From Buxus sempervirens (lineage: Eukaryota; Streptophyta; Magnoliopsida; Buxales; Buxaceae): a stretch of 64,000 nt of DNA. The stretch spans positions 378,976 to 442,975 of the forward strand of contig OX387187.1 of NCBI GenBank assembly GCA_947561395.2, in the 5' to 3' direction. Position numbers and translations under genes: made by a program. The notes under the pieces are model-generated. The model was not told where the DNA came from, did no database searches, and saw nothing but the letters and a program-made list of their open reading frames with translations. Below, piece by piece: positions 1-64,000 of this stretch; the stretch's first letter is position 1; each line of letters opens with the position of its first letter.

Positions 1-960
1 CCGGATATATGAGAATCCGAATTCAAATCTGATTAAAATTTAAGAAATTTGTATTTGATTAACTATCTGGTGGATCTTTCATATGTATTATCGAATTCAA
101 ATCTGAATAAGAATAGGAAACCATATCTGATTAGAATTGGATTAAATATTCGAATCCGACAAACTAAAATCTGATTACAATTCCAAAAATGAGAGATACA
201 TTAAAATAAGAAGCCTGGAAGACCAACAAGATTTGCAGATATTCCAAAAAGATGAACCAGAAATTCAAACTTGAAACCTAGAAAACCCAACATTAACTCA
301 ATTACCTTACTGCAGGTCTACAACTGGAAAATCACCAGAGCAGTAAGTAGGGTGGGTTGGGCATGACCCTGCCCAACCTCTCCTTGGGCCGCCCTAAACC
401 CAAACTCCTTGAGCCTAAACCCAACCCTAAAATTATTTCTTGGGTTCGGGGTAGGTTCAGGCCAGCTCAAACTTCTCGTTTATAATTGATATAATTGTAT
501 ATTCACATGTATAAAACTACAATATTCCGATATATATGACAAATTTTCTTGGCATACATTGATTTTGAATTAACACCCTTTGATATATGTTGCCACCTGA
601 AATTGCCAAATTTATAAAATAAGCTTAATAAATACTTCCCAACCAATAAAATATTCAGTATCCAAAATATGACTACAGATAAATAAATAACCTAAATAAA
701 AGCTTTTTCTATTCATTCTATTGGTCAAATACAAATACATTCAAGCATGAATGCAACTCACGACTTAAATTATTTTTTATATTTATATTGGGTCCCAAGT
801 ACCAACTAATAAAACATTCAGTATACAAAATAAGATGAGGAAGCAAAATTATCAGACTATTAATAAAGGATAATAGCAGTTGTAATATCTCTTGTCATGT
901 CTGAGTGGATAAATTGCCAAAAAAGTATTAAATACCAGAAAATATAAAATGTGGAATAAA
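1..960. other. AT-rich intergenic DNA, no gene seen
   Basis: No coding region, RNA gene or clear element end is visible. The first 200 bases repeat short words such as GAATCCGA and CTGATTA, and the stretch around 350-470 is a degenerate run of GGGTTGGGC / CCCAAACCC words. Similar words recur at 3480-3650 and 4290-4560, so both sides may be remains of old repeats, but I cannot define their ends. Confidence 0.5.
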
Positions 961-1122
961 GCATGTATATTGTATGAGCCTGTAGGCCCTGTACAACTGA
1001 TAAATATCTCATACTCATCATTGCCTATTGTTCACTGTGTAGCATGTATATTGTGTGAGCCAGTAGGCCCTGTACAACAGATAAATATCTCATACTCATC
1101 ATTGCCTATTGTTCACTGTGTA
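961..1122. repeat. 81-bp tandem duplication
   Basis: Two direct copies, 961-1041 and 1042-1122, each starting GCATGTATATTGT and differing at only a few bases. The period of 81 is a multiple of three, so a short open frame runs through both, but nothing suggests that it codes for a protein. Confidence 0.85.
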
Positions 1123-2002
1123 GCATTTACTCAGACCTGAACATTATCAAAGATGACAAATTTAAAGAGACTCAAACCCACACGATACAGATGAATGAAA
1201 TAACACAAATTGGAATGTTGTATCAGTTCATGCCTTGAATCTGAAAAATTAACTAGTGTTAACTATGGGCTACAGGGGTTCTGTACAGTAGTAGCACAGA
1301 TTGTCATCCGGTTACAGCATGAGCAGCCTCCAACAAGTAACAAGCCTTAAAATTGTTATCCAACATAACTAAGCAAGTTCACTTACAAAACATTAAAGAC
1401 TTCCAAATCAGAGTATTCAACATGCAGTTTGGAGGAACAGTTTCTAGAGAAAGGGGTTTATAAACTGAAATAAACAAAATCTAAAAGTCAAAATGTAAAA
1501 GGAGAAAACTGCATAGAGTCATTATCAGACTATGGCTTTGGTGGTTACGGTTTCTAAAGTAAAAATCTTTCTACCAAGAAAAAAGAGAAAAAACAAAGTG
1601 TTTAGGTCAGCTGGAATTGAATTGATTATCAGGAACAAAATACTAAACAATTCAGAGATGTAAAACGTGAGCTTATGAGAATAGAACGAAACATAGCAGT
1701 AATTAGGGATAATCAAGAACATCATGATCTGAACTGGAACAAAAATTTAGGGATCTCTCTGCCAAATCACGAAACGACCTGGGTACATTGAAATGGGATG
1801 AGAAAGAACATAGATAGCGTGGAAATGAAAGAAAGAGAGAGAGGAACCAAGAGATTGGAGACGAAGACAGTTGACGTTGCCAGAAAAACCCTTCCTATCT
1901 TCGGCATCGTTTGGTAGGGTTTCTGGATTGTAGATTATAATCTTCTTGTTGATTTCCCAAATCCAGAATCCTCTTTGGGTACCAAAGATTTTAGAATTTG
2001 AT

Positions 2003-2284
2003 TTAATGACTATAATCCATAATCCTGTTTGGATACCCAGATTCCACAGGGAAGCAATGGATAGACTGAATTAGATTCAGACAAACAAAAGGAGAGAGTA
2101 CAGGAATCAAACCCACGACAGTGCTGGAATTAACTCTCTCTCCAGAATCCATCAACTCCTTAAACAGACTCATTGAGGATTCTGTATCACCATTGCAAGA
2201 GTAACCAGAAAGCATTGCATTCCAAGATATCAAATCTGGTCTAACAATCTGTTCAAAAACTATTTTGTTGTAACAATATCCCAC
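2003..2284 (-). pseudogene. PPR protein gene fragment
   Basis: The minus-strand frame reads like the middle of a PLS-class pentatricopeptide repeat protein: a PDLISWNAMLSGYSCNG segment followed by SSMSLFKELMDSGERVNSSTVVGLIPV. These proteins bind organellar RNA in plants. Roughly 70 residues, about two PPR motifs, are recognisable; full proteins have many hundreds. The start is probably not native and the last residues (around 2003-2050) read as non-PPR sequence that overlaps element DNA. It resembles the At4g30700-type DYW subfamily from memory. The fragment sits inside the candidate TIR element at 1903-3166, which suggests capture of a host gene piece rather than a local gene. Confidence 0.75.
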
Positions 2285-2584
2285 ATTTGGAATACAACGA
2301 AACTAATCCAGTGATAACATATGCATAAGAATGAAACCTAGATTTGATAGCCAAGCACTGTATATTCATCCCAATTATAAATTCCTACCATTCGGAACCA
2401 TACACTCGACAACCTGAATGGAATCAGGAAAACAAGAACTCCGAATCAATCCCGATATCACCGTATTCCATAAAACTGTGTCTGGCTCAGAAATTCTATC
2501 AAACACTTTCCGAGTCGTCTGAATATGCGAGAATTTGAGATATTAAACATCAACAGCAGACCCTACGAATGCACCGAACTCGAA

Positions 2585-2930
2585 CCCATAGAGAGAGAAG
2601 GGTGAGCAAGAGAGAGAGAGCGGGGGAGGGGGAGGGGGAGCAGGAGGGAGAGGGAAAGAGGGAGTGGGAGAGAAGAGCGGGAGAGAGAGGGAGAGAGGAA
2701 GTGGGTGAGTGAGGGGGGGAGAGGGAGCGGGAGAGAGGGAGCGTGAGCGAGAGGGATAGAAGGAAAGGAGCGAGAGGGGAAGGGCGAGAGAGGGAGCCGG
2801 AGGGAGGGAGGGAGAGGGAGAGGGGGCGGGAGGAAGAGAAAGGTAGCGGTAGAGGGAGAGGGAGCAGGAAGAAGAGAGAGTGGGAGGGAGAGAGAGAGAG
2901 ACAGAGAGAAAGGGAAGGGGTGGGAGGAGT
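2585..2930. repeat. Purine (GA/GGGA)-rich low-complexity tract
   Basis: About 345 bases of nearly pure G/A on the plus strand, made of GAGA, GGGA and GGAGC words without a fixed period. Long open frames in both directions are a by-product of the composition (Arg/Glu-rich on plus, Pro/Ser/Leu-rich on minus) and should not be called genes. Confidence 0.9.
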
Positions 2931-4304
2931 ACCTGGTTGCAGCAGCTCAAGCGGAAGGCGACGAGTAGTCGGGCTGGGTAGAAACCACCTCCAATCCCAA
3001 ATTTTGGATTTACCCGGCTAAGGAGCAGAATCTTTGTAAAAACCATCTTTTTATGAATTGTGGCTTTTGCTTGATTCTAGCATTCGATTGTAAAATCCAG
3101 TGTTAGTGGACTTTGAATTGTGGATTTTACAAGAATCTAGAATCCACAAACCCTACCAAACAACCCTTCGTGTTTGATATTCACTAGAGGTGCAGAGAAG
3201 ATAGTTGTGATTACTGAAACTAGAAGGGATGCAAGTACAGTATTACATGTGGGACAAAGGGAAACAATGTTGGAATGAACAGTTGCAAAACTAATTGTTA
3301 GTTTTTGGAAAAGTTGGAGCAGTTTTAACCATTCTACCCTTTTATTAATAAATCTTTTCAATAGCATGTAAGGGTTGTTTTGGAAAGCTGTATATTTTGT
3401 TTGACATGATTCCCAAGGGGCCTCTTCTTACTATATTATATTATATATATACGCAGGAGACAACGGTTCTTACAACGTATAAATAGTTCGGGCTTTTTCG
3501 AGTTTTTTGGACTATAAAATGTGAGCCCGAACCCAGCTTGAACTCAAGTCTGGGCCTCCAATTGAGTCCACCCCAAACCCAAACCCAAATTTTAAATTTT
3601 AAATTGGGCTATTATTCGGATTGGATCGGGCAGGGTGGGCAAAACTTACATCTCTAGGAATTACCGAAATAAACTTGGACTTTGATTCAAACTCAAAACC
3701 TAAAATAACTTTCCACCATCACTTCCTCCTTTTCCTTCACCTCTTCTATAGCCAAAAGCAATATTGGTACTAAAATTGTAGGTCCTGAATCCTTTCCTCC
3801 ATAGATCTTCTCCACAACTTCCACTTCTCTAGTTCCACTGATGTGGCTCTTCTTCTCCACATGATTTTTTCAATTGTCATCAACTTCTGAAAGAATCGAT
3901 ATCAACAGTAGCTGATTTACCGAACCAGAAGCTAACTCAAAATTAGACGAAGATGAGAAATGACAACTGTTAACAACAATTTCTCCATCTACTACACCAC
4001 TTTGCGTTGAAACCCTAGAAATTTCACACAAAGCTAAAAAAAAGAAATCACATAGACATAAGGAAAGAGAGGAAGAAAACATATTTACTAGTATTGGTGA
4101 CATGAGGAATGAGTTGTAAATGTGCTTGGGAGTTGGAGTAAAAATGAAGAGGCTTTCTTCTTTGAAATTGTGAGTTGAAAGGGAGCGGATAGGGTTTAGT
4201 TAGATTATATACCACCTAGTAAATAGACCTAATTGCCCTTATAAAGTTCTTAAAATTTCAAGCATATCCCTAATATAATCAGAGTAAAATATCGGAAAGA
4301 TATA

Positions 4305-4346
4305 CCAAATTCCAAATCCAAATCCAAATCCAAATCCAAATCCAAT
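4305..4346. repeat. CCAAAT hexamer microsatellite
   Basis: About seven tandem CCAAAT-like units, the second one shortened to TCCAAAT, in otherwise AT-rich DNA. Confidence 0.8.
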
Positions 4347-4386
4347 TATAAACAGATCCTAGTACTAGATCCGTATTTGATTTGTC

Positions 4387-4524
4387 GGACATGTAATCGG
4401 ATAAAGATCCGATTAAAATGGATTAATTTAATCGGAATTGAATCATAATATGATTGGACATGTAATCGGATAAAGATCCGATTAAAATGGATTAATTTAA
4501 TCGGAATTGAATCATAATATGATT
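4387..4524. repeat. 69-bp tandem duplication
   Basis: Two nearly identical copies, 4387-4455 and 4456-4524, each starting GGACATGTAATCGG. Each unit contains the inverted words ATCGGAT and ATCCGAT. No coding potential. Confidence 0.85.
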
Positions 4525-5509
4525 AGGATCCAACCTATTGACAGCGCTAGCAAGAAGTGTAGATGAATTGAAATTCGGATCCATAATGGCAATTTTGGAA
4601 ATAACCTCAATTTCACAATAAGTATCCATAATAAGTTAGTCAGCAGTTCAATTCAAATTTACTCACCTTTCACAATATCGTTCTTAGCATAACAAATAAT
4701 GGCTCGTTTCACATTGATGGTACCTTTTAAATTCAAATGCTTAAAATTTTAGCATCTAGACTGGTAGCACTTTCTGCAATTGAATTAATGTAGCTTGTAG
4801 GGGTTTTCATATGTTTTCATTATTTTAACTGTCCATAGATTGCAACATAAAAAAATTTAGTAGGTGTTTGATTTCCTTTTAGTGACATGAAGCAGCAATA
4901 ATAGCTAGACTCTGCAGAACTGGGATGCAAATATCTCACAAGGCAATATACGAGACTTGTAAGAAATATGGACAACATTGACTTAGTCAAGTCAAGAAGA
5001 AAATTATTTTGCATGATGGATTAGTCAAGAATTTATTCTATCAAACAAGAAGGGGAAGAGATCTGTTCAAAATGTTTCTTCCTAACATTGAAATTCTTCC
5101 TAAAGATAAATATCCCTGTTAAGCTAAGCATGTTCCTCTTTTTGTCTTTGGTCATATTATGTGTAGCTATCCTAATTATCTACCAGAAATGAAAATAAAC
5201 AGGAAGTCATTCTCCAATCTAATCACAAGAAGGTTTCCAGATTCCATTTTTAACAAGTTATAATGTAACCCAAAAGCCAAGGATGCCTAGATCTGAACCA
5301 AAATAAAAAATAAATAAAATAAAAGACAACCGTAACAAGAACAAAGTATGCAGAAAATTACTCTGTGATTCAAATTGAAGGATCATAATAACCAGGATTG
5401 TGGGACACAATAGAATGTGAAGCAAAATTGAATTGTCAAATAGAAAAATAAATTTTGGCAATTATATTATTTTTCTTAAGCGATAAAAAAATTATTATTA
5501 TATTGCACT

Positions 5510-5892
5510 TGTGATAAAGAGGAGGCATCATAATGTGTGCCTTCCCCATTCCTTAATGTTACTTACATTGAGTGGGCATTGAAGCCACTTCAATGCGTCA
5601 GTTTTGAAGAGGAATAGTCATCGGTTTTGAAGATGAAAGGCCATCAGTTTCAAAGAGGAAGGCCTATATAAAGCCTTCCTCCCCTTGCTGTTGAAGATAT
5701 GAAAAACCAAGAGCTCTCTCTCTCTCTCTCTCTCGTGAAATCACTTTCTTATAGTATTTAAGCTGTGGAAATTGTGGGCATTGCTCTATTGCTGAGAGGA
5801 TGAAGGTTCAAGGCTTTTGCACATGAAGCAATCAGATTTGATCCTAAAGCAGCTAGGTATTGTTCTTTTGTTGTGCTCTATTTTGTCTAACA
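5510..5892 (+). repeat. Copia 5' LTR
   Basis: Starts TGTGATAAAGAGG and ends GTCTAACA. It contains CTATATAAAGCC, a likely TATA box, near 5662 and a CTCTCT tract near 5712. It aligns along its length with 16430-16827 but carries a shorter middle section. The two LTRs differ at many positions, so the insertion is old. Confidence 0.85.
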
Positions 5893-5893
5893 T

Positions 5894-5906
5894 TGGTATC
5901 AAAGCT
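5894..5906 (+). other. Primer binding site, initiator tRNA-Met type
   Basis: TGGTATCAAAGCT begins two bases after the LTR. The usual plant copia site is TGGTATCAGAGC, complementary to the 3' end of initiator tRNA-Met; one base differs here. Confidence 0.8.
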
Positions 5907-7061
5907 TGTTAGGTTGTTTTTGTGTTTTTTTTTCTTCACCCCCAATTGTTTGTTGAATTGTCATACATATTTCTTTTTATGTCTCTGTTTGGCATCACTT
6001 TCATCACGATGCGCCTAAGGGGAGTGTGTGCACATCGATCCCTGGAACCGCACGTAGCTGACTTGAGGCGTAGGGGGTGTGTGCCTCTCTTTGAGAAAAA
6101 TCGGGATTTGGAGTCGTCACTGCCTGATGGGGTGCAGGCAGATACTTGGGTTCCTGAAGTTGGTCTATTGATAGTCTGCGGCTTGAGATTCTGTCTAAGC
6201 TCTCGGTTACAGTCCGGGGAAATCCGTAAACACCCCGTTCCGCCCCATCAGGTGACAGGTCCCATGGGTTTTCCTGGTTTAGAGTCAACTCTAGTTCTAT
6301 CTCACCCAATCCTAATCTGATATGCACTTTTTATGTTAAGTCTATGTGGGGACCACTTGAATGGTGTGGATCCCTTTTACTTGATTTTATCTTATTTATT
6401 TAAGTGGTCTCTGTCTGATTTGGGTGGGCCCCATTGGAAGGCCCACGAAATCCTTGGTGGGCTAAGCATAGCCCACATGTCCCTCTGGTGGGCTTTTGAA
6501 CTAACCCTAGAAAGCCCTTCAGGGTTTGGTTAATTTGATTGCTTTTATTTTGGATTTAGCAAAGAATTACCTTAAGGTTTGTTTTAGTGGGCCTGGATGG
6601 TATGTGGGCCCATTGGGTGGGCCACACAAGAATTGCTTTTGGTTTATTATCTTTGGCTTAATTCATCTCCAATTGGGCTAGGCATGGGCTTGGGGCCCAT
6701 CTCCTAGGCTTTGGGCCAGGAGGCCCAAGTCTTTGCGGGTATGGGATTTGGATCCCTTCCCTTGCTTGGTGAATGGGCCCTTTGAAGAAAGAGGTAAGGC
6801 CCGATAGGCCCAAGCCCAAGTCTCGGCCAAACTAAACCTAATTTAGCCAACATGCTTCTTATTGGGATTTTATTGGGCCTCAAATGGTGTGGCCCATTTG
6901 ATTGGGTTATTTGCTTGCTTCATTAATCAAATTATGCTTAGTTGGGCTGGGTGGGCCCCATTGGAAGGCTCACGGATGCTCAAGTTAGGCCCAAGGCCCA
7001 TGATGGGTTGAAAATTGGGACTTTGGGGTTGAAATAAAATTTCGGTCATGCACTAATTAAA

Positions 7062-7128
7062 TGTAACCGAAGTAAAGTTTTGGTTACATGCAGAAAAAGG
7101 CTTGCCCGACCTAAGATTTCGGGCAAGC
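7062..7128. repeat. Two hairpin palindromes (family B, downstream cluster)
   Basis: TGTAACCGAA-N7-TTTGGTTACA (7062-7088) and GCTTGCCCGA-N9-TCGGGCAAGC (7100-7128). They sit where the other family B LTR has its GCCCGTA cluster (47076-47180), so the location is conserved but the words differ. Confidence 0.75.
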
Positions 7129-8556
7129 ACAGAAAGATCACTTTCTTGAGTTTTTCAAGGGGATTCGGATTCTTTGCTCCCTTGGGGAAACTAGGGACTA
7201 TGTGGGCCCCTTTGTGGGCCCACAGTGGCTCAAGCAAGTGGGGATGAGCCTAAAAAGGCCATTTTTTATTTCTTTTGAATCAAAGGGAGGGGGAATAAAG
7301 CTTGGGGCCTTGTCTCCCCTCTTGGAGTTGAAACTCCAGTATAAACAGGGACCTTTGATGTCCCTGCTTTGGTATTAAAAGCATCCCTCCTTCCTCCATG
7401 AGAAAAGGGAGGAGGGTGGCCCGAATGGCCCATACACTTGTCCTCCGCCCACGCCATGTCCCTGCATGCAATACAATTAACCACAAAATACAGCAAGTGT
7501 AGAGGTGACCAAACTAATTCTAAGATGCTAAATAACACATGAAATATGATTCAAGCATGCAATATACATGGATTCATCTAGGAAGATAAATATGTTACAA
7601 CACATGCATATATTATGACTTGAAGTTTAGACCTCCAAAGGTGTTCTCAAAACTGGGAACCAAGCATGATGAAGTGTGTGTGTGTGACATAGGTGTTCCT
7701 ATGCGCAAGTAAAACCTAGATGTGAAATATGGTGAAGCATGGCGAGACCTATATGCATAAGTCATTCAAAACAACTAAAGCACGGTGAGAAGTGTGCTTG
7801 AACATGATAATCACCTTAGTCTACCCATGCAATTATCCTACCTTATGAAAAGTGGCAACAACATGCTCAACGAGAGTTAAATAAGAACATGAGAAAAGAA
7901 GGGTCAAGGGGGGTTTAATGGGATACACGTGACATGAAGAGAGGGAGGGGAACATGCTCCCCTCATTATTAAATGGAGAAGCAAACTAGAGAGACTTGAG
8001 TGAAAACATGCTTTGAAAACAATAACTAAACCACTTAACAAGACCTCTTGTCCTCTCCTTTTTCCGGCCTACTCATCTCCCCTCTTCTTTTTCCGGCCTA
8101 CTCATCTCCCCTTACCATGGGAGTTCATTCTTTACAAGGATGAAGAAGAAAGAATGAAGGGAATAAGACAAGAGAGCATGCTCAAAAAAAAAGACAACAC
8201 ATGGCAAACATGCTCACAATCCACACATTTTTATATATGTTGACCAAAATATCACAAGAGAGCTTACCTTGGGGTTGATGTGTTTTCTTAGGTGGTGTTG
8301 AGGTCCCTTGAAGGTTGGACAGCACCTTGAGACACCTCCTTTGAGCTCCAATGCACCTCCTTGCTTTCTTCTTGACTTCAAGTTGGAGAGGAAGAGAAGA
8401 GGGAGAGGTTGGGGAATGTTTTAAAGGATTTTAGATGCTTAGAAGGGTTATGGTAGGGTTTGAGAGAGTTTCGTACAATGGTAGGGGAGGGAGCAAGGCA
8501 AAAATCACCCACCATGCAAATGGGCCAATATTTGCCCTTTATAGACAAAAAAGCTT

Positions 8557-8680
8557 GTAACCGAAATTATATTTCGGTTACACTAAAATTGAGTATAACC
8601 GAAATATAATTTCGGCTATGCTCAATTTGTTTGTAATCAAAATATAATTTCGGTTTCAAACACAATATAATTTCGGTTTC
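8557..8680. repeat. Regular palindrome array, ACCGAAAT type
   Basis: Three units with arms of 11, a loop of 3 and spacers of 13: GTAACCGAAAT-TAT-ATTTCGGTTAC at 8557-8581, then 8595-8619 and 8633-8657, followed by a truncated fourth right arm ending at 8680. The period is 38. The array lies immediately upstream, in the minus-strand sense, of the family B TATA box near 8537. Confidence 0.9.
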
Positions 8681-9270
8681 GAACACATCAAATCAATGAT
8701 CATTTTTTTAGAGATAATGTCAGAAAATCTATCAGTGTAATCTGAGGACCTTATCCAAAGATCCAAAATTGTATTTCAGTTATTTTTAATAAAAATCAGA
8801 TTTTTTCCAGATATGCCCTCTTCTCTCTACAATTTGACTGATTTGATGTGAGTCTCTCACTTAATAAGAGAATCCGAATTTTAGATTTTTTAATTAATTT
8901 AATTAGCAAAATGAGATATTTTGGAAAAATAACTTTATTTTATTCAAGATATTTTTATTTATTTTAACTTACATTGATGAGGCAAGTGGTTGTAATTTGA
9001 AAGCCTATTATAGTGCTATGGGAGATATATTGTACAACTAAGTGCATGTCTAGGAAAGTTCTGTCACAAAGGACTATAATTGCCTAAGGAGGCTGGGTTT
9101 TAAGTGGGACCACTTATGACCCCTCCAGTTTCCTAGGAACTTTCCTGGTGCATTTTGCGTACACAATTCCCCACTTTACTATACGAGGCAGTGGGTTAGA
9201 GTTTTTACCCAACACAATTAATTAGATGTGTGTGTAATATCCAAAATGTGCATTTTTTTTGGGTAGTGAG

Positions 9271-12200
9271 ATGGCTTCGAAAAATATTTTAGCCAATGTT
9301 ATCAAAGAAGCAAAGTGGATGGGGAAAATTATGACATTTGGCATCGTAAGATCCAATATATCTTGAATGAACAAGAGGTCTTGGAGACCTTAACTCACTC
9401 CCTGACTGAGCCCAAGAAAGGCGATTCTAAACAACACCAGAAAAATCTTGATGCCTATGAGAGTTGGCTCAAGAAGGATTGGTGTGCACGCTTTACAATG
9501 CTAAGCAGCATACACGGCGATTTTATTTGTAAGTTCGAAGATTGCAAGGCAACCTAGGTAATGTGACAAGCACTAAAGGTGAAGTTTGGTGGAACTTTAG
9601 CCACTAGACTATGTGGGTTGACCATGAAGTTTGATTCCTATAAGATGTGTTCAGGACATACGATGAAGTGGCATCTGAGAGTGATGTCAACAATGATCCG
9701 CGAGCTCAAGGCGACTGGGAACAATTTGACTGATGTGCAGCAGGTTCAGGCGGTGATTCATTCACTACCTCACTCTTAGGAATCGATGAGCCAAAACTTG
9801 ACGCACAATGAGAAAATTGTCACTTTTAATGATGTATCGCATCACTTAGAGCTTGAAGCTGAGCGCCTTGAGGCTGCCAAGACTAAATACTATGTATGTA
9901 TGGCTGGGGCAATTCGCGCAGGACATCAAGATTCAAGCGTAGGAACCTTAAACCCAAGAACGGAGTAAATGTTGGACAAGTTTAGAAAGACAAGTGCCAC
10001 AAGAGAGGCACGCGCACTGGTAAAAAACACAAGTCTAAGATGTTATGCTTTAACTATAAGAAAGAAGGCCATTTTGCTTGTGAATGCACTGAGCTGAAAG
10101 AGTTACTCTCTGACTAATCCTGATATGTTTTTGTAACTAGCCATGCTATGGTTGCAAATTCCTCTCCTATGTGGACTGTAGACTTAGGAGCAACTGAGCA
10201 TGTAGCAAAGGATCAAGTTGGATACGTGGAGTATTGACGGATTCCTGTTGGGAGTTGTGACATCAAGGTGGGGAATGGAAATAGCGTTGAGGTATTAGGA
10301 ATTGATAACTACAAGCTAGAGTTGCGCGAAGGTCGTACACTTCTCCTCCATGATATGCTTTACGCTCCCAAGATCCAACGAAATTTGCAGTCAGTAACAG
10401 CTTTGCTTAGACTAGGTTTCCAGTTTGTGTTTGAGAATAGTAGTGTTTTGATTTACCTAGGAAATACCTATTATGGACGTGGTTTTCTATTGGATGGGTT
10501 TTTTGATATTAGATTTCATTTATTCGATCGTTGATGATTCTATTGCTTTCCTTACTTCATCTGACAATTTAAATTTTGAAATATGGCATGCTAGGCTTGG
10601 CCATATTGGGCAAGATAGGATGACTGGATTAGCTAGAGATTATAGGCAATCTCGCTAAAATCTCTCTGTCCACATGTGAAGATTGTTCGATGGGAAAAGC
10701 AAAAGGCAAACCATTTGAAAAGCCACCCGGGCACCTTTTGCATTGAAATTAATCCACTCAAACATTTGTGGTCCAATGAGTGTGAGGGCAAGACTTGGTG
10801 ATGCCTATTTATCACATTTATAGATGACTTTTCATGATATAATTATATCTATTTGATCTCCCATAATTCTAAGGCATTGGATTGCTTTAGACGATGTAAA
10901 AGAATGGTTGAGAATCAGTTGGATAAGAAAATTAAGGCTTTCTGAATCAACAAAGGACGCACATCTATCTGAGCAGTTTAAGATGCTCTGTGATGAAGAG
11001 TGTATTAAGAGGCAGTTAACAACACCTCATACGCCACAACAAAATGGAGTAGATGAAAGGAGAAATAGAACACTGCTTGCAATGGTTAGGTCGATGATGG
11101 GTGAAAATTCAGATGGGAGTGTAACTGAGATTGAATTACAGGATATAGATTTCATCGAGGATGAATTTCCAAATAGAGGCGAGGTTGATAGGAGTTCGGA
11201 ACTCCATGACATTAAAGAGGATGGCACTCCAAGTGACCTAATTGAGAACGAGGACTTGATTTCTCAAAATGCTAGGAATAGTGGAAGCAACTTGCCTGCA
11301 AGTGGGAGAACACCAATTGAAGAACACCTTCATGAACTTGGATTACGCAGAATCAAACATGGAAATATTCCCTGTTGTCATTTTGAGATTGAAGGGAATG
11401 TTTTCATGATAGCTCCGCAAGATGATGATGAGCCTAGGACAGTAAAAGAAGCTCTCTCGTTCTCTACTAAGGATGAATGGATAAAAGTGATGAATGAAGA
11501 AATGGAGTCTATGAGGACTAACCAGGTCTAGGATCTAGTAGATCTTCCACTAGGATGCAAGGATATTGGGAACAAGTGGATTCTAAAGGTCAAGCGCAAG
11601 GCGGATAGATCTATAGAAAGATACAAAGCTTTCCTTGTGGCGAAAGGTTATACCCAACAGGAGGGTATTGACTACTAGGAGAACTTCTCACCAGTAGTGA
11701 GGTTTGCCTCAATCCGCTTGATATTAGCCGTTGTAGCTCATCTGGATTTGTAACTGTACCATATGGACGTTAAGACAACATTTTTCAATGAAGAATTAGA
11801 TGAGGAGATCTACATGGATCAACCTACTGGCTTTGAGGTCAAAGGTCAAGAGCATAAAGTCTGAAAGCCCAAACGATCTATATATGGCCTTAAGCAATCA
11901 TCTAGACAATGGTATCTCAAATTCCACCAAGCCATTCTTTTGAATGAGTTTATTATGATCGAGGAGGATCATTGTGTGTATGTCAAACAATCCAAAGGTA
12001 GTTTCATAATATTATCGTTGTATGTCGGTGACATACTGATAGCTGGAAACAAACGGATGATTGTCGCCATAAAAGCGTGGTTGTCCCTCAATTTTTAGAT
12101 GAAGGACATGGGTGAGGTCGAATATATCTTGGGAATTAAGATCCTTAGGGATTGATCAGAGAAACTTTTCTGTTTGTCTCAAAAGACTTACATTAAGAAG

Positions 12201-12992
12201 GTTCTAGAGCACTTCTATATGAAAGATTGCAAACCCATAGACACCTCTACAACGCAAGGTGAGAGCTTAAGCCAAGAGATGTGTCCTAAGACCCAAAATG
12301 AAGAAGAGAAGATGGCTCGTGTCCCCTATGCTAGTGCTGTTGGGAGCCTGTTGTATGCAATGATGTGTACTTAGCCGGACATCTGTTATGCAACGAGCTT
12401 GGTTAGTCGGTTCTAGTCTAATCCTGGACTTGCCCATTGAAAAGCAGTAAAAAGAATATTAAGATATCTCAAGGGAACTGCAGATTATATACTATGCTGT
12501 AGAGGTTCGGATTTGTTGCTGAGAGGTTACAGTGATGTTGACTGGGTTAGTGACCTAGATGAGTGCAAATCAACTATTGGATATACTTTTTTGCTCAACA
12601 GTGGTGGTATTACTTGGAGCATTAAGAAACAACCTTGTATAGCATTGTTTTCTATGGAAGCAGAGTACATAGCTTGTTCAGCAGTAGTCCAAGAAGCTGT
12701 TTGGTTAAAAAAGTTCCTTAAGCATCTTGATGTGGTCATACGTTCTTCGGATCCAATGGCAATTTTCTATGATAGCGTGGTTGCTCTTGCTTATGCTAAG
12801 GATCCTAAATGTCAAGGAAGAACCAAACACATAGACATTCGTTATCACTACATTAGAAATATGCTTGCGCAAAAAGAAGTGGCCTTGAAACATATTTCTA
12901 TGGGTCACATGATTGCAGATCCTTTGACAAAACCTATAGCAAGAGATGCTTTTAGAACTCATGTCAAGAGCTTGGGACTGCATAGATTGTAA
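9271..12992 (+). pseudogene. Copia gag-pol remnant
   Basis: Domains in order: gag (UBN2-type, DGENYDIWHRKIQYILNEQEV at 9315 after a frameshift from ATG 9271) to about 9968; CCHC knuckle near 10046 with its second Cys replaced (CFNY); protease near 10170 reading VDLGATEHVA where DSGATEHVA is usual; GAG-preintegrase with WHARLGHIG near 10582; integrase end with TPQQNGVDERRNRTLL near 11025; RT from about 11400; RNase H to 12992. A deletion joins the integrase motif at about 11100 directly to the acidic linker before RT. The RT catalytic box is YVGD (12022-12033) instead of YVDD. At least eight in-frame stops are seen in RT, many at CAG, CGA or TGG codons. The RNase H Asp/Glu residues (SDVDW, MEAEY) remain. 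Non-functional. Confidence 0.9.
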
Positions 12993-13215
12993 ATTGTGAT
13001 ATGTTTCAATTGATAGTGAATGAACACATTGATATGTTGTTGCTCAAATTTTTTTTTATTGGTAAACACACACATATACCATGTAATTAAAGGTCATGGT
13101 ATACAAGTTATGTTGACAAGCGTAGATCTGCTCACTTACACTAGCGATCGCCTTTAGCGCTTGATTAGCGAGTAGAGATGAAACATTGTATTTTGCAAAT
13201 CAAGTTGGTAGACAT

Positions 13216-15577
13216 TGTAACGCCCCGAACCCGGGTTAGTGCAAACCGGCACCCGACCCGAACCTGGTTCGCTACTGTAACAACCCGAATTTAGTTCAAC
13301 AACCAAATCCGAGGTGTTACTGGCCCATATCAAATATACATCAAGAATATACCAGACTAAAGAATTAAATAATCCATTCAATTAATTAGCTATCAGAGTG
13401 CGGAACAAATATGTGCGGAAGTGTAGTTTAAAATCCTCAATAACTAATATAATCAACCACCAATCTCAATATAAAAGTCTGGTAAAATAAAATGGTTACT
13501 ATCTCTCTCATCTCTCTAGTACATCAAATCAAATGAATAATAGTCTAATAAAAAATAACTAAGTCTATATCAATCCTCCACCTCAGACAATATCCGGGTA
13601 AAAGTAATCCTCCGGTGAATACTCAGCTACCTCTCCCTGGAAATCATTATGATCCCCCTCTCGAGTATCAGCTGAAAAATGAAATAAAAGTAGGGTGAGA
13701 TATGAATATCCGAGTAGGTAATACATGCATGTTTAAACAGTTAATATAAGTAAAATAACAGTTCATGTACGATTAAGCAATATCGACTAAACAGGCTCGT
13801 ATAATCATCTGTATCATTCATGAATACAAAACAGTATGATAAACAGTTCTAAAGATGAATTTCAGTAAGTTCTATTATAAGAATCCAATATCAGAATCAA
13901 TAACATAATTCATACTTTGCTAGGATGCACTAAACAGTTATATCTGACCAATATCTCAATCACATGCCTCTAGCATGTATACAATAATAATAACAAGTGT
14001 TTATGATTTTAGTGTCATTGTAGGACTCACAAAGATAGATAAACATTTTGAGATGACTCTCGACCAATCGCTATACCACCGTGCGGCTTAGGAGCAATGC
14101 TACTAATGATATTCAAGTCCCATGCAGCGCAGCTTAGACAAGAGCTGTAGTCATTGACTTATTGCACACGTACCCATCAGAGTTGGCATGTACCACCAGC
14201 ATGCAGCACCAGAATCAATGCATGAAGATGGTCGCTTATCCACATGTACAGGGAATCACCAGCAGCTCACCGGGGTGTCCCTCCAGACATAGGACCTTCC
14301 GAGACAAACTAACTTGCAAAGGAAGCGCGTCGCACAAGGGAGAAACTCAACCCAAATGACATATCCCTCAGCTATTTAGCTACAACTATGGATCCATAAC
14401 CAGTTATGCCCACTAGACTCCAAAAATTCCCTAAAATATAATATTTCTATAAGAGTTGGTGCCTAGCGGCATATAAAGGTTAAATTTGACATTTACTTCA
14501 ATATTTGGGTTAACTGAGTTATGAATTTATGATTTGAATTCTCTTTCTGTAATTCTTTGAATTATAATGTAGTTTAAAAGAGGTTCTAGTAATTAAATAA
14601 TAGTCAAGTTTTCGAAAAACTAGATTTCTCAATTATGATCAAAGTTTGGCAACTAATGTCCTAAATATCTTCCTAATTTATTTTTCTGTAAAATAGGGAA
14701 TTAGCTAATTTATTTTGGTCTTAAAACATCTTAATTAATCATTAAAATTGTCTAAAAATAGTTTGGAATTGAATCAGGTTCGAAATTACGAAAATCTGAA
14801 ATTTCTGCACAGAGCACCTAGGATCGCCCTGGCAGTCAAAGGTTGGCGGTAGTGCAAATCAGATCGCTGATGATAAGTTTTCAAGCGATCTTCGGCGGTC
14901 TAAAATTTTTAACTAGCGCCGAGGATCGCCGAGCACAGTCGAGGTTGGCGGTCCCCCAAAAACGAATAGAAACAGTTTCAAAACGTGATTTTTCTCGTCC
15001 ACTATCATTCTAACATACATATAACATTGTTATCAAACTAAATACATCAATATATCATATAAAAGCATGCTTTGGCGATTAAACGAACGTAAAACAGTGT
15101 GACCTACCTCTTTTCACGATTGTTTCTTCTCCTCTTTTCTAAACAATGACTAGAACAGCAAGAGACACTGCCTAGAATAATGAAAAACGAGCAACACCTT
15201 CTCCCTTTTCCTTCTGCTTCTTCTTCTCCTTCGGTCGCTCACAGCTTGTCGCTTACGGCTTGTCGCTTGCGGGTGTCGAATACAAGAGAGAATACCAAAC
15301 GTATATGTTTAGGTTATTAAACTATTATATATACTCCTTGATCCTACGTAGTTCACTTACACACTTTCCTATACATACTGTCCAATCAGAACACATCAAC
15401 TTAAAATATGAAGCATACCTCGATATCTCATGATCGGACGGTCGGATCTGCGTCCAATTCTGGATCTCCACTAATTATATCATCCCCTACATTAATAAAA
15501 TATTTCTATCAATTAGAATTCCAAAGATATTATTTATTAATTTATTTTATTATTTAAGGAAAATTCGGGGTTTTTTA
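13216..15577. mobile_element. Solo LTR, family C, inserted in copia 3' region
   Basis: Begins TGTAACGCCCCG and ends in an AATTCGGGGTTTTTTA stretch, where the final CA appears to be lost. GACAT flanks both sides (13211-13215 and 15578-15582). Its length of 2362 and inner words (GTACGATTAAGCAA near 13768, GGTGAGATATGAATATC near 13695) match a second copy at 54819-57145. No internal genes; it interrupts the copia sequence downstream of RNase H. Such solo LTRs arise by recombination between the two LTRs of a full element. Confidence 0.8.
14821..14954. repeat. Palindrome cluster in family C LTR
   Basis: Inverted words GGATCGCC-N16-GGCGGT (14821 and again 14923-14954) and AGATCGCT-N15-AGCGATCT (14861-14891). 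The spacing is looser than in family A, but the idea is the same: short GC-rich arms with AT-richer loops, grouped in one place in an LTR. Confidence 0.65.
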
Positions 15578-16429
15578 GACATTATTAAATGTTGCATTAG
15601 TTGGAGCTAAGATGAGGTCTATAGAGACCATGCATGGATATCCCACTATCCTTGTAGCTTTTTGTTAGCCAGATGCAAGATTTCTTTTGGCACCTTGGGA
15701 GGGTGACCAAAATGAGGACTCGAGTTAAGCGTTTGGATAGCGATTAGATTAAGATCTATACGGTGTTTATAAGACATACGCTCTTCTAAGAGAACTTCAC
15801 CATAGCATGTATTTCATACAACATATGCTAGTACAACCGATTATAGAAGTAAGTGAATGGATCTCTGTTTCCTCATTGTATGAGTCCTATGAGTCATTTT
15901 TTTATGATTCTACTTTATACCCTTATTGACCTTTGACTACGTCATAAGACTATGGTTTAGCACCTATTACTCTAGGATGTTGCCTATGGCCATGACTGAT
16001 TTGGTCTAAAGGGGTATCACCGGGAAAGCGGTTGAACCAAGGTTAAGTGACACTAGGGTGAAGCGAAGACTATGTTGGAAACACGTCCTTGATTGCATTC
16101 ACCGACGATGGGCTATGATGCTATATAGTAGTGATGTAATCGTGAATGAGTCATGAGAATTCTGAGAAGGTCAAGTAGCATTTTGAGCATTTATACTCAA
16201 GAGGAATTGGAAGTGCTTGACTAGATGTGTTCGAATGAGTCTAGGGGATAACGAGACATTTAGGGGATAGCACAATGCTGGTCTTCTTTGTTGAAGGATT
16301 TGGTATAGTATACCCATTTTTTGCAGGTGTGCTCAGCGGTGACACATCTTGCTTACTTGTATGAATATGGTTGAGAATTCATAGAGAGATGCATGACTGG
16401 GGTCATGCACACTATGAGCAAGTGCGAGA

Positions 16430-16827
16430 TGTAACAAAGAGGAGGCGTAATTGTGTGCGCCTTCCCTATTCCTTAATGTTACTTACATTAAGTGGGCATT
16501 GAAGCCTCTTCAATGCTTAAGTTTTGAAGAGGAATGGTAATCGGTTTTGAAGTTTAAAGGCCATCGGTTTTGAATTAAATGGCCATCGGCTTCAAAGAGA
16601 AAGGCCTATATAAAGCCTTCCTCCCCTTGTTGTTGGGGATACGAAAAACCAAGAGCTCTCTCTCTCTCTCTCTTTTGTGAAATCACTTTATTGTAGTATA
16701 TAAGCTGTGGAAATTGTGGGCATTGCTCGAGTAGCTTTGCTCTATCACTGAGAGGACGAAGGTTCAAGGCTTTTGAACTTGAAGCAATCGGACTTTCTTC
16801 TTCCAATGTGCTCTATTTTGTCTAACA
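16430..16827 (+). repeat. Copia 3' LTR
   Basis: Starts TGTAACAAAGAGG, ends GTCTAACA, with CTATATAAAGCC near 16605. It is the partner of 5510-5892. The sequence just upstream (AGCAAGTGCGAGA) is a poor polypurine tract. Confidence 0.85.
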
Positions 16828-18002
16828 ACACCCAAAATTAAAAAAAACAAGAAAATATAAATCATATACATAGGACTTAAAAGACAAACACTTAAAAAAA
16901 ATATAACACACAAATGAAATCAACTCCAAAATGGATTAAAGTACAAAAGAAATTCGAAAAAAATAACAAAACGTGAAAGGAGCAAACTTCAACTAAACCA
17001 AAAAAATAAAAAATTTATTTTTCATGGATACTTAATTTGTTTAGAATACTATTTTTTTTCAAATGAAATGGATATAAAAATCACAAAGGTACCTACAGCT
17101 GTCGTGGGGTAGAACTCTAGTGATTCGTATTGGCAGTCTTCACTTCTCTAAGAGTCTGTACCTCAATACCTAGATTAGCGTGTCCATGCTTACTCTCAAT
17201 ACTTTGGATAGTCTGGAGAGCAGGATTTTGAGAGGAGGTTTAAACCTTTACAACTCGAAATAGGCAGGGAGAACCTGATAAAAAGGAAACTAGAAGGCAA
17301 GCGGGTGGGTTTTGACAAACCCTAATAAGCCCAATGGCTACGACAATGTCTTGGAATAGAGCTAAATCTATACTATATATAACGTGAAGCGCCCCCTTGG
17401 GAAGCGTGCCCAAAACAATTTACAATATTTCCAAAATGTCCATCCCCTGCATAATTAGGTTTCAATAATATAGGGCTATACCCGTCTCCACGTGCAGTCT
17501 TGCACATGCAACCCTACTAGTCAACCTTAAACTAACTCTAACCCAATCTGTGGTTTATCGAATCTAAACTGTTTTTGAAACCAAGATGCTTGTATCACAA
17601 CCCAATTTCTTTCATCTTTCACCAGCAAACACCCGTGAAATGCACTGGGAAATGTAAAAGTTATACATCATTTAACGGTTGCATGTTTAGAAAAAGACAT
17701 TACATGTTTAATGTTTAAAACATATCATAGTTATTAAGATTAATCATGGTTCATTAAGGAAATCATAGAAAGCAAAACGAAAAAACAAATAAACATTGAA
17801 CTAATGAGAGAAGCTGCGAAAATGGGGGATCACACATATATATACATTTAATTAGCTTATGAGAAATTGGAAATAGCTTTACATTCCCACAAAGATATAA
17901 CCTAGTGAAAGAATTTCAAAATACAAATAAACTAAAAGAACTAAAGAATATTGGAACAAATTCTAAGGATATTTTCACCAAATTAATTTTATAAATTAAT
18001 TG
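16828..18002. other. AT-rich DNA between elements, no gene seen
   Basis: Contains A-rich stretches and no recognisable coding sequence. It is the left flank of element 1. Its last five bases before the LTR (GTAGT at 18003-18007) are the target duplication. Confidence 0.5.
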
Positions 18003-18007
18003 GTAGT

Positions 18008-19816
18008 TGTGAGACATGGAAAAAATCAATTCAATGACTTATCTAATCATCACACGGGATTGGTTAAAAACAAAGAGTCGCCACCATTCTGTTTAGGTGT
18101 GAATGGACACCAAAATATCAAATAAGCACAAAAAGACAAATTTAGGGTAAAAATAACCCTAATAAAAAAAAAACCAGAGATGGGTAAGGGGATTAGGTTA
18201 TGAATAGAGGAAGGTGTTAGGCACCCCTATTCATTCACACAAGGTGGTTGCCAGGTATTGTTTATGTTAAAATAAAGGAAAAAGGGCTTGCTACAAAAAT
18301 CATGAAAAATCATAAAAAAGACAAAAATGTATGGTTTTTTCATACGAATAGCCTGATTGATCCAGAACTTTCAAATATGATCATACCATTCCTAGGGTTT
18401 CATGATTAAAATAAAATTGAGATAAAATCAAATAAAACCAATCTAAAGTGAAAACTTCAAAAATCTGGCTTTAAGTTAAATTCTGGAAATCGAGAAAAAT
18501 ATGATTTTTATAAAATATTGCAGAATTGAACTTGAACTGTCGAGGACATAGATATAGCCCAAATTTCACATTAAATCAAGAAATCAAAACCAAAAATACC
18601 CATGTTGATGAAGAACATCAAAATGGGAGAACTTAGACCGTAGGGTCTTCTCTCAAACATGAAAAACAACTCAAAAACCACATCATGAAACCCTAGAAGT
18701 TACTTTCAAGCCTATGAATCCAGATTTATCATATAGATCATGATAGATCCAGGATCTTAGCCTAATATCCCAAAAATCACGAAAACAGTGCTGTAGGTGC
18801 AAAAGTAGTGAAAATCCAAATTTTAGGAGAAAAAGAGGATTTCATGCTATAAACATCATAGATTCATAGGATTCATTCAGATTCAACATAAAAACCATTA
18901 TAACATGATCAGGATATTTAAAACAGCCACATCTCACAGATTAGAGCACATGGGGGTCTACCCTACGGATCTACCTGTTCTCTTTTCCCCTAGCTCTCTC
19001 TTCACGTTTTACGGCTAGAGAGGATTCTTGAGGTACTTGGAGACAAGTTGGGTATACAAACACAATCAAAGGCCTTATTCTATGAAAAAGAAGAAAAACA
19101 GATTATGGGGTTCTATTCTAGGGATCTACTTGTTCCCCTTTCCCCTAGCTTTCTCTTCATGTTTTACGGCTAGAGAGACTCTTGAGGTACTTAGAGACAA
19201 GTTTAGGAATACAAGATAAAAGGAGGCCTTATCCTACAGCAATGGAGAATATCCTACTACTTCTAGAATTGAAGACAGAAAATAAAAGGGAAAACGGACT
19301 TACCTGGATTGAGCAAGCAGAGCAGCAGGGATTCCTCTCTTCTCTTGGAGCTCCTTGGACTTCAAATTTTCGTGGCCCTTTGCTTAAGAATCTCCCCTCT
19401 ATTTATAGGCAAACCCAGGGGTATGGTTGGTCCAAAAGGATATACTAGGATCCCACCAGATTGGGTTAAAAATAAGGATAATGCCTATCCATGGCCAACA
19501 AAGATATTTCGAACGAATAAAAGAGATAATTCACTCATTTAAAGAGATATTAGACTGAAGATAAGGCTCAGAAATCGAGCAAAGATAAAATTCGCACAAA
19601 AACATCGCGCCTGTATTTATATTACGGGCAAGTGGTGTCCGCATTGGCATTACGGGCGCTGCGTGCTCCTATACAAAATTCGGGCGCGGTCAGCCCGTAG
19701 ATACAATACGGGCAATGCTTAAATGATTAAATTTCATGCATTTTTGGCCTGTTTTAAATCCCAATTACATGTTTTCATTATTTTCTAATTTTGCAGTGCA
19801 ATTTGGGGTGTCTACA
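18008..19816 (-). repeat. Element 1 3' LTR (family A)
   Basis: Reads TGTGAGACATGG...GGTGTCTACA on the plus strand, so TGTAGACACC...GTCTCACA in the sense direction. In sense order it holds a four-hairpin array (19713-19609), TATA box CCTATAAATAGAG (19409-19397), then CAG|GTAAGT, a good splice donor, near 19296. Small open frames within it repeat in every LTR copy and are not genes. Confidence 0.95.
19609..19713. repeat. 7-7-7-7 hairpin array, element 1 3' LTR
   Basis: Fifteen consecutive 7-base segments: arm, loop, arm, spacer, and so on, giving four hairpins of the type GCCCGTA-N7-TACGGGC with N7 spacers. The last is exact: GCCCGTA 19693-19699 and TACGGGC 19707-19713. Loops are AT-rich and spacers are mixed. 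It lies about 190 bp upstream of the LTR TATA box. Confidence 0.95.
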
Positions 19817-19833
19817 ACTGCCCCCTCTTTGCT
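19817..19833 (-). other. Polypurine tract of element 1
   Basis: On the minus strand AAAGAGGGGGCAGT directly precedes the 3' LTR start TGTAGACACC. The same tract follows the family A LTRs at 40886 and 54225, which identifies those as 3' LTRs with internal DNA still attached. Confidence 0.75.
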
Positions 19834-20159
19834 AGTAATTGGAACCAATTACTAGCAGAGAGCAAAAAGACCCACCAATTGCACTTTTTTGAGATTTTGT
19901 CTAACTAATTGTACTTTGCAAGGATTAAAAGGATGATATTGGAAAAAGAATTTGTGTGGAAGATTTGCTGAAAAGTCCCTAACCTTAAGGGGCAAATCCT
20001 CATCTCTAGTCTCACTAAGCACTCGTGGCTATGAAGTGAGATTTGAGACAAATTTTAAACAAAAGTGGGTAAGGTGGCAATCCTTGCAACTTACAACTAA
20101 TATAAACATTAATCTCCTGAAAATATGGAGAAAATGATGAAAAAATGCTTTTCTGCTTT

Positions 20160-20263
20160 GCCCGTATTTACTTTACGGGCAGATGACGCTCGTAATTTGA
20201 ATACAGGCACGAACGACCGTAATACCTTTGCGGGTTTCTGCTGCCCGTGGTCTTTTTACGGGT
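20160..20263. repeat. 7-7-7-7 hairpin array before element 1 DUF7745 gene
   Basis: Four hairpins in the same grammar as the LTR array, starting with an exact GCCCGTA-N7-TACGGGC. The total is 104 bases because one spacer has six. The left part matches the PMD promoter array of element B (54573-54621), which shows that this promoter came from the lost PMD gene. Confidence 0.9.
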
Positions 20264-20353
20264 TTCTGGGTTTACTTAGTCACGACTGCGACTTCCTTCT
20301 TCATTTCTGCTCGCACTTCAACCCTAATTTGCCTGTGCCCGTATCTTCTCTTA

Positions 20354-22057
20354 TGGTTTCTCCTATTCTCTCTGACGAATCTCTTCCTGCAAGACAACCT
20401 GTTAGATCAAAACCTCCTAATCTCACTAGGTACAATATTGTGGATTCCTTCTATAATATGTGAGTTAACTCTATGATCCTTGATGAGGAAATTCGCTGGG
20501 ATTCCATCCACTTAGGCCACATCCTACACATCTCTAAAATTCCCTTTAAATGGGAAATCATTGAAGCTTTGACTGGACACTAGGTACCTGAATTAAATCT
20601 CTTCCGTTTTGATGACAAAGAGATGACTCCTACCATAGAAGAAATTGAAACCATCCTTGGCCTAAGGTTTTCTGAAAAAGTTGTGAACTCGCCCCTAAAG
20701 CCTAGCTACAAAAAGGAGGCCTCCACCTTCTTGGGTATAGGAAAAAAGGACTTAGGAAATTTTGATACACTGCTGACCTTGTCCAAGACCTTTCTGACTG
20801 AAAAACTTCTAAGAGGTGAGGACAAGGATGCCTGATTTAATGCTTTGACCTTGATAGTGGTCAACCAGTTGCTTTTTCCACGGGGTGACGACCAGTTTGA
20901 CTTGGCTCTCATCTCAGTTATCTGCCAGGTTAGGGAATGTGAGAGATTGACCCCTATGATCTTGGCAGAGATATACCAGGCCCTGACTGACTGCTATTTC
21001 AGAAAGAAGAAACGCTTCCTTGCCTGCGCCCCTATTTTACAGGTAAAAGAGAAATAAATATATTATTTTTTTCTTCTTTCTTCTTTTTCTTTTTCTCTCT
21101 TTTTTTTTCTTTCTTTTTCTCTATTTTTTTCTTTTGAAATAAATTGAAATTCTTCCCTTTTCTGCAGCTTTGGTTACTTAACCACCTGAATCAGGTTGAA
21201 GAGATAACTCGCCGCTTCTTTCCAAGATTGAAAGTTTCTGTTTTGATGAGCAATAGGGGGTGTCCTAATATCCAAGGTGGCAAGCAAGGTTGGTCCACTT
21301 TCTTGGGTACTCTCCAGGATGATCAGGTGAGATGGTCTGGCACTTATTAGCCCAACCCCGAGACAGTGATCAGCTTCAAAGACAGGAGCTTTCTCTAGCA
21401 GGCTTGAAATCTGCTGTTCTTTATCTTCTTTTGAGGGTTCTTCGGCAGTTTATAGCAACCCAGGGGATTATGATCCCAACTGGATATGAGAACTTCTTAG
21501 GGCCACTTACACCAGCCACCATGGGGCTAAATGCTCAATTAATGAATGAGTGGTCTTATGTTCGCTTTCTGCAGGGTCCAGTCTTTTCTGAGTCCCATGT
21601 GAAGGACTATTATTTTTGGATCAAAGAGCAAGTGCAGAGTCATGCCCCAGTACCAGAGGATCCTCCTGCAGTTCTTCCCCCTACTTATGAGGATATCCTG
21701 GAGTCTGAAAGGGCAACCCACAAACGGCTTCAACAAATATGGGTACGAGAAGCACAAGAGCTCAGGATAAAGGGTATTGATCTGGAGAGGCAACTTGAAG
21801 AGCAGAGGTCTTTCCGCATTGCCATGGAGAAGAAACTTGAAGAACAAAGACAGGCTCGTCGCTTTGTAGTCTGGGCAATGCGGAGGAAATATCAGGATTC
21901 CTTGGCTGACGTTAGGGCGTTGAAGATCAAGCAATCACTTTCAGATGAGATCATCTCCTTTTTGAGCGATCCCGATGCAGAGGGAGCTTCTGGAATCATT
22001 GCAACTCAGGCAGCTCGGATTAGGGAGCTTGAGGAGTAGTTAGGGGATAGGGATTAG
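20354..22057 (+). pseudogene. DUF7745-type antisense gene of element 1
   Basis: Two exons: 20354-21042 (donor CAG|GTAAAA) and about 21168 to a stop at 22055-22057 (acceptor TTTTCTGCAG). The N-terminal half has the motif run TRYNIVDSFYN, FKWEIIEAL, NLFRFDDKEMTPTIEEIETIL, and a conserved FLGIGKKDL. The C-terminal half has GPLTPATMGL followed by a long Glu/Arg/Gln-rich coiled coil (about 21720-22030). This is the family annotated as DUF7745 in plant retrotransposons; its function is unknown. Stops are seen at 20461 (TGG to TGA), in the GHW motif near 20581 (TAG), near 20833 (CGA to TGA) and at 22037 (CAG to TAG), so it is a pseudogene. It is transcribed, if at all, against gag-pol. Confidence 0.85.
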
Positions 22058-22973
22058 ATTCTCTTTTTTTTCTTTCTTTTTCTCACCTTTATACAAAGCA
22101 AACTCCAGTAGTGGAATGATAAAGAATTTAATTCAAAAATAGGTTTTATATTATTGGCCTCAGAATTCTCAGATGCTTGTAAAAAACAGAAGTTTTATGA
22201 AAAAGTATTTGATTTCTCATCACTGGCCAAAATATAGTTTTTTTTTCTTTTTTTGAAAGCTGATCCAAAACACTTAATCACACATAATTAAAGGAATTAA
22301 AACCAGGTTGAATAATGAAAAGGGTAGTCCAAGCAATAGGAAGAGACCAAATCTGCCTATCCTGCGACCTTTAGAATCATCCCCAAATGGCTTTTCCTCC
22401 ATGACTGACCTTGCTAATCTGCTCAGTTTCTAGTGCTTATGCTGATTAAATTTGGACCATATGATCAACTCAACCCTTGATTCTTCTTTCTTTTCTTTTT
22501 TTTTTTCTTCTTTTTTTTCTTTTTGCCAATATTGCCCCTAGCGCCAATTACGGTTTTTACTAAGGCCGGCTTCTGCATTCCATCATCACCAATCTTACTC
22601 TGAAAGTTGAATAAATATACTAAAATCACCGATGACTTAAGAATAGGACGAAACAAAGGCTAAGCTCGGTTTATGAAAGAAAAGGTATTAAAGGCTCAAA
22701 ATTTTCTAAGTGTGAAAATAGGTCAACTAGACTTACAGTCATGATGAACTTGACCCAATTCCCTTTTTTTGTATTTGGCTTTCATTTGCTACTATTTTTC
22801 TTCTCTTTTTGCCCCTATTGGCTTTGCCCTTATTGGCCTTGCCCCAGTATAAGACTGTAAGTCCAGTTTAGGTTTATCAAAGAAGACAAACAGGCTCAAA
22901 TTGGCTTGACTAGGGATGAAAATTTTGGGAAATAAGGAAAAATGGCCTCAGATCATTTCCTAGTAATATTCAA
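22058..22973. other. Convergent 3' region between DUF7745 gene and integrase
   Basis: The plus-strand DUF7745 gene and minus-strand pol end facing each other across this spacer. It is conserved in elements A (51733-52420) and B (63348-64000), including the GCAAACTCC...TAGTGGAA block and the TTGCCCCTAGCGCCAATTACGG block near 22530. A pyrimidine tract lies at 22483-22525. Transcripts from either side would overlap here. Confidence 0.75.
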
Positions 22974-24381
22974 TCAAGGAAAATACCTCTTTACTGCATC
23001 AGAGTTGATTGGCTCAGGAAAATCTTTCCCATCCATTTCTGTTAAGATGAGAGCACCCCCTGATAGGACCTTCTTGACCACATAAGGCCCCTCCCAATTT
23101 GGTTTGAATTTTCCACGAGGGTCTTCCAGAAAGGGTAAGATTTTCTTTAATACTAAATTTCCTTCTTGGAAAGTTCTGGGCTTCACCTTCTTATTGTAAG
23201 CCCTGGCCATTCTCTTCTGATACAATTGGCCATGACAAAGCGCCTTCAAACGCTTTTCCTCTATTAGATTGAGTTGATCATGTCTGAACTGTATCCATTC
23301 ATCTTTTTCTAATTCAGCTTCCATTAGCACTCTTAGTGAAGGTATTTCTAATTCCATTGGTAAAACCGCTTCCATCCCATATACTAAAGAATACAGGGTT
23401 GCCCCTGTAGAAGTCTGAATCGAGGTTCTGTAAGCATGTAGAGCAAGTGGCAGCATTTCATGCCAATCTTTGAAACTCACTACCATCTTCTGAATGATCT
23501 TCTTTATATTCTTATTCGCTGCTTCCACTGCCCCATTCATCTTTGGTCTGTAAGGAGCTGACTTGTGATGGGTAATCTGAAACTGCTCACACATTTTCTT
23601 CATATCTTTGTTCTTAATATTTGAAGTATTGTCTAATACTATGGCACTTGGCAAACGATAGCGACAAATGATGTTGTGTTTTAGAAATTTAAGAACGTGG
23701 CTACTTGTGATATTTGCATACGAAGCTGCTTCTACCCACTTAGTGAAATAATCAATTGCTACAAGTATAAACCTGTGTCCATTCGATGCCTTTGGAGAGA
23801 TCATTCCAATGACGTCTATACCCCACATGGAGAAGGGCCATGGAGATGTCATGTTGTGTAATTCACTTGGAGGGTGCATTTTTGTTATCAGCATACACTT
23901 GGCATAAATGACACTTTTTGACATGTATATAGCAATCGTGCTCCATCGTCGACCAGTAATATCCCAATCGCAGAATCTTTTAGGCAAGCATGTGCCCGTT
24001 CATATGGGGTCCACAAACTCCTCCATATACAGTTTCAACTAACCTTTATGACTCGGTCTTGGCAACACATTTGAGTAGGATATCGTTGTACTATCTCTCT
24101 TACAACTGCCCACCACTTAGTAAAAACGGTCCTGCCAGTCTCTTTATTGTTCTTTTCTCTGTAGGAGTGACATTTTCTGGCAAACTCCGATCATTTAGGA
24201 AGTTCTTAATGTCTTGAAACCATAGTACTTCTTCTTCTGGTGTTTCTTCTAGAACAAGGCAATAAGTAGGTTCATCTCTGAATTCGATTTCCAATGGTCT
24301 AATATCAACACCCTCTGGCATACTGACCATTGAAGCCAATGTTGCTAAAGCATCTGCGAATTGGTTCTTGGTCCTTGGCAT
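22974..24381 (-). pseudogene. Integrase region of element 1
   Basis: The 24381-24100 frame has the RNase H/integrase linker (PRTKNQFADALATLASM). After a break, the 23987-22974 frame carries the integrase core: first Asp in WGIDVIG, second in IVLDNTS (TDNG is usual), and Glu in NGAVEAANKN, then the C-terminal KFKPNWEGPYVV segment that ends gypsy integrases. The N-terminal HHCC zinc finger between the two frames is not intact: the frame is broken around 24000-24100. Integrase would insert element cDNA into the genome. Non-functional here. Confidence 0.85.
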
Positions 24382-24396
24382 ATAGTTGAAGGAAAT

Positions 24397-26598
24397 TCAA
24401 GTGAATTTGGTGCTTATTTCTTCCAAATACTGGTGATAGGGGATCAGTTTGTGATCCTTGGTTTTCCATTCACTAGTTGTTTGGAAGATGATAAGACTCG
24501 AATCTCCATATATGTCAAGTTCCTCCACTTCATGGTCTAAGGCTGCTTGTAACCTAATTATGCATGCTTCATACTCTGCAATATTGTTTGTGCACTGGAA
24601 CCTCTGTTTCACTACGATTAGGATGTGTGCCCCATCTGGCTTGATCAAAATTGCCCCTATTCCATTTCCATTCATGTTGGCGGCCCAATCAAAGAACTTT
24701 TGCCAAGAGCTTTCACCTTCTTCTTTAGTAAACAGGATTGCCTCATCAGGAAAGTTGGTCTTTAAAGGTTGGTATTCTGGTAAAGGGTGTGCAGCTAAGT
24801 GATCAGCAATGGCTTGACCCTTAATGGCCTTCTGAGTGATGTATGTGAGATCAAATTCAGAGAGTAACAGCTGCCACTTTGCCGTTCTGCCAATTAAAGC
24901 TGGTTTTTCAAATAGATACTTCAAAGGGTCCATTCGGGATATCAATAAGGTGGAATGACTAAGGAAATAATGCCTCAATCTCTGAGTTGCCCATGCTAAA
25001 GCACAACAGGTCTTTTCCAAAGGAGAATACTTTACTTCATATTCTGTAAATTTCTTGCTTAGGTAATAAATTGCCCTGTCCTTTCTGCCTGTGTCGTCAT
25101 GTTGTCCCAAGACACACCCCATTGACGTCTCCAAAACTGACAAGTATAAGATCAATCGTCTTCCTGGAGTTGGTGGCACTAGCTCAGGTGGATTCAATAA
25201 ATACTTCTTTATTGTGTCAAAGGCTTCTTGGCAATCGTCATTCCAGACCGTCGGGTTATTTTTTCTCAAAAGCTTAAAGATTGGTTCACAGATAGCAGTG
25301 AGTTGTGCTATGAATCGGCTTATGTACTGAATCCTTCCAAGAAAACCACGAACTTCCTTCTCCGTTCTAGGTGATGGCATTTCAATGATTGCTTTAGCGT
25401 TAGCTGGGTCAATCTCAATTCCCTTTGTGCTTACTATAAAGCTCAACAATTTTCCTGATGTAGCCCTAAAGACACATTTTGCAGGGTTAAGCCTTAGACT
25501 ATATTTCCTGAGCCGGTCAAACACCTTCTTCAAGTTGATCAGGTGGTCTTTTTTTTCACATGATTTGGCTATCATATTGTCTACATAGACCTCCATCTCC
25601 TTATGGATCATATCGTGGAATAATGCTGTCATGGCCCACTGGTAGGTTGCCCCGGCGTTTTTAAGCCCAAATGGCATGAAAGTGTAGTGGAAGGTACCCC
25701 AAGGTGTTATGAATACTGTTTTCTCTTGATCTTCCTTAGCCATCTTGATTTGATTGTACCTAGAAAAACCGTCCATGAATGAGAACTGGCTATGTACAGC
25801 AGTGTTGTCCACCAAGATGTCGATGTGTGGAAGTGGAAAATCGTCCATTGGGCTTGCCTTATTCAAGTCTTTGTAGTCTACACACATTCTGACCTTTCCA
25901 TCCTTCTTTGGTACTGGCACTATATTTGCAAGCCATTCAGGGTACGTGGAGACCGCCAAGAATCCTTCTTGGAATTGTTTAACCACTTCATCTTTGACCT
26001 TCAATGTCCACTCAGGTTTCAACCTTCTCAGTTTCTGTTTAACTGGCTTAACATCTAGCAGAATTGGCAGCCTGTGCACAACCATATTAGTGTCTAACCC
26101 TGGCATATCCCGATACGACCATGCAAATACATCTTCATAATCTGCCAAGAATCGTATCATTTCATCACGCTGTACCTCAGATAGGCATACCCCACTCTTC
26201 ACTATTTTTGGGTCATCTTCGGTCCCTAGGTTTATTGATATGGTCTCTTCAATATTGGGTTGGTCCCCCTTTTCATGACGCTCCAATTGATATGTGATTT
26301 CTTTTGGAGGGTCGTCTTCTTCGTCCTCGGTCTTTTCCTCAACCCTCATTAGGTCGAAGTCGAGCTCGAGATCGAAGTCATACTCAACTTGATCCAATTC
26401 CGTTTGCTTATATGGTTCATAAGTGGTTTGGATCTTTTTGAAAAATTTAATTTTTCTAGAAAAAATTGAAAAATCTTTTTTTGTTTCTTGAGAGCCTTCT
26501 ACAAAATCTTTTCCTGAAGACGAAGGTTCATTAAAACCTTCAGGAAAAGGGCATTCCACTAATGGAGTTTTTTTTTGGAAGCCATGTCTGTTTGCCAA
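24397..26598 (-). pseudogene. RT, RNase H and second RNase H of element 1
   Basis: One open frame of 733 codons. Residues about 150-420 hold RT, with MCVDYKDLNKASP, MPFGLKNAGATYQ and a catalytic box reading YVDN in place of YVDD, which removes one catalytic Asp. RNase H follows with IYYLSKKFTEYEVKYSPLEK and AKWQLLLSEFD. From about residue 635 a second, archaeal-type RNase H follows: FFDWAAN, NNIAEYEA and YGDSS supply its acidic residues. The two-RNase H order is the hallmark of Tat-type gypsy elements. The ORF start is inside the pol polyprotein, so the true start lies upstream. The frame is long and open, but the YVDN change should abolish DNA synthesis. Confidence 0.9.
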
Positions 26599-26627
26599 AC
26601 AAACGCAGCTTCAAAAGTAAGGGGAGT

Positions 26628-27341
26628 TTACTCCCAATTGTTCAACATAAAAGAATCTGGGGCAGGGGTACAAGCCTGCTCCTTAAGCTCTGGGTCCGCA
26701 TCCAAAATCACCAGTACTGGGTGAGTTGCATCGCCTGCTTCTTCTGTAGGGCTTGTCCCAGATGGAACTTCTACTGCAGCCCAATCAATGAACGGTAGCT
26801 CCTCTGCTCCTTCTTCTTGGTTGCCTTCTGTCATGGCAAAAAAGGCTCCAACGTTGTCGGAAAAGTCATGCTCCTATTCTGTATGTGGTCCAGGCCCACC
26901 CAATGCTTGTGGAGGTGAATGTGGAACATATGGTTGCAAGGTTGAGGACTTGGGTTTCTGGAATAGGTTGATTTTATAATATGGCGTTTTGGACTGATCC
27001 TGGGGAGGAGACAGTTGAATCATATGAGAAAGCTTTGGAAAAGTTTCCCTGATGTGAGGGAATTTCATGTCTTCCATCTGCCTCTGTCTTTTTCAATTCC
27101 TTGGCTTGGACCCCAATCCTGCTCTGTGGACCATCTTCTTAACCTTTACCAGTTCTATCCTTTCTTGCAGGTTAACCCCCAGACCTTTTCCAAGGTGGAA
27201 ATCGTACTTTCCTAGCACTTTCGTGACCATTTTCTCAGCAGAAGTCAACTTTCTTTCTTTTTCTTGATACTCCCAAGGTATAAAATTGACAGTTTCAAAC
27301 TGGAAAGAGTGAAATGTCATCTTGTCTGCAGTCATTTCCAT
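26628..27341 (-). pseudogene. Pol linker with G-patch-like motif
   Basis: Three overlapping minus-strand frames (27341-27093, 27077-26874, 26834-26628) read as one broken polypeptide joining protease to RT. The first contains KYDFHLGKGLGVNLQ, which resembles a G-patch (glycine-rich, nucleic-acid-associated) motif found at this place in related plant elements. Proline-rich stretches follow. The frames are separated by stops or indels. Confidence 0.6.
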
Positions 27342-27365
27342 GTTTATGTAGGGTACATCAGCGGA

Positions 27366-29171
27366 TCACATGGGAGGAATCAAGTTTTCAGCTAGGACAG
27401 TAATCACCTTTTGCCCTCTAATATATTTGACTCTTTGGTGGAGGGTAGACGGTATAGCCCTGGCTGTATAAATCCACGGCCTTCCTAGGAGTAGGTTGAA
27501 GGCCGCTGGTATATCCATTACTTCAAATGTGATGTTAAAGATATATGGTTCAATAGTGACCGGCAGTTCAACCTCCCCTAGGGAGTGTGTTTTAGAGCTA
27601 TCAAAGGCTCTTATGATTCTCCCATTTTGTTTAATTTTATTTTGCTCTAGACCGAGCTTAACAAATGTTATTAACGGGCAGACATTCAGAGCCGACCCAT
27701 TATCAATTAAAACCCGGGCTATCATGCAACCCTTACTGAGCACAGCTATGTGCAAAGGATCAACATGATGGTACCCTGCTGGGCTAATTTCAGTCTCAGA
27801 GAAAGTTAGGACATTATGGGATAAGATCTGCCCAACCATCTTGCCTAGTTGGTCTGGTTCAATGTTTTTAGGCACATGTGCCCCCTGAAGTATCCTTAAC
27901 AAGGAGTCCCTGTGCTTTTCAGAATTTAACAATAATCCCAGAATTGAGATCTGGGCAGGGACTTTGTTCAACTGCTTGACAACATTGAACTCACTCTTTT
28001 TTATGATTTTAATGAGGTTAGCAGCCTCACTGTCAATTACCTGGGGGGCATCTTCCCCTACCTTAGCCTTTCCTTTTGTTTTCTCTTTCTCAGCTTCTTC
28101 CTTCCCATTTTCTTTCTGTTTCTCTCCTTCACCTGTGCATTTTCCCGACCTCATCATGAGGTTCACTTCTTTCTTGCTTTCTGCCTCAGCTGCAGGGAAT
28201 GTAGTGGTGAAGGCTTCACTGTAGTTCCATGGTACAGCCGATTCAGAGTAGGAAGGTTTTGGGACATTTATCACCAAGGGAGGAAGTTTGGACTTGGATG
28301 ATGAAATTTGAGTAAGAGGAATATCAACAACCAATGGTGGACACTGTTTTGGTTGAGAGGTTGCAGAAGTGACTGATGCATTGAGATGGTCACAGTTTAT
28401 GACCAATGGCGGTTTTGATTGAACGGGTGAAGTAAAGGTGGATGGATTGCAATTGATAACCAAATGTAGTTTGGCTATATTCATTAGGGCCATGAGAGAT
28501 GAGACTCGGTCTAGAGAAGAGCTAATGTTCTTAGCAACACTATCATTCCCTTTTGAAATCACGTTTACCTCTTTATCGTTATTTCTTCTGTCAAAATAAA
28601 CTTTGACCGTCGTCCCTATTGGAGCAATTAACTGAGATGGGTCAAAGGTTATTTCATCAGAAGAAATGACCCCTATGACATTAGATGGGCCTGCCCCATT
28701 GTATTGAGGTAGAGGGTTTTGGCCAATGTCTGTTCTGGGAGGATTGGGAGCCCCTGTATTGAAAGACAGGGTATTTTGGTCAAGCAAATCCTGAATGGTG
28801 TATTTCAATGGCCAACACTTGTCAGTAGGGTGCCCAGGTGCACCCATGTGGAAATCACAAGTGGTGGAGGGGTCAAAATTTCTCCCCTTGGATGCATTCG
28901 GATTGGGTTCTCTTAAAGTAATATACCCTACTTGCAATAAAGTGGGTAGCAACTGAGACGGAATCATTGGAATAGGGGTGAAAACCCTATTTCTCCTTTC
29001 TGCGAAGTAGGCATCCCTTTCCTCTTTAGTAAAAGCCCTCTTTTGGTCTGAGGGTGCTACTGGAACATTAACCCTCATGGAGGCCTGGGTAGATGGAGCA
29101 GATGGAGTAGGAAAAGGAGTGGGTATATTGATTTGTATGGGCTTGTTAGGGCCCGACGGTGGCTGTACCAT
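27366..29171 (-). pseudogene. Gag C-terminal part and aspartic protease of element 1
   Basis: A 601-codon frame. Its N-terminal third is Pro/Ser-rich, with a degenerate CDFHMGAPGHPTDKCWPLK knuckle-like segment near residues 105-125. Around residues 470-540 lies the retropepsin-type core: ARVLIDNGSALNV (D-N-G-S where D-T/S-G-S is typical) and later a LLGRPWI motif. The protease would cut the polyprotein. The frame is intact over its length but is separated from gag upstream and RT downstream by breaks. Confidence 0.85.
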
Positions 29172-29328
29172 GTTTATCTCACCCTCTTTCTTGTTCCCAT
29201 TCTTCTTTATCCCGCTTCCTTTCTTTAGATTGGGGTCCTATTGACTGACCATGGCAGAGTGGTCAATTATTTTACCTGACCTAATCCCATCTTCGATTCG
29301 GTCAGCCACTTGTACTAAGGCAGCAAAA

Positions 29329-30156
29329 TTAGTGGGTCTGACCCACCAGGTGGCCGTAGAATGGTTGATCCAATGTATTGATGAAAGTGGAAATCATCTC
29401 CTGCTCTAGCATGGGTGGCCTGACCTGAGAGGCAGTCTCCCTCCATTTTTTGGCATATTGCCTTACGGATTCGTCCCTTCCCTTACTCATTCTTATTACA
29501 TCGTACCTATTTGGCATGATTTCTGAATTAAACCTGTATTGAGCCAGGAAGGCATCTGCTAGGTCCTTCCATCTTCGGATCTTTCCATGGTCTAAAGTGG
29601 CAAACCATCTCAACGCAGTTCCAATTAAGCTCCTTTGGAAGAGTTGAATCAAGACGCCCTCATCCCCGACCGAACTGGCATAGGGCACCACAGTACAACT
29701 TCAGATGGCTCATGGGGCAGCAAATGCCATCATATTTGTCTAGGTCTGGGCACTTGAACTTGGCCGGCAGGTTAACATTTGGGCAAAGTTGTTCACCCCT
29801 TTTACCTCTATCAGTTCGTCTTGGATCATTTCTAGTCGGTGCATGGATTTCCTTTCCATTTCTTCCCTCATCCTTTCTTTTTCCTTTTCTTTGTCTGATT
29901 CAACGGTCTCATCCCTGATCAGTATAGATTCAGGGGTGGGTTCATAAATGGGTTCAGGAATAGGTTGAACCGGAGGTGGAATATTGATTTTGGGTGAAGG
30001 TGCTGTGTTGGAAGTGGATGCTTGGTTCTGGGCTTGTACCTATTGGGCCTGCACTGATAGTATGTTCTCTAGCATTCGGGCTAGTCCTGCCACCTGCTCC
30101 TGAAGCAAGGCTACATCTGGGAGAGGAGCATCAGCTTCATTTTCGATGGGATTCAT
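29329..30156 (-). pseudogene. Gag N-terminal region of element 1
   Basis: ATG at 30156-30154 opens a frame with a coiled N-terminal segment (LLQEQVAGLARMLENIL), interrupted by a TAG at 30042-30040. After a further break near 29710 the 29691-29329 frame holds the capsid-type retrotransposon gag domain (GTALRWFATLDHGKIRRWKDL, SVRQYAKKWRE). Gag forms the particle. A candidate splice acceptor, TTTTTTACCAG, ends at 30211, about 55 bases before the ATG. Confidence 0.8.
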
Positions 30157-30386
30157 GGCGCGAGCTCTTGATCTGGTTATAGGAGCTATGGTTTCAAGTG
30201 TACTTGGTACCTGGTAAAAAATAAAGGAAAAATATCAGTGCCAATTTAATCTCATTCACATACCTATGAATGCCTATATGCAATCTAGGTGAACACAAGT
30301 TTGGATTTTTTTCTTTATTTGCTTTTTTTTTTAGAATTGTTGGAATATTCTAGGGCTTCCAACAGATCCCACAAAAAGAGAAAAGG

Positions 30387-31263
30387 ATCTGAAATTCAAA
30401 GGCTTTCAGAGGCCCAGGGGTATTTTTGAAAAAGGTCTGAAATTCAAAGGCTTTCAGAGGCCCAGGGATATTTTTGGAAAAAGTCTGAAATTTAAAGGCT
30501 TTCAGAGGCCCAGGGATATTTTTGCAAAAGGTCTGAAATTCAAAGGCTTTCAGAGGCCCAGAGATTTTTGAGAAAGGTCTGAAATTCAAAGGCTTTCAGA
30601 GGCCCGAGGAAAAAGATCTGAAATTCAAAGGCTTTCAGAGGCCCAAAGGAAAAAGTTTGAAATTCAAAGGCTTTTAGAGGTCCAAAGGAAATAGATCTGA
30701 AATTCAAAGGCTTTCAAAGGCCCAAAGGAAAAAGTCTGAAATTCAAAGGCTTTCAGAGGCTCAAAGGAAAAAGATTTGAAATTCAAAGGCTTTCAGAGGC
30801 CCAAAGGAAAAAGTCTGAAATTCAAAGGCTTTCAGAGGCCCGGAGATTTTTTTGAGAAAAAGTCTGAAATTCAAAGGCTTTCAGAGGCCCGAGGAAAAAG
30901 ATCTGAAATTCAAAGGCTTTTAGAGGCCCAAAGGAAAAAGTCTGAAATTCAAAGGCTTTCAGAGGCCTAAAAGAAAAAGATTTGAAATTCAAAGGCTTTC
31001 AGAGGCCCAAAGGAAAAAGTCTGAAATTCAAAGGCTTTCAGAGGCCCAAAGGAAAAAGATCTTAAATTCAAAGGCTTTCAGAGGCCCAAGGATATTTTTG
31101 AAAAAGGTCTGAAATTCAAACGCTTTCAGAGGCCCGGAGATTTGAAATTCAAAGGCTTTCAGAGGCCCAAGGATATTTTTGAAAAAGGTCTGAAATTCAA
31201 AGGCTTTCAGAGACCCAAGGATTTTTTGAGAAAAAGTCTGAAATTCAAAGGCTTTCAGAGGCC
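30387..31263. repeat. 21-copy minisatellite in element 1 leader
   Basis: Twenty-one tandem copies of a 25-base core (GAAATTCAAAGGC then TTTCAGAGGCCC) separated by variable purine-rich spacers. There are two spacer classes: about 14 bases (AAAGGAAAAAGTCT, period near 39) and longer ones containing GGATATTTTTG (period 46-50). The core holds the near-palindrome AAAGGCTTT. It lies between the gag start and the leader hairpin array. Apparent small proteins with KFKGFQRP or PLKAFEFQ repeats are translations of the repeat. Tat-lineage elements are known to carry and spread tandem repeats. Confidence 0.95.
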
Positions 31264-31269
31264 CCAAAG

Positions 31270-32750
31270 ATTTTCTTTCACATATTTTTTTGAAGCATTT
31301 TATTCAAACTCATTTCCCTTTATCATCATTTAAATGTTAAAGGAATAGGATTTAGTGGGAAAGACTGATTAAAATTGAATTTTCCGCTAAGACGGCATAT
31401 ATTGTACGGTCCGGCCTTGCCCGTATTTAAATTGCGAGCAAGCCGTGACCGTATAGTAAACACGGGCGAGCCCAGCCCGTGTAATGAATGCGGTTTACGG
31501 AGCTCTTTTAGTTTTTTTTTTTCAGTTTTTACATGATTTGATCACTTTGATTGCTCATCCAAACATACGGTTCACCCTTGCTAGGCCTCTAAATTGTCCC
31601 AAAGTGGACTTTGACCTATTTGCAAAAATATATGTTTAGGAGGGCACATGTACCTTTCAAATTGACACCATATTCAGGGGTATGGTACCCTTTGGTTGCC
31701 TCTTGTATGAACATTGGGTAGGATTGATCCTGAACAGAGTTAAAAACTCTTCCTATGGGCTACACCAATTTTAGGAAACATGCCTATTTGGGACCAAATT
31801 TATCCCAAACCGATGGACACCATGACACTCCTATGACATGAAAATAATGCAAAAATTAAGATTACCTTGTTACCTTGTTTACCTTCAATATGGCATCCGC
31901 ATTATGCCTTGGCTTGCGAACCATGCAAATGGCCTTCGTACAATTACAAACCCATATCCCCACGTAATTGTGTACTTTAGCCAAAAACGTGTAACTCCAC
32001 CTTCAAGCGTAGGGGCTTTGGGTTTTGGCTTAATGGAAACTTAGTACTCAAGCCTAATGATGACCAAAATCGAATCACAGATCCACGTTATCATCATATC
32101 ATTGGCCCAAAGTTCTAAGGTGAATGTTTTCATTTTCGCTTTCCGAAGTATCGACCTCGTTGCGCTAAGCTACACACATTCGGGTTCAACTTCCTATAGG
32201 TTATGGGTAGGTTGTGTAAAAATAAAATGTGCACAATGCATTGTAAAAATTGGGTGCATTCACAACATCCCAAACCCTTGCCACTCTTTTCACAGCCATG
32301 CATTACACAAACCAAGGCATAATAGGAAATCATATTTAAAGTAAACAAATATACAAAACAATCCTATAGCACCTAAAACATGCTCATAAAAATCATCTCA
32401 AACATGCAAAAATATGCTCATATTATACAACCAAAATACATCATGGAGAACATGCTGAAATTTAAAACATGTTATTATTAAAATATAGCAAGAAATTAGC
32501 ATGGTTTAGCAAAACGAACCCCCCTACGCGTGTTTCTAGAAACAATCCTATAAATCAAAATTAAGCATGTTTCTACCCCCATGAATTCTTAAGCAATAAT
32601 TCAGATTTAAAACATAGCAAGTATGCTTAAGAACACAAAATAGTAGGCATAACCATAGAACATATCAAACATGCTAAAAACACAAAAAGAGCGAACAAAA
32701 CAAAGACATCAAAAACATGAACAAAAACCAAAAGTTTGAAATCCACAAGT
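31270..32750 (-). other. Leader region of element 1, non-coding
   Basis: Between the primer site and minisatellite there is AT-rich DNA with no recognisable gene. If the LTR splice donor (34055 on the minus strand) is joined to the acceptor at 30211, the whole leader, hairpin array and minisatellite would be intron. Confidence 0.6.
31391..31495. repeat. 7-7-7-7 hairpin array in element 1 leader
   Basis: Again 105 bases made of fifteen 7-base segments, four hairpins. The first hairpin is degenerate (GACGGCA/TACGGTC). The others follow GCCCGTA-N7-TGCGAGC, GACCGTA-N7-CACGGGC and GCCCGTG-N7-TGCGGTT. It shares word and spacing with the LTR arrays of the same element. Confidence 0.88.
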
Positions 32751-32767
32751 CCCCAGCAGAGTCGCCA
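32751..32767 (-). other. Primer binding site of element 1
   Basis: Two bases inside the 5' LTR the minus strand reads TGGCGACTCTGCTGGGG, the complement of a tRNA 3' end (CCA preceded by G). I believe this is the tRNA-Arg-like site used by Tat/Ogre relatives, but cannot confirm the tRNA. Confidence 0.7.
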
Positions 32768-32769
32768 GT

Positions 32770-34568
32770 TGTGAGACATGGAAAAAATCAATTCAATGAC
32801 TTCCCTAATCATCACACGGGATTGGTTAAAAACAAAGAGTCGCCACCATTCTATTTAGGTGTGAATGGACACCAAAATATCAAATAAGCACAAAAAGGCA
32901 AATTTAGGGTAAAAATAACTCTATTAAAAAAAAACCAGAGATGGGTAAGGGGATTAGGTTATGAATAGAGGAAGGTGTTAGGCACCCCTATTCATCCACA
33001 CAAGGTGGTTGCCAGGTACTTTTCATGTTAAAATAAAGGAAAAAGGGCTTGCTACAAAAATATGAAAAATCATAAAAAAGACAAAAAATGTATGGTTTTT
33101 TTCATACGAATAGCCTGATTGATCCAGAACTTTCAAATACGATCATACCATTCCTAGGGTTTCATGATTAAAATAAAATTGAGATAAAATCAAATAAAAC
33201 CAATCTAAAGTGAAAACTTCAAAAATCTAGCTTTAAGTTAAATTCTGGAAATCGAGAAAAATATGATTTTTATAAAATATTGTAGAATTGAACTTGAACA
33301 GTCCAGGACATAGATATAGCCCAAATTTCACATTAAATCAAGAAATCAAAACCAAAAATACCTATGTTGATGAAGAACATCAAAATGGGAGAACTTAGAC
33401 CGTAGGGTCTTCTCTCAAACATGAAAAACAACTCAAAAACCACATCATGAAACCCTAGAAGTTACTTTCAGGCCTATGAATCCAGATCTATCATATAGAT
33501 CCAGGATCTTAGCCTAATATCACAAAAATCACGAAAACAGTGTTGTAGGTGCAAAAGTGGTGAAAATCCAAATTTTAGGAGAAAAAGAGGATTTCATGCT
33601 ATAAACATCATAGATTCATAGGATTCATTCAGATTCAACATAAAAACCATTATAACATGATCAGGATATTTAAAACAGCCACATCTCACAGATTAGAGCA
33701 CATGGGGGTCTACCCTACGGATCTACCTGTTCTCTTTTCCCCTAGCTCTCTCTTCACGTTTTACGGCTAGAGAGGATTCTTGAGGTACTTGGAGACAAGT
33801 TGGGTATACAAACACAATCAAAGGCCTTATTCTATGAAAAAGAAGAAAAACAGATTATGGGGTTCTATTCTAGGGATCTACTTGTTCCCCTTTCCCCTAG
33901 CTTTCTCTTCATGCTTTATGGCTAGAGAGACTCTTGAGGTACTTAGAGACAAGTTTAGGAATACAAGATAAAAGGAGGCCTTATCCTACAGCAATGGAGA
34001 ATATCCTACTACTTCTAGAATTGAAGACAGAAAATAAAAGGGAAAACGGACTTACCTGGATTGAGCAAGCAGAGCAGCAGGGATTCCTCTCTTCTCTTGG
34101 AGCTCCTTGGACTTCAAATTTTCGTGGCCCTTTGCTTAAGAATCTCCCCTCTATTTATAGGCAAACCCAAGGGTATGGTTGGTCCAAAAGGATATACCAG
34201 GATCCCACCAGATTGGGTTAAAAATAAGGATAATGCCCATCCATGGCCAACAAAGATATTTTGAACGAATAAAAGAGATAATTCGCTCATTTAAAGAGAT
34301 ATTAGACTGAAGATAAGGCTTAGAAATCGAGCAAAGATAAAATTTGCACAAAAACATCGCGCCCGTATTTATATTACGGGCAAGTGGTGTCCGCATTGGC
34401 ATTACGGGCGCTGCGTGCTCGTATACAAAATTCGGGCACGGTCAGCCCGTAAATACAATACGGGCAATGCTTAAATGATTAAATTTCATGCATTTTTGGC
34501 ATGTTTTAAATCTCAATTACATGTTTTCATTATTTTCTCATTTTGTAGTGCAATTTGGGGTGTCTATA
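32770..34568 (-). repeat. Element 1 5' LTR (family A)
   Basis: Partner of 18008-19816; long runs are identical. In sense order: hairpin array 34465-34361, TATA CCTATAAATAGAG (near 34160), splice donor CAG|GTAAG at 34055, end GTCTCACA at 32770. The terminal CA of the sense start is mutated (TATA for TACA on the plus strand). Confidence 0.95.
34361..34465. repeat. 7-7-7-7 hairpin array, element 1 5' LTR
   Basis: Four hairpins, 105 bases, same spacing as 19609-19713. The outermost arm is GCCCGTA here but GCCTGTA in the other LTR, a single C-to-T difference, so this copy is closer to the symmetrical form. Confidence 0.95.
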
Positions 34569-34573
34569 GTAGT

Positions 34574-35088
34574 ATGAATTGATCTTAATAAAATCATTAA
34601 TGTTATAGTTCAAACTCGAAACACCGACAAAGAAAATGGATAATTTGTTTCTCATCATATCAAAGTAAAGTCATATTTTTACAAATTAATTTCATTGGCA
34701 TGCATTGTGCCATTGAATTTTTTGTGCCAATATGTTGAAAAAAATATACATATCAAAAAAGTGAAAAGTAAATCAAAAAAATGTAAATTATATGCATACA
34801 AATTATGTTCATGTATATTATATTATATACATAGAAATATTAATTTATAATATTTTTTATATTGTATTATACACACACAATGAGAAGGACAGGACTATAA
34901 TGCAATCCCCTCTCCCCCTCTTTATTTTCTTGCCCCTCAAGGATGGGAATGGGGCAAGTTTTTGGCAAATCTTAACGATCAAATATTAGGATTTAACCTA
35001 AACCAAACCCTAACCAGCCTATCAGGTTGGCAAAAATATCTAAATAAATAATATATTTATCCATAAAATATGTATTTATATATATTAC

Positions 35089-35149
<61 letters not shown>

Positions 35150-36761
35150 CGTAATATTTGAATAGATTAAGGTCAGTTTTAGGGTAGGTTAAACTACACT
35201 TTAACATGACCTAACCCGATTTATGACATACTAAACCCTCAAGCAAGGTGGGTTTCTAATTTGGCCCTCCCCATTGTCATCTCTAGTTCCCAAACCCCAC
35301 CCCCCCTTTCTATCGTTTTCCTCTTTTTTCCTCCTTGTTTTACTCTTTTGAAGACATGGGTTGATGTAGTTGTTTGGGATAAGTGCAAAGCACAAGGCAT
35401 TCCCACCTCTTTTCTCTTAGATTTTTCTTTTGTGTGTGTATGTGAGTTTTTTTTTAATTTCCAATATGCAAGAAGAGGTGCAAGGAGCCATGTATGCCCC
35501 CTCTCTCTCTCTCTCTCTCACCCTCTATGTTCCTCATGACTTTCCTCATGTTCTTATTTGTATCTGTCTTGCGAAAATTACATTTGGTTTTGTGCTAAAG
35601 TGAATTTTTTGCCAACTAGATTGTTGTTTCGTTTTTCTTTTTCTCCTATTTTTCCTACTTTGTGTTTTTAATAGTTTAGATGCCTTTTTATTTCCTCAAA
35701 TTTTTAATAATTCTAATTTTGCAGGTATATGTTGTTTAGGTGGGTAACATAACTACTAAAGACTTAAATAAAAATTTGATGTAAGACCACTAGATGCTAT
35801 ATACGAAATAATTTCAAAAGTAGTGATTAATTTCTTTAAAAAAAAAACATAGACACACACACGCACATCTGTCTATCTCACCCTCTATGTTGCCGTGACA
35901 TTTATGATAGGGGACTGCTAAAACTTTTCAACAGCATTGAAGATTGTAAATCCTCTCATGTTTATAGTTATAGGCACACGAGGCAAGGTTTGGCAATGGC
36001 TGGTAAGTTGGCACTCTATCTTTGGAATTATTTAGTTTACTTGATGATGATTTTCAGTTGTTGATGAGCAATCCTAGCATAGAACTTGATAAGCATACCT
36101 AGGTAGCATAGAACTTGATTCTTTACTCTTACAAATTATGTGTTTTAGCTAATATATTTGAATCTCATTACCTTCAAATTATGGGTTTTAACTAATATAT
36201 TTGAATCTCATTTTGCCCGCTGTAGCATTATTGTACTCAAGGCTAATTAACTAGGAATTAAGAAGCTCTTACTAGAGAAACTCTTCACCATATATTAATC
36301 AGGTATTTACATAAGCAAAACTTGAAACTCATATAGGAACATTGCATCTATTGTTTAGTTCGTCATAAGGCTTCTTCTGATCATGCCTGAATCGTTTGCT
36401 TACCAGCAAGTGTATCGAAAACAAAGAAAAAGATTTAAGATTATAACCATGACAACTGTTCATGAAAAAAAATCCAATCAAATCTTATAAAATTCTAAAT
36501 AAGAAATTAAAAAATTAGGAAAAAAAATTCTTATGGGGTTGTAGAAATTAAATATATCGCAAACAATGGAAACTCAACAAAAAGATCTTGGGTTGCAAAT
36601 AAAAAAAACTAACATTGTTTTTTTTAGAATGGTAAGCTAATTATAACTACAACACATCAAACTCAAGCAAAGATTTAAGATAAAAAGTTTCAGCAGTCTC
36701 TTATACTATCATGTTTCTGATTCTTCATAGCTCTGCATCAAAATGAGATACTTTAGGGGGT
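34574..36761. other. AT-rich intergenic DNA, no gene seen
   Basis: Right flank of element 1. It holds an AAT microsatellite (35091-35149), a CT repeat near 35500 and T-rich stretches. A 92-codon frame at 35261-35539 has no recognisable motif. Confidence 0.5.
35091..35149. repeat. AAT microsatellite
   Basis: About 19-20 uninterrupted ATA/AAT units. Confidence 0.95.
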
Positions 36762-37076
36762 TGTGCGCACGTCGGTAAAAGCACACGTGGCAATGGGTTT
36801 CCTTTTTTGGACCCGATGCGCTCTCTTTTGCCAATGCAATGGTTTGGTTTTAGGAGGAATGGGAGTCGCCACTACTTGATTGGTTGCAGGTAGACTCTTG
36901 GATACCTAGATGTTTGTCTAAGACAATGGTCTATGTTTTTATAAGATTTTGGTTAAGTACCCAACTATTATCTGGGGAAGTCTGTAGGCACCTTGGTCTG
37001 CCTTGTCAAAAGACAGGTCCCACGGGTCATCCCTAGTTGGATTATTCGGTTACACTTGTCTCTCATCATCCGTCCT

Positions 37077-38893
37077 TGTAGACACCCCAAATTGTACTAC
37101 AAAGTGAGAAAATAATTGAAAACATGTAATTCGGATTTGAAGCAGGTCAAAAATGCATAAAATTTCATCAATCAAGCATTGCCCGTATTTTACTTACGGG
37201 CTGATCGCGCCCGCAATTCCTATACGGGCATGCTGCGCCCGTATTGAGAATGCGGGTAGCACTTGCCCGTAATGTATATACGAGCACGGGGTTTTTGTGC
37301 GAATTTTATCTTTTCTCGATTTTTGAGCCTTATCTGCACCCAAATATCTCTCTGGGATATGCGAATTATCTTATTTATCCATTCGAATTCTCTTATTTAT
37401 CCTATTTGGCCATGGATTGGCATTATCCCTATTTTCAATTCAATCTGGAGGATTTTGGTATATCCCTCTGGACCAACAATACCCCTGGGCTTGCCTATAA
37501 ATAGAGGGCTTCTCCTCAAGCAAAATGCCATTAATTTGAAGTCTGAAGAGCTCTAAGTGAAGAAAGGAATCCCTGCTGCTCTGCTTGCTCAATCCAGGTA
37601 AGTCCCTTTTCCCTTTTATTTTCTGTTTTCAATTCTAGAAATAATCTAATCTTCTCCATTGCTGTAGAATAAGGCCTTCTTGTACTTGTATTCCTAAACT
37701 TGCCTCCAAGTACCTCAAGAATACTCTCTAGCCGTAAAACGTGAAGAGAGAGCTAGGGGAAAGGGGAGCAGGTGGATCCCTAGAATAGAACCCTATAATC
37801 TGTTCTTTTTTTTTTTTTTGTAGAATAAGGTCATTGATTGTGTTTGTATCCCCAAACCTATCTCCAAGTACCTCAAGACTCCTCTCTAGTCGTAAAATGT
37901 GAAGAGAGAGCTAGGGTAAAAGAGAACAGGTGGATCCGTAGGGTAGACCCCCATGTGCTCTAATCTGTGAGATGTGGTTGCTTTTACTATCCTGTTAATG
38001 TTTTAATGGTTTTATTTTGAATCTAGAGGAATCCTATGAATCCATGATGTTTATAGCATGAGTTCGCCACTTCTTTCTAAAATTTGGATTTTTCACATCT
38101 TTGCACTTACAGCACTGTTTTCTTAATTTTGGTGATATTTGGCTAGGATTCTAGATCTACCATGATCTATATGGTAGATCTAAGACCAAAAGCCTAAAAG
38201 TAACCTGTAGGGTTTTATGATATGATTTTAAAATTGTTTTTGATCTTGGAGAAGGGATCCTATGGTCTAAACTCTCATTTTTGATGTTTTTTCATCAACA
38301 TGGGTTGAGTGGGGGTTCTATATCTCCACTATTGAGAGATCCGGATCAGATCTGTACTCCAAGTAACTTTATTTTTCAATGATTTAATCGAGAGATTTCA
38401 ATCTAGTTTTTCAACCTTTTAATGGTTTAGCCTAAAACTAGTTTTTCAGGTTTCTCTTTAGATTGGTTTTATCTTATTTTTTTTATCTCAATTTTACTTT
38501 AATCATGAAACCTTTAGAATGGTATGATCATATTTGAAAGTTCTGAATCAATCAGGCTGTTCGTATGAAAAAACCATACATTTTTGTCTTTTTTTGATTT
38601 TTTATGATTTTAGTAGCAAGCCTTCTTTATTTTTAACATGAACAATGCCTGGCAACCACCTTGTGTGGATGAATAGGGGTGCCTAACACCTTCCCCTATT
38701 CATAACCTAATCCCCTTACCCATCTCTGGTTATTTTTTTTAAATAGGGTTATTTTTACCCTAAATTTGCCTTTTTGTGCTTATTTGAGATTTTGGTGTCC
38801 ATTCACACCTAAATAGAATGGTGGCGACTCTTTGTTTTAACCAATCCCATGTGATGATTAGGAAGTCATTAAATTGATTTTTTATATCTCACA
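37077..38893 (+). mobile_element. Family A solo LTR, plus orientation
   Basis: Starts TGTAGACACCCC, ends ATATCTCACA, and is flanked by GTCCT on both sides (37072-37076 and 38894-38898). The only family A LTR here in plus orientation. It contains the hairpin array at 37181-37285, TATA CCTATAAATAG at 37494-37504 and a splice donor with GT at 37598. Confidence 0.95.
37181..37285. repeat. 7-7-7-7 hairpin array in solo LTR
   Basis: The cleanest copy: fifteen 7-base segments with arms GCCCGTA/TACGGGC, GCCCGCA/TACGGGC, GCCCGTA/TGCGGGT and GCCCGTA/TACGAGC. No length deviates from seven. Confidence 0.97.
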
Positions 38894-39220
38894 GTCCTAT
38901 GCCAGCATGATATTTGTTTGGTCATGTTTTTGGACCTCAAGTGAGGTTTGGTCCAATTCTTGGTTAGTTATGTTCTTTTAGAATCGTGTGATGTTGGTCT
39001 AAGGGGTGGGCCCCAATGGAAGGCCACCCTGTTCCAAGTAAAGTCTTATGGAGGCCTAAGTCCCTTTTGGGTTTGCTGTGTAGACAGTGACCTTGTTGGG
39101 TTGGTTAAATTTTGTTTGGCATTGATTTTTAATCAAGAATTTGCCAGAAACACAATATTTTGAGTTTATGGATGTTGCACTGCATACTCAAAGCAATGCA
39201 ACATAATCTGATTGTGCACC

Positions 39221-40885
39221 TGTGAGACATGGAAAAATCAATCTCGTGACTTCCTATCATCACACGGGATTCATAAAAGGGAGGAGTCGCCACCATTCAA
39301 TTTTAAGGTGTGAATGGACACCAAAATAATCAAATAAAATAAAAAAGGCAAAACTAGAGTAAAAATAACTCTACTTTAAAATAAAAATCCAGAGATGGGT
39401 AAGGGGATTAGATTATGAATAGGGAAAGGTGTTAGGCACCCCTATTAATCCACCCAAAATGGTTGCCAAGTGTTGCTCATGCTATAAAAATGCTTGCTAA
39501 TAAAAATCAAAACAAGGTAAAAGGAAAAAAGAATGTATGGCTTATTTCCATGTGAATGATCCAATTAATTCTAAATCCTTCTTTATGAAAACAAAAGCCA
39601 TTTCTTGGGCTTCATGAGTGATTAAAACTAAAAGAAAACAAATCCAAAATAAAAACTTAAAAAATCTGACTTTAAATTAAATCCTTGAAATCTATGAATA
39701 AATAAAAAAAAAAATATTATTTTTACAAAATTTTGCAGAACTGAGTCTGAACAATCCAGGACATAGATCGAGCTCATATTTCTCATTAAATAAAAAATCT
39801 AAACCAAATATACCCACGTTGATGAAAAACATCAAAAAGGGAGAGCTTAGACCGTAGGGTCTTCTCTCAAAAACCAAAAATGACTCAAAAACCTCCTCAT
39901 GATGCCCTAAAGATTACTAGAAGGCTTCTGATTCTAGATCTACCATATGAACAATGGAGGATCCAAGATCTTAACCAAACGACTAAAAAAACCAAAAACC
40001 ATAAAACGGGTGAAAACAATGTAAAACATCAGAATATATGAAGAAAATGAGATCTAATGCTATGAATAGCATAGATCTAGAGTCTTCCTCCATATTTCAT
40101 CACTAAATCATCATAGAATCCAAACAAAACATTAAAACTATACATTTATAAGATTATCACATATGGGGGCCTGCCCTACGGATCCACCTGTCTCCCTTTC
40201 CCCTAGCTCTCTCTACACGTTTTACGGCTAGAGAGTAGTCTTGAGGTACTTGGAAGTTGGTTTGGGTAACAAACACACACATATGCCTTATTCTATAGAA
40301 GATAATAGAATGCAAAAATAATCCTAGAAATTAAAACTAGAAAAGAAAAGGGTTGAAGGCTTACCTGGAGTTTTGAAAGCAGAGAGGCAGAGGTTCCCTT
40401 CTTCACTTGGAGCTCTTCAATCTCCAACTTCTTGGCCATTTGCTGGAGGGGAGACCCTCTATTTATAGGTAAGAGCTAAGGCAAAGGGAGCCGTAATGGT
40501 AGACACAAACATGTGTCTAGAACCCTCCAATTTAACCCTAAAGTATGAACTTGGGAGAATAGGGTTAATCTCAGAGGCTAAATGTGAGAATCCTCACTTC
40601 TCAAATGGAGGTAACATACCAAAAACGAGTGAAAACTTGCAGGATTTCTAATTTGGAGCAAAATATTAGTATCCGAAAAAACAGGTCGGATACAAACAAA
40701 CCTCTTTGTATTCGAAATATAATTTCGGATACAAACAGATAGGTGTGTTTCCAAAATCAATTTTCGGATACAAAGAGATTAACCTTTATCTGAAATTTAA
40801 TTTCGGTTACAAAAAGAAAGACTTGTTTTTGATGATTTCGGCCAATTATTCATCCTTCTTCACAGTGCAATTTGGGGTGTCTACA
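39221..40885 (-). repeat. Element A 3' LTR (diverged family A)
   Basis: Plus strand TGTGAGACATGG...GTGTCTACA. It is shorter and clearly diverged from the other family A LTRs, with TATA box CCTATAAATAGAG near 40468. Internal DNA starts at 40886 with the polypurine tract (ACTGCCCCTCTTTG on plus). The left flank GCACC (39216-39220) is not repeated at 40886, as expected for an LTR with the element still attached. Confidence 0.9.
40668..40811. repeat. 9-9-9-12 hairpin array, element A LTR
   Basis: Four hairpins with arms of 9, loops of 9 and spacers of 12: AGTATCCGA-N9-TCGGATACA-N12 and so on, total 144 bases with no length deviation. Same place in the LTR as the 7-7-7-7 arrays, but different word and spacing. 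Confidence 0.95.
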
Positions 40886-41304
40886 ACTGCCCCTCTTTGA
40901 TGGAATTGCAAAACAATGAACAACAAAGATTAGACAGATCCGAATTTCACTCCCGTGACCATGATTTGCTTTGTTCAATTTTATTTTTGCAAAACAATTT
41001 TGGGTGGAGATTTGCCAAAAAGCCCTAACTTTAGGGGGGCATTTCTCCCAGCTGTCTTAAATTCCACTGAGCTCTCGTGGCTATGAGGTGGATTTTAAGA
41101 CCAAAATATAAGATTTTTGAAAAAACTGATTTTGTAGCAAACCATGCCAGATTAAAAATTGACTGAATATTTGACCTTTTGACCAATGATATATTCTTCT
41201 TTCTTTTCTTTCTTTTTTTTTTTCTTCTTTTTTTTCTCTTTCTCTTTTTATTTTATTTTATTTTATTTTATTTCCTTTTTTCTCTTTTTTTTTCTTTTTT
41301 TCGT

Positions 41305-41370
41305 TGTATCCGAAATAGGTGTTCGGATATGCCAACTTCTATTTGTATCCGAAATAACATTTCAGATACA
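41305..41370. repeat. Two-hairpin array before the PMD gene of element A
   Basis: TGTATCCGA-N9-TCGGATATG-N12-TGTATCCGA-N9-TCAGATACA, exactly 66 bases. It follows a T-rich tract (41200-41300) and precedes the PMD 5' untranslated exon. The matching place in element B also has two hairpins (54573-54621). Confidence 0.95.
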
Positions 41371-42256
41371 CCAGGCTATATGACTTGCCCGCGCAACCTG
41401 CACTTCGTTTCTCTTCTTCTCCGAACGACAAGGGCGGACACACATCCTTCCTCCTGCGACGAACCTTCGCCACCTTCCTTCTCTGGAGACTTCTAGGCGG
41501 CTTTCTCAACTCCGGCGGCTTCCTTTGATTCCGGCAATTCACCTGCTCACTGTTGCGGTTGAGCCCTAGTTTGGCCCTTTTGATGACAGTTCATTGCTTG
41601 ACGCCGTCACACGAACTTCGGTGATACTTTATATGTGTTCCGGGGACTTAGGCAACACTCCCTGCTCCGCGCCAATCTGATTTCAAGCTTGCCATCAGTC
41701 ACCCATCTCTCCACTGTTCCTGCCGCAATTGACAGTGGGTGACTCATTTGTTCTTGGCGATTATCCTCCTTACCCACGTTTGTTCCCAATTTCAGGTAAC
41801 CTGTTATCCTTTTACTCTTGAATTTTTGCAAGACTTGAGTTTGGCGTTTTGATGAGCATGAATTTTTGTTTACCTCCTTCATTGAATCTTGAAATTACCT
41901 GTATTTGATTGTTTTGACCAACCTTTTCACATAACCATGCAATGTTATACCCTCTAGCATATTTTCAGACAATCCCTATTTGCTTTCTTACTGCTGCATT
42001 TTGATGATTGTCGAAGCAAACTTGCCTTCTGATGCATCCTCATTAATTTCTATGTTTAACTTGATTAGATGATTTACATGCAATTCTTGCTTCGATCACC
42101 AAGCAACTAGGACTTCTTTATGCAATATTGACCCTTTCTCCTTGCTTTTGCATGTTCTGCCTTCTTGAGTACACCTTGTACTTTTTTTTCTTTTCCTTAT
42201 CTGGTAATCCTGAAAATAAATTAGGAAAGGTTAAGCTTTGCAAAGAACAATAGTGG

Positions 42257-44077
42257 TGTGAGACATGAAAAATCAATTTAATGACTTCCTAATCATCACA
42301 CGGGATTCATAAAAAACAAAGAGTCTCCACCATTCTGTTTAGGTGTGAATGGAAACCAAAATCATCAAATAAGCACAAAAAGGCAAAATTAGAGTAAAAA
42401 TAACTCTATTTTAAAAACAAAACAAAAACAATCAGAGATGGGTAAGGGGATTATGTTATGAATAGGGGAAGGTGTTAGGCACCCCTATTCATCCACACAA
42501 GGTGGTTGCTAGGTATTGTTCATGTTAAAATAAAGAATGCTTGCTTAAAAAAAGAAAAAAAACATAAAAATAACAAAAGTGTATGGTTTTTCATATGAAT
42601 ATCCCGATTAATTCAGAACTTTCAATATGATCATACCATTCTATGGGTTTCATGATTAAAATAAAATTGAGATAAAAATCAGATAAAACCAATCTAAAGA
42701 GAAACCTGAAAAACTAGCTTTAGGCTAAACCATTAAAAGGTTGAAAAACTAGATTGAAATCTCTTGATTAAATCATTGAAGAGTAAAGTTACTTGGAGTA
42801 CAGATCTGATTCGAATCTCTCAATAGTGGAGAAATAGAACCCCCACTCAACCCATGTTGATGAAAAAAATCAAAAGGGAGAGTTTAGACCATAGGATCCT
42901 TTCTCCAAGATTAAAACAATTTCAAAATCACATCATGAAACCCTATAGGTTACTTTCTGGCTTTTGGTTTTAGATCTACCATATAGATCATGGTAGATCC
43001 AGAATCCTAGCCAAATATCACCAAAATCAAGAAAACAGTGTTGTAGGTGCAAAGGTGTGAAAAATCCAAACTATTGAAAAAAGTGGGGATCTCATGCTAT
43101 AAACATCATGGATTCATAGGGTTCCCGCAGATTCAAAATAAAACCATTAAAACATTAACATGATAGTAAAAGCAACCACATCTCCCAGATTATAGCACAT
43201 GGGGGTCTACCCTATAGATCCACCTGTTCTCTTTTCCCTTAGCTCTCTCTTCACGTTTTATGGCTAGAGATGAGTCTTGAGGTACTTGGAGATAGGTTTG
43301 GGGATACAAACACAATCAATGGCCTTATTCTATAAAAAAAAGAGAAGAACAGATTATAGGGTTCTATTTAAGAATCCACTTGTTCCCCTTTCCCTTAGCT
43401 CTCTCTTCACGTTTTATGGCTAGAGAGGAGTCTTGAGGTACTTGGAGGTAGGTTTGGGAATACAAGTATAAACTAGGCCTTATTCTATAGCAATGGAGAA
43501 AATTAGATTATTTCTAGAATTGAAAACAGAAAATAAAAGAGAAAATGAACTTACCTGGATTGAGAAAGCAGACAAGCAGGGATTCCCTTCTTCACTTGGA
43601 GCTCTTCAGACTTCAAATTAATGGCCCTTTGCTTGAGGATGCCCTCTATTTATAGGCAAACCCAGGGGCATGGTTGGTCCAAGGGATATGCCAAGATAGA
43701 GTTTCAGATTGAATTAAAAACAGAGATAATGCCAATCCATTGAACCAAAGAGGATAAATAAGAGGATTCGAATGGATAAACAAGAGGATTCGAATCTCCC
43801 AGAGAGAGATTTGGATGTAGATAAGGCTCAGAAATCGAAAAAGGATAAATTCGCACAAAAACCCTCGTGCCTGTATATATAATGCGGGTGTGTCCTGCCC
43901 GCATTCTCAATATGGGCACGGCATGCCCGTATACTGATTGCAGGCGCGACTAGTTCGCAGATACAATATGGGCACTGCCTGTTTGATGAAATTTTATGCA
44001 TTTTTGACCTGTTTCAAATCCCAATTACATGTTTTCAATTATTTTCTCATTTTGTAGTGCAATTTGGGGTGTCTACA
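42257..44077 (-). mobile_element. Family A solo LTR in the PMD intron of element A
   Basis: Plus strand TGTGAGACATG...GTGTCTACA. The flanks AGTGG (42252-42256) and ATTGG (44078-44082) differ by one base, consistent with an aged 5-bp duplication. It carries a GCCCGTA-type array, unlike its host element. Confidence 0.88.
43869..43973. repeat. 7-7-7-7 hairpin array in solo LTR
   Basis: Four hairpins in 105 bases. Arms are more mutated (GCCTGTA, TATGGGC, TGCAGGC), mostly C-to-T or G-to-A changes, but every segment length is still seven. Confidence 0.93.
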
Positions 44078-47075
44078 ATTGGAAGTCAAAATTTCTGATA
44101 AACAATTGAACATAAAATTGTAGTTAACAGAAATATAAAACACTTCCTTGTTTCCTATAGATGGCTAGAGGTCGTTCCCGTGTGAGAGAGGAGGTTGATC
44201 CAGCCGATCGACCTTCTTCCTCACGAGCTAGGATTGATTCTGATCAGAGTGCTACCCTATCTGAGCCGTTGGATGATTCCAAAGAGAGCTCTGGAGAGGT
44301 TTTTGTCGAGGTAGGCTACTTTTATTTTTTCTTCCTCTTCTTTCTCCTTAAACAAACTTTCACCCTTCATCTTTTGACTTTTAGCCCATTGTGGCTCCCG
44401 GTCTAGGTCGGGGTCGCGGCCGAGAGAGAGGCCGCGGTTGAGAGAGAGGCCATGGTAGAGAGAGAGAGAGGCCGTAGTAGAGCTTCAGATCAGGCTCGGG
44501 AGACCATTGCTCTAGTCTTCCGTTTAGAGTTCTTTGAGGAGTTGAGGGCGTCTGTTCAGGACACAGAGCTCCTTAGTGGCTTGGATAGCCATCCCTCCAT
44601 GTGTGTCAGGGCCGATCTTCCTCTTCCATATCCTCACTCTCACCTACGAGGCAGCTGGGGGAGATTCAGCGAGCTGGTTCATACACTTTCTCCGGCACTT
44701 AGATGTGAGTTCAATCGGTGCCACTTCGACCATTTTCTCCTCATTCCATCGTTTCGAGTTGACCGCCCTCTCGTCTATGCCATGGTGGAGCGATACTTCG
44801 CTAATACACAATCCTTCCATTTGCCCGATGTTGAGCTGGGGATTCGTCCTTCTGATTTTGCCATGATTACTGGCATCTCTCTGGTGGGGCGGACTATAGT
44901 GATGGATCGGCCTCCCTATGCAGACATTAGTTCTCTCTTGGGATATGCCGCCTTACCTGATGATGCTTGGGATGGGAGGAGCAGCTGACTTTCTATTAGC
45001 TGGCTGCGTCGTAGCCTTTTTGATCACTTCGATGGGCGGCATACGACCATCTCTGCAGAGGGCGAGGCCTTTGCTCCTATATTTCGGCACATCTTCTTGC
45101 TCATGCTTGGGAGCTACTTCTTCCAGGAGGATACGACCGTAGTTAGTCCCATTTTCTTGGATGCCCTCAGAGATTTCCACCAGACCAGACAGTTGGCATG
45201 GGGTCGACTTATATATGGGACTGTCCTGGCTGGACTATGCCGAGCCATCCGCGGTTTGGCCGCTCCGATAGGGGATGGTATTAGCTACCGATTCTTCTGG
45301 CAGATATTCCAGGTACTGAATACATTTTATTTCAAGATCTCTTCTTTCTGTCCCTGACTGGTTTCTTTTTTGCCAGATATTCATGTACACTTACATGACC
45401 TATTTTCGCCCATCTCCTGTGCCGATGCTGAGGAGTTCCCTGTAACCATACGGTGGTCTGTGCTTGATAGGGATGCAAATAGGAGCCAGCCTCGTTCAGC
45501 TCGGGTTCACCTAGACCGTTCCCGACGATCTGAGGTAAAAATCCTTAACCCTTTATCCCTTGTCTCTTTCTTTCATGCCTTGTTTATTCCTGACATTCTT
45601 CTTCTTCTTTGCAGCTATTGTTGGCCTGCTTCGAGGATGTAAGTAACGGGGTGGCTCGTGAGCTCATACTACAGGACGCCTTTGATCGGGATCTCCAACA
45701 CCAGCCCTACCAGTGCTTCCTTGGGAAGCTTGGTAGGGTTATGTATCTAGGCGAGCAATTGTACTATCAGCACATGGGTGTGCCTCGTATTCCAGTTCCT
45801 CCTCCTCCTGTTGGTCCTACCATCCTCCTAGTTGGGTTTGATGTTGACCAGTTTGATCAGTGGGAGGATGCAGAGGGACTCACAGTAGCTGGGGACTATG
45901 ATGAGTGGATTAGGAGGGTATCCATCGGGTGTTTGATGGATCGGCCTACTCGGGCTGGAGTGACCGAGATTGGCGGGATCTACATCTGGGTTCATGACGA
46001 TACTGTAAGTTTGCTCTTGGCTCTTCCATCTTATTTCTTTCAACTTAGTATTCATGACTTTAACCCCTTTTTCATTGGCAGGTGGAGGAGTTGAATGCTC
46101 TGAGGGACCGGTTTCAGAGTCAGCGGGCAGCAGTTGATGACTTGATTGCTGACCACGATGTGATCGTGGCTCAGAGAGATGCTTGGATCAGAGAGCTGGA
46201 GGCTCTGGTTGCTGAGCTTAGGACTAGAAATGTATCTAGTTTTTTTCTATCTTTGCTTCTCCTTTATGTATTTCCATGCCATTCTTATAGGGATCGCTTT
46301 GAGTTTTACAGGCCTATCCACAGAGTCCAGCTCATGTGTGCGCACCTAAATTGGATCGCACTTTGGGCGCACGTGAGTTCGTGCATGCCTCGGGACATTC
46401 GGAGTGGCCACTGCCTGAGAGGTGCAGGCAGACACGGTGATTGCCCTATCCGGGTCTAAGTATGGTCTGCGGCTTTTCAGAGTTCTAGCTAAGTCCTCGG
46501 TTACGTCCGGGGAAGTCCGAAGACACCCTGGCCCGCCCCGTCAGTTTGACAGGTCCCTCTGGTCTTCCTGGTTTTTGAGTCAATTTTCACCCTTTCCTAG
46601 ACCAGCATGCCTCTTCTTGGGTCTGGCGGGGTCCTCTGGAGGTGTGGGCCCCTTTTATTTCATTTGTTATCTTTTTACTTAAGTGAGGTAGGTCGGGTAC
46701 AGGCCCCGTTGGAAGGCCTGTGGTTTGCCAGGTTTGGGGCTTGGGCCCAGTAGGGTTATTGGGTAACCCTATTTTGGTTTATTTATTTATTAAACAAACT
46801 AAAAGGCTAAAAGGGTCTACTGGGCTTGGTTTTGGCCCAAAGACGATTAAGGAGATGGCCTTGGGCCCGTTTGTTGAAAACGGACTTGGTTTTGGGCCGG
46901 TCAGAGGTGGGCCCCATAAGTAGGCCCAGGGTGCCTTGGTGGGCCTGGTTAGGCCTATGGTCCACAAATGGGCTACGGATAGCCCAAACAGCTCATTGGA
47001 TCGGGTCAGGCCGGTTCGGGTCGGATCAAGTCCAACCAAGCCAAAAATTATGTTTTTTAAGTTATTTTTAAAGCT

Positions 47076-47180
47076 GCCCGTATTTGCTATACGGGCTGGC
47101 CTTGCCCGTAAATGCGATACGGTTCAGGCCTGCCCGTATAGGAAATAAGGGCATGCCCAGACCGTATTGCCTCTACGGGC
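47076..47180. repeat. 7-7-7-7 hairpin array in family B LTR
   Basis: Fifteen 7-base segments, four hairpins of the GCCCGTA/TACGGGC type. So an unrelated LTR family uses the same word and spacing as family A. Confidence 0.95.
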
Positions 47181-48004
47181 ATCGCCTGATTTTTGAGTTT
47201 TGCGCCAATTCTGGCCGAGATCGGTTTGGATGTCTTCTTGGGGTGTTCCGGTGACTTCTGTTTGGGTTCTTAGCGCTCCTGTTGTAGTGTCAACACCTTC
47301 GTTTGCCTTCAAATCTTTCTTCTTTCCTTCGAGGTTTTGTAATGAGATGAAATCTCACTTTTCTTCATTCAGTTGAGTCATTTGCAAGATGAGAAAGGAT
47401 GAGAAAGGAAGAAGAAATGGGTTGTGGTTACATTAGACCATCCAAAGAGGACAGACCCCTCTTGTATTCTTAAATGAAACCAATTCATCAAATTACGTTA
47501 GTTTGCACATTCCATTCTTTGTTTTATAAACCTTCTCTTTCCCTTTTCGTGTAGAGACACCCCTTCTCATGGGGTCTCTCATAGCATGTGAAGGTGAAAT
47601 AAACAAGTTAGTAACAATATAATAGAAATAAAAGAATTTAAGTTGTTCAAATACAAAAATTCACATGTATGTTAAAGAAAAAGTTACCAGAAGTACACTT
47701 TTACTGTTACCTTTCACTTCTGATGTGTTTGGGTTCTCCGAGAAATTTGGGCAGCGCTTCCGCACTCCTGTTGATTCTCTGAAATTGGTTTAAAAAGGGG
47801 GTTCTTTATGCTTCAGATAGAAGGGAATGATAGGTAAGGGTGAAGGGTATGGCTTAATGGTAAAACGGGAATTTTTCAGGCTTGCAGAGTTTTGGCAGGG
47901 TAGGGGACGTGGAAAACACGAAGATAGAGAGGGAGGAGGCTTTAGGGGGCCAGCTTGCTCCAATTGGGGGGCTGGCCCCCCTTTTATAGGCAAAAATTGG
48001 CCGG

Positions 48005-48190
48005 AACCGCACTTTAAGTGTGGTTTGGTCACAAACGCACTTCAAGTGCGGTTCCTGCCAAATTACACTAAAAATGCAAAAACCGCACTTTAAGTGTGGT
48101 TGGCATTAAAAACGTGCGAATCTGCCACCGTTGCCGTACAGGACACGCGTCCACCTTCTAGAAGATCAAAACCGCATTTGAAGTGCGGTT
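48005..48190. repeat. Palindrome array, CCGCACTT type
   Basis: Four 21-base units, AACCGCACTT-N1-AAGTGTGGTT and variants, at 48005-48025, 48033-48053, 48081-48101 and 48170-48190. The arms are 10 with a single-base loop; spacers vary (7, 27, 68). It lies immediately upstream of the minus-strand TATA box. Confidence 0.92.
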
Positions 48191-49749
48191 CATACCAAAC
48201 AAGTGCGGTTGCGCACGTTTTTTAAATGCCGGATTTGAAATCTTTTATTAAATTTGATTTAATTAAAGATTTTTATTCGATTTTCTTAATATTTTATTAA
48301 AAAAATCTAAGATTCTTTATTATTATATTATTAAAATATTCATATACTTTTTATTAAATGTTAAAATATTAAGATATGTTTTATTAAATGTTTTTTTAAT
48401 TTATTTTATTAATTCATTTTGCTTTTTTGCTGCTATTTTGCCAAACGGGTAGTTTTCTTGAAACTTCAACTGTCCATAACTTCTTCGTCTAGTGTCCCCA
48501 AACTTAGTATCATTGGAATCAGCTTAGAACCACCTATCCATTGGGATCACTTTGGACAGCTGAATTGGGGTCGAGCAAAAAGTCAACTTTTTGCTCCCCA
48601 AAAGTTTGACCGGCTCATAACTTCCTTATCCGGACTCCGATTCCAGCAAACTCAATTGCGTTTGAACCGTGTCGAAATGCTCTTTTCAATGAGATGAAGT
48701 TTGACGGCCAAATCTCCTTAGATGAAAAAGTCAAAATTTGACCCCCTCAAGGTTTGACTTTTTAGTTTGACTTTTTATTTTCTGCATTTTAGGGGTGCAA
48801 AAATCAGGTGCTAACATCATGATCAGGTTTGCTTCCTTTAGAATTTTGGGCATCCTTTATTTATGCAAATTGATACTGATTCTTATTCATTTGTGATTTT
48901 TAGGATTTTGACCATCCAGGCCCTTCTACCTCTGTGGGTGCTGCCTTGGGTGCTGATGATGTTCCTGCTGAGCCAGTCCTTACAGTCCATGGTTCATCTC
49001 CAGCTGCTAATCCCGATGTCATCCCGGTTACTGGTCTTGATTCCACCTCATCTCCTGTTCTTGTTTCTATCATAGATCCTGCTGGTGCATCTCCTTTCGT
49101 GATCGTTCCTGATTGTACGGTTTCTGTTGCAGATATCCCCTGGTAAGCTTGCTTCAATTTTATTTCTTAAATGATCATGTGTTTCAACTTCTGACTTTAC
49201 TTCTACTAAACCAGATGTCCTTGTTCCTGTTACTGCTGAGGCTTCTGGAGCTGTGGGAGCTGAGGCTTTTGAGGCTATTTTGACTGAGGATCATGCTGAG
49301 CTTGAGGCATCCATTCCTCCAGCTGAGCTTGCTCTTGCTTAGCCTGAGCCTTTGACTTCGAATTCTGTTCCTACGGGCCCATTCCCTGACAACTCGGCTT
49401 ACAACTACACGTATTAGATTCAGTCCATTCTGGGTTGGGGACAGCGCTGCGCTGCTGAGCGCATTCTGACACATGTCTTTGGGCGCCGGCGACCCCGAGG
49501 TAGAGGTCGTAGCAGAGGACGTGGTAGAGGATGTGGGGATAGTCCTGCAGAGGGACAGTAGATTAGGATTTCTTGTGCATTGACTATTTTTGTAAAAAAT
49601 GAATTTTATATATAAAGAAACTTCACATTCATTGCTCCTCATTATCTTGCTCCTTTATTTCCATTTTTTACAGTTATGAAATGTACACAGGTAATACAGG
49701 AAAATTTTTCGGATTTTTCATGCTTTTCTCTCTTTTTTTCACTTTTTCA

Positions 49750-49932
49750 TGTATCCGAAATATCAGGTCGGCAAATACAACCGCTATTTGTATCCGAAAT
49801 AACATTGTGGATACATACAATATCACTTATATTCGAAATAAGATTTCGGATACATATAATACTATTTGTATCCGATATAACTTGTCGGATATGAAGGACA
49901 TTATTTGTATCCGAAATGTTAGTTCGGATACA
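49750..49932. repeat. Five-hairpin array before DUF7745 gene of element A
   Basis: Five TGTATCCGA-N9-TCGGATACA units with exact N12 spacers, 183 bases in total. GTATAAAAAA follows at 49941-49950, a possible TATA box for the gene starting at 50061. The matching place in element B also has five hairpins (61358-61490). Confidence 0.95.
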
Positions 49933-50060
49933 CTTAAGCCGTATAAAAAATATCAATATCTCGGGATGTGCGTCTTTGTGACGATTATTTGAGTTTAGAA
50001 AGCTTCCTCCCTTCGTGTTTTCTTCCTCCACTTGCTTCTAACAGGTTCCATTCATCCCCA

Positions 50061-51732
50061 ATGGCTTCTGGATCATCTTCCTCCTTGTTTTCTTCTGCCA
50101 CGGACGCCTCCCCTGCAAAACAACCGTTCAGATCAAAGCCCCATAATCTCACTAGATACAACATTGTAGATTCATTCTACAATAGATGGGTTAACTCCAT
50201 GACCCTTGAAGAGGGCATCAAGTGGGATTCTACCAACTTGGTTCACATCCTGCTCATCCCTACCATCCCCTTCAAATGGGAAATCATTGAGGCCTTGATT
50301 GGACACTGGGAAGCTCAGTTAAATCTTTTTAGATTTGGTGATAAAGAGATGACCCCTATAGTTGAGGAGATTGAAACGATCCTTAGCTTGAGGTTCTCAG
50401 AGAAAGTGGTGAACCCGCCCCTTAAGCCTAGTTACAAAAAGGAAGCTTCTACTTTTTTGGGTATAGGGAAAAAGGACTTAGGGGCCTCTGACACCCTGCT
50501 GACTCTGTCCAAGACTTTTTTGACTGAAAAACTCTTAAGGGGTGATGACCGAGAGGCCCGGTTTAATGCTTTGACTTTGATAGTGGTCAACTAGCTACTT
50601 TTCCCACGGGGTGATGACAAAGTTGACTTGGCTCTCATTTCAGTCATATGCCAGGTTAAGGAGCAGGAGAGGTTGGCCCCTATGATTTTGGTAGAGATGT
50701 ATCAAGCCTTGACTAACTGTCATTTCAGGAAGAAGAAGCGCTTTCTCGCTTGTTCCCCTATCCTACAGGTAAAATCTCCCTTTTTTTTACAACTTCTTTG
50801 TGAAGCTAAAATAAACTGAAATGCTCCCTCTTTTTGCAGCTTTGGTTACTTGACCATCTGAGTCAGATTGAGATGATTGATCGACGCTTTTCCACAAGAT
50901 TAAAGTTCTTGTTTTGATTAGTAACAGGGGATGTCTTGACATCCAAGGTGGCAAGCAGGGTTTGTTTACTTTCTTGGGCACTCTCCATGATGATTAGGTG
51001 AGATGACTTGGCACTTATTAGCCAAATGCCGAGACAGTGATTAACTTCAGAGACAGGAACTTCATGGTTATAGTAGGCTTGAGATCTGTTGTTCTCTATC
51101 TTCCTTTGAGGGTCCTTCGGCAACTTGGAGGGACTCAGGGGACCATGATTCCAGATGGGTATGCAGACTTCTTGGGACCACTTACACCAGCCACCATGGG
51201 GCTATGTGCTTGGTTGATGAAGGAATGGTCCTATGTGCGCTTCATGAGGGGCCTAGTCTTTTCTGAGTCACATGTGAAGGACTACCTTTTCTGGATCAGA
51301 AAGCAGGTTCAGAGTCGTACCCCAGTACCAGAGGATCCTCCTGCTGTTCTTGCACCCACTTACGAAGATATACTGGTTTCTGAGAGAGCATCTCATAAAT
51401 GGCTTCAAAAAATTTGGGTATGAGAGGCCCAAGAACTTAGGATATGAGGCCTTGATTTGAAGAGGCAAATTGAAGAGCAGGTGTCTCGCTGTACTGCTTT
51501 GGAAAAGCAACTTGAGGAACAGAGGCTGGCTCGCCGCTTTGAAGTCCAGGTGATACGGCAGAAGTACCAGGATGCTTTAGCCGACCTTAGGGGTATAAAT
51601 ATCAAGCAGGCACTTTCAGATGAGGTTATCTCCTTTTTTAGCAATCCGGATGCAGAGGAAGCTTCTAGGATTATTACGACTCAAGCAGCTCGGATTCGGG
51701 AGCTTGAGAGGCGGCTAGGGGATAGGGACTAG
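50061..51732 (+). pseudogene. DUF7745-type antisense gene of element A
   Basis: Exon 1 50061-50768 (ATG chosen because MASGSS aligns with the element B start; donor CAG|GTAAAA), exon 2 50840-51732 (acceptor TTTTTGCAG). Same domain order as in element 1: the FKWEIIEALIGHW and FRFGDKEMTPIVEEIETIL motifs, FLGIGKKDL, GPLTPATMGL and a C-terminal coiled coil from about 51400. Breaks: TAG at 50592 (CAG to TAG), frameshifts near 50910, and TGA at 51421 (CGA to TGA) and near 51445. Exon 1 is otherwise the best preserved of the three copies. Confidence 0.85.
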
Positions 51733-52420
51733 CTCCTTTTATTGCATTTTTTTCCATACCTTTGTTCAAAAGCAAACTCCCATAGTGGAAATACAAAGGA
51801 TTTTATTCAAAAATAATTTTTGATACTATAGGCCTCAGAATTCTCAGATGCTTGCAAAAACAAAGGTTTTATGAAAAGTATTTGATTTCTCATCACTGGC
51901 CAAAATATAAATTTTTTTGTTTGGTCCAAAACACTTAATTGCACATAATTAAAGGAATTAAAATCAAGTTGAATAATGAAGAGGATGATTTAAGCAATAG
52001 GGAGAGATCATATCTGTCTATCCTAGGACCCTTAGAGTCTTCCCCAAATTTCTTTTCTTCGAGAATTGACCCCGTTATTCCCAGTCTGTTCCATCTTCAG
52101 TGCTCATACTGCTTTCACTTCAAGCTTGGATAACATGATCAACTCAATCTCTGATTCTATTTTTCTTTTTTTTTTCTCTTTTTTTTTCTTTTCTTTTCCT
52201 CTTGCCAATATTGCCCCTAGCGCCAGTTACGGTTTTCACTAGGGCCGGCTTTTGCATTCCGTCATCGCCAATTTTTACTCTGAATATTGAAAGAATACAC
52301 TAAAATCACCGAGGGCTTATAAATAGAACGAAATGAAGGCTATGCTTGGTTTATGAAAGAAAGGGTGTTAAAGGCTCAAAATTTTCCAAACATGAAAATT
52401 GGTCAACTGGACTTAGTCAT
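51733..52420. other. Convergent spacer of element A, cut by element B
   Basis: Homologous to 22058-22740, including TTGCCCCTAGCGCCAGTTACGG near 52212 and a T-rich tract at 52160-52200. No gene. It breaks off at the element B LTR. Confidence 0.8.
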
Positions 52421-54224
52421 TGTGAGACATGGGAAAAATCAATTCAATGACTTCCTGATTATCACACGGGATTGGTTACAAACAAAGAGTCGCCACCATT
52501 CTGTTTAGGTGTGAATGGACACCAAAATATCAAATAAGCACAAAAGGCAAATTTAGGGTAAAAATAACCCTCTAAAAAAACAACCAGAGATGGGTAAGGG
52601 GATTAGGTTATGAACAGGGGAAGGTGTTAGGCACCCCTATTCATCCACACAAGGTGGTTGCCAGGTATTGTTCATGTTTTTCAAAGGAAAAAGGGCTTGC
52701 TACAAAAATAAAAAAAAATCACAAAAAGGACAAAAGTGTATGGTTTTTTCATACGAATAGCCTGATTGATCCAGGACTTTCAAATATGATCATACCATTC
52801 CTAGGGTTCCATGATTAAAACAAAATTGAGATAAAATCAAATAAAACCAATCTAAAGTGAAAACTTCAAAAATCTGGTTTCAAGTTAAATTCTAGAAATC
52901 TAGAAAAATACGATTTTATAAAATATTGCTGGATTGAACTTGAACAATACAAGACATAGACATAGCCCAAATTTCACATTAAATCAAGAAATCATAACAA
53001 AAAATACCCACGTTGTTGAAGAACATCAAAATGGGAGAACTTAGACCACAGGGTCTTCTCTCAATAATGAAAAAGGACTCAAAAACCACATCATGAAACC
53101 CTAGAAGTTACTTTCAGGCTTTTGGATCTAGATCTATCATATTGATCATGACAGATCTAGGATCTTAGCCTAATATCACAAAAATCACGAAAACAGTGCT
53201 GTAGGTGCAACGATGTGAAAAATCCAAATTTTAGAAAAAAGGAGGATTTCATGCTATAAACATCATGGATTCATAGGATTCATTCAGATTCAACATAAAA
53301 ACCATTAAAACATGATCATGATATTTAAAACAATCACATCTCACAGATTAGAGCACATGGGGGTCTACCCTACGGATCCACCTGTTCTCTTTTCCCCTAG
53401 CTCTCTCTTCAAGTTTTACGGCTAGAGAGGATTCTTGAGGTACTTGGAGATAGGTTTGGGTATACAAACACAATCAAAGGCCTTGTTCTATAAAAAGAGG
53501 AGAAAAATAGATATGGGGTTCTATTCTAGGGATCCACCTGTTCCCCTTTCCCCTAGCTCTCTCTTCACGTTTTACGGCTAGAGAGACTCTTGAGGTACTT
53601 AGAGACAAGTTTAGGAATACAAGATAAAAGGAGGCCTTATTCTACAGCAATGGAGAAGATCCTATTACTTCTAGAATTGAAGATAGAAAATAAAAGGGAA
53701 AATGGACTTACCTAGATTGAGCAAGCAGAGCAGCAAGGATTCCTCTCTTCTCTTGGAGCTCCTTGGACTTCAAATTTTCGTGGCCTTTTGCTTGAGGAGA
53801 GACCCTCTATTTATAGGCAAACTCAGGGGCATGGTTGGTCCAGAGTTTGGCAAGATAGAGTTTCAGATTGAATTAAACACAAGGATAATGCCCATCCATG
53901 GCCAACAAGGATATTTCGAACGAATAAAAGAGATAATTCGCTTATTTAAAGATATATTGGACTAAAGATAAAGCTCAGAAATCGAGAAAGGATCAAATTC
54001 GCACAAATCTAATGCGCCTGTAAATGATTTACGGGCAAGTGGTGTTCGTATATGCATTACGGGCACTGTATGCCCGTACACAAAATTCGGGCGCGCTCAG
54101 CCCGTAGATACAGTACGGGCAAGGCTTAAATTATTGAATTTCATGCATTTTTGGCCTGTTTTAAATCCCAATTACATATTTTCCATTATTTTCTCATTTT
54201 GTAGTGCAATTTGGGGTGTCTACA
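52421..54224 (-). repeat. Element B 3' LTR (family A)
   Basis: Closely related to the element 1 LTRs. Plus strand TGTGAGACATGG...GGTGTCTACA, with hairpin array 54016-54120 and TATA box near 53813; the polypurine tract follows at 54225 (GCTGCCCCCTCTTTG on plus). Confidence 0.93.
54016..54120. repeat. 7-7-7-7 hairpin array, element B LTR
   Basis: Four hairpins in exactly 105 bases, ending with GCCCGTA-GATACAG-TACGGGC. Loops and spacers are close to those of element 1. Confidence 0.95.
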
Positions 54225-54572
54225 GCTGCCCCCTCTTTGCTAGTAATTGAAACCAATTATGAGCAGAGAGCAAAAAAGACCCACCAATTGCACTTTTTGA
54301 GATTTTTGTCTAACTAATTGCATTTTGCAAGGACTAAATGGATGATTTTGGAAAAAGAATTTATTGCGGAAGATTTGCTGAAAAGTCCCTAATCTTAAGG
54401 GGCAAATCCTCCTTTCTCCTCTCACTGAGCACTCGTGGCTATGAAGTGAGATTTGAGACAAAATTTTAAACAAAAGTGGGTAAGGTGGCAATCCTTGCAA
54501 CTTACAACTAATATAAACATTAATCTCCTAAAAAGTGTGGAGAAAATAATAAAAAATGCAATTTTCTGCTTC

Positions 54573-54621
54573 GCCCGTATTTGCATTGCGGGCAGATGAT
54601 GCCCGTAAATTTTATACGGGC
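54573..54621. repeat. Two-hairpin array before PMD gene of element B
   Basis: GCCCGTA-N7-TGCGGGC-N7-GCCCGTA-N7-TACGGGC, 49 bases, at the same place as the two-hairpin array of element A (41305-41370). Confidence 0.95.
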
Positions 54622-54818
54622 GAATTGGACTGCTCTACCTTTATGAGCGCTTGCTGCACGTGTTATTTTTACGGATTTTGGCTTCCTTCTTAATCACGGC
54701 TGCGACTCTTCTTTCTCTTCTGCTCGCATTTTGCCTTATTTTTCCTACGATCGTATCTTCTTCTCCGGTCTTCCTTCTCAATCTCAACAGTGCTTCCCAT
54801 CTTCTCCGGCGACGCACG

Positions 54819-57145
54819 TGTAACGCCCCGGATCCGTGTTGTTCAATAAAGATATAACACATCTCACGGAGTGTTAGGTAAGGATCTTTAATCATTTATG
54901 ATCGTTGGATAATCATCTAACTAAAACATGTCAGAGTGCACAATTATATTTTATCTAGGAATTCAATATTTAAAACTTAACTAAGATTCAAATGGTACAA
55001 CCCCAAATGACTTTATTACACCTCAATCATTCAATTTATTCAAGATTCAAATCAAAAATAACCTACAAGTCTAAGGAATGTAATAGTAGTCTTCCTCCCT
55101 ATAAGTCTCAGTCGGATCTACCCCAATAGTTGCCTCATCTCGAGTATCTGAAAACAAAACAAAAACAACAGAGTGAGATACGAATATCTCAGCGAGTAGC
55201 ATATGCATGCAAAAATAGTTAACCGCAGTTCAAAATTATGCATCGATAAACATCCCGTACGATTAAGCAACTAATACAATTTCCACATTTAAAACCAAAA
55301 CCAATTAATCAGCTCTAATCACATTTCAATTCAATGCGGCAACACATCGATTGGTCAATGTCATGACTATTGTTAAGTTGATAAATTAAACATGCCAAGT
55401 AGACACTCCACACCTCCATGTACACAGTTCCGGCTTACTCAGGGTTTTGGAAACTCTGAAATGACGGCCTACTCAGGGTTTTGTCATCCAATGCCAGCCT
55501 ACTCCCCGGGTTTCGGCATTAACAACCAGGCCTACTCAGGGTTTCTGGCTGCTCTACACCGGTCGTGGCAACACACAAGGCCATGCAATTTCAACAACCA
55601 ACAATAACATTACATTACTAAGCTTAAGCATGGATCCAGGACAAGCTAAACCAAAACAATAAATCATCGTATAATCTCAATTCCAACATCAAATTAAAAC
55701 AATACATGCCACATCATGTATAACTCAACACAGTTCACCACATGTCCCTCTGGACCAGACGGTACTTCAAGTACTTTCAGTATTTTCCCAAATTCGTAAC
55801 ACATGCCAATTTGAAATAAAACTCAGTTACTCACACCAATAAAATCCTTACAATACATTCAGAATTTTCCAACAAGTAAAACCAAGATTTAATAAATTCT
55901 ACCAAGTACAGTGTATAAAACAAAGAGGAAAATAACTAGTAACTCCTAGTGATTGGTACCCAGTACAACACTTACAAATAACCTAAAATTTGCCTTGGAA
56001 TCCTCTAAGAATTTCCACTAAATTTTCTCCTATTAATTGAATAGGTTATATTTGTTCTAAAGTCCCAAACAAGTGATTGGTTAAGTGGTTGAACCCTCAA
56101 ATCATCAAAAACCAGTTTGGTTTAGTCAAAAATACAATTCGGCAAGCTTATTAGACCATGCGTTGACCTCCTGCGCTAGGCGCGAGGTCGGCAGATAGGT
56201 CGATAGGTCGGCGGATAGGTCGATAGTCGAAAATGGGGTATGCGCCTACTTAAAATCAAGTGAGCGCGAGCTCGGCGCGAAGTGAGCGTGAAGTTCGCGC
56301 GAGAAGAGCAAATAATATTTAAGTGAGCGCGAGCTCGGCGCGAAGTGAGCGCAAGCTCGGCGGATAGGTTGAGTGTATCTCGCGCTCACTACCCGAAGTC
56401 GGCGCAAGTGAGCGCCAAGTGAGCGGATACTCACTGTATTTTTCGACTCTCTGTTATTTCCAGATCTCCAACTCTGGCCGATCTTTTTCAGTCTGTAACC
56501 ATTTGTTTAGTCTCCTAATCTCCCCAGAACACATTCAAACTAGTTTTGAAATTAATCTAAACATATTTTCTATTTATCATCATTCAGTTACAATAAAATC
56601 ATGCTCGGTCGAAGTTCTTCCAGAAACTCAGAAATCACTCATGCAACAGGATAAACTCACGAATAAACACAAAACCTCAGTTTTAAAACGATGCTACTCA
56701 CCTCTTGCACGCTTATATCCCAGCACAAATATATTCCAAACCACGGCCGATCACCAACAGTCCGTCTGTGTGCTTGCTAACGCCGCCGAGATGATCCTAA
56801 TTTCACAAGAGGAAAACCTTCTGAATCCTTGATCACCAACACCACAAATCCAGTAGCCGTTCCCTTCTCTTCCCAACGAAAACCTAGGTCGCCAGTCGGT
56901 AGCCGCAATTGCCAATCTTCATCGGTTACGAACGTATACGAGTATTCCCAAAAACTAAACCTAATTTCCCTTAACCATTTACCTTCCATATTCAGTTTGC
57001 CACTCGACAACCTTTGAAATTCTTTGATTCCGTGTGTGCTCGCCCACCGAAAACCCTACATATACCCACATCTACTTAATTTAATATGTACACGTAATTA
57101 ACTTTAAATAAAAAAAAAACTTAGCAAAAAAATTGGGGTTTTACA
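54819..57145. mobile_element. Solo LTR, family C, in the PMD 5' region
   Basis: Begins TGTAACGCCCCGG, ends GGGGTTTTACA, flanked by GCACG on both sides (54814-54818 and 57146-57150). Same family as 13216-15577. It interrupts the 5' untranslated region of the element B PMD gene. Small frames within it are not genes. Confidence 0.93.
56160..56420. repeat. GC-rich repeat cluster in family C LTR
   Basis: Repeated AGTGAGCGCGAGCTCGGCGCG words and GGTCGATAGGTCGGCGGATA words, with GCGCGAGCTCGGCGC-type partial palindromes. It occupies roughly the place of the 14821-14954 cluster in the other family C LTR but with other words. I could not find a strict spacing rule. Confidence 0.7.
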
Positions 57146-60100
57146 GCACGTCCCTTTCCAGCAACTCTCACCATCTCTGGTGAGCTTTCCTATTTCCAGC
57201 GACCTTCACCATTTGTTGGACTTCCCCATTGACTTTGCAGCCGTCTTCGTTCTCCACTCAGGATTCCATTCGACACATTAATCTTCTTCGAATTTCTTCT
57301 GTGGAAGCTCGGGTGAAGCAAGGTGTGATCTTTGTTTTCAAATTTTCCAATTTCGACTGACACAAGTAAGTGGCCGAACCTCAGAAATTTTTATATACAA
57401 CATTCCTTATGCACGAATTTGTCTTGTGCATGAATTTGTTCTTGATCGAAGATAATCCCCCATTTCACATGTTTCTTGTATCCATGCAACCAGAAATGAA
57501 TTTTTGCTTGACTTGTTTTCTTTGTCCTGAATCTGATTTTTCTGTTTGACCGATACTTATTCCCGAACAATCAATTTTGATCTTGGGTTCCTCAAACTTT
57601 TGCTTTTGTTGTATTGTTCAACACTGAATGATTCTTTGACTTTGAATACATGATGCTTTGAATAAGTCTCCAGATTGTTGGGTGTGTTCACTGTTGCATC
57701 ATTCTGATTTTGAAAATATACTGCATATGCTGATGCTTCTGTATCCTAATTTCCATGTTTGGACCCTGACGATGTTCCACCTTTTTCTGATTCCTGAATG
57801 AGAAATGGGAATTCTTGTCTTTGATTTTTGTCCTGGTTGAATTCCTGCTTTTAGTCCATATTCTGTAGATGCTTGCTTAGTGTGGAATAAGTACAAACTC
57901 CCAATCTAGCATACCATTTTTGTGAGAACATCCTATCACATTGTTTTGGCATGAACCAACTGCCTTAACTGTCCTGAAACCAAACAACTTTAGACAATCA
58001 GGTGTCTCAGGACATAAAATTTCAACATTAAAATCATATCCTTAACACACTTCTTTGTTTCCCCCTTTTTTTTTCTTATTATATTTTTTTTCCAGAATAT
58101 AAAGCCAATAATAAAAATGAATTCCTTCAGTTGACCCCTGAGTGGTCGGAGGTTTCTGCAGTATTTCCTTCCATTCTCCATTTTCTTTTTCTTGCAAATC
58201 AATTATTCTCGGTTAAAATGAAAATCAAGTAATAAAAATTTTTAACAAGAATAATTAACATCTCCCTGATTTGAATCGTAGATGGCTCGTATTCATTCAG
58301 CTTTTAGGGATCCTGCAGATGAGCCCTCCTCCTCGAGGGTTCAGCGGATCATGCTGATGTGGCCTCATCTTCGAGAGCCAAGAGGGATTCCGATTCTGAT
58401 ATCCCAGATCTCCCTTCTGGGGATTCGCGTGAGGCGACCCCAGAGGTATAATCTAACCCTTCTAAATTCAAATTTCCTTCACCAAATTCACCACCCTGAT
58501 TCTTTCTTCTTTCCGATTATTTCTTTTGCCGGCAGTGGAGGCTTCAGGCAGTAACAGGAGTCGTAGCAGGCGCCGAGGTGGAGGCAGAGATGGCGTCCAT
58601 GATGATAGCCGTAGATGAGGCTGCAGAGGAGGCCGTGGTAGAGATGAGGCCAGGACCAGGGTTGAGGTCCTGAGGCGGTTGCTGCCCAGATTAGGGATAC
58701 TGATCTTTTGCATGGCTTGAGGACTCATCCCTCAGCGTGTATTAGGGCAGATATCCCTTTCGAGTATCCCATGTCTCATTATCGAGGGAGCTGGGCTAGT
58801 TTTATTAGATTTCTCCGAGATTGCAGTTCAGCCTTCCGCCGGGAGCTAGGCTTATATGGTTTTGGCCTCTTCATCATTATCCCAGATGTTCTCCTGGATC
58901 GAGCCCTTATTGCAGTGCTGCTCGAAAGGTTCTTCCCTGAGACACTGAGCTTCCACTTTCCAGATGTCGAGATTGGGATCCGGCCGTCTGACTTTACACT
59001 TATCACCGGGATTAGGATGATCGGTGATATTATTCCCGAGATGGTGATGCCGGATGCCGAGGAGATCGCCTCTTATCTTGGCTATATTGTGCTGCCTCCG
59101 GAGGCATGGGATAGAGGGAGAGCGAGATTGTCTCTGACTTGGTTGAGAGAGACCTTCCGGGGGAGGCAGCTTGGCCAGCTTGCCGCTGGTGATCCAGCTT
59201 TTCCATTTGCTTTCCGTCTTATCTTTCTTTATATGATGGGTTCCTGCTTCTTCCCAGAGGACACGACTTCTGTCAGTCCTCATTTTTTGAGCTTATTGTG
59301 AGACTTGCAGCGAGCGAGGAGGTATGCATGGGGCCCGCTCATTTTTGGCACCATTCTGACTGGTCTGCGCTGGTCAATTAGCGGCCTCTCTACTTCCAGA
59401 GGAGCTGGAGTTGGGTGCAAATTCTTCTAGCCCTTCCTGCAGGTGAAACACTTATTTCTCTTATCTTTCTTTCTCTTTTTCTCTCTTTCTCTCTTTTTCT
59501 ATTCTTATGACCCTTTTCCTTCTTTTTGCAGTTCTTTGCTAGGGTGTATATTCCCTATTTCCGTTCTACCTCTATGATGCCAGAGGAGACATATCCCATG
59601 GATAGTAGATGGTGCCATGTGGAGCACGACTCTGAAAAGAGTCGTCCTAGGTCTGCCCGGGCCCACCTGGACAGGCTATATCGGTTTGAGGTAATCTTCT
59701 TTAATTCTTCCTCCCTTCTCTTTTTTCCTTCCTGAATCACATGTCTAATATTCTTCTTTTTGTTTTTCAGCTGTTCATCCCCCGGATAGAGGACATTCAT
59801 GAGGTACTGGCCCTGCATGTGTCTAGAGATGATGCTTTTGCCCCTGACCAGAGACGTCAGCGCTATCAGTTTTTTATTGGTCAGATGGGCAGCATCTGGT
59901 ATTGCGGCGAGCGCTTCTTTTATCAGCATATCGGGGAGCCTCGGATTCCTGCCATTCTTCCAGATACTACCCCTTCTTTTCCTCCTATGCCTATTGATCC
60001 TGCTCAGTTCCTAGATTGGATTGAGGCAGAAACATTATTGGAGGAGGGTGACTATGATGCCTGGTTCAGGCGGGCTTCAGTTGGGTGCCTTAAGCCACCT

Positions 60101-61357
60101 ATGCCTATCCGTGGCGGAGTCACGGAGATAGGAGGGGTAGTGATTAGGGCCTGCGATACGACGGTATGCCTTCTCCTTTTTGATCTTATATTCTTATATT
60201 CTTTTTGACTTGGTATTTTCTGACACCTTCTCTTCTATTTCAGGAGGCTCAGTTGGCAGAGATCCGGTCTCGGTATGCTGATATAGAGCACCAGCGAGAT
60301 GCTGCTATTGCTGAGCGGGACGCCCTCTACATTACTATCTCAGACCTCCGGGGACAGCTTGCTAGGGCACAGGGCCAGGGAGGCCCTTCTGATGCACAGG
60401 ACCAGGCGGGTCCATCTCATACCCAGGTTAATTCTTTCACCTCTTTCCACTCTTGCTCTTACATCTGTTTATCCTGTTCTGACTAAAATTTCTTTTCTTA
60501 TTTTCAGGAGGACACAGCCAGCTCTTCTTCACTTGCTTCACCTGTGCCTATGCATCTTCGTGGCGAGGTATTCTCTGTGGCACAGGTGGAGTTTGTGACT
60601 TCCCCTAGATCGGTAGAGGCACTGCAGCAGAGCCTGAGATCGATGCCGATGTTGCACCTACTGCTATGGATGTGCCAGAGTCTGCTTCAGCCTCAGAGAC
60701 CGCTCCTGATGCATCCACTGGTGTAGATATAGAGATGGAGCCTGTTGAGGGGGTTGCTGTGACCGAGGAGGTGCCTGAGGTAGAGATTGCTGCTACTGAG
60801 GCTGTGATAGACCCTCCACCTGTGATCGATGTTCCAGAGGCACCGACTCCAGCTTCTGAGCCTGCAATTAGGGCTGATCCTGCGGTTGAGCCCATTCCTG
60901 TAGATCCTGATCTTGAGCCTGCTAGAGACGTAGATCTCCCGGGGTCTGCCCCTGCTTCTTCGGCTGACTCAAGGTATGTTTCTTCTATGCACTTGACTTC
61001 TAATCTTGTATTTGTATGACATTCAATCTATTTTGGGCTGCAGGATGGAGTGCGTCTCCGCTCGCGATAAAGTGCTGATAGTCTTTGGGCGTCGACGATC
61101 TCGAGGCAGAGGACGTGGCAGAGGAGATAGACTTGCAGAGGCACAGTAGATTAGGATTCTTCATGTACATTTGTATTTGACAAACTGATGTATACCTTCA
61201 TATATATAAAAGAAATTTGATTCATTTTTATTCATTTATGCTCTTTTTTCTTTTATTTCTAGCTTTTCTTGCATAATATATGTTAAAGCAGGGACAGGTG
61301 AAGCCTAGGGAAGCAATTGAAATTGAAATTTCCCATTTTTTTGCATTTTTCCGAAGC

Positions 61358-61490
61358 AACCGTATTTATGTTACGAGCAAGCCGTGCCCGTAATGTTAAT
61401 ACGGGCGCACTTTGCCCGTAAATTTTTTACGGTTACAGTGTGTTCGCATTCTCTATACGGACACGCCATGCTCGTATTATAAATACGGAT
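61358..61490. repeat. Five-hairpin 7-7-7-7 array before DUF7745 gene of element B
   Basis: Nineteen consecutive 7-base segments, 133 bases, five hairpins. Arms include AACCGTA/TACGAGC, GCCCGTA/TACGGGC, GCCCGTA/TACGGTT, GTTCGCA/TACGGAC and GCTCGTA/TACGGAT. It ends 22 bases upstream of a TATA box. Confidence 0.95.
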
Positions 61491-61512
61491 TTTACTGCCT
61501 TTTCAAATTTTC

Positions 61513-61519
61513 TATATAA
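61513..61519 (+). promoter_or_regulatory. TATA box of DUF7745 gene, element B
   Basis: TATATAA inside TCTATATAAACTC, just after the hairpin array and about 93 bases before the ATG at 61612. It supports an independent promoter for the antisense gene. Confidence 0.75.
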
Positions 61520-61611
61520 ACTCATGGGGAATGTCACTGTGACGTTTTTAAAAGTTTGAAAACTCCCTGAGCCTTCCGTTTTCTGCGTTCCTTGGCTTCT
61601 TTGGTGCTTCC

Positions 61612-63347
61612 ATGGCTTCCCTCGCCCCTTTCTCTTCTGCCGATGAATCTCCTCCTGTAAGACAATCGGTTAGATCAAAACCTCCTAATCTTACTAGGTA
61701 CAATGTTGTGGATTCCTTCTATGATAGGTGGGTTAACTCCATGACCCTTGATGAGGAGATTCGCTCGGATTCCATCCACTTAGGCCACATCCTGCACCTT
61801 CCTAAAATTCCCTTTAAGTGGGAAATCATTGAAGCTTTGATTGGACATTGGGTACCTGAACTAAATCTCTTCCGTTTTGATGACAAAGAGATGACTCCTA
61901 CCATAGAAGAAATTGAAACCATCCTTGGCCTAAGGTTTTCCGAAAAGTTGTGAACCCACCCCTAAAGCCTAGCTACAAAAAGGAGGCCTCCACATTCTTG
62001 GGTATAGGGAAGAAGGACTTAGGAAATTCTGATACACTATTGACCTTGTCCAAGACCTTTCTAACTAAAAAACTTCTAAGGAGTGAGGACAAGGATGCCC
62101 GGTTTAATGCTTTGACTCTGATAGTGGTCAATCAGTTGCTTTTTCCACGGGGTGACGACTAGGTTGACTTGGCTGTCATCTCAGTTATCTGCTAGGTTAG
62201 GGAACGTGAGAGATTGGCCCCTATGATCTTGGCAGAGATATACCAGGCCTTGACTGACTGCTATTTCAGAAAGAAGAAACGCTTCCTTGCCTGCGCCCCT
62301 ATCCTATAGGTAAAAAAAAGAAATATTTTTTTCTCTTTTTTTTTCTTCTTCTTCTTCTCTTTTTCTTTTTTTTCTCTTCTTTTGTCTTTTCTTTTTCTTT
62401 TTTTCTTTTCTTTTTTTTCTTTAAAATAAATTGAAATACTCCCCTTTTCTGAAGCTTTGGTTGCTTGATCACCTGAGTCGAGTTGAAGAGATAACTCGCC
62501 GCTTCTTTCCAAGATTGAAAGTTCCCGTTTTGATGAGCAATAGGGGGTGTCCTAATATCCAAGGCGGCAAGTAGGGATGGTTCACTTTCTTGGGTACTCT
62601 CCAGGATGATCAAGTGAGATGGCCTGGCACTTATCAGCCCAATCCAGAGACCGCGATCAGCTTCAGAGATAGGAACTTTTGGTTTTAGCAGGCTTGAAAT
62701 CTGTTGTTCTTTATCTTCCCTTGAGGGTTCTTCGGCAATTTGGAGTGACCCAGGGAATTATGATCCCAATTGGCTATGAAAGCTTTGTAGGGCCACTTAC
62801 ACCAGCCACCATGGGGCTAAATGCTCAATTAATGAATGAGTGGTCTTATTTTCGCCTTCTGCGGGGTCCAATCTTTTTTGAGTCCCATATGAAGGACTAT
62901 CATTTCTGGATCAAAGAGCAGGTGCAGAGTCATGCCCCAGTACCAGAGGATCCTCCTGCAGCTCTTCACCATACTTATGAAGACATCCGTGAGTCTGAAA
63001 GGGTAACCCACAAGCTGCTTCAACAAATATGGGTACGAGAAGCACAAGAGCTCAGGATAAAGGGTATTGATCTGGAGAGGCAACTTGAAGAGCAGAGGTC
63101 TTGCCGCATTGCCATGGAGAAGAAACTTGAAGAACAAAGGCAGGCTTGCCGCTTTGAAGTTCGAGCGATGTGGAAGAAATATCAGGATTCCTTGGCTGAC
63201 CTTAGGGCGTTGAAGATCAAGCAATCACTTTCAGATGAGATCATCACCTTTTTGAGCGATCCCGATGCAGAGGGAGCTTCTGGAATCATTGCAACTCAGG
63301 CAGCTCGGATTAGGGAGCTTGAGGAGCAGTTGGGGAGTAGGGATTAG
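61612..63347 (+). pseudogene. DUF7745-type antisense gene of element B
   Basis: Exon 1 61612-62309 and exon 2 about 62455-63347, joined across a pyrimidine-rich intron. N-terminal motifs TRYNVVDSFYDRWVNSM, FKWEIIEALIGHW and NLFRFDDKEMTPTIEEIETIL; then FLGIGKKDL; C-terminal GPLTPATMGL and a coiled coil (about 63000-63340). Breaks: one-base deletion near 61945, TAG near 62160, TAG near 62194, TAG at the exon 1 end (CAG to TAG), AAG instead of CAG at the acceptor, TAG near 62573, and a one-base deletion near 62680. The EALIGHW...EMTPTIEEIETILGL block has the same layout as the PMD signature, hinting at shared ancestry. Confidence 0.85.
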
Positions 63348-64000
63348 ATTCTTTTATCTCTTTTTTTTTCTTTTTTTTTCATACTTTTATACAAAAGCAA
63401 ACTCCATTAGTGGAAAGACAATAGATTTAATTCAAAAACAGGTTTTATATTATTGGCCTCAGAATTCTCAGATGCTTGTAAAAACAGAAGTTTTATGAAA
63501 AAGTATTTGATTTCTTATCACTGGCCAAAGTATAGTTTTTTTTTAAAGCTGATCCAAAACACTTAATCACATATAATTAAAGGAATTAAAATTAGGTTGA
63601 ATAATGAAAAGGGTAGTCCAAGCAATAGGGAGAGACCAAATCTGTGACCTTTAGAATCATCCCCAGATGGCTTTTTATTCATGACGGATCCTGCTAATCT
63701 GCTCAGTTTTCAGTACTTAATCTTACTCTGAAAGTTGCATGAACATACTAAAATCACCGAGGACTTAAGAATAGGACGAAACAAAGGCTAAGCTCGGTTT
63801 ATGAAAGAAAAGGTATTAAAGGCTCAAAAGTTTCTAAGTGTGAAAATAGGTCAACCGGACTTACAGTCATGATGAACTTAATCCCCTTTTCCTTCTTTGT
63901 ATTTGGCTTTCATTTGCCACTATTTTTGTTCTCTTTCTTTCTTTCTCTTTTTGTCCTTATTGGCCTTGCCCCAGTATAAGACTGTAAGTCCAGTTTAGGT
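63348..64000. other. Convergent spacer of element B up to the window edge
   Basis: Homologous to 22058-22900, with one internal gap near 63720 where the TTGCCCCTAGCGCC block is missing. No gene. Integrase should begin shortly beyond the window on the minus strand. Confidence 0.8.

Follow-up and report, generated by a model that had tools for sequence, protein, structure and literature searches.

Arrays of short inverted repeats occupy the control regions of Ogre-type (Tat, Ty3) retrotransposons in the window, the whole 64,000-nucleotide stretch of DNA that was analysed, and all of the arrays assigned to a given element carry one class of repeat word. They are located in U3, in the leader that precedes gag, and upstream (5′) of PMD and DUF7745, two antisense genes. 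Where the class of the word differs, the PMD protein shows excess divergence, which suggests, at the level of sequence comparison, that PMD may read its own element's address label. Our leading interpretation, held tentatively and at a little short of even, is that the arrays are sites for a dimeric regulator at element promoters, and that the reader is most likely the element's own PMD protein. Coordinates of the features in the window are given in Table 1.

Table 1. Arrays, genes and promoter features of elements A, B and C in the window
Feature	Position	Strand	Details
Element A LTR	39221..40885	- (pol sense minus)	reads TGTGAGACAT...GTGTCTACA on +; homologous LTR flanks aligned
LTR TATA region, conserved, pol sense	40459..40469	-	reads CTATTTATAGG on +
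Element A LTR array (U3)	40668..40811	.	4 units TGTATCCGA-N9-TCGGATACA, period 39
Element A PMD promoter array	41305..41370	+	2 units, period 39, then GCTATATG
GCCCGTA-class LTR between PMD array of A and PMD coding region	42257..44077	-	
PMD gene of A	44161..46231	+	several exons, stop codon inside; tblastn
Element A DUF7745 promoter array	49750..49932	+	5 units, period 39
TATA-type motif TATAAAAA	49942..49949	+	9 bp 3′ of element A DUF7745 array
DUF7745 gene of A	50061..51708	+	two coding blocks, stop at end of first
Element B, GCCCGTA class	52417..64000	-	runs on into L026 to about base 8990
B LTR array	54016..54120	.	4 units GCCCGTA-N7-TACGGGC, period 28
B PMD promoter array	54573..54621	+	2 units, period 28
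PMD gene of B	58666..60205	+	two blocks; Pfam PMD E 7e-9
B DUF7745 promoter array	61358..61490	+	5 units, period 28; TATAWA 22 bp on
DUF7745 gene of B	61552..63344	+	tblastn
Element C, GCCCGTA class	18005..34520	-	both LTRs present
C LTR array	19609..19713	.	4 units, period 28
C DUF7745 promoter array	20160..20263	+	4 units, one step 27
C integrase	22977..23999	-	Pfam rve
C reverse transcriptase/RNase H	24400..26610	-	Pfam RVT_1, RT_RNaseH
C leader array, 5′ LTR to gag	31391..31495	.	4 units, period 28
C second LTR array	34361..34465	.	4 units, period 28

The pol order of element C, with reverse transcriptase (RT) before integrase, is that of Ty3 and unlike that of Ty1/copia elements, and its RT block has an RVT_3-type match at 650-737, after RT_RNaseH, a possible candidate for the second RNase H (aRH) expected between RNase H and integrase in the Ogre/Tat lineage. 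A PMD open reading frame was found between pol and the 3′ LTR in A, B, E1, and E2. As gag-pol lies on the strand opposite to PMD and DUF7745, the LTR array falls in U3 and both genes are antisense. No PMD gene was detected by tblastn in C and none was found in E3, where the arrays are kept nonetheless. The PMD gene of B scores 35.7 bits, over Pfam's cut-off of 34.9, while the PMD gene of A (PF10536, E 5e-6) and the DUF7745 gene of A (PF24924, E 5.5e-5) remain under the respective cut-offs. Element B is apparently nested inside element A, and the LTR of A has a 93.5% copy at L028.

Units in the arrays of A start at 40668, 40707, 40746, and 40785 in the LTR, at 41305 and 41344 before PMD, and at 49750, 49789, 49828, 49867, and 49906 before DUF7745, with every step measuring exactly 39. 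The preliminary description had given these counts as four, two, and five, and the arrays were found as described; its identical counts for B, with the GCCCGTA word, were borne out by the array census, in which the layout of B is GCCCGTA-N7-TACGGGC-N7. It had also stated that a 9-9-9-12 layout in A holds with no exception, which is correct for the start positions but not for arm pairing, which ranges from 5 to 9 of 9, the lowest value being that of the first DUF7745 unit, whose 3′ arm is out of register. The 27-mer of A has 12 matches in the window when up to 3 mismatches are allowed, against 0.01 expected. For neither word class did the score-based census find any array when run on 10 block-shuffled windows, and a geometry scan that did not specify the word yielded 0 matches in 5 shuffles. 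Across the whole genome there are 6,031 exact sites of the TGTATCCGA-N9-TCGGATACA type.

In total, 25 arrays could be attributed to one of six elements (A 4, B 5, C 4, E1 4, E2 5, E3 3), and no element had an array of the other class, with arrays within inserted LTRs counted to the insertion and not to the surrounding element. Those assigned to insertions were the GCCCGTA arrays at 43869 and 47076 in the span of A, the former a 4-unit array (43869-43973) in the LTR at 42257..44077, and the array at L014:5223 in the span of E2, which sits in a B/C-type LTR. The proposal that the word is set by the element is thereby upheld for word class. The companion proposal, that location determines the number of units, is borne out for PMD (two units in 4/4) and nearly so for the LTR (four), but is loose for DUF7745 arrays (4-5 units; five in A and B, four in C, E1, and E2) and for the leader (3-5). 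The leader, between the 5′ LTR and gag, is a fourth array location absent from the preliminary description, and its array has five units in B and four in C, a change by whole units. LTR flanks and TATA are retained where the intervening array is of the other class: the TATA stretch CTATTTATAGG is the same in A, B, C, E2, and E3 and reads CTATTTATAAG in E1. In the LTR of A, the TATA box is ~200 bp away from the array. Five of nine DUF7745/PMD arrays are followed by a TATAWA starting 7-22 bp past the array (DUF7745 arrays of A +9, E1 +11, E2 +11, and B +22; PMD array of E1 +7), and 266 of 10,400 random stretches (2.6%) have a TATAWA within 22 bp.

All six word forms contain CCG-N11-CGG, with an interval between dyads of N22 (period 39) or N11 (period 28); the two periods differ by about one helical turn. 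The 9-9-9-12 layout, which the preliminary description set apart by word and spacing, and the 7-7-7-7 layout thus hold the same dyad, a common core that led us to abandon the view of two unrelated geometries. Among CCG-Nk-CGG patterns with k of 3-40, N11 ranks first in the window (count 34, median 2) and in the C9 stretch (10, median 2), and is second in C1 (54 vs 57, median 13). Conservation is 0.86-0.90 in the arms, 0.54-0.55 in the loops, and 0.48-0.51 in the spacers. Arm changes were one-armed in 45 cases and two-armed in 1 in the first set (1.4 expected by independence), and one-armed in 63 and two-armed in 3 in the second (4.5 expected), a pattern that fits single half-sites. As changes fall on single arms, hairpin folding is not supported. 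Homogenisation inside an element, as previously suggested, can hold in part at most: the loop AATAACATT is identical between the PMD and DUF7745 arrays of A, while loops and spacers in general vary far more than arms, and for this reason unit homogenisation was rejected in part, as the whole cause.

Across the word change, PMD identity is 45-50%, compared to 70-87% for RT, integrase, and DUF7745, and within the first (TGTATCCGA) class PMD identity is 70-89%. This comparison comprises four PMD genes, one of which is of the GCCCGTA class (A-B 47.4/44.6%, B-E1/E2 44.9-49.6%, A-E1/E2 70.2-74.8%). DUF7745 shows no such excess, with A at 69.8-81.6% to B/C and 71.6-80.8% to E1-E3, and the fast block 2 at 69.8% for A-B and 71.6-72.3% for A-E1/E2/E3. 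Shared-site counts for same-word versus other-word elements are 7 vs 12 in DUF7745 block 1 and 6 vs 10 in block 2. For PMD they are 62:8 and 45:3, inflated by changes private to B, and for RT 46:12 against B alone and 7:7 against B and C together. Integrase and DUF7745 place B with C and E1-E3 with one another, with A approximately equally far from both groups; given these groupings, the words need to have changed only once, on the branch of B and C, and the PMD link may rest on one event. The gag of A is 77% identical to that of C and 66 and 62% to those of E2/E3, which may point to exchange of segments between elements. To say that RT, gag, and DUF7745 conflict with the word classes would be too strong, as this one change accommodates all three; only the excess PMD divergence is kept as evidence.

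To our knowledge, PMD is not a proven DNA-binding domain. An AlphaFold2 model of the PMD block of B from 4 sequences had a pLDDT of 37.9, and a search of the PDB by sequence found no solved relative of the first PMD block of B. DUF7745 exon 1 of E1 matches PMD at 43.5 bits (cut-off 34.9) and is thus PMD-like; a search of DUF7745 exon 1 against 5.8 billion protein sequences yielded 270 candidates, none significant. In viral contigs, RT gave 5 pattern matches, none of them confirmed, and PMD gave none.

Several other explanations were weighed against PMD as the reader. Host transcription factors, such as stress or developmental activators, could bind the arrays, with different lineages exploiting different factors. 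In the text available on Sireviruses, palindromic repeated motifs centered on CGG-CCG precede TATA in the LTR and are also present 5′ of envelope (PMC2829016), and the arrays described here occur in C and E3, in which no PMD gene was found, as well as in a second LTR family, all of which favor host factors. However, an element has the same class in every control region, and a change of class is accompanied by excess PMD divergence; independent choice of host factors at four places would lead one to expect neither. We consider this explanation rather unlikely. A candidate reader with an array of its own is the DUF7745 protein. It is PMD-like, its array of 4-5 units is near a TATA box in 4/5 elements, and the gene is present in C, where arrays persist and no PMD gene was found, but neither its identities nor its shared-site counts, given above, set word classes apart more than expected, and we regard it as quite improbable in place of PMD.

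An explanation with no matched factor, in which the two lineages differ in LTR, leader, PMD, and arrays by descent from one change, PMD simply diverged or was replaced, and gene conversion keeps the words within an element alike, is favored by the trees seen, on which one change is enough, by the loop common to the PMD and DUF7745 arrays of A, by unit numbers that shift by whole units between the leaders of B and C, and by the gag of A being closer to C than to E2/E3. Conversion should, however, carry loops and spacers along with arms, and both vary much more; in addition, the class differs jointly in arrays at four locations that flank gag-pol on either side, and PMD and DUF7745 arrays are often near TATA boxes. 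We consider it improbable. That the palindromes work as RNA hairpins or DNA cruciforms is highly improbable. The inverted repeats are near-perfect, the stem is lengthened by some bases of the inner loop, and both arms are changed in a few leader and second-family units, but two-armed change accounts for only 1/46 and 3/66 deviating positions, no more than expected, and A/G at arm position 9 agrees within the unit in 34/41 cases against a shuffled mean of 34.0. As 4/5 DUF7745 arrays are just 5′ of a TATA box, they are probably outside that transcript. An RNA hairpin or cruciform was rejected as the main function for lack of covariation.

With PMD as the reader, each site would consist of the CCG-N11-CGG dyad, with flanking bases giving the element-specific word. 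An element-encoded factor, most likely the PMD protein, would bind the arrays and jointly activate or un-silence the sense promoter in the LTR and its own antisense promoters. Once the factor changed, selection would favor a new word throughout the control regions of that element, so that it would be regulated separately from sister elements. The earlier suggestion that a cis site is matched to a changeable factor agrees with half-site conservation, the array places, and the excess PMD divergence, and the parallels with MAIN/MAIL1 and maize Grande described below also speak for PMD as the reader. Against it count the small number of PMD genes compared, the single word change that the groupings require, the arrays kept in C and E3, the ~200 bp between array and TATA box in the LTR of A, the arrays of the second LTR family, and the inverted arrays that lack the dyad. 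We hold more loosely the further possibility that PMD is a DNA-reading module of changeable specificity. Each Ogre-type element would then carry its own PMD reader and a matched set of CCG-N11-CGG dyads in its control regions, with PMD and word replaced as a pair and the remainder of the element evolving independently. If correct, LTR retrotransposons would possess a self-addressed circuit for regulation or anti-silencing, a second case of VANC-like address-matched control, in another element class, and PMD as a reader would explain the role of PMD proteins, including the host proteins MAIN/MAIL1. A candidate reader, its candidate site, and a natural swap pair (A TGTATCCGA, B GCCCGTA) are present together in one 64 kb window.

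Regulation by a swappable reader perhaps works like that of VANC or of foamy-virus Tas. In the accessible text, VANC/VANDAL elements (Arabidopsis MULE) likewise have short family-specific motifs, YAGTATTAY, repeated in non-coding regions, in an anti-silencing system whose protein binds the motif and removes methylation, but these are DNA transposons with a DUF1985/DUF287 protein, and the main text of that paper has no word beginning "inverted" or "palindrom" (PMC5735166). The elements here are retrotransposons with fixed-phase inverted dyads and PMD as the candidate reader; no Pfam match to DUF1985 was found in 10 pieces at E 0.01 or in 3 pieces at E 5. Foamy virus Tas/Bel1 is an element's own DNA-binding activator at the LTR and an internal promoter, according to the portion of the report available (PMC517496), but the protein and host are unrelated, and here the genes are antisense and the arrays palindromic. 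Palindromic repeated motifs are known in Sireviruses (Ty1/copia), where the available text describes many dyad-symmetric copies with a CGG/CCG core in the LTR upstream of TATA and again 5′ of the extra gene (envelope), differing between elements; the printed box CACCGGACTGTCCGGTG has CCG-N7-CGG (PMC2829016). In contrast, the present elements are Ty3-type with half-sites 11 bp apart, a repeat of 28 or 39 bp, near-set unit numbers, a single class shared by four array locations, and a PMD gene that varies along with it.

Antisense open reading frames between pol and the 3′ LTR are described in the accessible parts of reports on Tat elements (Grande gene23, RIRE2, Retand TRP28) (PMC7264820, PMC11963269). 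The maize Grande gene encodes a nuclear protein and is transcribed from its own promoter, and a regulatory role was suggested; the same 2020 review, as far as available, calls the function of antisense accessory genes in plant LTR retrotransposons unknown (PMC7264820). Word-matched palindromic promoter arrays were absent from the portions of this literature examined (PMC7264820, PMC11963269), and in the parts of the open-access literature searched, arrays matched by word were not described for any retrotransposon with PMD. In Ogre elements, 57% have PMD, by the available part of the report (PMC6317226). MAIN/MAIL1 similarly tie PMD proteins to genes with a common promoter motif, being needed for their expression (25 of 26 genes), but in the accessible text the DOWN motif CATGCAGTTT is not palindromic and chromatin contact of the complex is left open by the authors (PMC7156037, PMC9899485).

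Finally, the second LTR family also has arrays of this kind, with no PMD gene found beside its copy in the window. Further inverted arrays without CCG-N11-CGG are present in the window, e.g., at 4277-4505 and 30329-31195.

The window is C9:378976-442975, and its PMD and DUF7745 genes and LTR elements suggest a flowering plant. Six LTR retrotransposons were traced, three of them (A, B and C) in the window plus the adjoining sequence to its right and three (E1, E2 and E3) in 200 kb of C1. In these elements, units of two inverted arms around a loop form arrays in the LTR, in the leader between the 5' LTR and gag, and 5' of the accessory genes PMD and DUF7745. Class 39 (TGTATCCGR, period 39) was used by A, E1, E2 and E3, and class 28 (GCCCGTA, period 28) by B and C. 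The preliminary description had held that the word is set by the element, and at the level of class this was borne out, as the other class was absent from all 25 assigned arrays of the six elements (A 4, B 5, C 4, E1 4, E2 5, E3 3; the LTR in the outside piece L028 is excluded from this total). Arrays were assigned to elements by order, strand and matching loops, excluding those inside insertions: 43869 (a B/C-type LTR) and 47076 in the span of A, L006:7664-9071 in that of E1, and L013:1095 and the L013/L014 edge (E1/E3-type LTRs) with L014:5223 (a class-28 LTR) in that of E2. No leader array was found in E1, and neither a DUF7745 array nor the first DUF7745 block in E3. C and E3 retain LTR and leader arrays, and C also its DUF7745 array; no PMD gene was found in either. 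Alignment of the LTR end region shows common flanks, CTATTTATA and GTGCAATTTGGGGTGTCTACA (most rows), with arrays of differing class between them, and the same class difference recurs at the leader, PMD and DUF7745 promoters, where the flanks of B and C are weaker.

The exact 27-mer TGTATCCGA-N9-TCGGATACA occurs at 6,031 sites in the 676.5 Mb searched (247 contigs), and the reversed control pattern at none genome-wide; allowing up to three mismatches, the window holds 12 matches against 0.01 expected. A score census of the sequence analysed, in which pieces L001-L005 had been chosen because the word is present, gave 29 arrays at 39-base steps (one locus, L002/L003, is counted twice and two arrays are cut by a piece edge) and 13 at 28-base steps, with none in ten shuffled windows per step size. 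The fixed lengths described for the eleven units of A hold for spacing, with 11/11 starting at exact 39-base steps, but not for arm pairing, which varies from 5 to 9 of 9 (LTR 8, 8, 7, 6; PMD 7, 8; DUF7745 5, 7, 7, 7, 9).

The companion claim, that number is set by place, stands for PMD (2 units in 4/4 arrays) and nearly so for the LTR, where 4 units are found in eight class-39 arrays (A, E1 twice, E2, E3 twice, L001, L028) and in 6/7 class-28 arrays (B twice, C twice, 37181, 43869; L014:5223 has 3). The LTR arrays of L005 and L013:1095 show 4 units and a low-scoring fifth (11 and 12 out of 18), the damaged L002 array was counted at 2, and those of L014 and L015 (class 39) are cut by piece edges. 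The rule is looser for DUF7745 (5 in A and B; 4 in C, E1 and E2) and the leader (3 to 5). As the leader arrays of B and C differ by one whole 28-base unit, array units seem to be gained and lost whole.

Among 43 class-39 units in 11 arrays, one-armed deviations from the word number 45 and two-armed ones 1, against 1.4 expected; this set omits same-element duplicate LTRs, leader arrays, the E1/E2 PMD arrays, second-family arrays, L002, L004 and L028, and a few of the omitted leader and second-family units have both arms changed. Among 38 class-28 units, 63 positions deviate in one arm and 3 in both (4.5 expected), in a set that takes in both leaders and the 47076 array, counts one LTR of C instead of two, has neither B's far LTR nor L014:5223, and represents C's DUF7745 array by its first two units, which precede a shift of one base. 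Columns are on average conserved at 0.89/0.90 in the arms, 0.55 in the loop and 0.51 in the spacer for class 39, and 0.88/0.86, 0.54 and 0.48 for class 28. Judged from these substitutions, the arms are conserved as half-sites, not as hairpins.

A CCG-N11-CGG core is common to TGTATCCGA-N9, TGTATCCGG-N9, GCCCGTA-N7, TGTAACCGA-N9, CTTGCCCGA-N9 and AACCGCACT-N3. The gap between dyads is N22 at period 39 and N11 at period 28, so 11 bp, roughly one helical turn, separates the two geometries. With k from 3 to 40, and with the core spotted post hoc when the words were already known, N11 is the commonest CCG-Nk-CGG spacing in the window (34, median 2) and in C9 (10, median 2) and second in C1 (54 vs 57 for N37, median 13). 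Other inverted arrays from the seed search lack the core, for example AATCGGA at 4277-4505 and TCTGAAA at 30329-31195. Every word form contains CpG, so binding of the dyads could depend on methylation; 13/45 of the class-39 one-armed changes lie at the two CpG positions.

In element C the minus strand encodes RT/RNase H and integrase, arranged in Ty3 order, and wherever PMD and DUF7745 genes were seen they occupy the strand opposite to pol, which makes these Ty3 elements with antisense accessory genes, similar in this to Tat/Ogre, and places the LTR array in U3. According to PMC6317226, 57% of Ogre elements carry PMD. In A, ~200 bp separate the LTR array from the conserved pol-sense TATA stretch 3' of it. 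TATAWA starts 9 bp after the DUF7745 array in A, 11 bp in E1 and E2 and 22 bp in B, with none within 60 bp in C, and 7 bp after the PMD array of E1; none was found for the PMD arrays of A, B and E2, near which A has GCTATATG and E2 has TTTTATAAC. Taken together, 5/9 DUF7745 and PMD arrays have TATAWA within 22 bp, vs 266/10,400 random stretches (2.6%). B is apparently nested in A, as the integrase, RT and gag assigned to A lie past B's far LTR. Beyond B, L028 ~8200-9360 holds a copy (93.5%) of the LTR of A that carries four TGTATCCGA units; it may be the second LTR of A, pushed away by later insertions.

Identities (%) of A to B/C and to the E elements are 80.9/81.0 and 80.3-82.6 (E1-E3) for RT, 85.8/87.5 and 86.5-88.0 (E1-E3) for INT, 81.6/81.5 and 80.0-80.8 (E1, E2) for DUF7745 block 1, and 69.8/73.4 and 71.6-72.3 for block 2; gag of A is 80.2 to B (106 residues), 77.2 to C, 66.4 to E2 and 62.2 to E3. 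B and C group together (INT 91.6; DUF7745 87.9, 85.7), E1-E3 cluster, and A stands apart. PMD identity across the word change is 47.4 and 44.6 (A-B) and 44.9-49.6 (B-E1/E2), and within class 39 it is 70.2-74.8 (A-E1/E2) and 85.4 and 89.4 (E1-E2), the A-E distances resembling those of DUF7745 block 2. By these identities PMD stands out as far more different across the word change than RT, INT or DUF7745. Counting sites that A shares with elements of its own word versus those of the other word (B and C pooled) gives 7:7 in RT, 4:5 in INT, 0:7 in gag, and 7:12 and 6:10 in DUF7745; the PMD ratios, 62:8 and 45:3, have B alone as other-word and are inflated by B-private changes (RT against B alone gives 46:12). 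The distances alone do not contradict the words, and a single change on the B/C branch would suffice for them; the argument for PMD accordingly has one change and four genes behind it.

The sites, where they lie, the single class within each element and the conservation of half-sites were observed, and on them stands a model in which an element-encoded dimer, with PMD as putative reader, would bind the arrays and, by activation or anti-silencing, drive the LTR plus the element's own antisense promoters. DUF7745 is itself PMD-like, and both proteins have, by eye, long charged helix-like C-terminal stretches that would be compatible with a dimer sitting on a dyad. Foamy viruses have a circuit of this sort (PMC517496), and VANDALs have address-matched anti-silencing (PMC5735166). 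In Sireviruses, palindromic CGG-CCG boxes precede both the TATA boxes of the LTRs and an internal gene (PMC2829016), so this kind of array is already known. In the open-access literature searched, as far as the available text goes, no report was found of fixed dyad spacing, four places of one class, or the PMD link.

Location of elements, leader arrays, second-family LTRs and further repeats
Feature	Location	Content or context	Basis
Element C	18005-34520		
Element E3	L017-L019		
Leader array of A	L027	3 units, fourth visible below threshold	
Leader array of B	L026:5847-5979	5 units	
Leader array of C	31391-31495	4 units	
Leader array of E2	L014	4 units; homologous to E3 and A leaders	
Leader array of E3	L018	4 units	
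Solo LTR, other family, TCATG on both sides	window 46337-48816	between A's PMD and DUF7745 genes	sequence reading
GCCCGTA units in solo LTR	47076-47180	4 units	
AACCGCACT-N3-AGTGCGGTT palindromes in solo LTR	48005-48190	adjoining minus-sense TATA box	
Second LTR family, partly homologous copies	window 6101-8700; L006 6650-9630; L004; L028 4665-4937		
TCTGAAATTCAAAGGCTTTCAGA repeats	window 30380-31280; L026 5070-5715; L027 7140-7610	long leader arrays, palindromic	

The second LTR family carries TGTAACCGA/CTTGCCCGA, TGTATCCGG or GCCCGTA (at 47076) depending on the copy, with arrays 10-12 bp from a TATA box in two copies. Neither a PMD nor a DUF7745 gene was found adjoining its window copy, and the family is possibly a partner that makes use of the factor in trans. 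In A, B and C the TCTGAAATTCAAAGGCTTTCAGA arrays adjoin the word array of the leader, and in C their steps measure 39 to 48 bases.
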